From IMG/VR virus record IMGVR_UViG_3300042502_000182, positions 1-42,113 of that record: a stretch of 42,113 nt of DNA, one strand, 5' to 3'. Shown here in pieces: positions 1 through 42,113 of this stretch (its first letter is position 1; each line of letters begins with the position of its first letter). A program made the position numbers and the translations under genes. The stretch is from a virus. The notes beneath the pieces are model-generated. The model saw only the letters and a program-made list of their open reading frames with translations. It did not search any database and was not told the DNA's origin.

Positions 1-3000
1 TCTCTAAACTCTTCTGCTAATTGCTCCTTAGCTTCAAGATCTGTAGCCTCAGAGAACTTAACATCACGACCTGTTGGTCTGTCAACAAATGATCCTTTTC
101 TAGACTTGAACTCATTTAGAATATCTTGTCTCTCTTGAGGACTAGTGAACATCTTCCACACTGCCTCAAATACTTCGTGGTAAGCTGTACCAGCTTCAGC
201 ATTTTGATATAGATAGATAGCTCCATCTTTCAACATACCCCAAGCCTGCATACCATTAGTAGCAGTGATTACATTCTTAACACGATATACAGGAACGTTA
301 GGGAAGTTAGCTTTTAACCAACCTTCTAACTGTGTCCAGTTCTCACCTTCAAATTGTTTAGCTTGCTCAGATACAATAGCACGTAACACCTCATCATCAG
401 CCTCATCATTCATTTGGCTATTCATTCTTTCATCCTCAGATGCAGTGTATGTTTCGTCAAACGCATCAGGAATAGTAAACTCTAACTCATCCTCATCTTC
501 AGCAACGTATGCAGCAATGTCAGACTTGTATTTGTTTAATATACTTCCTGCAATGATTCCTTTAGCAGCATTAGCATCAATACCTTTAGCAGCCATCAAT
601 GCTTCAACAGCAGCAGTATTGTTTGCACTATCAGATACAAATCCAAAACCAGTAGTAGGATCAGCTTGGTTAGCAGCAGCATCTAATGTAAACTCAATTG
701 TTCCTACAGTAGGAATAGTTACACTGTTTGCTTTCTTACCAGTTAAATCAATAACTGTAGGTTGTGCAGGAGCTTTAGGTTTTAATGCTGCTAGTTCTGC
801 ATCATACTTAGCATTGATTTGTTGTGCTTTAGTAGTATTTGTAAAATAGAAATAACTTTGGAAATTAGTAAAATCTTTATCTCCTTTAAACTTTACTCCA
901 TATTTAGAAACTGCCTCTACTTCAACTTCTCTATCTGTTTCATTATCTTGTCGTGCTCCTTTGAATTGTGTCCAGAAGATACCCTTATCTCCTTTTCTAG
1001 CAGTTCTCAAACCATTAGCTTCTGCCTTTAACTCTTCTTTTCTTCTTCTCTCTATATCAGCTACAGGATCTGCAGCAGGAGCTTGTGTCTTCTTAGGAGC
1101 TCCAGGAAGAATAGGTTTAACAGCAACAGGTTTTGGTGCAGGTACAGGAGCAGCAAACTTATCTGCTTCTTGCTTATCAATAAAGTAGATACCTTTTCTA
1201 TTGACACCTGGTCTCATGTTTACAGAAAGAGGAATCTCAGATCCTTCTCTGTCTTTACTAGATAACAAGAATGATTGATAGTTAGGCCATCTCTTAGTCT
1301 GAATCTCTCCAGCATCAGTGATGTTTGTAATCTCAGCATACTCATCATCTGATTTAATCATAGACAAGTTAGCATTGTTAAAGATGCCTGTTAACGCAGC
1401 AACAATTTCATCCTTGCTATTCTCTAATGCTTGAGGAGCAAATGGGAATGTCTGTACAGGGTTAGAGATTAATAACATTCCGTTATCAAACCACACACTG
1501 TTATTACCTGCAGGTTTAGATTCACCTTGAGGAGTTGTTGGTGTACCCCAATAAACTACTGATCTTAGATACTTGATTAATCGTTGAGATTCTAGAGACT
1601 GGATATTTCCATCTCGTTGTGCATTCTCAGCAATCTTATGAATCACTTTGAAAAGAAGATTAGCTTCTTTCTCTGAGATACGTCTGTTATCAAGCTTCAC
1701 ATATTCATTACCCACCTTAAGGAATGCCTTAGCAATAGGGTTCTTGAATGATGATGTTCCACCAGTTAATGTATCGTTAGTTGTAGGGATAGTGATTACA
1801 GGTCCATTAGCTAAGTCATCCTCAGTAATTAATCCTGCATCAATAGCACTAGCTCTACCATCTTGTATTTCTTTACCACTAGCATCTGTTAACTTCATTG
1901 GAATACCAAATGAAGAATTGACAGGGAAAGTAGAAACCTCAGTAGATGCTAATGTAGACTTTCTCCAAGCATCATATTGTTTTCTTAATAACTCTTTTGT
2001 TTCTTCAGGAGTAGACTTTCTGAACATGTCAGTACTACCACCTTGAGTATAAGCTTTACTCCACTTTAATTCTGGACCAGGCTTAACTTGGAATACAGCA
2101 TTCTCTAATGCGTTAGCTCCTTCAGGAATTACTTCACCATTCTTATCAACTAGTTGAATAGATCCATCTTCGTTCTGTTGAACTAAAACCATAGCAATAG
2201 TTTGCTTAGGATCTACATCTTGAGCATACTCACCACCTTGATCTTTTAAGTATTGAGTTAAACCAGGGATAAGTTTATCTTCATTGTTATGTGTAACATA
2301 TACACCACGGATCTTATCTCTATTAGGAAAGTTATCTAAGTTAAAGCCAAACTGATTAGCTCTATCATTACCAACAATGTTGTCAGAGTTGATAGTACCG
2401 TTCATCACGTTAGCATCACTCTTCTTACTATCTGGTTCTCTATCACCACCCTCAAGCAATTCTCCTTGTGTATCTAAAGATGCAACAAGTTCTGCATTAA
2501 GTGCTTCGTTTCTCTTTAACTCCTCTTCTTCTTGTCTAGCTTTCTCTATCTTATCAAACGCAGCTTTAGCTTTCTTAGCAAATGCTTTTTCAATAGCATT
2601 CATTAATGCTGGATCATCATAAGAGTTAACAACTTCTAGTTTGTTTGCAACATCTTCACCAGCAGTAGCTGCTATCTTTTGTAAGTCAGTAAGTCCTTCT
2701 GCTTTCTCTACCTCAGCAGCAATAACATCGTTAAGGATATCATCGATTTCTTTAGAAGAGTTACCTGACTCATTTAATTTATAAGCCTTGAAATCATCTG
2801 GCTTCATGTAAGTAACACTACCATCAGGCATCTTTACCTCAAACTCTCCACCTAACGTTGTAGCAAGAACAGTCATCTTAGGAGCAAGATATAACTTGTT
2901 ACCAATACGCATAGCAGGTTGTGCTAAAGAATACTCTTTACCAATCTCTAACTCTTTGCCAACAGTCTTTGTCTTACCATCCTCTGTAATCTTTTGCTTA

Positions 3001-5243
3001 ACAATAGCAGCAGGTTGTTCAGTTACATTAATAGGTAACTCATCTATATCTTGATATGCTTCAGGATTGTTCTTAATCTTATCATACTCATCGATATATA
3101 ACTTTCTACGAAGAGACATCTCCATTACATCAGATAAGTTTTCTTTTAGCTTATCTTTTGTTTCACTCACTACATCAAGATCATTGATCTGTGCCAATGC
3201 TTCTTTAGTAGCAGCAATATTCACCTTCTTATCTTTGATAAGAGATTGTAACACATCTGTTGTGTTAATACCATTTGCTAATAATGAGTTGTTAAGATCA
3301 GGAATACGTTGATCATAGTTATTGATCTTTGCCATAGCATAGACCATCTTATCCATAACTGATGGATCGTAAACTGGTTTACCATTCTCATCACGTACAT
3401 CTGCATATCTATCTTCAACTACAGAATATAACTCACCTACACCCTTTGCAAGAGCTTCTAGGTTATTAAGTCTTTCATTAAACTGAGGTCTTGTCTCATT
3501 AGGATTAACAATACCTGTACTTACAAGCTCATTGAATCCTTCTTGTGTAGCAGCTTGAGTCTTGTAGTATCCTAACTCTTGCATAACAAAGTCTTCTTTA
3601 CCATACTTGATGCGAGGCATTAAGTAAGATAGAGTGTAGTCATGCTCAGCATCTTTCTCTTCTAATACATCATTTGCTAAGATAGCATTCTGTCTAGCTT
3701 TCTGAGAACCAATACCAATACCTACATACTTAACTTGATCACGAAGGACATCTTGAATCTTACTATTGTTTAAAGCAGCAATAGCAATCTCTGTGTTAAC
3801 AGCTTTCTGTCCACCACCTCCTAAGAATCCTCTTTCTTTAACCTCACCTCTAGCTTGTTGAATACCTCCAGAGATACCACCAATAAGCATACTCTCTAAA
3901 CCTTCTTTAGTACTTAAAGCTTGATCAACACCTTCTCCAAAGATGTTTCCCATTGCTCCATACATACCAGTAAGTAAGCTAGAAGTATCCTCTCTATTCT
4001 TGTAAGCTCTATCAAAGAAGTTATATACACCTGTTTGAATAGCATACTGTGCTCCTTCTTCAAATGCTTCTGAAGGAGAGAATACTAATCCACCAAGATT
4101 TCTTGTAGCAACAGCAGCTTTACCAAAAATAGTTTTAGGAGTGAATGCAGTAACTACACCACTCACTTCTTTTTGCTCAAGCTCATTAATTAACGCTTTA
4201 TCAAATCTTCTAGATGATCCTAAGATTTTAGGAAGCTGAAGATAGTTAGTTGCTGATAACAACAAGAAGTTTGCACCTAATGTATTATTACCAACTTGAC
4301 TAGCATAGTCATTAATATTATCTAACTCAGCACCTTGTGGGTTTCTACCATACACTCTTCTGAACTCTTCAATAGCATTAGCTCTGAAGTTATTCGTGTT
4401 CTGAAGACTCTCAATAGAACCTTCTCCCAAAGCACCCATTGTTGATATAGTGATACGCTCACCATTCTTTAGAATGTTTTGTGCAAATGGATTCTTTAAA
4501 TACTTTTGTGCTATAGATGTTAATGCTCCATCAAATGCTGTATATTTCTCAGCTTGAGGAACAAGAGACATAGCTTCTTCAATAGCAGTAGCAGTTTCCA
4601 TACCACGACCAGCTTGAACTAATCGGTTAGTCATACCAATAGCTCCTAAAGCTTTTGCCCATAGAGCACCACCAGCTAACGCACCTAGAGAATATCCTAA
4701 GTTCTTCATGACCTTATCAGACCAGAAGTTACCTGTTAATAAGTTATCAGGAGACCACCACTCAGCATCTCTTTCTTGAGTGCTATAATAGTTAGGAAGA
4801 ATATCTTCAAAGTGTTTATTTATCTCATCTGCTTTATTATTAATCTCATTATCATAAAGAGATGAAAGCTTACCTGTTTCAAATATCTGGTTAACACCAT
4901 AAAGAAGACCAGCAGTACCAGCTAAGAAAGATGAAGCAGCAGTTCCTGTCATCTTAATAGCACCATTAAGAAACTTCTCACCAATTCCTTGTTGCTGAGC
5001 ATACATCTCTTCTAGATCCTGACCAGGTCTACTAGATGCATATCTGTCTCCAGTGTATACAGAAGATAGAGGAATAGAGGAAACTCCTGTCTTAATGTTA
5101 TTTAATCCTTGATTAAAATAATCATTGAATGACAGCTGACTTCCTGGTGTTTTAGTATCAACAGGAGCGGATCCAGGAACACTTCTATCAGGTACTGTGG
5201 GAGCTTCAAGATAACCTCTTTGGTTGATTATTTTTTCTGGCAT
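1..5243 (-). CDS. Giant internal (cargo) virion protein, C-terminus off the left edge
   Basis: An uninterrupted minus-strand frame runs from ATG at 5243-5241 to base 1 with no stop, giving 1747 complete codons. The start follows the previous stop after a single base (TAA-A-ATG). The N-terminus begins MPEKIINQRGYLEAP. The first 500 residues contain hydrophobic, Gly/Ala-rich stretches such as FLAGTAGLLYG and LGALAGGALWAKALGAIG that could contact membrane. The middle is rich in charged helices. Near the left edge is TAYHEVFEAVW (bases about 155-188), followed by EQLAEEFR; this resembles the HExxH plus downstream glutamate arrangement of zincin-like domains in giant phage proteins, but the second His is Glu. 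In crAss-like phages, giant proteins in this position are packaged in the virion and some carry RNA polymerase domains. No polymerase signature is visible in the part present, so that role is only inferred from context. Confidence 0.85.
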   Translation of the reverse strand, partial: MPEKIINQRGYLEAPTVPDRSVPGSAPVDTKTPGSQLSFNDYFNQGLNNIKTGVSSIPLSSVYTGDRYASSRPGQDLEEMYAQQQGIGEKFLNGAIKMTGTAASSFLAGTAGLLYGVNQIFETGKLSSLYDNEINNKADEINKHFEDILPNYYSTQERDAEWWSPDNLLTGNFWSDKVMKNLGYSLGALAGGALWAKALGAIGMTNRLVQAGRGMETATAIEEAMSLVPQAEKYTAFDGALTSIAQKYLKNPFAQNILKNGERITISTMGALGEGSIESLQNTNNFRANAIEEFRRVYGRNPQGAELDNINDYASQVGNNTLGANFLLLSATNYLQLPKILGSSRRFDKALINELEQKEVSGVVTAFTPKTIFGKAAVATRNLGGLVFSPSEAFEEGAQYAIQTGVYNFFDRAYKNREDTSSLLTGMYGAMGNIFGEGVDQALSTKEGLESMLIGGISGGIQQARGEVKERGFLGGGGQKAVNTEIAIAALNNSKIQDVLRDQVKYVGIGIGSQKARQNAILANDVLEEKDAEHDYTLSYLMPRIKYGKEDFVMQELGYYKTQAATQEGFNELVSTGIVNPNETRPQFNERLNNLEALAKGVGELYSVVEDRYADVRDENGKPVYDPSVMDKMVYAMAKINNYDQRIPDLNNSLLANGINTTDVLQSLIKDKKVNIAATKEALAQINDLDVVSETKDKLKENLSDVMEMSLRRKLYIDEYDKIKNNPEAYQDIDELPINVTEQPAAIVKQKITEDGKTKTVGKELEIGKEYSLAQPAMRIGNKLYLAPKMTVLATTLGGEFEVKMPDGSVTYMKPDDFKAYKLNESGNSSKEIDDILNDVIAAEVEKAEGLTDLQKIAATAGEDVANKLEVVNSYDDPALMNAIEKAFAKKAKAAFDKIEKARQEEEELKRNEALNAELVASLDTQGELLEGGDREPDSKKSDANVMNGTINSDNIVGNDRANQFGFNLDNFPNRDKIRGVYVTHNNEDKLIPGLTQYLKDQGGEYAQDVDPKQTIAMVLVQQNEDGSIQLVDKNGEVIPEGANALENAVFQVKPGPELKWSKAYTQGGSTDMFRKSTPEETKELLRKQYDAWRKSTLASTEVSTFPVNSSFGIPMKLTDASGKEIQDGRASAIDAGLITEDDLANGPVITIPTTNDTLTGGTSSFKNPIAKAFLKVGNEYVKLDNRRISEKEANLLFKVIHKIAENAQRDGNIQSLESQRLIKYLRSVVYWGTPTTPQGESKPAGNNSVWFDNGMLLISNPVQTFPFAPQALENSKDEIVAALTGIFNNANLSMIKSDDEYAEITNITDAGEIQTKRWPNYQSFLLSSKDREGSEIPLSVNMRPGVNRKGIYFIDKQEADKFAAPVPAPKPVAVKPILPGAPKKTQAPAADPVADIERRRKEELKAEANGLRTARKGDKGIFWTQFKGARQDNETDREVEVEAVSKYGVKFKGDKDFTNFQSYFYFTNTTKAQQINAKYDAELAALKPKAPAQPTVIDLTGKKANSVTIPTVGTIEFTLDAAANQADPTTGFGFVSDSANNTAAVEALMAAKGIDANAAKGIIAGSILNKYKSDIAAYVAEDEDELEFTIPDAFDETYTASEDERMNSQMNDEADDEVLRAIVSEQAKQFEGENWTQLEGWLKANFPNVPVYRVKNVITATNGMQAWGMLKDGAIYLYQNAEAGTAYHEVFEAVWKMFTSPQERQDILNEFKSRKGSFVDRPTGRDVKFSEATDLEAKEQLAEEFR

Positions 5244-5244
5244 T

Positions 5245-8103
5245 TTATTGTCTATTGAAATCTGAAACTGTTAAACTCTTCATACGCATGATTACTTTCT
5301 GTAAGTCCTCATGACCTGGAGTTTTTCGTACTATGAGATTATTGTTAGGATCTTTATAGTAAAATACTCCGTAGTATTTACCATTCTCATATTTAAGGTT
5401 TGCTTCTACATCCACGTTTGGTACTCCTACAAAGTTAGGGAAATCAGATTTCTTAAACTCAGTATCACCATTGTAGTATGCTTCTTTATTATCTGGATTA
5501 CCTTGTGATGTCTTACCACCCAAGCTACTCATTTTACTTTTAATGATTGATGTTTGCTTAGGTTGATATAAAGAACCAGCATTAATACCAAGTCTTAACA
5601 TCGCTTCATCAGGAGCAATTACCATTCCACCTTGTCTTCCTCCATCTGGTGTAGCAGCAACAATCTCAACCATAGGTTGATTATTCTTACCTGTAACAAT
5701 CTGTGCTTCAAGAGATCCTCCTTTTTCAAAGAAGTCTTTATCTGCTAATGCTTTACCAAATCCTTCAAAGTCAGGACTCATATTCTTACCACTAGTTGCG
5801 TAGTTACCTGAGAATCTTCTAATATTAGCAATCATATTCTTATCAGTCTCCGAATCTCCTGTCATCATAGGAAGTTTAAGATTAGGATCAATCTGATAAT
5901 GATCTTTAATTACACCAGCTTGTGTTTCGTAAACTTTACCTAGTACTTTGCTATCTAACTTAGGAACAATACCTTTTAAGAATCCTAAGTCTACATCAGC
6001 ATATTTAGATTGTCCACCAAATAATTGACGACCATAGTCTAAAGCAGAACCACCAAACGATTTAGCACTACGAATAGCACCAGTAAGAACTTGTCCAGAC
6101 TTAATTAAATCTGGTCTACCAGAAGCATATTCAAGAGTTTGATCTAATAAGAAATCTAATCCTTTGTTTGCTAATCTTCTACCAGCTTCTTCACCTGCTT
6201 TTCTTACACCATCATCAATTAAGAACCCAAGTACAGATTGATTACCTTTTAAATATAATGCAAGATCATATTGATCTGCAGGGTTTAGTGTAAATTTCTT
6301 TCCTTGGTATGTTCCACTAACAGGTTTAACACCTGTAAGAGTAGCTTCCTTCATTGCATCTTGTCCAACGATATTAGCTGTTGTAGTTAATACTTTATCT
6401 CTTACTGTAGAAATATCACCAAAAGCTTTTGCACTAGTTCTATAACCATTAACTGCATCTACTAAATCAGGATTCTTTTGAAGAATAGAAGCAGGTAACT
6501 TTTGTATAGCTTGAATACCTTTATTAGTCCATCTAGATAAGAACTGCTCTGAAGTTTGTCCTGCAGGCTTAGCGTTATCAATAAGAGTTTTGATTGCTTG
6601 TGATTTTGGAATACCGTTAGCAATCATTCTATTTAACTTAGCAACCTCTGTAGGAGCATTAGCAAACATTCCGTTCCAGATAAGATTGTATTGTGAATCA
6701 GAGAACTTCTCAGCAGCATTACCGTAATCAGTTTCTAATACATTGATTACACCAAAGTCAGAAGGTTGCTCACCTTGTTCAGGAGTTAATCCTATTCCAC
6801 CAGCAGCAGGCATTAATGTATCAGGAACACCATCGCCATCTGTATCAACCATTTGACCACCTTTGCTACCTCTCATAGATGCAATTGTTAGTTGAGTCTC
6901 TCTGCCTAATTTAGCAATGTTCCAAGCATTTTGTCTAGACAATGCAGCAAGGGCAGCATCTTGATCCATCTTTTGATGAGCTAACTTAATATCGTTTGCT
7001 TCTTTAGTAAGCTTGAACTCAAAGTCAGCAGCAGGATTATTATGAAACGTTGTACTTGTACGTACTGAACCATACATAGATGTCATGTTCTTTGTGACAT
7101 CATCTGAGTATAACTTAGCTTTAGCAGCATTAGGATTAGATGAAGCAAGAGTCATATACTCATCGTAATGATTTCTAGTATTATCAATCTTTAATTGTAA
7201 ATCATCAATATCCTTTTGAACATCTTCACCAGCACCTTTACGTAATGCCAGTTCTAGCATTTGATCATACTGATCATCAAGAAGCTCAGTCTTTTGAGTA
7301 CCTAACGCACCTGATAATTGCTCACCATTCATACCTCTGTATGTATAGCGACCTTCAATACCTAATTGTTTCTTAACTCTAGGATCAGACATGATCATAC
7401 CAATGGTACCCATAACCTCTTGAGGAAGTCTTCCTTCAGCTTCAAGACGTTTCATTGCTGGAGAGTAAATAGGTCTTCTTCCAATTACACGACCTTTCTC
7501 ATCAGTTATATTCTTATACTGAAGATTACCATTAGCATCTGTTTGGAATATTTGATCAAATTTATAATTACCAGGTTTAACAGCATCAAACTGTTCCTTA
7601 GTAAACTTCTGCCAATCAAATGCTTTAGAGTACTCACCATTGAATGATGTATCTAACTTACCATCAGATAACCATTCATTAACCTCATCATTGAATACAG
7701 TCTCGTTTGCAGGATTATATGTACCTGCTTTCTTATCAGCCTCCATCTCAGTCATGAAGTTTCTGATTCTTTGAGTAGAACCAACTGCACGTTGAATGTT
7801 AGGATCCTTAATAATTTGTGTAGCCATTCCTCCAACAGAGTTAACTAACTGTTGATTAGAGAAATCACCAGCAGCTACTGTACGTAGTCTGCCACCAAGA
7901 TCATTAAGTTTAGATTGAAGGTATTGCTTATGTTCAGGTTTAATAACATCTAATCCAGCTATATTATCGATATAAGCTTGAATCTTTTGTACCCCTTGAT
8001 CATACTGTTGTTGCTTTTGCATACCAACAGCAACCATTGCTTCAACAGGAAGCTGTTGAATGTAAGGGTTAAAACTGGAAATAGCGTCTGTGAATGAAGC
8101 CAT
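5245..8103 (-). CDS. Conserved crAss-like internal cargo protein (952 aa)
   Basis: The protein starts MASFTDAISSFNPYIQQLPV and continues with a Gln-rich helix and IQAYIDNIAGLDV. I recognise this N-terminus as a conserved signature of a large virion protein encoded just downstream of the tail genes in crAss-like phages. The rest is mostly helical, with no catalytic motif that I can identify. A short segment DTDGDGVPDTLMP near residue 425 looks like a calcium-binding Asp loop. The gene has its own promoter match and an upstream hairpin in the 88-nt gap before it, and it is followed after one base by the giant protein gene, so the two are probably co-transcribed cargo genes. The exact role (cargo, ejection or RNA polymerase accessory) is inferred from position. 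Confidence 0.8.
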   Translation of the reverse strand: MASFTDAISSFNPYIQQLPVEAMVAVGMQKQQQYDQGVQKIQAYIDNIAGLDVIKPEHKQYLQSKLNDLGGRLRTVAAGDFSNQQLVNSVGGMATQIIKDPNIQRAVGSTQRIRNFMTEMEADKKAGTYNPANETVFNDEVNEWLSDGKLDTSFNGEYSKAFDWQKFTKEQFDAVKPGNYKFDQIFQTDANGNLQYKNITDEKGRVIGRRPIYSPAMKRLEAEGRLPQEVMGTIGMIMSDPRVKKQLGIEGRYTYRGMNGEQLSGALGTQKTELLDDQYDQMLELALRKGAGEDVQKDIDDLQLKIDNTRNHYDEYMTLASSNPNAAKAKLYSDDVTKNMTSMYGSVRTSTTFHNNPAADFEFKLTKEANDIKLAHQKMDQDAALAALSRQNAWNIAKLGRETQLTIASMRGSKGGQMVDTDGDGVPDTLMPAAGGIGLTPEQGEQPSDFGVINVLETDYGNAAEKFSDSQYNLIWNGMFANAPTEVAKLNRMIANGIPKSQAIKTLIDNAKPAGQTSEQFLSRWTNKGIQAIQKLPASILQKNPDLVDAVNGYRTSAKAFGDISTVRDKVLTTTANIVGQDAMKEATLTGVKPVSGTYQGKKFTLNPADQYDLALYLKGNQSVLGFLIDDGVRKAGEEAGRRLANKGLDFLLDQTLEYASGRPDLIKSGQVLTGAIRSAKSFGGSALDYGRQLFGGQSKYADVDLGFLKGIVPKLDSKVLGKVYETQAGVIKDHYQIDPNLKLPMMTGDSETDKNMIANIRRFSGNYATSGKNMSPDFEGFGKALADKDFFEKGGSLEAQIVTGKNNQPMVEIVAATPDGGRQGGMVIAPDEAMLRLGINAGSLYQPKQTSIIKSKMSSLGGKTSQGNPDNKEAYYNGDTEFKKSDFPNFVGVPNVDVEANLKYENGKYYGVFYYKDPNNNLIVRKTPGHEDLQKVIMRMKSLTVSDFNRQ

Positions 8104-8119
8104 GAGTGAGTATAATTAA

Positions 8120-8150
8120 CAAATATAATTTAAAATATTACATATACAAA
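8120..8150 (-). promoter_or_regulatory. Bacteroidetes-type promoter upstream of the cargo operon
   Basis: Read on the minus strand, TTTG (8150-8147) is followed by exactly 19 bases and then TATATTTG (8127-8120). This is a full match to the Bacteroides -33 TTTG and -7 TAnnTTTG consensus with permitted spacing. The expected transcript start lies about 10-15 nt before the ATG at 8103. The -33 box overlaps the last two bases of the hairpin stem just upstream. Confidence 0.7.
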
Positions 8151-8176
8151 GACTACTAACAAAAGTTAGTAATCTT
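8149..8176 (-). terminator. Hairpin between the 1167-aa and 952-aa genes
   Basis: Bases 8165-8176 pair with 8149-8160 to give a 12-bp stem (one wobble pair) closed by a four-base loop, TTTT on the minus strand. It sits 15 nt after the stop of the 1167-aa gene. The downstream run is TG followed by AT-rich sequence rather than a clean T-tract, so termination strength is uncertain. Confidence 0.6.
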
Positions 8177-8191
8177 GTATAACCAGTTTGA

Positions 8192-11100
8192 TTAGAGATT
8201 TTTGATAGCTTTAACAATTGCACCATTTCTTCCTTTCTTTGTTTTAGAATTTGCCTCTTTAATCTTTTGAGCATCTGCTAAAGCTTGTAGTCTTTCTGCT
8301 TCTGTAAGAGCAATATCACTTGTAGATCTAGCACCTGTTCCTACTTCTGGTATGTTGAAAGAGTATGGAGCATTCATGTTGTATGCTTGTCCTCCTGGTG
8401 CATATCTGTAGTTGTACATGTTCTCATATACACCAAGCGTTCTATTAGAAAGATTGTTCTGTGCAATCTTAGCAGCAATTGATTGTAAAGCTGTCTGTGC
8501 TTCTTGCTTAGTTTTAGATCTAGCCATTGATTGTCTTTGGAACTGTTGATCTAGAATTCCTAAGTTAGCACGTTGAGCTTCATTCATCGTTTGGCGATTA
8601 GCCTCATACGCACGAGCCTTCTCAGCTTGATTAGCTCTAAACTGAGTTCCTAACACTTGAGCATTAGCAGCATACTTCTGAGCAGCTAATGCAGCCAAAG
8701 CTTCTGGGTTATTACCAAGCTGTCTTTGCATAGCGTTAAAGTCAGACTGATTAGCATTCAACTGATCTTGTAAACTAATCTCATAAGGCTGAGTCAATTG
8801 AGGATTGTATAGTTGTGCTTGTACTGGTTCTAATTGGTTATTAGATAAAGCATACATCTCTCCCATCAACTGATTAGGATCAAGAGGCTCTTGATTACTA
8901 GGTCGTAAGAATGGCATCATTGAACTAGCAAACACCGCAGCATCTTTCCATGTATTAGATTTCTTACCATCTTTTGTAGATGTAGTAGAAGGAGTAGATA
9001 CGACATCCTCAGTTACTACTGGAGGCACATCTCTCTTCTGAATAAACGTACCATCGTATGGAGTGAATGGAATATCTTTTATATCACCATACATACCCAT
9101 ATCAACAGGAGAATACAATTCAGGCATCATTTCTTGTCTTGCATCAACTGCATCATTCGAAGCAGCAAAGTTTGGAACAGTAACACCAGAAGGCGTCCAC
9201 TTAGCAGAACTTACACCAGTTGGATTTACAACAGGATTAGCAAAATAAGGAGCAGGTGCAGAAGGAGTAACTACAGAAGGAGAAGCTACAGGAGAAGCTA
9301 CAGGAGAAGCGACTGCAGGGGTATCCTCATTAAACATTTCCTCAGTACGTCCTACCCATGTGTTGCGATATGCAGGATTAATAGAACCATCAGGTAATCT
9401 ATTAATGTTTTGATACATCACTCTTCTAGCAGTATCAAACTTCTTCAAGAACGCAGGATCGTTTTCTTTTTTAGAAATCTCAGCAGAATGCTTATTCCAT
9501 AACTCATCTAATGCAGCAGGATCTTGTGCTAATTCAATTCTAGGACCAGATAGATTAGAAGGATTAATAGTACCAAAAGCATTACCTTTAATCTTACCTG
9601 CAGCAAGTAACAAAGGAATACGAGGATCTTTGCCTGTATTAAATGCCCAGTCACCAGCACGTCCTCTTAATCCTAAAGGAATATTAGCTACTTTAGGAAG
9701 ATAATCTTGTTTGAAGTAATCTATTGCTTCTTGTCTAGTTCTAGGTGCATGTGCATGACCTAATTTTTGCCAATCAGTATATCCAAAATTAGATAATCCA
9801 TGACCTGTAGCGGATCCTTTCTTAAGTTCATAATCAAGAATCTTATTAATCCATGCATCGTTTGGATCGTTTGGATCTGAAGAACCACCATCCGCATAGG
9901 TAGTCATCTTGGTACCATATTTAGCCATCATCTTAGCAGCTTCTTTATCTTTAACAATTTTACCTTTAGCTAACTCAGCAGAAACTAATCCCTGTTCTTT
10001 AGCTGTATCAAGGATAGCATTCTGCAATGCAGCAGCTTCTGTTTTCTTTGTAGCAATATCTTTTAACTTCATGTTAGCACCTAATATATTAGCATTAGCT
10101 GCTTGTAATGTTAACTTATCAAACTCAGTATTAACATCTAAGTCATTGATAATACTAGTTGACTTATCAACAATCTTGTTTTGTTTAGCTTCTGTCTTAG
10201 ATAGGTCAGCAGCATAATGCTTGAACTTCTGCTTCTTACCAGGCATGAACATATCACCAAACACAACTAAGTTACCATCTGGTGATCCACCATCCTGTAG
10301 CTTAACTGCTGGTTCTCCACCTTCTACCTCTACACCATTCTCACCAAAGGTAATAGGCATACCACCATTGTCATGAGAAGGACCTCTAAACATAATTGTT
10401 TCTCCACCATCTGGTAGATATGGATTGTAGGACATAGTCTCTGCTTGTCCACGATAAACTTTTAAGTCACCACCCATAGCCATCTGTACACCATCTTCAG
10501 CCTTGCCTGTATACATAGCTCTTTCACTAGGAGGAGTGTATTCTTTTAAGTGACCACCAGCACGTAACATATCAGCATCGTGAGGAGGCTTCAATAAATC
10601 CTTAACATCATATTCTCCAAACTTAGCAATCACTTGTGGCTGCCAATCATTACTTACCCAGCCACCATCTTCCATAAATGAATTAAACTGACCACTCTGT
10701 AATGTATTCTGCCAAGCAGCACTAGCTAAATTAGATTGCATTAACTGTTTCTGCTGCTTCATTTGCTTAGTTCTGTCTCCACCAAACGCACCGCCAATAG
10801 CTCCACCTAAAGCAGAACCAACTATAGATCCCAAAGGACCTCCAACAATAGTACCAGCAATGCCTCCTAATGTAGAACCTAAAGCTCCTTCGTTTGTTTG
10901 CTCAAAGTCACCACCACCAATTAAACTACCTAAACCACCACCAAGACCTCCTGCTTCACCAGCTAAGTAATTAGCACTTAATCCTGTACCTCCAAATCCA
11001 CCACCATCAGCAAACTGCTTAACTTTAGAATTATCATTCAACGGTGTATATCCTTGGTCTGTATAAATAGTGTTAGGAGCAAATGTATTCTGAATCTCAG

Positions 11101-11695
11101 CACCATTCTTTGCAGCTAGATAGTTTGTACCAGATCCATAAGGATTACCCATCTGTCCTGGTTGTATAACAATATCTTCTGGACGAACATACTTACGAGT
11201 CTTCTTATTATCTCTAGTACCTGCAGCTTGCGTAATTAGATTACTAATATTTGCTGCTTGCTTTTGTTCCTTTAACTGTTTATTACCTTTAATAACATTT
11301 TGAATGCCACCAACAATAGAAGGAGCACTAGCTAATAATGAATTACCAGCATCTTTAAGATTAGAACTTTTAGTAGCTGTTGTTGCACTAGTTCCTTTAA
11401 GTGCAGCATTAGGATTAACATCAGGGAAATCTTGCATTACACCAAGTTGTCTAGCAAGACTCATTTTATTATTATATCCATTTTCTATAATACCAGAAAT
11501 CTCTCCATACTCAAGAGGAGGAGCTAGATACTCATCATCTAAAGTAGACTCAATGGTTGGTAAAAATTTATTGCCATCCTGAGCTTTCTTTAACTTCTTA
11601 CCATGCTTCTTCATGAAAGCCTCCTCTGTAGGATACTTCTTGTAGAACTCAGCTTCAGTTTTAACTCCAGCAATTTTTAAGATTTGAGCTTTCAT
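8192..11695 (-). CDS. Internal virion protein with glycine zipper and lysozyme-like domain (1167 aa)
   Basis: Several regions can be seen. Residues about 228-307 are very Gly-rich and include a glycine-zipper pattern (LGGIAGTIVGGPLGSIVGSA) able to form membrane-inserting helices. Residues about 380-485 contain the GPSHDNGGMPITF and EVEGGE segments that recur in large Bacteroidetes phage proteins. Residues about 600-800 look like a lysozyme-superfamily domain: INKILDYELKKGSATGHGLSNFG supplies a candidate catalytic Glu, followed by DWAFNTG. A VASP repeat lies near residue 800 and a Gln/Ala-rich helical region fills the last 250 residues. DGG or ADGG turns recur at about 230, 343, 429, 468 and 602. 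By analogy with ejected proteins such as T7 gp16 it may digest peptidoglycan locally during DNA entry. The gene starts one base after the stop of the 799-aa gene. Confidence 0.75.
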   Translation of the reverse strand: MKAQILKIAGVKTEAEFYKKYPTEEAFMKKHGKKLKKAQDGNKFLPTIESTLDDEYLAPPLEYGEISGIIENGYNNKMSLARQLGVMQDFPDVNPNAALKGTSATTATKSSNLKDAGNSLLASAPSIVGGIQNVIKGNKQLKEQKQAANISNLITQAAGTRDNKKTRKYVRPEDIVIQPGQMGNPYGSGTNYLAAKNGAEIQNTFAPNTIYTDQGYTPLNDNSKVKQFADGGGFGGTGLSANYLAGEAGGLGGGLGSLIGGGDFEQTNEGALGSTLGGIAGTIVGGPLGSIVGSALGGAIGGAFGGDRTKQMKQQKQLMQSNLASAAWQNTLQSGQFNSFMEDGGWVSNDWQPQVIAKFGEYDVKDLLKPPHDADMLRAGGHLKEYTPPSERAMYTGKAEDGVQMAMGGDLKVYRGQAETMSYNPYLPDGGETIMFRGPSHDNGGMPITFGENGVEVEGGEPAVKLQDGGSPDGNLVVFGDMFMPGKKQKFKHYAADLSKTEAKQNKIVDKSTSIINDLDVNTEFDKLTLQAANANILGANMKLKDIATKKTEAAALQNAILDTAKEQGLVSAELAKGKIVKDKEAAKMMAKYGTKMTTYADGGSSDPNDPNDAWINKILDYELKKGSATGHGLSNFGYTDWQKLGHAHAPRTRQEAIDYFKQDYLPKVANIPLGLRGRAGDWAFNTGKDPRIPLLLAAGKIKGNAFGTINPSNLSGPRIELAQDPAALDELWNKHSAEISKKENDPAFLKKFDTARRVMYQNINRLPDGSINPAYRNTWVGRTEEMFNEDTPAVASPVASPVASPSVVTPSAPAPYFANPVVNPTGVSSAKWTPSGVTVPNFAASNDAVDARQEMMPELYSPVDMGMYGDIKDIPFTPYDGTFIQKRDVPPVVTEDVVSTPSTTSTKDGKKSNTWKDAAVFASSMMPFLRPSNQEPLDPNQLMGEMYALSNNQLEPVQAQLYNPQLTQPYEISLQDQLNANQSDFNAMQRQLGNNPEALAALAAQKYAANAQVLGTQFRANQAEKARAYEANRQTMNEAQRANLGILDQQFQRQSMARSKTKQEAQTALQSIAAKIAQNNLSNRTLGVYENMYNYRYAPGGQAYNMNAPYSFNIPEVGTGARSTSDIALTEAERLQALADAQKIKEANSKTKKGRNGAIVKAIKNL
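9279..9314 (-). repeat. Three 12-bp direct repeats encoding VASP
   Basis: Two identical 12-base units (GGAGAAGCTACA on the plus strand) and one diverged copy follow each other in frame. They encode PVASPVASPVAS in a linker between the lysozyme-like domain and the C-terminal helical region of the 1167-aa protein. Confidence 0.85.
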
Positions 11696-11696
11696 A

Positions 11697-14096
11697 TTAT
11701 TGGTATTTGTCTAACCAGCCTCCTGGTTGTTTTGTATTGTAATTAGTAAAGTTAGTTAATTGATCCAGTTTTACCAACTGGCTTCCATCCTTAGAGATGG
11801 TCTTAGGTTTAAAGTCAAGTCCTTGTTGATAGTATTTCATTTCACCACCATTCTCGTATGCTCCTAGATTTTTATAAAAATTATCTCCATAAAATTCATC
11901 TCTTTTCTTTTTTCTATATGGGTTATTTTTATACTGACTTTCTGATTTTTTCATCTCTTCCAGTAACTTAGGTTCTATAACAGAATGAGCTTCATGTTCA
12001 ACTGTTCCTGGTATATGATATTGACCAAATCTATTTCTCAACATTATTTCTGAAATAGCCAGTGCTGGTAAATCATTCTTCATCCATTGAATTGTCTTAT
12101 TCAATCTATTATCTTTCATTTGAATATGATGAGCCATTTCACTAACCCAATCTTTTGTACTATCTGCTTGAATAGTTTTAGATGAAGCATCATAATTTGC
12201 AGGAGGTCTACTATCACCACCAACAGTTGTTGCCATTTTAGATAGTAATGAATTTTTATCTACAGGATGCACTTTAGGAAAACCATATTTCTTACCAAGA
12301 TCCATCAGTCCCTCATATCTACCTAATATATTATCTGTTGCATTAGGATAATTGTAAACCATGTCAACAGATTTAGGATCATTATATACAGGATCATCTG
12401 ATGAAATTCCTTGACGATAACCTTCCTCCTTGGTAAGTCTATCTAACATGGTACGATAGAACTCTTCTGTTTGAGGATCTTTAGATCCCACTACAGTTAT
12501 CTCTGGTAACATTCCAGAGTAATAAGTTTTGTCTTCCTTATTCTTTTTTATCTCTTTACCATTCTCTGCAGAAGCTTTTGTCTTCTTAGCGTATGGACCA
12601 TTAGAAGGAATATCTCCTGTACGTGCATACATGAATCCTACAGATCCTGGCATAGATCCTCCCATAGCAAACTGTCCTCCCCATGCAGGAGAATAGTTAC
12701 GTCCCACGTTACTATATCCATCTCCTACAAAGTCTTTAGATATTGATACAGAAGCATCGTTATAGTTTGGTTGTACAGGACCTCCATCATTATATTTCTC
12801 TAACCATCCTCCGTTCTTCTGCTCTGGTTGATTAGCCATTGCAGCAGCACCAACTCCTACAGCTGCAGGAGCAGCCCATAGTCTATTAAATAAGAATGAC
12901 GAACCATTATCATTATTAAATACATCAAAGAATCTTTTATCAACTACGTTTCCAGGTAAACCTTCTCCACCTCTCATGTTTTGAACATCTTTGGCAGTAA
13001 TCGTTTGACTAGGTGATAAATCATACTTCTGTCTAAGTTCACCTATTCTTGCATGCACTTCTGTAGGATCAGCTAAATATGCCTTATAGGCATTCTCTTT
13101 ACCCATTATTTTATCTATCTCCTTAGAAGTTTTTCCACTCTGTCTCAATGACTCCCACTGATTGTAATAATCTAAATACTCAGGTTTAATAGTATTTTGA
13201 ATATCATGAAACTGTCCACTTTCAACTAAAATTGGTTGCCTTAACCAATCATGAAAATTCTCATGACCAACAGTAGATTTTATTTGTGAATGAGAATACT
13301 TAGGGTTTCTAGAAATCCATGTACCAAATCTAGGATATATACTTGCATTTGCTGCATCATCTAAAGGATTAGCAGTATGTCTATAAGACACTCCCATATT
13401 ATCCGCATGAACCATAGCCTTACTACCATAGCTAGTTTTACCTTGCCATATAATTTGTGCTAAATCTTTTGCTTGTTGAGACAAAGGATATAGTTTAGAA
13501 TTTGGATCATAGTTAAGGGAATGTTGCTTGTAACTATGTGAAGTCCAAGGAGCAGTTTGTTCCATCTTATCAAAATCCCTCATCATCTTTTCCTGTGTGG
13601 CAGGATGACTGATCCAATCTTTAGTCCACTGATTACCAGCATCTATTGATTGCTGTACAGGAACTTCTCTAGGAAGAATCTTATCAGCTAACTCATTAAA
13701 GAAATTACCTGTAGATGATATTATTTGTTTATTAGGTGCTGCTACAGTTTTAGCTACTTTAGCAACTTTACTTGCTTTACTACTTGCTTTAGCTGCTTTA
13801 CCTAATAGTCCTGCTCCTACTAAATTTGTAGGATCTAATACAGCATCAACAGCAAATGCAGCATAAGGATTCTGAATACTGAATGCTTGAGAAGGATACT
13901 GATTTTTACCAGTTATCCACTCAGTAACTTTACGTTGAGGATATGACGTAACCTGCCCAAGAGCTTGCATTGCATTATCATCAATATTAGTTGGTGTTTG
14001 CTTTGCTGCTTTATTATATGCAGCTACTTTGGGAGAGACAGTCCAACCACCTTCCTGATATTTATCTAACCACCCTGAAGACTTTTGCTTTGCCAT
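11697..14096 (-). CDS. Double zincin-like internal virion protein framed by WLxKY motifs (799 aa)
   Basis: The first half carries VGHENFHDW (H278, E279, H282), a canonical HExxH zinc-protease motif, followed by PTEVHARIGE near 344-353, which has the right placement for a third ligand. The second half carries SEMAHHIQ (E653, H656, H657) and TVEHEAHSVIE near 699-707. This is the same arrangement, but the first His of HExxH is replaced by Ser, so this copy may be diverged or inactive. A short motif GWLDKYQEGG opens the protein (8-17), recurs in the middle as GGWLEKYNDGG (429-439) and ends it as GGWLDKYQ (792-799). A run of Lys/Ala/Ser at 100-120 is basic. Context suggests an internal or ejected virion protein. 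Peptidase activity is inferred from motifs only. Confidence 0.75.
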   Translation of the reverse strand: MAKQKSSGWLDKYQEGGWTVSPKVAAYNKAAKQTPTNIDDNAMQALGQVTSYPQRKVTEWITGKNQYPSQAFSIQNPYAAFAVDAVLDPTNLVGAGLLGKAAKASSKASKVAKVAKTVAAPNKQIISSTGNFFNELADKILPREVPVQQSIDAGNQWTKDWISHPATQEKMMRDFDKMEQTAPWTSHSYKQHSLNYDPNSKLYPLSQQAKDLAQIIWQGKTSYGSKAMVHADNMGVSYRHTANPLDDAANASIYPRFGTWISRNPKYSHSQIKSTVGHENFHDWLRQPILVESGQFHDIQNTIKPEYLDYYNQWESLRQSGKTSKEIDKIMGKENAYKAYLADPTEVHARIGELRQKYDLSPSQTITAKDVQNMRGGEGLPGNVVDKRFFDVFNNDNGSSFLFNRLWAAPAAVGVGAAAMANQPEQKNGGWLEKYNDGGPVQPNYNDASVSISKDFVGDGYSNVGRNYSPAWGGQFAMGGSMPGSVGFMYARTGDIPSNGPYAKKTKASAENGKEIKKNKEDKTYYSGMLPEITVVGSKDPQTEEFYRTMLDRLTKEEGYRQGISSDDPVYNDPKSVDMVYNYPNATDNILGRYEGLMDLGKKYGFPKVHPVDKNSLLSKMATTVGGDSRPPANYDASSKTIQADSTKDWVSEMAHHIQMKDNRLNKTIQWMKNDLPALAISEIMLRNRFGQYHIPGTVEHEAHSVIEPKLLEEMKKSESQYKNNPYRKKKRDEFYGDNFYKNLGAYENGGEMKYYQQGLDFKPKTISKDGSQLVKLDQLTNFTNYNTKQPGGWLDKYQ

Positions 14097-14097
14097 A

Positions 14098-14964
14098 TTA
14101 CTTGTAAGAGATTTGAGCAGGAGCTATAATGAATTGAGAAATAATATGAGCATCAGACTTGTTGTCTAGAATGTGTCTAATTAATAAACCTTTAGCTCTG
14201 ATTGTATCTTTCTTGAACGAACGTGTAGAATAATCCATGTTCGCTTGGTTGAGAACCTTATCGATTGATAAAGACTCACAGCCAGTTACAAACAAAGGTA
14301 ATGATTTATTTTTAACTACAGACCAGAAATTATTATATTGATAAAAATTATCTGATTTAGTATAAGTAATCGTCTTAGAGTATTCATTGTACATTGGATA
14401 TTGCATGTACGCTTTCATGTTATTCATTGGCTTAGGAACCAATTCTAACATGCCAGAACATTGCTGACCATTGTAAATGATAGCCTTATTGAAATACTGA
14501 TCATCTGTTTGAATCTTAGCATTGTCATTAAATACACCATCAGGGATAGGTAAGTATTTGTACACTGTACTAAAGTCTTTTACATTCTGTAATATCTCAT
14601 CATGATACTTATATGCAAATGGATACTCGATGATATATGGTTCTATGTTTCCATAGTAGGTATTGTAGATTGTTGTGTTAGCTAAGTGCTTCCACATTGT
14701 AGCAGTGTTCTGAGGAGTGAACTGAATAGCAGCTATCTCCTCGATATCAAGTTGCGTAAGAGGCAAGTTCTTTACTGTCTTACATTTGCCAGTAGACTGC
14801 AATATAATAACACTAACCTCATCAGCAACAGTGTATGATACACCATCGATCAGGTCTTGTTTAGTGATATTAGTACCAAGCACATTACCATAGTTATCTG
14901 ATATGGTGAATGGGCCTGTTCTATTACCAGCCTTCTCTAACTTTATGATTACTGTTTTAGACAT
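14098..14964 (-). CDS. Probable adhesin or tail accessory protein with virion-docking N-terminus (288 aa)
   Basis: I chose the ATG at 14964-14962 (MSKTVIIKLEK) because it overlaps the preceding stop by one base (TAATG). The longer frame from 15021 would add a His-rich leader that is only the poly-Thr tract of the upstream gene read in another frame. The first 70 residues (AGNRTGPFTISD, then DGVSYTV and STGKC) match the layout of the N-terminus of the 832-aa adhesin encoded at 27648-30146, suggesting a shared attachment domain. The remaining 215 residues have no recognisable domain; they are rich in Tyr, Asn and Lys and look beta-rich. A receptor-binding role is inferred from the shared domain and location. 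Confidence 0.65.
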   Translation of the reverse strand: MSKTVIIKLEKAGNRTGPFTISDNYGNVLGTNITKQDLIDGVSYTVADEVSVIILQSTGKCKTVKNLPLTQLDIEEIAAIQFTPQNTATMWKHLANTTIYNTYYGNIEPYIIEYPFAYKYHDEILQNVKDFSTVYKYLPIPDGVFNDNAKIQTDDQYFNKAIIYNGQQCSGMLELVPKPMNNMKAYMQYPMYNEYSKTITYTKSDNFYQYNNFWSVVKNKSLPLFVTGCESLSIDKVLNQANMDYSTRSFKKDTIRAKGLLIRHILDNKSDAHIISQFIIAPAQISYK

Positions 14965-16256
14965 TATATTATAGTGGTTGTGGTGGTGGTGGTAGAAAGA
15001 GAACTTAATCCTACTTGCCAATATATCTTGTTATTTTTCTTAATAACAGAATCATAACTCTTTCCAGGAACAGTTGTGTATTTAATAGTAAGTTCGTTAA
15101 TAAAGTTTTTAGGTGTCCCATCCCATGCCTGAATACCTAACTGTTCAGCAACCCAATCTATTCTACAAGCAAGCCCTACAGGTGTCCCATTATTTATTAC
15201 AGCTTGACCAAATACTAATCCTACAATTTTTCTAACACCATTAAAATCAGCAACTAAAGCCGCTCCAGAATCTCCTGGTTCAGCAGCAGAACAACCTACA
15301 TACTTACCAAGAAAAATTATCACACTACTAAATAGACTACCACTATCTGCTCCTTGTAAATCATACCCATTTACAAGTATCTGATCATTATATAGAGTAT
15401 AATAATATAAATTACAATCACCCTCTGCAGCTCCAGTAGTTCTTCCAGACATATATAATGGAATTGACTGATTCAAGGAATATATTTCAGGTGATGTAGC
15501 AAATGGTAATGGTAAGTTATAATCTACTCCATACTGTTTAAATGATTCTGTATTAGAAACATCTGATTCTTTTAAAGATATTAAAGCACCATCTACCCTG
15601 TTAAATATTGAAAAATTAAAATAATTGGGATTAACAGTGGGTACAGCAGGTACATACAATGGAACATATCTAATTACCTGACCTATTTGTAATGCTGGAT
15701 TTGCTGTACAAGTTTCTCCATTCTGATATACATAGTTATCTTTTTCATTTTGAGCAATCTTAGTTAAATCTTGATTCATTGTCATGAACTGATTTTTAAC
15801 AACTACGTGCCCAGCAGTAACACCAACTAAAGCTTGAGATGCTCTATCTACAGCAATAAATCCTAACGTACCTTTCTTACATTCTGTCGGAGAAACAATA
15901 TTGTTTTTAGCACCAATAGATACCCCACCTTTCAAAGGTCTTACTGTGTTTCTATTACCAGGAGGAGTAGTTTGCCAAGCAATACACTGTGTTGGACAAT
16001 TTAGCGTACTAGCATTACTTAGTACTATAACATCTGTTGGATAATATTTATTATCAACTATTACAAAAGAAGGTAATACATCTTCAGAGCTTATTTGATC
16101 TAATGGTAACTTCTCTTTAACTGCAAATGTTACACACTCTTCATCAGTTAATTGTCCATCTTTTATTCTATTTGCAAACATCACACCGATGTCTCTTTTA
16201 TAATATTGAGCAGATAACTCTTTTAAAGCTGGATTAATATTGTTTGAATGTGTCAT
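14964..16256 (-). CDS. NAL1-like trypsin-fold serine protease, copy 3, poly-Thr C-terminus (430 aa)
   Basis: The catalytic triad is readable: His150 in GVTAGHVV, Asp222 in NRVDGALI, and Ser330 in EPGDSGAAL. The first 80 residues (IGVMFANRIKDGQLTDEE, VKEKLPLDQI, PTDVIVLS) match the N-terminal domain found in NAL1-like bacterial serine proteases. After the protease domain, the segment LGIQAWDGTPK and a tail ending in YWQVGLSSLS are shared with the two paralogues. The last nine residues are seven Thr and two Ile, and the stop overlaps the next ATG. The poly-Thr tail resembles linkers that in other proteins of this phage join docking and binding modules, so the enzyme may once have continued into a further domain. 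Its substrate is unknown; it is probably a virion or extracellular enzyme. Confidence 0.85.
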   Translation of the reverse strand: MTHSNNINPALKELSAQYYKRDIGVMFANRIKDGQLTDEECVTFAVKEKLPLDQISSEDVLPSFVIVDNKYYPTDVIVLSNASTLNCPTQCIAWQTTPPGNRNTVRPLKGGVSIGAKNNIVSPTECKKGTLGFIAVDRASQALVGVTAGHVVVKNQFMTMNQDLTKIAQNEKDNYVYQNGETCTANPALQIGQVIRYVPLYVPAVPTVNPNYFNFSIFNRVDGALISLKESDVSNTESFKQYGVDYNLPLPFATSPEIYSLNQSIPLYMSGRTTGAAEGDCNLYYYTLYNDQILVNGYDLQGADSGSLFSSVIIFLGKYVGCSAAEPGDSGAALVADFNGVRKIVGLVFGQAVINNGTPVGLACRIDWVAEQLGIQAWDGTPKNFINELTIKYTTVPGKSYDSVIKKNNKIYWQVGLSSLSTTTTTTTII

Positions 16257-16258
16257 AA

Positions 16259-16561
16259 CTAGTCTATAATATCAAATGTTAAAAACAGTGTACCTATTGT
16301 AGGAGGAGTAGAAACTAATGGAAAAGTTTGTGTTTCATATAATGATTTCACAATAACTGATGTGGCAGAATCAGGGACTTCTACATTCATTACAAAATAA
16401 GGAAGTTCTCCTGGAAGAGATAACACATAATTTTTCATTAAATGATCAGTATATGCTCGTGTTGCATAATTATTTTCATTAACCTGATCATAGTATACAC
16501 TATACGGATTAAAATTATTCTTAACTCCACTAGTTACATAAAAGCTGAAATACTTTGCCAT
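16259..16561 (-). CDS. Small beta-rich protein between protease genes (100 aa)
   Basis: The gene is a short open frame placed 29 nt after one protease gene and 2 nt before the next, ending with TAG, which makes it part of the same operon. I do not recognise the family. The segment VEVPDSATSVIVKS followed by FPL loosely resembles the second half of the docking domain in the 288-aa protein (YTVADEVSVIILQS then LPL). It could be an orphan docking domain, but the match is weak. It has no signal peptide or membrane segment. Confidence 0.6.
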   Translation of the reverse strand: MAKYFSFYVTSGVKNNFNPYSVYYDQVNENNYATRAYTDHLMKNYVLSLPGELPYFVMNVEVPDSATSVIVKSLYETQTFPLVSTPPTIGTLFLTFDIID

Positions 16562-16590
16562 ATATCATTTATTAAAACACTATTGATTAT

Positions 16591-17904
16591 TTACCAAATC
16601 GTTGGCTGTTTGCTTATCATTCCCAATTGCCAGTATTCTTTATTATCAATAGTTTTAGGATTATCAAAAATTGGACCCTCAAGAACTTCGTAATCCATGT
16701 TAGGTATATCTAAAAAAGCTTTAGGTGAACCATCCCAAGCTTGTATTTGTAGTTTTGCAGCAATGTGGTCTATTCTACAAGCAATACCATAATTTCCTGT
16801 ATCACTAGTACTTCCTGCATATAATAGACCAAGTATCTTCCATGTACGTGGACCATCCTTCCAGTTAGGATCAGATGGATTATATGTAGGAACTTTACCC
16901 ATTAAAGCAGATCCTGAGTCCCCACCATTAATTGCTACACAAGTTACATCTGATCGAGTTACTACAATAGTATTGTCATAGGAACTAATAAAAGGATAAT
17001 TTCCAACAAGCATTAAAAAGCCATAATCATCAGAGAACACTTTAAGTCCGCACTCATCTTTCTTAACACCAGTTCTAGCACCTGAACTCCACAATTGTAA
17101 ATCTGTAAAATCCATCAATGCATCTAACTCTTGTGTAGATGCAAATGTAGGAGGGGTATTTATTCCGCCAGGAATATCACTTAACCCAATTTGTTTCCAT
17201 GATTCAGCATTTGTTATAAAAGGTACTCCTTGTTGTGTATCATTTTGATATATTGCAACCATTGCTGCATCAATTTTATTCACAAAAGGAAGTGCAGATT
17301 CTTTATCTATATGAGCAGGCATACCAAATGGAGTATATGTATACCAACTCCAAGCGTCTGTTTTAGGTACTCCTAAAGGAGGTCTTTTTGTATACCTAGA
17401 TAAAAAAGGTAAACCTCCATTATATACACCTCCTGTAACAGGATTAAAGTATGGTGCTATATCTGCAACGTGAGCATTTGTAATAGCAACAATAGCTTGC
17501 GTTGGTGTATGTACGGCAAAAAAACCTAATGTACCGTAGCTTCCAGACATCTGAAATACAGTACCACCTTTAATAGGTCTATTAGCAGTACGATTTGTTG
17601 CACAAGGTACTCCATTAGTAGCATCATAACAACTATAACAACTAGGAGGTAGAGAGCAAGTCATACGTCTGATATCACTTAACTCAGTTACATCTGTTTT
17701 ATATATCACCCCATCTATCTCAATCTCTGAAGGAATTAGATTCTCAGGAGAAATCTCAGATAATGGAAGTTTCTTCTTTACACCAAAGCTTAAGCATTTT
17801 TCCTCTGTTACAATATTATTTGTAATTTTCTTACTATATCCTGCGCCAACAACGTCAGGATTAATCATAAGTATTTGTCGTAATTCTTTTTTTATATTAT
17901 TCAT
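16591..17904 (-). CDS. NAL1-like trypsin-fold serine protease, copy 2 (437 aa)
   Basis: I place the start at ATG 17904-17902 (MNNIKKELRQ), which overlaps the upstream stop by 8 bases; this start aligns with the other two copies, whereas the frame from 17958 adds an unmatched leader. His145 lies in ITNAHVAD, Asp212 in NKIDAAMVA and Ser330 in NGGDSGSAL. The N-terminal domain (VVGAGYSKKITNN, VKKKLPLSEI, YKTDVTELS) matches the NAL1-like family. A Cys cluster CSLPPSCYSCYD around residues 83-92 is specific to this copy. The shared tail LQIQAWDGSPK and EYWQLGMIS follows. There is no signal peptide, so export would be by lysis or virion assembly. Confidence 0.85.
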   Translation of the reverse strand: MNNIKKELRQILMINPDVVGAGYSKKITNNIVTEEKCLSFGVKKKLPLSEISPENLIPSEIEIDGVIYKTDVTELSDIRRMTCSLPPSCYSCYDATNGVPCATNRTANRPIKGGTVFQMSGSYGTLGFFAVHTPTQAIVAITNAHVADIAPYFNPVTGGVYNGGLPFLSRYTKRPPLGVPKTDAWSWYTYTPFGMPAHIDKESALPFVNKIDAAMVAIYQNDTQQGVPFITNAESWKQIGLSDIPGGINTPPTFASTQELDALMDFTDLQLWSSGARTGVKKDECGLKVFSDDYGFLMLVGNYPFISSYDNTIVVTRSDVTCVAINGGDSGSALMGKVPTYNPSDPNWKDGPRTWKILGLLYAGSTSDTGNYGIACRIDHIAAKLQIQAWDGSPKAFLDIPNMDYEVLEGPIFDNPKTIDNKEYWQLGMISKQPTIW

Positions 17905-19249
17905 AATATCCAATTGCTGAAAGTGTAGTGACTCCTGCTTGATAATATATTCTACCATCTATAACTATTTGCTGAGCATCATTTATTCCTGGAGTTACAA
18001 TACTAGGAACAGTATATCCAAAATAACTAGTAACAATAGATCCTAAAGGTTTAACACTTCCATCCCAAGCTTCAATTCCTAATTGTTCTGCAAGTTTATC
18101 AATTCTAGAAGCATATCCAACTGTTTCATTTCCTCCAATAACTAAACCAATAATTTTCCAAATTCCTCCTATTTTTGCAATTAATGCAGCTCCAGAATCT
18201 CCAGCAAGAACAGTAGGTAATCCTGGTGTTATTCTTGAAAATGATATTAAGTTATCAAAATAAACTTCGCCTGGTATTGTATCAGATGTCAAACTAGTAG
18301 TTACCCCCACAGCATCTATTTTTAATCCACACTCAAAACCATGTTTTGTTCCAGTGCCTACACCAGTACTAGATACCTGCGAAGGAGGACTTGATACTAA
18401 TGCATTAAGTTCTGCTGTTGTAGCAAAAGGCATAGGACTGGTTATTTCAGGAATCCCTTTTACTTGATAAGATCTCCAAGAGGGATCATAAAATGGATCA
18501 AGTTCAAGAGCAGGTGCACTTCCAACAAAATCTGGAATAACACATGTATAAGTTTGAGATGTTACAAAATATGATAAACAAGCATCTACCTGATTGAATC
18601 TATTAGGATCATTTTCAGGTTTAACTTTTAATGGTACATAAGATAATACTGCTCCTATATAACTACCTTGTATATTAATTGAAGTAATTTGACCATTAAT
18701 AAAATAAGACTCTGCAACAACAGGATAGTTAAAATTAATATATCCATTAGCAGATATATCTACATAAAATTTATTACCTACTGCCTGTTTATTAACAGTA
18801 GAAGGTTCTGATGGATCATAAAGTAAATGAGCTGCTGTTACACCTACCAATATATTTTTATCTGGATGATAAGCAACAAATCCAAATGTTCCAATATATA
18901 TTCCTTGCTCTCCCGAATCAAAACTTGATGAATTATAAAAAAATCTGTTAATGTAAGACATTCCTGATACTACATATTTTTCTTGAGTAGTACCTGTAGG
19001 AGTAGCTGGACAAGCTGCAAATGAAACTTCTCCAATCTCTACAACATCAGTAACATACGTTACACCATCTATATCTACAGATGTAGGTAACATGTTCTCA
19101 GGATTAGCTTCTTTGATTGTTACACCAAATGTAATTCCTACAGTATCAGTTTGAGTTCCTCCAATAATCTTTTTACCTAAACCAATTGATTTAACTCCTG
19201 GCAAGGTTGATAATTCTCTAAGCTTTTCTTGTATTCTATCTGTTAGCAT
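17897..19249 (-). CDS. NAL1-like trypsin-fold serine protease, copy 1 (450 aa)
   Basis: This is the first of three tandem paralogues, beginning 10 nt after the muzzle gene. His141 lies in GVTAAHLLYD, Asp222 in NQVDACLSY and Ser352 in LAGDSGAAL, so the triad is complete. The N-terminal domain is present (PGVKSIGLGKKI, NMLPTSVDID, YVTDVVEIGE). The conserved tail LGIEAWDGSVK and YYQAGVTTLS closes the protein. The region between His and Asp differs strongly from the other two copies, which suggests different specificities or target surfaces. The placement directly after the muzzle gene suggests a virion-associated enzyme, but this is inference. Confidence 0.85.
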   Translation of the reverse strand: MLTDRIQEKLRELSTLPGVKSIGLGKKIIGGTQTDTVGITFGVTIKEANPENMLPTSVDIDGVTYVTDVVEIGEVSFAACPATPTGTTQEKYVVSGMSYINRFFYNSSSFDSGEQGIYIGTFGFVAYHPDKNILVGVTAAHLLYDPSEPSTVNKQAVGNKFYVDISANGYINFNYPVVAESYFINGQITSINIQGSYIGAVLSYVPLKVKPENDPNRFNQVDACLSYFVTSQTYTCVIPDFVGSAPALELDPFYDPSWRSYQVKGIPEITSPMPFATTAELNALVSSPPSQVSSTGVGTGTKHGFECGLKIDAVGVTTSLTSDTIPGEVYFDNLISFSRITPGLPTVLAGDSGAALIAKIGGIWKIIGLVIGGNETVGYASRIDKLAEQLGIEAWDGSVKPLGSIVTSYFGYTVPSIVTPGINDAQQIVIDGRIYYQAGVTTLSAIGYYE

Positions 19250-19259
19250 ATCTTAGTTA

Positions 19260-22200
19260 TTATGTACTTAAACTTCCAGGAATTACATTAAAGTTAACAT
19301 ATAGCGTGTCTTGATCATAATGAGCTGACGTATATATTGTATTAAGATTCGTGTTAAAGTTTTGGAATCCAACAATATTAAATGATCCTGGACCAGGTGT
19401 AGTCGTTGTAGTAGTTGTAGGAAAACCTGTAGTTGTGGTGGTAGTAGTTGATGAAGATGTAGTTGTTGTAGTAGTTATAGGATAAAGTTCAACAGCCTCT
19501 CCAGCTAATGAACAATTTATTCCAGTGGTAGTAGTTGTTGTAGTAGAAGGAGTTGGAATCTCCGAAATAGCCACAGCAAGTAAATCACAACCTTCGTTAA
19601 GTCCTGAATAGAAGAAGTTATTCTCTGCTATGTAGAAGTTAGGAATGTAGCTATGGAATGAAATCCAGCTCTTTGTATTCATACTGAATGACAAAGTCCA
19701 AGACTTATTGCAGAAGTATCTAATATCAGTTAACTGAACAATCTCTTTAAGAACAGTAGATCCATAGGTATTATTTACATAGTACTCACGTGCAACCTCA
19801 TCATAGAATATCTTACCTATTTGATCTTTCTGAGGGATATAATCAAGTTTAGATATAATCACACGATCATACTTACTATCAAATACACCATGTAGTCCAC
19901 AACCAGTAAAGTGGTTATCTGTATCAGCTTTAGGGAAGTAACGTAATATCTCAAATGCTAAGTGGTCTGTAAAGAACTTATTAAGTCCTGAACCAAATGC
20001 AGATAAGTCTGCAGCTTGATTGCCAGCAATTAAGAATACTTGCCCACGCTTAGCATCAATAGTTATCTGTCCTTGAGGAATCTTTAACAACATCTTGTTT
20101 TGAGATCCTACATAGCCAAGATCTGTCTCAGCAAAGTCAATTGGAGGAGCAGACTTAAATAATGTACTATTACCCAAATACGCAGCTTGAGGATTGCTTG
20201 TATTGATTGTAAGCATTGTGTTATATAACAATGACTTATTCTCAAAACGAGCAAGTACAGCTTTGTTCTGAATACCATCTAGTGCTGTTAAACCACCATA
20301 GTTCTGAGGAAAATCAAAGAACGATGTAGCAGAATAACTTAACCAGCTATTAACTCTACTGTTTGCTTGTGGATCTTGCTGATCTGAATAGATAGCTCTG
20401 AATGGATAATATGTATTACATATCTCTGGTGTCCAATCTACAGGCAAGTGAGAGAAGAAGTTCTCTGTATTCTGTTTAGAGTAAGACACGTTATAGTAGT
20501 ACGTATTATCTTGAGCAATAGGTACAAACGTTTGTTGTAACCATGCATCAGGAATACCAGAACTTACGTGCGGATAGAAGTCTCCTTCTCTATTATTAAA
20601 TGCTTGACGTAAGTCTACATTGATAGAACTCTCACAATAGAACGATGGAATACCATATGCAAACTGGTACATCTTACCAGTGTATACAGCATTACTAGAA
20701 CTAGTAACTACAGAACCTGGACGCAATGTGGTAGTGCTTGTTGTAGTAGGTCCGTTAGTAAAATCAATATTAGTATTACTACAATCTAGATTTGTTGCTT
20801 TAACAGATATAATATTCTGCAAGGTTACACCGTTTGGTGTAGTATAATTACTTTGAATAGATCTAGATGAATGCCAGTATTGAGGATAAGCAATATTACC
20901 AATCTCATCATAGAATATATCTGAATCATCTGGAGCATCCACTCTATTGTCAATAAAGAATGGAAGCTTAGTCTTAAATGCAAACTTACAAATGAATGTA
21001 TCACCACCGAAGAACGTATCTATACCTAATGCATTTCCTCCAAGAATATTCTTTTGGAATCCTGTATCAATAGTTTGATAAGAATATATTTGTCCCCACT
21101 GATTGATGAAACTATTCTTAATAGATGCATAGTAAGAAACTACTGTAGTAGATTCTTGATTCTCAGGATTACCACAACCATTTGTCTTTTGAGAGGCAGT
21201 AAACCTTGTAATGTCTGTAATAAAAGGTTGTGCTGTTACTGGTGATTGTAATGAAGGAGTATCTTTTACAAATGGTAACGGAGTTACAGATACATTATCT
21301 CTTGTGCTTATTGTCTTTAAGTATACAGAAGACTCTCTTTGAAAGTTATTAACATTAAAACTATCACCTACAGATTGTACACCAGGAACAAGATATTGAG
21401 CTAAGTGAAGCTGTCTTTGTTTAATACCTAAATTATTTCCTACAGGAGCAGAATAGTCATAACTAGCAATAGAATTAAACGAGTAAGAAAGATTCTTTCT
21501 ACTAATTGAGTTTAAGAATATTGTTAGATATGCTTGATAGGCAGTAAACATTGCAGCAGCATTAAATAATCCTGCAATGTTAGAAATATTAAAACTAGAC
21601 TGCAACGCAGTGTACTGAATGTCTCCTGTAAGGAATTTATACTGAGCATTATTTTTAACCTTCACAAAATGAGCTTTACCAGCCCCATAAATAGCATTCT
21701 CAACTTTAAGAACATCACCTAAATAAGGTTGTCCAAAAGATGTTTCAGGAGAGTTAAATACATATCTATATTTAGAATCATCTGTACCAAAACCATTTAA
21801 CTCATCTGGATAACATAAAGGATTTCTTCCTGGAACTATTGTTATACTGTAGTCTTCATCACCACTTTCATATTGAGGAGTATAACCTGCAAAAGCTAAT
21901 ACATATTGAGGATTACCATTTGTAACAGTTATTCTTAATTGATTAAGAAAATTATAAGGATCTTGATAAATAAATGTAGTGCTAGATGCAGATGTAAATA
22001 ATATTGTGTCACTTGCAGAAGGTACTGCTGATGTACCATCTGGTAAATTCCAAGTAATTGCTGTATCACCATTAGGAACAGGTCTTGTCAAGGAACAAAT
22101 GTTATTCTGTCCTACAGATACTGGAACAGTTGTTATCTCTCCTGTATTAACATCTGTAATTGTTACAAATCCTGCAACTGTTACAATTAATTTATATAAT

Positions 22201-24068
22201 ACAGAAGTAGCATTATAAGCATTATTTTCTTCAAGAAGAAATGGATCTTTATTAAGATCATTGTAAGGGTAGTTAGGATAGTAATACTCTGTACCCTCAC
22301 GCTTATACTTACCTACGTTACGTAGAATACCTTTAGCTACAATAGACTTATTTGTAGATCTATTACCACGAACAATCTTGTATGCAACAATATCATCTTT
22401 TTGCTCTGCTGTTAAATCAGATAGTTCAATTAAACGATATACTTCATCTGAGTTAATATTTACACCAATAGGAAATACAGCATCACCTGACCGCATAGTC
22501 ACTTCATACTTATTAGCTACAATAGTAGGTATACCACTCTCAAAGATAGGGCTTACAAGAATATCTGGAAACTTATGGTGTCTGATGTATTGATCAGCTA
22601 AATCTCCCCACACTTCAGGATTGCAAGGATACTTATCAGCTGATTCCCAATAAGCAAACTGTCCATATTGATAAGGACCTTTGTAGCCAACCTTATCTGT
22701 AGCAGCTGTGTATTCTGGAGATGTACCACTAACTGATCCAGTGTTGTATATCTTCCAATATGGAGCAGATGCACCATCACCAATAAAGTCAGGATTAGTA
22801 TTAGGAATAGGAGGCTGAACAGACTCAGCATACGTTAGTTTTCTACCAGGAATATGGAAACCATCTGTCTGCTTACCATTCTTTAATAAGAATACAATCT
22901 CAAAAGCATACACTTCATCACGAAGGTATCCTCTTAAGTTAGTAGCATTCAACTCATCAGCATAGTTTTCTGTAGCAGGAATTCTATATGTCTGCCATTG
23001 TAACTGAATCTGATTAGCAATTTTCTGATAGTTTACTCGATCAATAGATGTTAATCCATCCCATACAAGAATGTCTTGCACAGTAGTTAAATCATCAGCA
23101 ATATCGTAATAAGGAAACTTCTCAAAGATATCAGCAATAGTTAACTTGATAGCTTCAGAATTCTGTCCTGTATAAGTAATTTGATCACTTGTATTACCAA
23201 TAAAGTATGTACCAATTAACTCAACAGATGTAATGTTATTAACTGTTTTGATTACAGCTAAATTGAAATATTCAAAGTATCCTGTAGTATCTATATCATT
23301 AATATTTACAACAATAGATCTTCCAACAGGATAGTTGAAATCTAGCGTTGTATTATTAACATTTGCAATAGGTGTAGGATTAGTAACTGAGTAGTACGAA
23401 GAATAAGGTACACCAGTAGCATTAGCGTACTGAATAGCAAACTGATATGTACCAGCAGTAAGATTACCTCCTGTAATAACATCAGTAACTTCTAATGAAG
23501 GAATAGAGAAATTAGGTTGAATCTTTAACTGATTACAATCTAATTGATCTGATGTAACAGTATCACAAACACTATTTCCTACGGCAACTGTGTAAGGAAT
23601 ATTATCAATATCTAAATATCTACGAGGATTGTAACCATCAGTCCAATAAATCTCAGTAGTACAGTTTGTAATCTTATGTACTACCTTGTGTATAGGATAC
23701 TTATCATTAAAGTTTAAACAAGCAGCATTAACTAATGTACGATATACACAGTCATTATTATCCATGTATCCAATCTCACTTTCACCTCCAAGAGGATTAG
23801 TTAGAAAGAATATATGTTTACTCTTCTCTTGAATAAAATGTTCTCCAATTAAAACATAATCTTCAGGAAAGCTAAGGCATAGTTCATTACCTGGCTCATT
23901 CTGATAGTTTACAGAGTCTGAGTCAAAGTTCTCAACAGAAGCATTTAATGCATAGGTCAGCTTACCTTTAGGAACCTGAGCTAAAGTCTGGTCCATATTA
24001 AGACCAGTTTGTGCAGCATTAAAGTTTTGCCTTACGTTCCCTTGATTAGTTGTTTCTTCTCCAGCCAT
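19260..24068 (-). CDS. Muzzle / tail stabilization protein (1602 aa)
   Basis: This is the largest complete gene. Its N-terminus (NQGNVRQNF, GLNMDQTLAQVPKGKLTYALNASV) and the early segment EIYWTDGYNPRRYLDIDNIPY match the long protein that crAss-like phages encode after the tail-ring genes, annotated as stabilization protein and seen as the muzzle at the tail end in the solved crAss virion. The body is beta-rich. A short poly-Thr segment lies near residue 1110. Three poly-Thr tracts at about 1500-1565 separate the last 40 residues (FNIVGFQNF to the end) as a small terminal module. The gene overlaps the upstream ring-protein gene by 23 nt. The three protease genes follow it directly. Confidence 0.85.
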   Translation of the reverse strand: MAGEETTNQGNVRQNFNAAQTGLNMDQTLAQVPKGKLTYALNASVENFDSDSVNYQNEPGNELCLSFPEDYVLIGEHFIQEKSKHIFFLTNPLGGESEIGYMDNNDCVYRTLVNAACLNFNDKYPIHKVVHKITNCTTEIYWTDGYNPRRYLDIDNIPYTVAVGNSVCDTVTSDQLDCNQLKIQPNFSIPSLEVTDVITGGNLTAGTYQFAIQYANATGVPYSSYYSVTNPTPIANVNNTTLDFNYPVGRSIVVNINDIDTTGYFEYFNLAVIKTVNNITSVELIGTYFIGNTSDQITYTGQNSEAIKLTIADIFEKFPYYDIADDLTTVQDILVWDGLTSIDRVNYQKIANQIQLQWQTYRIPATENYADELNATNLRGYLRDEVYAFEIVFLLKNGKQTDGFHIPGRKLTYAESVQPPIPNTNPDFIGDGASAPYWKIYNTGSVSGTSPEYTAATDKVGYKGPYQYGQFAYWESADKYPCNPEVWGDLADQYIRHHKFPDILVSPIFESGIPTIVANKYEVTMRSGDAVFPIGVNINSDEVYRLIELSDLTAEQKDDIVAYKIVRGNRSTNKSIVAKGILRNVGKYKREGTEYYYPNYPYNDLNKDPFLLEENNAYNATSVLYKLIVTVAGFVTITDVNTGEITTVPVSVGQNNICSLTRPVPNGDTAITWNLPDGTSAVPSASDTILFTSASSTTFIYQDPYNFLNQLRITVTNGNPQYVLAFAGYTPQYESGDEDYSITIVPGRNPLCYPDELNGFGTDDSKYRYVFNSPETSFGQPYLGDVLKVENAIYGAGKAHFVKVKNNAQYKFLTGDIQYTALQSSFNISNIAGLFNAAAMFTAYQAYLTIFLNSISRKNLSYSFNSIASYDYSAPVGNNLGIKQRQLHLAQYLVPGVQSVGDSFNVNNFQRESSVYLKTISTRDNVSVTPLPFVKDTPSLQSPVTAQPFITDITRFTASQKTNGCGNPENQESTTVVSYYASIKNSFINQWGQIYSYQTIDTGFQKNILGGNALGIDTFFGGDTFICKFAFKTKLPFFIDNRVDAPDDSDIFYDEIGNIAYPQYWHSSRSIQSNYTTPNGVTLQNIISVKATNLDCSNTNIDFTNGPTTTSTTTLRPGSVVTSSSNAVYTGKMYQFAYGIPSFYCESSINVDLRQAFNNREGDFYPHVSSGIPDAWLQQTFVPIAQDNTYYYNVSYSKQNTENFFSHLPVDWTPEICNTYYPFRAIYSDQQDPQANSRVNSWLSYSATSFFDFPQNYGGLTALDGIQNKAVLARFENKSLLYNTMLTINTSNPQAAYLGNSTLFKSAPPIDFAETDLGYVGSQNKMLLKIPQGQITIDAKRGQVFLIAGNQAADLSAFGSGLNKFFTDHLAFEILRYFPKADTDNHFTGCGLHGVFDSKYDRVIISKLDYIPQKDQIGKIFYDEVAREYYVNNTYGSTVLKEIVQLTDIRYFCNKSWTLSFSMNTKSWISFHSYIPNFYIAENNFFYSGLNEGCDLLAVAISEIPTPSTTTTTTTGINCSLAGEAVELYPITTTTTTSSSTTTTTTTGFPTTTTTTTPGPGSFNIVGFQNFNTNLNTIYTSAHYDQDTLYVNFNVIPGSLST
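19376..19560 (-). repeat. Poly-threonine coding tracts in the muzzle gene
   Basis: Three runs of Thr codons (mainly ACT, ACA, ACC) separated by short Ser/Gly/Pro or unique segments encode STTTTTTTG, ITTTTTTSSSTTTTTTTG and PTTTTTTTPG. They act as linkers before the terminal 40-residue module and are low-complexity DNA that could recombine with other such tracts in the genome. Confidence 0.85.
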
Positions 24069-25035
24069 ATCTATTTGTTCTGTTTGGCAATTCGTACATG
24101 TTGAACCTGTTTAGGTCATTCTTAATTCTGCGTTGCTTTTCCCAAGGAGTTTGCTTCTTTATTTCAATGTCTGCCATAATGAATGCTTCCTCAGAAAGTT
24201 GCTTATAATAGCCAAGTTTCTTCTGTAGCTGTTCGAACGTCTCATCTGTTAATTGATTAGATAGGGTTTCAAATATCTTATACTTAATGAATGCTTCTAC
24301 ATACTCACGAATACGATAGTTATCAGGAATCATTTGATTACCAATGCCATCATACTCAGTAACGTAGAATATTAAATGCACTATACCATTTCTGAAGTTA
24401 GTTACAAACTTGTTGTCTCTAATATCAAATGAATCATAACTTGCAGAACCTGGAGTAAACTCATGAATAGGAGGTACTGTAGGAGCAAAGTTCCAAGCTT
24501 CAGTATAATTAACATCACAGTTACCTTGTGCTGAGATATTACCTGGCTTAAGTAAATACTCTTTCTTATATGATCTAGTAGTTTGGTGATTAGTCTTGTA
24601 TACAGCTTGAATTATCTCAGGCATACAGTCAACACAATCTGTTGAACATGCAGGACAGCCTGTTGTACATAAAGGATTAGTACAAGGTGTTGTTCCACTT
24701 GTAATAGGAGCAATCTGAATAGTTGTAGAAGAAGCAGCTTGTGTATATAATGAGTTGGCTGTTTGGTATGGATACTGAGGAATCTCTGTAGCCATCCATG
24801 CTTCTCTCACAGCAATAAAATTATCTGGAAGTCTAGCTTGAAAGTCTTCAATGTGAAGAATAGCTTCACGAATAACATAAGTAGCTCTACCTAGCTTACG
24901 AAGACACTTATCTAAATAAGTAGGGAACAATAAGTCATCTACAGCTCCTGTATCAAAGTAGCTCTTTAATTCCTCTTTAACTGTAGAGTAAACAGGCTCA
25001 GGAGAGACAAAGTTATATTTATAGTAGTACGACAT
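24046..25035 (-). CDS. crAss-like tail ring / tail tubular protein (329 aa)
   Basis: The protein begins MSYYYKYNFVSPEPVYSTVKEE and contains a helical region with LPDNFIAVREAWMATEIP, the pattern of P22 gp4-like and tail tubular adaptor proteins that stack beneath the portal. It lies directly between the IHF-like gene and the muzzle gene, the same order as in crAss-like phages. An insertion at about residues 116-137 packs six cysteines (PCTNPLC, TTGCPAC, STDCVDC), which could bind metal or form disulfides. The C-terminal half has a helix-rich segment (YREYVEAFIKYKIFETLS-like) expected to form the ring core. Function is assigned from context and motif similarity. Confidence 0.75.
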   Translation of the reverse strand: MSYYYKYNFVSPEPVYSTVKEELKSYFDTGAVDDLLFPTYLDKCLRKLGRATYVIREAILHIEDFQARLPDNFIAVREAWMATEIPQYPYQTANSLYTQAASSTTIQIAPITSGTTPCTNPLCTTGCPACSTDCVDCMPEIIQAVYKTNHQTTRSYKKEYLLKPGNISAQGNCDVNYTEAWNFAPTVPPIHEFTPGSASYDSFDIRDNKFVTNFRNGIVHLIFYVTEYDGIGNQMIPDNYRIREYVEAFIKYKIFETLSNQLTDETFEQLQKKLGYYKQLSEEAFIMADIEIKKQTPWEKQRRIKNDLNRFNMYELPNRTNRYGWRRNN

Positions 25036-25038
25036 AAG

Positions 25039-25518
25039 TTATTTTTTCCACTCACGATAGATATGTTGATATTTCTCGTCAGTCTTTATATAGTGAGATA
25101 ATAGTCTTGATGTTGTTCTGGTAGGTTTAAAGTACCACAAGTTTGTATGTTTCAATCTAGCTGTCTCTCGAAACCACATCCAACCAAAAAAGTATCCCTC
25201 TGTGTGGTAATTGAAATTGTAGATTCTCTTTCCCTTCTCTTTACTCTTCTGCCAATCAATAGGCAAGTTAATTACATCTACACCATCTACCTTCTTAAAC
25301 TTCTTTCTCTTCTTCTTGTTAATAGAGAATTCACCAAAGCCAAGTGGTAACTTAGCTTTTTCTCCAGTTTCAAGAATGTAGTTTTTGAATGCCTCGTTGA
25401 ACGAGTAGATGATGTTCCTCCACTCATCAAATGTGAGCTTTATGGAAGTGTGCTTCTTACAGAAGCTTTTGTAGTTGTCTTTACTGGATGATCTCCAGTC
25501 TATTTTAACTCTTGGCAT
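25039..25518 (-). CDS. IHF/HU-like protein of the crAss structural block (159 aa)
   Basis: A basic protein with the segment FKNYILETGEKAKLPLGFGEFSINKKKRKK, which resembles the beta-arm region of IHF/HU proteins (LPGFGxF). Crassvirales encode an IHF-like protein at this place in the conserved structural block. It is longer than host HU (about 90 residues) and adds an aromatic C-terminal part (GYFFGWMWFRETARL). It could bend or pack DNA, or it could be a structural adaptor that has kept an IHF-like fold. It starts right at the stop of the 237-aa gene and is followed 3 nt later by the ring protein gene. Confidence 0.7.
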   Translation of the reverse strand: MPRVKIDWRSSSKDNYKSFCKKHTSIKLTFDEWRNIIYSFNEAFKNYILETGEKAKLPLGFGEFSINKKKRKKFKKVDGVDVINLPIDWQKSKEKGKRIYNFNYHTEGYFFGWMWFRETARLKHTNLWYFKPTRTTSRLLSHYIKTDEKYQHIYREWKK

Positions 25519-26231
25519 TATTGCTTGCTTACTTGATCATCTTTATTATCAGATGTTTTATCATCATTGATCTTAAAGTATGTCGAGACTAGTTTTTGTG
25601 AGGTTAACTCTAACACTTGTTTCTCTAAGTATCCTGGACATCCGTATTCTTTATCCAATGGATTCATGCAATACTCATCAAGGTTTACACCATTTGTGCA
25701 GCAGCACTCAGAGAACATGATCTCATTTGGAACATCTTCCTCAAAGAATGCAGCAATTCTTACAGCTTGTAACAACGGATTACTAACATATAGATATCCA
25801 TTAACAATCCAATAGTAAGGCTGGTTCTTTACCAAAGGAAGAGACAATAGATTCATATATCTATTGATAGTTACTTCCTTGAATCGAGTTCCTTGACCTC
25901 CCATAGCATTGATAGACCAAACACCTTGGATAAGATATTGATAGTTACCTTCTGCAATACGAGGAAGCTTGAACTTAGTTCTAGATACAGTACATGGATC
26001 AACATAGTCACAACACTCAGAGATAGGTACTTGCACCATCTCTAAACAAGGGATAGTTGTGAAGATAGTATCTGTAGCCCAAAGTCTACGAAGATTAGTC
26101 TCACGTTTAAGTAATAGCTGCGTGTTGTTTTTAATCTCAGACGCAACAACCCTATCAGTGATAAGATTGTCCGTTGATAGCAATTTGTGCATAGAACGCA
26201 CGTCTGAAACTAATTTTCTTAATGTTGCCAT
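25518..26231 (-). CDS. Conserved crAss-like connector/ring protein (237 aa)
   Basis: The protein starts MATLRKLVSDVRSMHKLLSTDN, with a helical N-terminus containing ITDRVVASEIKNNTQLLLKRE. Related sequences occur in the tail block of crAss-like phages next to the IHF-like gene. Two Cys clusters are visible: SECCDYVDPC near residue 71 and SECCCTNG near residue 173. The C-terminus is polar and charged. A role in the head-tail connector is inferred from the neighbours (phosphoesterase before it, IHF-like and ring protein after it); I see no enzyme motif. Confidence 0.7.
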   Translation of the reverse strand: MATLRKLVSDVRSMHKLLSTDNLITDRVVASEIKNNTQLLLKRETNLRRLWATDTIFTTIPCLEMVQVPISECCDYVDPCTVSRTKFKLPRIAEGNYQYLIQGVWSINAMGGQGTRFKEVTINRYMNLLSLPLVKNQPYYWIVNGYLYVSNPLLQAVRIAAFFEEDVPNEIMFSECCCTNGVNLDEYCMNPLDKEYGCPGYLEKQVLELTSQKLVSTYFKINDDKTSDNKDDQVSKQ

Positions 26232-26233
26232 TG

Positions 26234-27460
26234 TTATATTCTTTCTTCAAATTCAGCAATCTTGCCAGTGTCCTTGTTATAGACTAGAGCAAGTGCTGCT
26301 CTAACACTATGAACATAGTTGTTATCTAGATGCCATCTATCTGTACCAGACAAGCTAGGCATTTGTTGTATTCTTACACCTTTGACTTCCTTAGCCATGT
26401 AGTGGTGTTTATCTCCTGTGTGAACCTCTCTGTACTTAGCAAATCCAAACATTTGGCTATACTCAGGATGAGTTGCAAACAATAATGGAAGATCTTCAAT
26501 CTTACAGTTACCGTGGTGATAACCGATAAATGTCTCACCTACCATTACACCTTTCACTGTACTATGTTCTCTTTGAAAAGATACTCTAGGTTCATTCTTA
26601 AAGAATACATCTAGTGCATGTGCTAGGTAATAAGACTTAGTTCTATCATGATTACCTTGTACCAATACTACTTGTACATGCTCACAAACTTTACTTATTG
26701 TTTTGATAACATCTACAAGTAAACTAAAGCCTTGCTCATATTCATCAGCATAATCCATAATAGTGTCCTGTGGAGTACCATTTGTTGTCTGATGCTGATA
26801 GTTATCAGTGTGGAAGAAATCGTTTGATATAGGGAACACAATCGTGTCTATATCATACAATGCTGTGACATTACCAATAAGAGTAGTAGCAGTTTTGTAA
26901 TATCTTGCCATTCTCTCAAATATTGAGTTATCACCATCCACATGCCTTTTAGCTAAATGGTAATCAGATATCGATAATTCAACATCTACCATCTTCTTCT
27001 CAATATGAGCAGATGCATGTCTTAGTTCAGGAATGTAGTTAGGAGTGTAATTTTCTAGGAACTTTGCAAAGTCCTCAGGAGTGTAGTCTTTAGCTTCTTT
27101 TCTCTTAGAGAATACTGAAGAAGTAAATTTACCATTAGGTAATAACTTAGACCAGTAGTTTGTAATAACGTATTTATCAAGGTTAATCTTGTGCAGAGCA
27201 GCAATCTCTATATCATCCTTGGGTTCAAAATCGAGAATCAATGTGCTCTCAATAGTTCCTTTCTCATTGTTAATCTTTCTTACAGATTCACACAGTAAAG
27301 GTGCTTTCAATGGATCGTTTGGTTCTTCTCCTCTTAGCTCTTTTAACAATTCATCTACTTCAATTTCACTAATACCAAGCCTTGAGGCATAGTATGTTTT
27401 ACTTTTCTTCTGCTTCAATAATGCCTGAAGCATCGAAAGTTGATCCTGGTTTCCAGTCAT
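26234..27460 (-). CDS. Calcineurin-like metallophosphoesterase with N-terminal HTH (408 aa)
   Basis: Metal-binding motifs appear in the expected order: D166-x-H168 in SISDYHLAK, N213-D214 in PISNDFFHTDN, GNHD at 269-272, HH at 315-316, and GDKHH at 349-353. Together they define a binuclear phosphoesterase. The segment TTNGTPQD after the second motif is typical of a phage-borne subfamily. The first 45 residues (KTYYASRLGISEIEVDELLKEL) look like a small helix-turn-helix. Crassvirales carry a phosphatase gene within the tail block. The substrate is unknown; nucleic-acid or nucleotide phosphoesters are most likely. The gene has its own promoter match and starts the tail operon. Confidence 0.85.
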   Translation of the reverse strand: MTGNQDQLSMLQALLKQKKSKTYYASRLGISEIEVDELLKELRGEEPNDPLKAPLLCESVRKINNEKGTIESTLILDFEPKDDIEIAALHKINLDKYVITNYWSKLLPNGKFTSSVFSKRKEAKDYTPEDFAKFLENYTPNYIPELRHASAHIEKKMVDVELSISDYHLAKRHVDGDNSIFERMARYYKTATTLIGNVTALYDIDTIVFPISNDFFHTDNYQHQTTNGTPQDTIMDYADEYEQGFSLLVDVIKTISKVCEHVQVVLVQGNHDRTKSYYLAHALDVFFKNEPRVSFQREHSTVKGVMVGETFIGYHHGNCKIEDLPLLFATHPEYSQMFGFAKYREVHTGDKHHYMAKEVKGVRIQQMPSLSGTDRWHLDNNYVHSVRAALALVYNKDTGKIAEFEERI

Positions 27461-27487
27461 CCTAGTTGTAGTTTAGTTAAATTGTCC

Positions 27488-27520
27488 TAAATATAAAAAT
27501 TAATTTCCGTATTTACCAAA
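27488..27520 (-). promoter_or_regulatory. Possible Bacteroidetes-type promoter before the phosphoesterase gene
   Basis: On the minus strand TTTG (27520-27517), a 21-base spacer and TATATTTA (27495-27488) give a near match to the Bacteroides consensus, with the last base A instead of G. It lies about 30 nt before the ATG, downstream of a hairpin pair. Confidence 0.45.
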
Positions 27521-27573
27521 CTATTGTAACAGAATTAATTATATAGGTTAATTAAGTTAATTAGAAATGAAAA

Positions 27574-27628
27574 CTCCCAGAGCACATTGCACCCTGGGAG
27601 AAACTCTGTAAACCAACAAACAGAGTTT
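27574..27628 (-). terminator. Tandem hairpins after the 832-aa adhesin gene
   Basis: The first hairpin met by minus-strand transcription pairs 27621-27628 with 27601-27608 (8 bp, 12-base loop). The second pairs 27594-27600 with 27574-27580 (CTCCCAG/CTGGGAG) and is followed by TTTT on the minus strand. The plus strand also has a T-run directly after the first stem. The region from 27461 to 27647 has no gene and holds these hairpins and a promoter match. Confidence 0.65.
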
Positions 27629-27647
27629 TTTGTCTCTTTAAATTATG

Positions 27648-30146
27648 CTATGCTGGACATTCATTTACATATTGATAATTAGTATACTCAAGTTGGAACG
27701 GAGTGAAAGTATTATAACCACAACCATATCCACACTCACTATAGTTAGTTTGCTGATACGGAGCTACTACACTATTAGTAAATTCAGGTATTGTTACTAC
27801 ATACGTTCCTCCAGAACCAGTTGAACAAGAACCAGATGTTGATACACCAAATGTTATTATTACACCACCAAGAGGAGCATTCTTAGGAGTTACACCATCT
27901 AGTTCAAATAAGGAAGCAGTTAATCTATAATAAACATCAGTTCCTGAAGAAGTTACTGAAGTAAAAGGATCAGTACATGTAACTTCTTGACTGTAATCAA
28001 ACTCATTAGTCCACTTAATACATCCTACAAAAGGACAACCAGTTCCTCCAATATTTGAAAGCACAAAATTAGATCCACCTGGGTTAGTGTTTGAAATTCC
28101 AATAACTCGCCAAGGGAATCCATTAGCTCCAACTCTATCATTAATCTCGTATGTATTTATAGGATATGACGTAGAAGTATCAGTTGCATCTGCAACACAA
28201 CTACTTATGGTATACCACTCTAATGTAGGAGCAGCTGTAGTTGTAGTAGTGGTAGTTGTAGGACAACCAGTTAAACCTGTAGGCGAAAGTTCAAAATTAG
28301 ATCCACCTGGATTAGAGTTTGTAATACTTGTAACTCGCCAAATACCTCCATCAGCCCCAACTCTATCATTAACATTATAAGTATCTACAGGATACGATGT
28401 AGAAGTATCAGTTCCACCACCATTACAATTAATTATATTATACCACTCTCTTATAGTGGTAGTGGTAGTTGTTGTTGTAACACAGCTATTTCCACAAGGT
28501 GTAATAGCTCGTGTAAGAGTTAAGCCATTAGCTGCATATGCATTTATTTGACTTTGTGAATATTGTTGTAAACAGAATGTAGTACCTTCACCTGATGGAC
28601 CTACATTTGTAGAATAACTTCCACCATTACACAAAGTACCACTTAATGCAACTGTATTACCACTAGTGTTTATATACTCATATACATAACAATCAAGACA
28701 ATATACGCAACTCTCGTTTGTATTAACTAAACTAATATACTCCGCGTTTGTAGTTGGTGTAGTACCAGTTTTAACACAAATCTGAGGAGATGTTAATGGT
28801 TGTACATTTATAGTTGTAACATTATTATCACAATCTGTATAATCAACATAGTTTGAGAAATCAGGTGAGTAATTAGTAAGTGTCCAGAATGTACACGGAT
28901 AAGGTGATACTGTAGTTGTGGTAGTTGTTGTTGTAGATTCAGAAGGACAAGTGCTTAAACCAGTAGGATTAATAAAACGTTGAGGGAAATTCGCACTATC
29001 GGTAGAAATACTAGTAATACGATAAGTATAGAATGGAGGTTGATTATAAACCGTATCATCTGCTACAATATCATTAACATTGAAGTCTACAACATTAAAA
29101 CGTTTACTATAAGCTGTTATTGCTGGATTATCACATCTAACCATCGTAGCCCAACGTGAGTTTACTAACTCATTACAAGCAATACAATTAGCATATAATG
29201 GATATGTTCTTCTATCAACATAAGATGGAGGAGTACCTACATAAGGAGTAGTTAATGTAGCACAACTGTCTAATGTATCACCACCATAAATAACTTGTCC
29301 AGAAACAGCAGAAGAAGGGACTCTTAGTATAGGAGCATTAAATAGTGATGTACAAAATTGAGCATTCCAATAAGCACCAGGATCTTGTGTAGTAGTTGTT
29401 GTGGTGGTAGTTGTTGAAATACCACATCCTGTAACTTCAAATGATTTAGCTCTTTTGTCTGTTAGGTTATTTTTATCTTGTATAGCTACCCAAAAAATAC
29501 CATTTGGTAAACCAGCTGGTAACCCCCAACTAACACTACTAGGAGTTAATGTAACTGCAGTATCAAAAGGTTCATTAAGTGCCTCTGCCTCTGTGTAATA
29601 TGCATAAACAGATGGATAATACTGACCACTGCCTCCTGAGAACTGACTCATAAGAGCATAAGCCTGATTATTACCAGCACAGCCTTGTACTACAGTAAAG
29701 TTAAGAAGATTTGATGTAGTAGTTGTTGTTGTAGTGGTTGGTGCAGCAGTAGTTGTTGTTGTGGTTGTACTAGTTGATGTACTAGTTGTGCTAGTTGTGG
29801 TTGTAGTGCTAGTAGATGTACTAGTTGTTGTAGTAGTGGTTGTACTTGTACTAGTTGTAGTAGTAGTAGTACTAGTTGGAATAGGTACAGGCCAAGTTGT
29901 AGTAGTAGTAGTAGTTACAGGTAATAATAATATATTAATATCAACTGCTGTATTACATGTACCAAAAGAAACAACACGAACGACAGTAGTACCATTTGGG
30001 ACAACATTGCTTATATACCCTGCAACAAGAGCTGCTTTAGGTACACTTGTTTCAAATGGAATTTCATAACTGTCTACATCTGAATATAGATCAAAGTTAG
30101 GTCCAGTATTGGCACCAGCTGTCGTTAGTATTATTTGTACAATCAT
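27648..30146 (-). CDS. Modular poly-threonine adhesin with docking domain (832 aa)
   Basis: Residues 1-75 form a small domain (IILTTAGANTGPNFDLYSD, then VAGYISNVVPNGTTVVRV) that resembles the N-terminus of the 288-aa protein and occurs widely on phage adhesins of Bacteroidetes. A long Thr/Ser linker covers 78-145. Further poly-Thr runs near 245-253, 405-412, 557-564 and 629-637 separate about five beta-rich modules. Two adjacent modules (567-628 and 643-705) are clear repeats, sharing DTSTSYP, INDRVGA and NPGGSNF; a third, more distant copy lies at 336-400. Many modules end in GCP or contain paired Cys, suggesting disulfides. The gene is flanked by the fibre genes and by tandem hairpins. Receptor or glycan binding at the virion surface is inferred. 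Confidence 0.75.
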   Translation of the reverse strand: MIVQIILTTAGANTGPNFDLYSDVDSYEIPFETSVPKAALVAGYISNVVPNGTTVVRVVSFGTCNTAVDINILLLPVTTTTTTTWPVPIPTSTTTTTTSTSTTTTTTTSTSTSTTTTTSTTSTSTSTTTTTTTAAPTTTTTTTTSNLLNFTVVQGCAGNNQAYALMSQFSGGSGQYYPSVYAYYTEAEALNEPFDTAVTLTPSSVSWGLPAGLPNGIFWVAIQDKNNLTDKRAKSFEVTGCGISTTTTTTTTTQDPGAYWNAQFCTSLFNAPILRVPSSAVSGQVIYGGDTLDSCATLTTPYVGTPPSYVDRRTYPLYANCIACNELVNSRWATMVRCDNPAITAYSKRFNVVDFNVNDIVADDTVYNQPPFYTYRITSISTDSANFPQRFINPTGLSTCPSESTTTTTTTTVSPYPCTFWTLTNYSPDFSNYVDYTDCDNNVTTINVQPLTSPQICVKTGTTPTTNAEYISLVNTNESCVYCLDCYVYEYINTSGNTVALSGTLCNGGSYSTNVGPSGEGTTFCLQQYSQSQINAYAANGLTLTRAITPCGNSCVTTTTTTTTIREWYNIINCNGGGTDTSTSYPVDTYNVNDRVGADGGIWRVTSITNSNPGGSNFELSPTGLTGCPTTTTTTTTAAPTLEWYTISSCVADATDTSTSYPINTYEINDRVGANGFPWRVIGISNTNPGGSNFVLSNIGGTGCPFVGCIKWTNEFDYSQEVTCTDPFTSVTSSGTDVYYRLTASLFELDGVTPKNAPLGGVIITFGVSTSGSCSTGSGGTYVVTIPEFTNSVVAPYQQTNYSECGYGCGYNTFTPFQLEYTNYQYVNECPA
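28032..28448 (-). repeat. Tandem protein-module repeat in the adhesin gene
   Basis: Two copies of a module of about 62 codons (28263-28448 and 28032-28220) are joined by a poly-Thr linker. The DNA is also visibly similar, for example the segments encoding DTSTSYP and NPGGSNF, so the duplication is fairly recent. Confidence 0.8.
29712..29915 (-). repeat. Long Thr/Ser microsatellite-like tract
   Basis: About 68 codons encode almost only Thr and Ser, broken by WPVPIP and AAP. The plus strand reads as GTA/GTT/GTG triplets and gives a spurious poly-Val frame. The tract links the docking domain to the first binding module. Confidence 0.9.
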
Positions 30147-30155
30147 TGGTTTGTA

Positions 30156-30437
30156 TTAGCAGTTATTTACTAGTGTGCAGAATTTAACCTTTAATGCAGG
30201 AGTAGCAGCAATAGCATCAATTATCTCACTTGCTAATGTTGCTGCATCTAAAGAATTATCTAGTTTCTGAAGAATAGTATTTAATGGATCTTTGTTATTA
30301 CCTCCTGAGTTTGGAAGATTAGGACCATAATAAACTACATTAGCTGTATCAATTATACATGGACCACATCCACAATCTCCTGTAGGATGATAATATGCAT
30401 CATAGCACGGAGTGCCTGGAAGACAATTTAAACTCAT
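30156..30437 (-). CDS. Small Cys-rich fibre-associated protein (93 aa)
   Basis: The N-terminus carries six cysteines in the first 27 residues (CLPGTPC, DCGCGPC), and the segment YYGPNLPNSGGNNKDPLNTILQKLD is a motif common at the start of fibre proteins in crAss-like and other Bacteroidetes phages. It aligns with YTGANSVPLGIETGDTLLAVEQ in the adjacent 369-aa fibre, so the two genes share an anchoring domain. The C-terminus ends in FCTLVNNC. It lies 10 nt after the fibre gene and 9 nt before the adhesin gene, and probably helps assemble or attach the fibres. Confidence 0.7.
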   Translation of the reverse strand: MSLNCLPGTPCYDAYYHPTGDCGCGPCIIDTANVVYYGPNLPNSGGNNKDPLNTILQKLDNSLDAATLASEIIDAIAATPALKVKFCTLVNNC

Positions 30438-30447
30438 GAGTTATTAA

Positions 30448-31557
30448 TTAAGAAGGTCTGTACTGAATGTAATAACAAGCTAACACTGGTTGAATATTAG
30501 AGTGAGAAGCACCATCACCTGTATTAGCATTAGTTACAGTTACAGTGGTAGCTACTGTAATACCTGTTGTACTTGTAGTAGTTTGAACATTATAAGGTTG
30601 TCTGTTTACAATACCCACAGATCCTGCACTATCCCAACCCTCAGGAGTATTACCAGCAAAGTGATGGTGACCAGGATCCGTTACAGTAGATGTAGCACTT
30701 GCTGTAGCAGCATGTGTGTGAGAAGGAATCTGTGCTGCTGTTAATGTAACTACGTTAGAACCTGCTACAGTTAAAATGTTATAGTTAGGATTACCAGGAG
30801 TATCTGGGTTAGTGGCAGCAGGTAATGTTCCTCCACCAGCACCGATAATAGCACCTACACCAACTCTACCTCTTTTATCAGGAGTACCGTTGTTACCATT
30901 ACATAAATAGATATCTGTAAAGCCTTGACTACTTAAACCTTTACCAGTGCTATCAAAGTTTGTTGATACATTACCATAGTATTCGATAACACTAAAAGGA
31001 ACCATTCTGTCTTTAAACTGTGTAGCTCCTGGAGTTAATGATCCAAGATATGCAGCAATAAGAGAATTTAACTGTGAAAGCTTAACATAGTTTGTAGATA
31101 CATCTAAAGCTAGTGCTGTTAAATCTGTTGCTGTTGAGCAAGCTTTATTAATAACTGCTTGTACAATAGCATGAGTATCAGAAGAAGCTGTAACACCAGT
31201 TAAACAACCAATTGTATAATCAGCATTTAGTGTAGTAAGTGTAGCGTTAATGCCTGTGATTTGTGCTTGCAAATTACAAGCAGCTTTTACCAATGCTGTA
31301 AATAACTCATCAGCATTTGGAACTCTTCCTACAGGTAAGTATGCTGTAACAAGAGCACAATAGTCAGAAGGAGCAATTGTAATATCAATACCTGTTCCAT
31401 CTAAGAATGATACAACTGTATCAATTAGTGCTTGTTCTACAGCCAATAAAGTATCACCAGTTTCGATTCCTAGTGGTACACTATTTGCTCCTGTATATCT
31501 AACACATTTATCAGGTGTAATATCAACACACCCCGTATAGCAATTTGTACAAGACAT
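30448..31557 (-). CDS. Fibre protein with tail-collar C-terminal domain (369 aa)
   Basis: The last 140 residues show the hallmarks of the phage tail collar (microcystin-dependent protein type) domain: DKRGRVGVGA, LTAAQIPSHTHA, GHHHFAG and SHSNIQPVLACYYIQY. The first 30 residues are Cys-rich (MSCTNCYTGC, DKCVRYTGAN) and likely anchor the fibre. Between them is a long helical segment of Ala/Thr-rich repeats, expected to form a trimeric shaft. His residues in SHTH and HHH are typical metal-coordinating positions in such trimeric tips. The protein may be a head or tail fibre; the position next to head genes does not decide this. Confidence 0.8.
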   Translation of the reverse strand: MSCTNCYTGCVDITPDKCVRYTGANSVPLGIETGDTLLAVEQALIDTVVSFLDGTGIDITIAPSDYCALVTAYLPVGRVPNADELFTALVKAACNLQAQITGINATLTTLNADYTIGCLTGVTASSDTHAIVQAVINKACSTATDLTALALDVSTNYVKLSQLNSLIAAYLGSLTPGATQFKDRMVPFSVIEYYGNVSTNFDSTGKGLSSQGFTDIYLCNGNNGTPDKRGRVGVGAIIGAGGGTLPAATNPDTPGNPNYNILTVAGSNVVTLTAAQIPSHTHAATASATSTVTDPGHHHFAGNTPEGWDSAGSVGIVNRQPYNVQTTTSTTGITVATTVTVTNANTGDGASHSNIQPVLACYYIQYRPS

Positions 31558-31565
31558 TTCTTTTT

Positions 31566-31832
31566 TTATTTATGAATTAAAACTTTTACTCTGCTGGCTA
31601 TCATATCTACAGTGAATGGTTTACAGTAGTCAGGGTTACAAACCTTGTACGTTAATATCTGCTTGTAATGTAATAGATCAGCAATTACTTCTCCTGGTAT
31701 ATATGTGTTCAAAGCAAACACAATATTACTATATTGAATATTAGCTAAGTCAGTTAGCTTACAATCAATATCAGCCAGCAACACAGGGATACTAGCACAA
31801 TAAATACAATTAACAAGTCTTGGTGTTAACAT
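31566..31832 (-). CDS. Conserved small Cys-containing crAss-like protein (88 aa)
   Basis: The protein contains NCIYC near residue 8-12, DIDCKL, and VCNPDYC near the C-terminus, which could form a metal site or disulfides. It is mostly helical, with KLTDLANIQYSNIVFALN. I recall related small proteins at this place in crAss-like genomes but no assigned function. It begins 4 nt after the 40-aa gene and is followed 8 nt later by the collar fibre gene. Confidence 0.7.
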   Translation of the reverse strand: MLTPRLVNCIYCASIPVLLADIDCKLTDLANIQYSNIVFALNTYIPGEVIADLLHYKQILTYKVCNPDYCKPFTVDMIASRVKVLIHK

Positions 31833-31836
31833 TTTA

Positions 31837-31959
31837 TTACTTATTTACAGCAGCTTGCTGTTGTTCTTGTTGTACAGCATAGTTACAAGCTGAGCAATAC
31901 CCATTGGTTAATTGACATCCGCATCCAACTTGTACTTGACATCTTTTACAATTAGCCAT
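31837..31959 (-). CDS. 40-residue zinc-ribbon-like microprotein
   Basis: A complete short gene with ATG at 31959-31957 and TAA at 31839-31837. The product starts MANCKRCQVQVGCGCQLTNG and continues YCSACNYAVQQEQQQAA. Six cysteines are arranged CxxC, CxC, CxxC (positions 4, 7, 13, 15, 22, 25), like a small zinc ribbon, followed by a Gln/Ala helix. Its start overlaps the stop of the 188-aa gene by one base and the next gene begins 4 nt after its stop, so it is translationally coupled on both sides. This supports it as a real gene despite its size. Confidence 0.75.
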   Translation of the reverse strand: MANCKRCQVQVGCGCQLTNGYCSACNYAVQQEQQQAAVNK

Positions 31960-32525
31960 TATGCAAAGTTATTTATATAGTTATTACCAGTACATCCACA
32001 GTTATTTCTGATGAAGTTGTCTAACATATTGTTAGCTTGTGTATATAACTTATTAGCTGTATCTATAGCACAGTTATTAGCAGCAGCAATAGATCCTTGA
32101 ATCATATACCAAATACTATTTAACTGCACCTTAGCTTGAGTCTTAATAGCCATATCACACTGCATCATATCTAACTTCATAAAAGCATTATCAAACTTCT
32201 CTTGAATTTGATCTACACGCATGATGTTTTTCTCTACATAGTTTTCATATGCAGGAGCAACAGAATATTTTAAGAAATACACTCCATCAGGAAGCGGTAT
32301 TAAATCAGCTCCTACAGGAGTTAATTCTAATGTCGTAGAGTTGAAAACATTAAAGTCTTCAACCGTAAAAGGTAAAGCAACTGGTAAGAAACCAGGCATT
32401 GTGATTTCAATAGTAGGAGAACTTACTGCTGGAGGATTAGTAGGATATGTCGATATATCAGCAATACCTAACGTAAACGTATTATAGGTATTCATTACTA
32501 ATATATCCAATTTCAAGTCTGCCAT
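31959..32525 (-). CDS. Conserved crAss-like structural protein (188 aa)
   Basis: The N-terminal half (DILVMNTYNTFTLGIADISTYPTN, ITMPGFLPVALPFTV) looks like a beta-sandwich. The C-terminal half is helical (MKLDMMQCDMAIKTQAK, WYMIQGSIAAANNC) and ends in NNCGCTGN. I recall the N-terminal sequence as conserved in crAss-like head modules. A capsid-decoration or fibre-adaptor role fits its position between the auxiliary capsid gene and the fibre genes. It begins just after a strong terminator-like hairpin, so expression is either by read-through or from an unseen promoter. Confidence 0.7.
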   Translation of the reverse strand: MADLKLDILVMNTYNTFTLGIADISTYPTNPPAVSSPTIEITMPGFLPVALPFTVEDFNVFNSTTLELTPVGADLIPLPDGVYFLKYSVAPAYENYVEKNIMRVDQIQEKFDNAFMKLDMMQCDMAIKTQAKVQLNSIWYMIQGSIAAANNCAIDTANKLYTQANNMLDNFIRNNCGCTGNNYINNFA

Positions 32526-32540
32526 GTTTTATAAAAAATA

Positions 32541-32581
32541 ATGCCAGAGGATTTGAGAATAATCCTCTCACCCTCTGGCAT
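32541..32581 (-). terminator. Rho-independent terminator after the auxiliary capsid gene
   Basis: Bases 32572-32581 pair with 32541-32550 to give a perfect 10-bp stem (ATGCCAGAGG/CCTCTGGCAT), followed on the minus strand by TTATTTTTT. It lies 25 nt after the stop and should limit transcription from the highly expressed head genes into the fibre genes. Confidence 0.8.
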
Positions 32582-32606
32582 AGGTTATGATTTATTTACC
32601 TTCTGA

Positions 32607-33680
32607 TTAAGAAACAGTTGAAGGAGTTCCTAACGCAGCAGCTAAAACAGTTTCAATACCTGCAGATACCGATTGAGGAGCTGCAATAATCACTGTTGAA
32701 TCTTCTTGGATATAATCACCCCACTGATAAGCAGCCTTATCTAATGTGTTGAATCTAATGTAGAACACATCATAAGTTGTACCGTTAGATACCCATGATT
32801 CAAAGTTCTCATTGTACCCAACCATACGGTATAAGTGCTTTAAGTAACCAGCTTGGTAGCTGTAGAAGTTCTTCTCTAATTGAGCGATCTCATCTGATTG
32901 ACCGTAAGGATAGTTAGACTCTTGAGTCACAACAGCCTCAGCGATGATGTTACAATTATCTGCAACGATAAAGTCAGCAGTTGTAGCAGGACCAGCATAA
33001 GGGAATGTACGGAACCATAAACGATCATACTCGTAAGGGAACGCAGCAACGTCACATGGTTGACCATATTTAGTTAATGGCTTACCAGTGATAACTAACA
33101 CAGAGTTTTGACCAGAGCCAGAACGAGAGAAAGTGAAGAACGTGTTGAAAGAGATGTTATCAGGGTTGTTACCTGGAGCCTCTTGTTCAAACTTAGCAAT
33201 TAAGTCATCAACTAAAGCTTGGTGATCAACTTGAGCACATGGATCTCCACCACACTCTAAACAAGCACCTTTAACAGTTACTGAACGAGTGAAACCATTG
33301 AAATACAATGTATCAATGTAAGACGAGTGAGCACGTAATGTAATAGTTACATCAGTACCAGGAGTAACATTCCAATCACCAACTTGAGTGATTTGGTTTG
33401 TTGCAGTTGCACTACCAACTACTTTATACCACTCAGATACGTTAGTTCCAGTAGAAGAGATCTTGTCAGAACGCTTAGAACCTTGTAAGTAAGTGTTTGT
33501 GCGACCTTGAGCAACATAGAAGTAAGGATTGCTTCCTGCGATGTTACCAGCGTTAGCCACTGTGTAATCAGCCTTGAAGAAACCTACTTGACCTGCTGTC
33601 AAGTTTTGTGTAGATCCAGAGCTAGGTAATGAGTTACCTACAGGAACTACAAACAGGGTGGTTAATGAAAAATCAGCCAT
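32607..33680 (-). CDS. Probable auxiliary capsid / head protein (357 aa)
   Basis: The N-terminus MADFSLTTLFVVPVGNSLP and the beta-rich body (GFFKADYTV, YKVVGSATATNQITQVGDW, TDVTITLRAH) match a head protein conserved in crAss-like phages and placed a few genes after the major capsid gene. A Cys knuckle GACLECGGDPCAQVDH lies at about residues 136-151. The middle segment YEYDRLWFRTFPY and the last third are globular. Arg codons are often CGT, as in the capsid gene, which fits high expression. The assignment as auxiliary capsid protein is based on order and size. Confidence 0.7.
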   Translation of the reverse strand: MADFSLTTLFVVPVGNSLPSSGSTQNLTAGQVGFFKADYTVANAGNIAGSNPYFYVAQGRTNTYLQGSKRSDKISSTGTNVSEWYKVVGSATATNQITQVGDWNVTPGTDVTITLRAHSSYIDTLYFNGFTRSVTVKGACLECGGDPCAQVDHQALVDDLIAKFEQEAPGNNPDNISFNTFFTFSRSGSGQNSVLVITGKPLTKYGQPCDVAAFPYEYDRLWFRTFPYAGPATTADFIVADNCNIIAEAVVTQESNYPYGQSDEIAQLEKNFYSYQAGYLKHLYRMVGYNENFESWVSNGTTYDVFYIRFNTLDKAAYQWGDYIQEDSTVIIAAPQSVSAGIETVLAAALGTPSTVS

Positions 33681-33706
33681 TTTTGTATATTAATTAAATT
33701 GTTTAC

Positions 33707-34438
33707 TTATTCATTTGTCTTGATTCTGTATATCGAGCTTTCAACCGCTGATTGATTCTCTGTATACATTGCAAGGTTTTGTACGGTCAAGTCTAAAAGC
33801 TCATCTTCTAGATAAGTTTCAAGCTCACAGTCTTGATCGAACGATGGTTCTCCATCTAACATAATGTATCCAGTCTTATTAATATACTGTGGATATCTCA
33901 TGTATGAGACGTAGATTTTACTTGGTGTGAAGGTTCCATCAGTGAAGATCGAAATCTCGTCTGAGGATATGAAATTGAAGGTCTCCTGATACTCGAATGA
34001 TGGTCTGTAGTGAGTGTTGTTTAAACAATACTGCAAATCACCATGTTTAGCAAGATCACGATTAATCCAAATCTTTCTGTCCTTACATAATCCTTTACTA
34101 GCAATTACGTAACTATCTACGTAAAACATGTACTTAGGCTCAAGTTGATGAACATACGCACTCCACTGATTTAACTCAGGGTTCTTCAAAGCTAGTGGTA
34201 ACTCACCATCATTGTAATTTACCACTAGGCTTTGCAGGTCTTCATATCTTTTCTTAAAGGCATCTAAGCCAAGACCTGATATTGTATTCTGACCATCTAC
34301 TTTTTGCTTTATTAACTTAATCTGAGCCTCATTGAGAGCTAAGATTTTGTCTTCTAACTGAATCTGTTGATGCTCGTTTGCTGATAGCTTATTTAGTCTT
34401 TGGTCAATCTTATATAATAAACTATCTACGGGGATCAT
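33707..34438 (-). CDS. Conserved head-tail connector protein (243 aa)
   Basis: The first 60 residues are a charged coiled coil (LYKIDQRLNKLSANEHQQ). The C-terminal half contains STIYVSYMRYPQYI-like sequence (KIYVSYMRYPQYINKTGYI) and a final helical region with YLEDELLDLTVQNLAMYTEN, a layout common in gp6- or gp4-like connector proteins of tailed phages. The start overlaps the previous stop as ATGA (4 nt), so translation is coupled. A connector or ring role is inferred; no enzymatic motif is visible. Confidence 0.65.
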   Translation of the reverse strand: MIPVDSLLYKIDQRLNKLSANEHQQIQLEDKILALNEAQIKLIKQKVDGQNTISGLGLDAFKKRYEDLQSLVVNYNDGELPLALKNPELNQWSAYVHQLEPKYMFYVDSYVIASKGLCKDRKIWINRDLAKHGDLQYCLNNTHYRPSFEYQETFNFISSDEISIFTDGTFTPSKIYVSYMRYPQYINKTGYIMLDGEPSFDQDCELETYLEDELLDLTVQNLAMYTENQSAVESSIYRIKTNE

Positions 34439-35403
34439 ACAGCGGCTAGTTTTTTCGTTTTAAGTTTCTGCTCTAAGATCAGTAAATCATCTTGGTGATC
34501 TTCATCAATCAAGAACTTAACTAATTCTTCCTCATCTAATGCAACTTCAAAGTCACCTTGGTAAACTCTACCATTAGGTTTAACTCTATAGATAGAATGA
34601 GTAATTGCTTGTTTTACTAAATCTTTTACGTGAAGAAGGTTTTCTTGCATATCTGCAAATCTACCGAACACTTCAATTGTTGAAAGACCTTGGTATTTAC
34701 CATCCTTGAACTCAGTCTGTTTTAAGATGTTGTCCACTTGGTTATATACCATATCGTCTTTGGTATCTTCTGTTACAGGTAAGCCTAGTAATCGAGCAAC
34801 TTTACGTTTCTTCTCAGGAGTCATTGAATCAAACTTGCTAATAGCACGGTTGATTAATTGTTTCTTTTTGAATACGATTGCGTTCTCAATTTCATCATCT
34901 ACAACATAGAACTGTGTATCTGCTGGATATTCACCACGTTCCCAAGCTTGGTAGCTAGAAGCGATTGTAGGGTGAACACGTAACCAAGCGAAAGCAAGCT
35001 CTTGCATTGGATTAGTGAAATCAAAGTAGTTATCACCATCTAGCAATTTAACTGCTTGTACGTGTAACATATCATCAGCACCTTGAGATAAACCATAGTT
35101 CCAGAACTTAGAACGAGGACCTAAATCCACATCACCTAACGCTGCTTCTAGTTTTTCTTTCAATCTAGTAACACGTTCGATTTCAAGTTCTTTTTCAGTC
35201 TTATCACCAATACGTTGAATATACGCAGCATTTGGATTTAATCCTGTGCGATATTGACCATCAAGTTCTTTGTAAGGATACTTAAATACTCCTGTTCCAG
35301 GAATACGTGTCATGCCTTTTGCAGCAAGACCACCTTGCATAGTTTGCATTTGAGAGTTGTTATACTCTTTCTTAATAGTAGAGATTTTTCCTATCTTACC
35401 CAT
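34435..35403 (-). CDS. Conserved head-module protein of unknown function (322 aa)
   Basis: A mostly helical, charged protein with a basic N-terminus (MGKIGKISTIKKEYNNSQMQ) and segments TRIPGTGVFKYPYKELDG, RSKFWNYGLSQGADDM and TPEKKRKVARLLGLPV. The C-terminus is acidic then lysine-rich. I recognise it only as a recurrent neighbour of the capsid gene in crAss-like genomes. The gap of 177 nt before it is unusual for this dense operon and carries several hairpins. It ends in TGA within the ATGA overlap to the connector gene. Confidence 0.6.
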   Translation of the reverse strand: MGKIGKISTIKKEYNNSQMQTMQGGLAAKGMTRIPGTGVFKYPYKELDGQYRTGLNPNAAYIQRIGDKTEKELEIERVTRLKEKLEAALGDVDLGPRSKFWNYGLSQGADDMLHVQAVKLLDGDNYFDFTNPMQELAFAWLRVHPTIASSYQAWERGEYPADTQFYVVDDEIENAIVFKKKQLINRAISKFDSMTPEKKRKVARLLGLPVTEDTKDDMVYNQVDNILKQTEFKDGKYQGLSTIEVFGRFADMQENLLHVKDLVKQAITHSIYRVKPNGRVYQGDFEVALDEEELVKFLIDEDHQDDLLILEQKLKTKKLAAV

Positions 35404-35429
35404 ATGTAGTTTAAATTTAATTTGGTTTG

Positions 35430-35486
35430 CAGAGTGCTATCCATCGAAGGAATAGCGACCAGGGACACCCCAATCCAAGCACTCTG
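35430..35486 (-). other. Structured leader element before the 322-aa gene
   Basis: CAGAGTGCT and AGCACTCTG (9-bp perfect arms, 35478-35486 and 35430-35438) enclose 39 bases that can form a further inner stem (GCTAT/ATAGC) sharing bases with the outer arm, so the two forms would compete. It lies 26 nt before the ATG at 35403. A regulatory or stability role for the transcript is possible. Confidence 0.45.
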
Positions 35487-35498
35487 TATTCAAGAAAT

Positions 35499-35530
35499 AG
35501 CTCCCCCTGAGGAGGGAGGGTGGGGGAGCT
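35499..35530 (-). terminator. GC-rich hairpin after the major capsid gene
   Basis: A 9-bp perfect stem (AGCTCCCCC with GGGGGAGCT) with a 14-base loop lies about 50 nt after the capsid stop. It is followed by ATTTCTT on the minus strand, a weak U-tract. Two smaller hairpins (35542-35559 and 35563-35577) precede it. Together they may end or attenuate capsid transcripts or protect the 3' end. Confidence 0.6.
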
Positions 35531-35580
35531 TCTTTCTTGTAGCCTGCTGATTAGCAAGCATTTAGGCATGGAGCCTAGTA

Positions 35581-37134
35581 TTAGAATTGAGGGATTTCTT
35601 CAATCAAGACTGTGCGAGACAAGTCTTCAATGAACACATCACAACGATCCTTCATCCAGATTTCGTATCCTGGGAATTTGTTCGCAGAACTCATACCTTG
35701 AGACTTAGCAAAGCCTAAGTGGTGACGAGTACCATCGATATAACCCCAAGTCATTGAAGGAGCACCCTTCATACGTACTTCACGGATGTTATTTACCATT
35801 GAACCATCAGACATTGGAGATACGTCAAACACCATAAATACTGGAGTAGACTTCTTGTTCTGTCCGAATTCTAAGTTAGTTTGAGGAAGGTCTAATTCTT
35901 TTAAGTGAATTAACTCAACACGACCAGTCTCACGAGTTACCATTGCATCGAATGCAAAGTTGTAAGTGATGTGTTGTCCTTCTCCTTGCATGTAGCGATT
36001 ACCTGAATCAGCCATGAACGTTAAACCTGAGTTTAATGCATCGTTCTTCAAAGCTTGTTGGAACACGTCAAAACCAGCTTCGTTAGTGTACATTTTAACA
36101 CGACGATCCTTAACATCCACACGACGATAGAATAAATCACCAAATACTGAACGAATCAAGTTAGCAGTGAATTCTCCACGGTTGTATTGTACTAAGTTAC
36201 CATTGTTACGCATACGGTGGTAAACACCAGCAGATGTACGCTTTAATTCTTGCTTAGAACCGTTAGTCTTCACAGTACCAGGCTTAGCCCAGATCATACG
36301 CTTAACTTTCAATTCTAACATAGACTTACGCATCCAGAACTCAACAAACGGTTCCCACTTAACATCATTACGAGTTAAAGGTAATTGGTTACGACGTTGT
36401 GGAGCATATACTAAGATGTCTAACGCTTTACCTGAAGCATCAACCATCATCTTATCATCAGCCCATTCAGTGATCTTGTGCTCATAACCATATGCAGAAC
36501 CTAATGATTCAAACATTGTGATTTGCTCACCTAAACGAGGAAGACCTAATAAGTCTTGATCGAATTCACCGATAGCAGCATCAACTAATTCTAATTCAAC
36601 ACCAACTTGTAAGAAGATAGAAGAAACGAAATCTACAGTTGGGTTATCAGTTACTAAAGTAACAGTGTACAAATAACCCATGTTCCATGGTTGTGGATCT
36701 TTGATCACATAGAAACGAGGACCATACTGACGAGTACCTACAGAAACGATAGCGTTCTTAGAGAATTCGTTAGTATCCAAAATGATTTGGAATTCCTGAC
36801 CATCGATACCTGGCTTCTCTAATTGAAGAGTAGTAGCAGGAACATCGATAATTTTAGGGAATTTGTAAGGAACTTGTACTTGCCACTTCCAAGCATCACT
36901 ATTGTTGTCAATGTAGTACGGAGTTGACTTGTTGATCATGTCCAAGAAGTCATTGCTGTACAATGAGCTCTGAGTGTACAGAGAGATAATCTTCTTATCA
37001 TAGTCTGCTGGCTCAGTTGAGTGAAAGCTTTCCAAGTGGTTTGAGTCAGTTAACTTACCAACTGCACGTTTGTCCATTGACGCAACGCGAGCATAAGTAA
37101 AACCAGTTAAACCTGGGATTGTTTGAATTGCCAT
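35581..37134 (-). CDS. Major capsid protein, crAss-like (517 aa)
   Basis: The protein starts MAIQTIPGLTGFTYARVASM and its length of 517 residues fits Crassvirales major capsid proteins, which have an HK97 fold. It is placed after the terminase, portal and scaffold-like genes as in crAss-like phages. Segments ESLGSAYGYEHKITEWADD and RRNQLPLTRNDVKWEPFVEFW lie in the middle of the chain. Arginine is encoded almost always by CGT, unlike the AGA-rich internal-protein genes, a sign of very high expression. The leader of 36 nt is AT-rich (ending ACAAAAATGGC) with no Shine-Dalgarno. The gene is followed by several hairpins. Confidence 0.85.
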   Translation of the reverse strand: MAIQTIPGLTGFTYARVASMDKRAVGKLTDSNHLESFHSTEPADYDKKIISLYTQSSLYSNDFLDMINKSTPYYIDNNSDAWKWQVQVPYKFPKIIDVPATTLQLEKPGIDGQEFQIILDTNEFSKNAIVSVGTRQYGPRFYVIKDPQPWNMGYLYTVTLVTDNPTVDFVSSIFLQVGVELELVDAAIGEFDQDLLGLPRLGEQITMFESLGSAYGYEHKITEWADDKMMVDASGKALDILVYAPQRRNQLPLTRNDVKWEPFVEFWMRKSMLELKVKRMIWAKPGTVKTNGSKQELKRTSAGVYHRMRNNGNLVQYNRGEFTANLIRSVFGDLFYRRVDVKDRRVKMYTNEAGFDVFQQALKNDALNSGLTFMADSGNRYMQGEGQHITYNFAFDAMVTRETGRVELIHLKELDLPQTNLEFGQNKKSTPVFMVFDVSPMSDGSMVNNIREVRMKGAPSMTWGYIDGTRHHLGFAKSQGMSSANKFPGYEIWMKDRCDVFIEDLSRTVLIEEIPQF

Positions 37135-37170
37135 TTTTGTTTATGTTTAATTTACTAATTTATTATTGTT

Positions 37171-38424
37171 TTATGCAAACCAAGATGTAGGGCTAGTACC
37201 AGATCCTTTAGATTTTACTGAGCTCTTGGATGCTTGTCTAGCAACTTCACCAAATAACTCATTTGACTTCTTAGAGATTCCTGACTTTTGAATGGTTGAT
37301 AATGTAGGATCTTTTTCAAGAATCTTCAATAGAAGACCAACCTTCACCTTCAACGCATGGTTTTCAGGACGCTTTAAGTCAAGAATGGTACGATCAAAAT
37401 CTGTCAATGTTTCTCCAGATGGTGTCTTCCACTTCTCAGCCAAAAGAAAATCTTGTAGTTCTGTAGCTAGTTTAGGATTAAGAGGGATGCCATCAAACTC
37501 TTTCGCTTTAACCTTTTCTTGTAACACAGTGGCAACATTATGTTGATACTGTTGCTTGATTGCAGCTTGTTGTTGTAACTGGGTAGCTCTCTCTTGCTCC
37601 AATTTTTGAAGCTTTGTAGCTTCTTTCTTTATTAACACTTTATGATGTTTAGCAGCAACGCTTTCTAAGTCACCATAGTTCTTCAGTCTTTCAACCTCAG
37701 AGGTTATATCTTCAGGATCAAAACCTTGATCTGCTAAAGCTTGTTTAAGGACTGCTATTTGATTTGTCTCATCAGATAAATCCATATCAGAGAAATTCTC
37801 AATAGCATTATATGTGCTGAAATAATCTTTAGGATTAACCCCATTAACAAAGATTGCTTGGAATGCATTTTGGTAGTCTTCACCAAACTGTCCAATGAAG
37901 TTGTTTACAACATCAATAGCACCTTTTTTCTTCTCTGCCTCGAAACGTTCTAAGAACTCTTCTGGTGTTGAGATGTTAATCTCTTCTTCTTCATCATCCT
38001 TAGTGAATACACCAAGTTTAAACAAGTCGTTAGATAGAGCAGCAAACTGAGTTGAAGCAGGAGCATCTTCCTCATTATCTTCTTCAGTTGCATCAGCTTT
38101 TGGAGCTGCGGCAGCTGGAGTTTCTTCTTCCTCTTCCTCTGTGTCATCATCATATAAGAAGTCAGTGATAGATTTTTTCTCATCTACCTTTTTATCTTCT
38201 TGATCGTCAGTGTCTTCATCAGAAGCAGCAGGTTTTGCTTTCTTCTTAGGAGCTGCAGCAGCAGGTTCAGGATCTGGAGTATTGATATCCTGGATATCAT
38301 CAGGGTTAGCTGTAGATGTGTCAGGGCCCAATAAGTCATTTAATAACTCTTGACTACCCATTCCTTCCACTGTACTCTGAATACTAAAGTTCCCAAAATC
38401 TGGGGTTTCTAAATTATCAGCCAT
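37171..38424 (-). CDS. Acidic coiled-coil scaffold-like head protein (417 aa)
   Basis: The N-terminal third is strongly acidic and Pro/Ala-rich (about residues 40-130, with runs of Asp and Glu broken by AAAAPK). Residues about 265-305 form a Gln-rich coiled coil (EQERATQLQQQAAIKQQ). The C-terminus is Ser/Lys-rich and ends GTSPTSWFA. It sits between the portal and capsid genes, the usual place for a scaffolding or head-maturation protein, and the composition fits that role. It starts a transcription unit with the capsid gene, since a hairpin and a promoter match lie directly upstream. No protease motif is visible. Confidence 0.7.
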   Translation of the reverse strand: MADNLETPDFGNFSIQSTVEGMGSQELLNDLLGPDTSTANPDDIQDINTPDPEPAAAAPKKKAKPAASDEDTDDQEDKKVDEKKSITDFLYDDDTEEEEEETPAAAAPKADATEEDNEEDAPASTQFAALSNDLFKLGVFTKDDEEEEINISTPEEFLERFEAEKKKGAIDVVNNFIGQFGEDYQNAFQAIFVNGVNPKDYFSTYNAIENFSDMDLSDETNQIAVLKQALADQGFDPEDITSEVERLKNYGDLESVAAKHHKVLIKKEATKLQKLEQERATQLQQQAAIKQQYQHNVATVLQEKVKAKEFDGIPLNPKLATELQDFLLAEKWKTPSGETLTDFDRTILDLKRPENHALKVKVGLLLKILEKDPTLSTIQKSGISKKSNELFGEVARQASKSSVKSKGSGTSPTSWFA

Positions 38425-38457
38425 ATGTAGTTAAACTTTTTTAATTGGTTTTCGATA

Positions 38458-38488
38458 TAAAAATATGTTGTATTAAATTAATAACAAA
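38458..38488 (-). promoter_or_regulatory. Bacteroidetes-type promoter of the scaffold-capsid operon
   Basis: On the minus strand, TTTG (38488-38485), a 19-base spacer and TATTTTTA (38465-38458) match the Bacteroides promoter pattern except for the last base. The -33 box overlaps the last two bases of the hairpin stem upstream, as it also does at 8147-8150. The leader is about 30 nt. Confidence 0.55.
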
Positions 38489-38556
38489 TAGATTAGAGTC
38501 TATAATGCTGATTATTGTTGATAATATAGCATTAATAGATTTTACTCTAACCTATT
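38487..38556 (-). terminator. Long inverted repeat between portal and scaffold genes
   Basis: Arms 38544-38556 and 38487-38499 (13 bp, one wobble) enclose a second perfect stem (38528-38534 with 38503-38509, TAATGCT/AGCATTA). The structure lies 9 nt after the portal stop and is followed by TTTGTTATT. It probably ends the terminase-portal transcript. The rest of the 141-nt gap holds the promoter of the next gene. Confidence 0.6.
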
Positions 38557-38565
38557 TGATTAGAA

Positions 38566-41148
38566 TTACTTACTCTTTGATGCTCTGTTCTTAGCATTCA
38601 ACTTAGCAATCTCTAGGTCATTGTCCTGATTTCTAAGTTCAGCATCTATCTTTCTGTTCTCTAAAGCCATCTTATCTGAATGAGCTTTATTATCTTTTTG
38701 AATCTCTGATAGCTTAAGTGCATAGTCAGATGCTGCTCTAGACTCTTCAGACTGTAACTTAGAGATCTCTAATACATCAGGAACACCTGACGCATCTGCA
38801 TCTGTCAAAGGACCAGCTTTAGATTCAGCCGCAATAAGAGCAATTTCTTTCTTATTGATACGATCAAGTTCAGCATTGTAGTTATCATTAGCCATCTTCT
38901 CTTGTTGAGCTTGGGCAGTTTGTTGCATCTGAGCTTGAGCAATTTGTTGTTGTTGTTCAAGTTGCTGCTGTTGCATCTGCATTTGTTGATCTTGCATTTG
39001 CTCTTGACGATCTTTCAATGTCTTGAACACTTTCTTCATCTCTCTCATAGAGTTAGTTGAATATAGCTCAATAACATCGTGTAATGATCCACCATTCTGT
39101 AGAACAGCTTGAGATAAGCTACGAATCTCACCAAACATTTGCTTATCCTCTGGACGATTAGTCAAGAACACTTTAAGATCACGGAACTTAAGATCAGATC
39201 CATTCACCTGTACAAATGCTGACTCACCCTCATTAGTAATGTATGATAGAGTAGATTGTGGTTTAGCACTCTCTATATATAAGGATGCATCAATGATTGC
39301 TTGGTATAACTGACCTAATACATACTCGTGTGCCACAAATAATGGCTCAGTTTGTGAGTATGATTGTGTGATGGCAGCATTAGTACCTGTAGCAGATTCA
39401 GAAGCTGCAACAGAACCTAAACGTTGCTTAGACATACCAATTAGTTCCCAACATTCTTGCTTCAACTGCATAGCTAAGTTGTAACGAGATTGGATCTCCT
39501 GTGTACGCGTAAGGTCAATATCACGGAACTGGTTAAATGATGATGGAGACTTTAAGTTCTCTGGGCTATCATCAATAAACATTACACCACGGTTACGTGC
39601 TTCCATTTCCCAAATGTCAAGAGCATCTTGTGCATCTCCATCTTTAGGAATAGGTATATGTCTGATTGATGTTAAGTACACCTTACCAACCTCTTTCTCT
39701 AACAACTTGTATAATTGATTCATACAAACGTTATAAAGAACTTGGAACGGCTTCATTAAGTCTACTAAAGACTTAGCCTCTGTATTCTTCACCTCATGCA
39801 CCAAACCAATGATAGGGCAGTAGTTTAATAACTTGTAAGGTTTAATGTGGTAGATATCTGGTCCCACTTTGATTCCTTGATACCACTGGTTAATCCATCC
39901 CCACTCTAATGATTGTTGCGTAGGAATAGTACCTGACTTATATGTCTCATCTACTAGCATAGATTGCTCATTGCCCATATCATCTAAGTAGATAAGCTTA
40001 CCAATCTTCTTCTTAGAGATCCAATAACAACGAACAACTACATACTTGTATCCAAATGAAGACACATTTGATGTAAGTCCTAAGAAGTCCTTTAATCCAT
40101 CATTGTTCTCCTTCATCTCTGATTCAATGATCATACGTGTCTGTAACACAAGAGGATCATATGTATCATACTGCACTGAGTCTTGACCTGGTGTAGCATC
40201 TGGATTACCTAGATTAGATTCACGAACGTTAATCAAACCATAGTCTTGTAGAGATGAACGTAAGTGGTCAATCTCTTCTTTAGTTAAGTCAGGAATAGAT
40301 TCGATAATTTCAGACAATTCCATAACTTGCACAGTACCAGCAGCATACGCACCTTGAGCACGTCCTGTAGGATCTGATACATACTTACGATCTGGTGTTG
40401 TTAAGAACCAAGTGTTCTTAGGGTTAGCCACCTCAATGTTAAATCCAAGCTTAGAGTTATCCTCATAGATGTGATAATACTCACGAGCAGAGATTAACAT
40501 ATCACGGAATGCATCTTCTGATTTCTCTTTAAGAACAAAGTCAGCTTTGTTAGCTGTCAATACATGGTTAGCCCATTTCTCTGCTACAGATGTATATGAA
40601 TCAAGCTCATCTTGAACTTGCTCCATTGTCAGTTGCTGTAACTCTTCATCTTGTAGTTCTTCTCCTGCTAGTGCAGCTTTCTCTAAAATCTTCTGCTTAG
40701 CAGTGGAGATAACATACTCCTGAAGAATACCTGTCTTATATTCTAACTCTTCAGCTTTACTATCATCATCAAATGCCTTAACACGGAATGCATCAGGTCT
40801 CTTTGAAATCTCACCAACAAGCTCATTAAGCGGTGTAGTGATAATTGAATACATCTTTACATAAGATGGTAAAGCCAAATCAGCTGTAAGCATATCTGTA
40901 AAGCTTCTTACCTCTGGCTCTTGGTAGAAATCCTCAGGACGTAAGATACCCTTCACTAAGTCATAGTTCTTAACAAACGTATCACGGTTCTTTACATACT
41001 CAGCATAAGCCTTGTTTGCAAAGTAGTCCATAGTATTCTTGATCCAACTCTCATCTTGCTTTTCCTTCTCAGTCTTAAACTGATCAGGGAAGATGTTTAG
41101 ATACGCATATCTAATCGTTGCATCTTTTGTATATCTAATAATTGCCAT
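38566..41148 (-). CDS. Portal protein, crAss-like (860 aa)
   Basis: The large, mostly helical protein (MAIIRYTKDATIRYAYLNIF) has the length and neighbours of Crassvirales portals. The segment SYVKMYSIITTPLNELVGEIS lies in the N-terminal third, and the middle carries FQVLYNVCMNQLYKLLEKEV and SATGTNAAITQSYSQTEPLF, which resemble the stem and wing helices of large portals. Residues about 713-755 are Gln- and Met-rich (QMQDQQMQMQQQQLEQQQQ), followed by a charged coiled-coil C-terminus that may reach into the head as a barrel. The start overlaps the terminase stop by one base (TAATG), so the two are translationally coupled. It forms the dodecameric DNA gate. Confidence 0.85.
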   Translation of the reverse strand: MAIIRYTKDATIRYAYLNIFPDQFKTEKEKQDESWIKNTMDYFANKAYAEYVKNRDTFVKNYDLVKGILRPEDFYQEPEVRSFTDMLTADLALPSYVKMYSIITTPLNELVGEISKRPDAFRVKAFDDDSKAEELEYKTGILQEYVISTAKQKILEKAALAGEELQDEELQQLTMEQVQDELDSYTSVAEKWANHVLTANKADFVLKEKSEDAFRDMLISAREYYHIYEDNSKLGFNIEVANPKNTWFLTTPDRKYVSDPTGRAQGAYAAGTVQVMELSEIIESIPDLTKEEIDHLRSSLQDYGLINVRESNLGNPDATPGQDSVQYDTYDPLVLQTRMIIESEMKENNDGLKDFLGLTSNVSSFGYKYVVVRCYWISKKKIGKLIYLDDMGNEQSMLVDETYKSGTIPTQQSLEWGWINQWYQGIKVGPDIYHIKPYKLLNYCPIIGLVHEVKNTEAKSLVDLMKPFQVLYNVCMNQLYKLLEKEVGKVYLTSIRHIPIPKDGDAQDALDIWEMEARNRGVMFIDDSPENLKSPSSFNQFRDIDLTRTQEIQSRYNLAMQLKQECWELIGMSKQRLGSVAASESATGTNAAITQSYSQTEPLFVAHEYVLGQLYQAIIDASLYIESAKPQSTLSYITNEGESAFVQVNGSDLKFRDLKVFLTNRPEDKQMFGEIRSLSQAVLQNGGSLHDVIELYSTNSMREMKKVFKTLKDRQEQMQDQQMQMQQQQLEQQQQIAQAQMQQTAQAQQEKMANDNYNAELDRINKKEIALIAAESKAGPLTDADASGVPDVLEISKLQSEESRAASDYALKLSEIQKDNKAHSDKMALENRKIDAELRNQDNDLEIAKLNAKNRASKSK

Positions 41149-42113
41149 TATGTAAACAGTTTACGTTTATACTTTCCTCCACCAGAATTAAATACACTGG
41201 AAGATTCTGTAAATAATTTATTGTTTTTGTTTCTTTTCTGCATTGACATCACCCTTGCATCACCTGTACCACCAATTTTTCCCATAATAGGATCCATCTT
41301 CATGGCCATAGCTACAGCTAGTTCTGCTGCAATGATACGGTCAAAGTTACCCTCCTCATTATACTGTATCATTTCTTCTAACAATACAGGATCAAATATC
41401 TTAACCATCCCTTTAGTCTCAGAGATTATGTTACCATCATCATCTCTTTCTGTAACAAGAGTTTCCTCTGTATACTTCTTCAAACAACCATGCAAGAAGT
41501 CTCTAATCTTCTCAGATGATCTATGTATACCATAGTCACGTCTTACAGTGGTATTAGGTACAATCTCTTTCAACCAATCTGGTTGTCTCTCTAGATAGTG
41601 TGCATCATTCTTAGAGATCATGTAATCAATGAATGAGATCTCATCATTCTCGCACAATGTTCTAGCATTGTAATATTTGATAAGAAGTCGTGCTTGCTCC
41701 TCCCACGTTTCTTTCTTATCAGGACGTGCACAGTACGAAGCTACGAACATATCTTGATATTTCTCGCCTGTTAACTCATGCATCCTTTTATATATGTATA
41801 CAGAACCTAATGAACTTGAGTAGGATGATTTACCTTGGCGGTATGGATCGACTCCTGCTACATACAGTCCATAAGGAGGTGTATCGATAGGAAACTCATA
41901 TATCACTACAGGAGCATCCTTCATATCAGAGTTCTTAAGAGGGAAGTTGGAGATGGGCAGCTTGTCTGTGAATTCATGCTTAACACCTTCTCCATCATCA
42001 TATAGCACGACTGGTATGCCTGTACGCTCTTGTTGTAAGAGTCTAGCCTTTTGTCGTTTTGCTCCCTCTATATCGAATATATTGGTATCTTCATTCAAGA
42101 AAATATCATCCAC
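41148..42113 (-). CDS. terL: Terminase large subunit, C-terminal nuclease part (partial)
   Basis: The gene runs off the right edge. The last codon in view is an internal GTG, not a true start, so the ATPase domain lies outside the window. The 321 codons seen cover the RNase H-fold nuclease. Acidic catalytic candidates are D89 in VAGVDPYRQGKSS, E155 in LCENDE and D258 in NFDRIIAAE, in the correct order for terminase nucleases. The tail is basic and Ser/Gly-rich (NNKLFTESS, KYKRKLFT). The order terminase-portal-scaffold-capsid is the crAss-like head module. The enzyme packages the genome into the prohead and cuts the concatemer. Confidence 0.85.
   Translation of the reverse strand: MDDIFLNEDTNIFDIEGAKRQKARLLQQERTGIPVVLYDDGEGVKHEFTDKLPISNFPLKNSDMKDAPVVIYEFPIDTPPYGLYVAGVDPYRQGKSSYSSSLGSVYIYKRMHELTGEKYQDMFVASYCARPDKKETWEEQARLLIKYYNARTLCENDEISFIDYMISKNDAHYLERQPDWLKEIVPNTTVRRDYGIHRSSEKIRDFLHGCLKKYTEETLVTERDDDGNIISETKGMVKIFDPVLLEEMIQYNEEGNFDRIIAAELAVAMAMKMDPIMGKIGGTGDARVMSMQKRNKNNKLFTESSSVFNSGGGKYKRKLFT

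Follow-up and report, generated by a model that had tools for sequence, protein, structure and literature searches.

Three tandem NAL1-like trypsin-fold protease homologues in an appendage gene slot of a crAss-like phage

The protease cassette and its phage

The window analysed here, the whole 42,113-nucleotide stretch of IMG/VR record IMGVR_UViG_3300042502_000182, carries on its minus strand a cassette of three protease homologues (P1, P2 and P3) that is flanked by the muzzle gene and by a conserved gene for a 288-aa protein (Table 1). A first-pass annotation of the sequence had placed three adjacent paralogues, each with a full His/Asp/Ser triad, in the tail region of a crAss-like phage, and both statements hold: the three ORFs (430, 455 and 450 aa) have the triad residues invariant, and the window is from a crAss-like phage (Crassvirales) by its capsid, muzzle and ring genes, with matches to the muzzle (8.7e-40), ring 1, ring 2, the major capsid protein (8e-29) and a P22-type portal. 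Another record, IMGVR_UViG_3300042486_000026, matches the window at 100% identity over the 11,069 bases compared and probably represents the same phage population.

Table 1. Positions of the cassette genes, catalytic codons and associated genes in the window
Feature	Position	Strand	Remarks
P3, NAL1-like trypsin-fold protease homologue, 450 aa	17897..19249	-	first gene after muzzle; phrog_20754 match, triad aligned
P2, second protease homologue	16591..17904	-	likely start ATG 17904 (MNNIKK...)
P1, third protease homologue, 430 aa	14964..16256	-	modelled, pLDDT 86.3; Thr run at C-terminus
P1 catalytic His150 codon	15807..15809	-	coordinate computed from ORF
P1 catalytic Asp222 codon	15591..15593	-	coordinate computed from ORF
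P1 catalytic Ser330 codon (GDSG)	15267..15269	-	coordinate computed from ORF
100-aa ORF between P2 and P1	16259..16561	-	like N-terminus of a 1372-aa protein of locus L023, 2.3e-6
Conserved 288-aa gene, closes slot	14098..14964	-	N-terminal anchor-type domain, E 4e-31
Muzzle gene, opens slot	19260..24068	-	poly-Thr runs in variable C-terminal part
832-aa fibre-like protein	27648..30146	-	same anchor-type domain, 1.5e-15; many poly-Thr runs

The 455 aa of P2 correspond to the ORF as called (16591-17958), and from its likely start the gene overlaps the P3 stop by 8 nt. The 100-aa ORF between P2 and P1 shows only a weak likeness to the anchor domain of the slot (E 0.0045), and the 832-aa fibre-like protein returned no match in Pfam and PHROG searches. 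Third-position GC is 0.09-0.17 in the cassette, 0.13 in the 832-aa fibre-like gene, 0.21 in the muzzle gene and 0.36 in the capsid gene, and the low value of the cassette gives no clear sign of its origin. The possibility that a poly-Thr frameshift joins P1 to the next ORF was dropped, as that gene has its own ATG and overlaps the P1 stop by 1 base, and as many of its kin are likewise 288-290 aa long.

Fold, sequence features and relatives of P1-P3

P2 and P3 are each 34% identical to P1 and alignable over their length (32 and 30% in a deep alignment), and P1-P3 all match the 'protease' profile phrog_20754 (E 3.3e-13, 8.7e-11 and 1.5e-5), so that their kinship goes beyond chance. This 324-position profile belongs to the 'other' category without functional knowledge, and its match covers no more than a part of P2 and of P3. 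By the ordered triad (His150, Asp222 and Ser330 in P1 numbering, invariant in all three) and the GDSG motif, P1-P3 classify as chymotrypsin/trypsin-fold serine proteases (clan PA, S1-like) with predicted activity. Pfam Trypsin (PF00089) scored P1 at 18.1 bits, below the curated cut-off of 20.6, and did not match P2 or P3 at E 0.1. That cut-off is a detection threshold and not a biological criterion. The loop between His and Asp (153-216) is the most divergent region, with 4-12 identities in 51-56 aligned columns and 19-30 gap columns, and a Y(W/Y)QxG tail is common to P1, P2 and P3; both features had been noted in the first-pass annotation. The QxG tail is kept across the family (Q in 115/116 and G in 116/116 ORFs with a letter there), standing just ahead of the C-terminus or of a fused extension. 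A crude hydropathy check revealed no obvious signal sequence in P1-P3, and an adhesion domain is absent from all three.

Structure prediction of P1, the one copy that was folded, gave a confident model (pLDDT 86.3 with a 58-row alignment; 57.7 with an earlier 10-row alignment) with a two-domain NAL1-like trypsin fold; for P2 and P3, alignment with P1 suggests the same double beta-barrel. The first 34 rows of a Foldseek search with the P1 model were all NAL1 (NARROW LEAF 1, a rice trypsin-like protease with a PF25608 NAL1_N and a trypsin domain; 7y77, 8pmi, 8has), and NAL1 was also the top match of the family profile against PDB sequences (E 1.2e-6). Both NAL1 domains superpose on P1 (8pmi_B, Z 31.5 over 329 residues, model residues 2-387) at an identity of about 16%, whereas the P1 tail beyond residue ~387 with its YWQxG lies outside NAL1 coverage. 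The N-terminal domain that had been likened to NAL1 is thus borne out by the fold and the family profile but not by Pfam NAL1_N, which matches 6/58 family members at E 0.01 (best 6.2e-7) and misses P1-P3 at E 0.1, and we therefore term P1-P3 NAL1-like rather than members of NAL1. The catalytic barrel of P1 also resembles trypsin-fold proteases of the Streptomyces/alpha-lytic type (2sfa and 2alp, Z about 19 over 183-192 residues; Foldseek E 1.8e-7 for 2sfa), which are secreted enzymes with a pro-region and which, unlike P1, have no NAL1-type N-terminal domain. NAL1 is a plant regulator that acts inside cells, so that the closest solved relative does not point to a function at the surface; P1-P3, in contrast, reside in a phage appendage context.

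Relatives of P1-P3 are phage genes, found on at least 112 contigs including the window's phage and in at least 119 ORFs (113 loci and 120 ORFs before L172 and L223 were recognised as the same contig; the underlying lists hold the best 80 of 83 and the best 80 of 230 matches). The triad and GDSG are present in 116/116 scorable relative ORFs, one relative being counted twice. Most relatives have one copy, and among the relatives found the triplet occurs only in the window's phage, so that the search for the same triplet in other Crassvirales contigs, which the first-pass annotation had proposed, returned single copies. It had also named absence from every related phage as a finding that would speak against it, which does not apply, since single copies exist elsewhere and one further phage (L169) carries a protease in the same slot. 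Its view that such enzymes are unusual for crAss-like phages is supported, and we found no description of trypsin-like proteases in crAss-like phages in the literature searched, which covers subscription journals thinly.

Single-sequence searches are nearly blind to this family, as P3 alone recovered only the window's phage among viral contigs. Tblastn searches of 50,697 phage records with P1 and P3 (E up to 1e-3) and with the proteins of three relatives (L003, L065 and L079; E up to 0.01) returned 0 matches each, as did a one-query search of 72,556 plasmid records. In contigs of cellular genomes the pattern GDSGSAL[IVC]A had a single hit, on a contig of 3,708 bases from a metagenome-assembled genome named Bifidobacterium breve; this contig is probably viral and strayed into that genome. 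As the scan used one pattern, to which neither P1 nor P3 conforms, it is no more than an indication that cellular genomes lack the family.

Gene neighbourhood and exchange in the muzzle-to-288-aa slot

We examined the neighbours of the protease in loci thinned by hand to 47: near-identical loci were removed along with some fragments, a number of similar ones stayed in, and the neighbour counts omit the window's record. Genes were called by a simple longest-ORF script that makes starts and gaps approximate. The protease lies on the same strand as its upstream gene in 43/44 thinned loci, and in 38 of these 43 at most 15 nt separate the two. Thr/Pro/Ser-rich linkers occur in 30/40 upstream neighbours versus 25/359 other genes (genes below 150 aa dropped, and the window's own flanking genes counted under second neighbours or 'other'). 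Long C-terminal extensions are fused to the protease in 10/47 thinned loci, and a recognisable domain was detected in 7 of the 11 extended ORFs scanned: DUF285 in three, and once each LamG with TIG, Gly_rich_2, PBP and FGE-sulfatase. Adhesion-type domains are often present in these extensions. Counting against an appendage reading, the gene downstream of the protease is of DNA polymerase or RNase H-like type in 2 members, and most neighbours have no Pfam match; the Pfam scan covered 33 of 39 upstream and 33 of 41 downstream genes of at least 150 aa, together with two window genes. Two script labels were discarded, as Pfam assigned DUF5856 to the gene labelled 'Dps' and nothing to that labelled 'GT', and a LamG reading in L115 was unsupported on a Pfam scan.

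In near kin, the muzzle gene is followed directly by the 288-aa gene in 41 of 80 loci and separated from it by anchor-domain genes in 31, such that the slot is empty or anchor-domain-filled in 72/73 scorable loci among the best 80 and holds a protease in none. L169, with its one protease in this slot, lies outside these 80 listed muzzle kin. A second gene slot shows the same kind of occupant exchange (20 of 30 DUF5856 regions inspected). Among the matches listed (the best 80 of 505 and the best 80 of at least 598), the capsid protein of the kin is 95-97% and the muzzle 57-66% identical to that of the window. Within this environmental crAss-like group the capsid protein is thus nearly fixed while the slot occupant changes. 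The protease is absent from 38 of the 39 kin contigs that were selected by a length above 60 kb, which favours an accessory, host-adaptive role. The position of P1-P3 by muzzle and fibre genes is that of tail-associated enzymes, and like the genes of phage tail depolymerases they lie in a hypervariable appendage region and are exchangeable with binding modules; depolymerases cut glycans, whereas P1-P3 would be proteolytic. The anchor-domain profile of the slot gave E 1.1 for P2 and left P1 and P3 unreported at E 10, which counts against the appendage reading.

Substrate cleft and possible roles

Cleft columns that are nearly fixed in relatives are changed at 4 positions in P1, 6 in P3 and 1 in P2, versus at most 1 in any of the 170 relative rows (repeats included). 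A gap scored as a change in the window copies but not in relatives; equal treatment reduces the P3 value to 5. The column set was fixed after changes at 324, 332 and 350 had been seen, and the Fisher p values (0.024 for P1, 0.826 for P2 and 0.007 for P3) are descriptive only. These changes, together with the divergent His-Asp loop, agree with the earlier proposal that the copies have diverged in specificity. All three also sit on long branches, for which relaxed constraint could be an alternative cause that counts against differing specificities.

The reading we put forward, to which we give an even chance, is that P1-P3 are exchangeable proteases of virion appendages, tripled and diverged in specificity, that cut host-surface proteins at entry. 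They would be part of, or attached to, receptor-contacting appendages, as an exchangeable module of slots in which relatives keep adhesin-like anchor-plus-linker genes. During adsorption they would cut receptor, surface-layer, gliding or capsule-associated host proteins, and cleavage would either open up the host surface or trigger the phage's commitment to entry. Tripling of the module with retention of the catalytic residues, along with the altered cleft positions of P1 and P3, may have given enzymes of different specificities.

The first-pass annotation had offered cleavage of host surface proteins, maturation of virion proteins and defence of the particle side by side; genome context favours the first. 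Proteases that cut neighbouring fibres, the C-terminal extension of the muzzle, Thr-rich linkers or themselves during assembly would accord with how closely the protease is linked, throughout the family, to large genes rich in linkers, and with the conserved QxG tail, and each of three copies could serve a different neighbour. We nevertheless consider this role unlikely: the lack of the protease in nearly all long kin contigs means that core maturation does not need it, and a term search of the crassvirus structural atlas (PMC10172136) found no mention of 'protease', 'proteol' or 'cleav', although phiCrAss001 may itself lack the gene. Moreover, the S1-like positions have no His for a Gln at substrate P1 (chymotrypsin numbering mapped by motif, not by coordinates), and 3C-like self-cleavage at the QxG tail was accordingly rejected as a separate candidate and kept only within maturation.

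An enzyme that degrades host proteins of defence or regulation inside the infected cell, or that is set free at lysis and degrades host proteins then, would need no signal sequence and, in the former case, would resemble NAL1 in its site of action; we regard it as rather improbable, since relatives fuse the protease to DUF285, LamG, TIG and glycine-rich domains and since it resides in appendage slots. That the trypsin fold serves solely as a binding or structural module, devoid of catalysis, is very improbable: the protease does share gene slots with adhesin-like modules, but a binding fold needs neither triad nor GDSG, and both are kept in every scorable member, the three highly divergent window copies included.

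Work on the enzymes of phage entry has dealt mainly with glycan depolymerases and peptidoglycan hydrolases. Extending our preferred reading, we tentatively suggest, at somewhat less than even likelihood, that a class of environmental tailed phages, both crAss-like and contractile-tailed, enters by proteolysis, with the NAL1-like protease as a plug-in of tail-tip and fibre slots that is fused or coupled to lectin-like modules, expanded here into a three-enzyme repertoire of different cleft chemistry, and with surface-protein cutting in the role of polysaccharide depolymerases. Intact phage proteases beside and fused to adhesion-type modules would point to protein surfaces as entry barriers, and the family would offer natural proteases with differing clefts. 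The exchange seen at the locus exposes hypervariable appendage slots in the environmental crAss-like group.

Regarding the descent of the three copies, a single clade of P1-P3 is not rejected (AU p 0.514). Three changes, N148A, S332A and A350G, are common to P1 and P3, which hints at a common ancestor of these two copies or at convergence.

Three NAL1-like proteases behind the muzzle gene

By its profile matches, the window contains a portion of the structural genes of a crAss-like phage, among which three tandem trypsin-fold protease homologues (P1, P2 and P3, singled out in the first-pass annotation) and a 100-aa ORF lie in the slot between the gene for the muzzle, the hexameric gatekeeper of the tail tip (crassvirus atlas, PMC10172136), and a conserved 288-aa gene. 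The muzzle gene and P3 are separated by 10 nt, P3 and P2 overlap by 8 nt, the 100-aa ORF follows P2 after 29 nt and precedes P1 by 2 nt, and the P1 stop overlaps the start of the 288-aa gene by 1 nt. Another record, IMGVR_UViG_3300042486_000026, matches the window at 100% identity across 11,069 compared bases and probably represents the same population.

Genes of the window discussed in the text, with the values of their profile matches
Feature	Coordinates	Strand	Profile match	Remark
crass major capsid protein			E 8e-29	
portal			P22_portal 1.6e-14	
ring 1			1.4e-6	
ring 2			4.2e-18	
fibre-like protein	27648-30146	-		poly-Thr runs
muzzle	19260-24068	-	8.7e-40	
P3	17897-19249	as muzzle		behind muzzle gene
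P2	16591-17904	as muzzle		likely ATG; after P3
100-aa ORF		as muzzle		between P2 and P1
P1	14964-16256	-		after 100-aa ORF
288-aa gene	14098-14964	as muzzle		after P1
799-aa protein	11697-14096	-		near cassette

P1-P3 can be aligned over their full length and share a trypsin-type His, Asp, Ser triad (His150, Asp222 and Ser330 in P1), with P1 being 34% identical to each of the others in a three-row alignment and 32 and 30% in a deep alignment. P1, the only copy folded, yielded a model (58 aligned rows, mean pLDDT 86.3, pTM 0.87) for which rows 1-34 of a Foldseek search of the PDB were all rice NAL1 (best E 6.3e-14). A second aligner superposed NAL1 on model residues 2-387 (Z 31.5, 329 residues, rmsd 3.4), whereas one-domain bacterial proteases reached a Z of about 19 and covered residues 106-380. 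NAL1 was also the best match of the family profile among PDB sequences (E 1.2e-6). Pfam NAL1_N matched 6 of 58 family members and none of P1-P3, while the Pfam trypsin model gave P1 18.1 bits, under the 20.6 cut-off, and did not match P2 or P3. The fold and enzyme kind are already known. The literature searched yielded neither such a phage appendage module nor its tripling. A term search of the crassvirus atlas finds no mention of protease, cleavage or proteolysis, and one of a Crassvirales review (PMC10136315) none of protease, peptidase, trypsin or proteolysis.

Relatives, neighbours and fusions across IMG/VR

Two IMG/VR profile scans (matches listed only) and one locus reached via a capsid scan delineate a family of at least 113 loci with at least 120 protease ORFs, which form 76 clusters when grouped at 95% identity (window counted in); L172 and L223 are one contig, leaving 112 contigs and 119 ORFs among the loci listed. 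Outside the window, the catalytic Ser is present in 117/117 ORF rows and His plus Asp in 116/117, the remaining one being truncated. Searching 50,697 deposited phage records by tblastn with five family members gave no match at the limits used, a narrow pattern search of genome_contigs returned one short MAG contig as its sole match, and BFVD holds a relative from Virus NIOZ-UU157 (E 1.1e-34, 30% identity). Carriers are mixed: loci of 15 of the 76 clusters have at least two core genes close to the window's, those of five have at least two distant crass core genes and those of two have one, and 54 show no core gene within the stretch covered, including kin such as L017 with the capsid gene elsewhere on the contig. 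Since a tail sheath gene occurs in L003 and one of the neighbours is a T4 gp15 tail sheath stabiliser, some carriers are contractile-tailed. Among 47 whole records, the window's phage has three copies, L020, L022 and L031 have two adjoining ones, L081 has two distant ones and each of the remaining 42 has a single copy.

In 47 thinned loci the protease shares its strand with the upstream neighbour in 43/44 and with the downstream neighbour in 46/47 cases, the upstream gap being at most 15 nt in 38 of 43 same-strand loci (median neighbour lengths, 891.5 aa upstream and 378 aa downstream). A Thr/Pro/Ser linker (a 24-residue stretch with at least 75% of these residues) occurs in 30/40 upstream neighbours of at least 150 aa versus 25/359 other genes, in 25/33 versus 16/99 when genes of at least 400 aa are compared, and in 16/42 downstream neighbours. 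At E 1e-4 the majority of neighbours are unmatched in Pfam; the 33 scanned upstream include one member each with LRR_4, LRR_EndoS, TIG, fn3, Fib_succ_major and subtilase S8, some of these possibly on one protein, and the 35 scanned downstream include DUF285 (3), single cases of LamG, CBM_4_9, Gp10_C, S8, LRR, an ice-binding fold and T4 gp15, and two members each, which do not conform, with DNA_pol_B, the exonuclease domain of the latter and RNase_H_2. The protease ORF itself exceeds 600 aa in 10 of the 47 loci, and 7 of 11 extended ORFs carry an extension domain above cut-off: DUF285 (3), Gly_rich_2, TIG plus LamG, PBP and FGE-sulfatase. PKD and Cohesin were seen below cut-offs only, and no domain was found in the extensions of four. 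The FGE-sulfatase-like fusion (E 5e-16) lies at L081 9911-12940, within a 323-kb contig, 46 kb from the second copy. Subtilase homologues, an unrelated protease fold, adjoin the trypsin-fold gene in a similar place, once on either side.

Occupancy of the slot among close kin

Capsid proteins of the 80 capsid kin listed share 95-97% identity with that of the window. For the muzzle, identity is 57-66% to 79 of 80 listed kin and 100% to the remaining one over the part covered. Among these 80 muzzle loci, the 288-aa gene directly follows the muzzle gene in 41, genes with an anchor-type domain of about 75 aa (also found at the N-terminus of the 288-aa gene) fill the slot in 31 (28 times as just one gene, bearing a poly-Thr/Ser run), other genes occupy it in one, seven are unscorable and none has a protease there. 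From their make-up we infer the slot genes to be adhesins; Pfam gave no match above cut-off for the few scanned. The muzzle is itself variable in length, between 1487 and 2024 aa (78 ORFs, of which some may be truncated at locus ends), with variable, poly-Thr-linked C-terminal parts in the three read.

A protease is present anywhere in one of 39 kin contigs above 60 kb, that of L017, where it is flanked by fibre-like genes with poly-Thr on one side and a DUF5856 gene on the other, in a second variable slot. The DUF5856 gene is found in 30 of these contigs, and L017's own is the only one of 20 such regions read to have a protease. This second setting is common to seven protease loci (L016, L017, L030, L031, L165, L168 and L170, L030 and L031 having the same proteases), and a third surrounds the Gp10_C tail-fibre gene (L018, the L052 group and L172/L223). 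In L169, outside the listed kin, the muzzle (65%) is followed in turn by a single protease, a 583-aa gene and a homologue of the 288-aa gene (60%). The protease is thus one occupant of slots otherwise filled by genes of the anchor-plus-linker type, and the case with three proteases is the window. The L169 protease (9929-11176) lies directly behind a 2202-aa muzzle, and the 583-aa gene finds its best window match in the muzzle (68%), possibly a low-complexity match as poly-Thr is present.

Divergence of the window copies and their possible role

Terminal branch lengths of the window copies are 1.10, 1.69 and 1.91 (changes per column; median 0.16), and a tree test did not reject a single clade for them (p 0.514). 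Relatives have Pro324, six residues ahead of the catalytic Ser, in 114/115, Ser332 in 117/117, Ala350 in 115/117 and Asn148 in 114/116 rows; at these positions P1 reads Ala, Ala, Gly, Ala and P3 a gap, Ala, Gly, Ala, and of the four only 324 is altered in P2, to Ala. Among 50 conserved non-triad columns, 12 of them in a substrate-cleft set drawn up after some changes had been seen, P1 alters six (four in the cleft), P3 ten (six, or five without the gap) and P2 six (one), compared to at most one cleft column in any relative. Because all three copies keep the triad, the simplest reading of these alignments would be that P1 and P3 have altered specificity, to which P2 lends no support; the alternative is that relaxed constraint explains the divergence.

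As to function, the NAL1-like architecture is uninformative on the target. The most economical account would be a protease that rides on a virion appendage and is first to meet the host surface, since it is coupled to adhesion-type modules, with which it is fused in relatives, can be exchanged for anchor-plus-linker genes, is missing from near-identical kin and keeps its catalytic residues constant. The main rival is maturation of appendage proteins, and an intracellular role accords poorly with the fusions. P1-P3 themselves are without the anchor domain, and the 100-aa ORF among them weakly resembles it.

The top deposited match of the muzzle is from the cyanobacterial Leptolyngbya phage Lbo-JY46 (33.5% identity, 78% covered), followed by Cellulophaga phage phi17:2 (27.3% identity). 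The 799-aa protein, unmatched in Pfam or PHROG, has a zinc-peptidase-like HExxH (HENFH) starting from residue 278, and residues 9, 431 and 794 mark WLDKY/WLEKY motifs; HExxH recurs in 13 of its 52 kin proteins of at least 300 aa (301-2042 aa), and the protein may be a variable cargo. Runs of 5-9 Thr residues are numerous in the fibre-like protein, at the C-terminus of the muzzle and where P1 ends, and in kin the variable slot genes likewise have poly-Thr at their joints, such that these simple repeats could be joints for module exchange.
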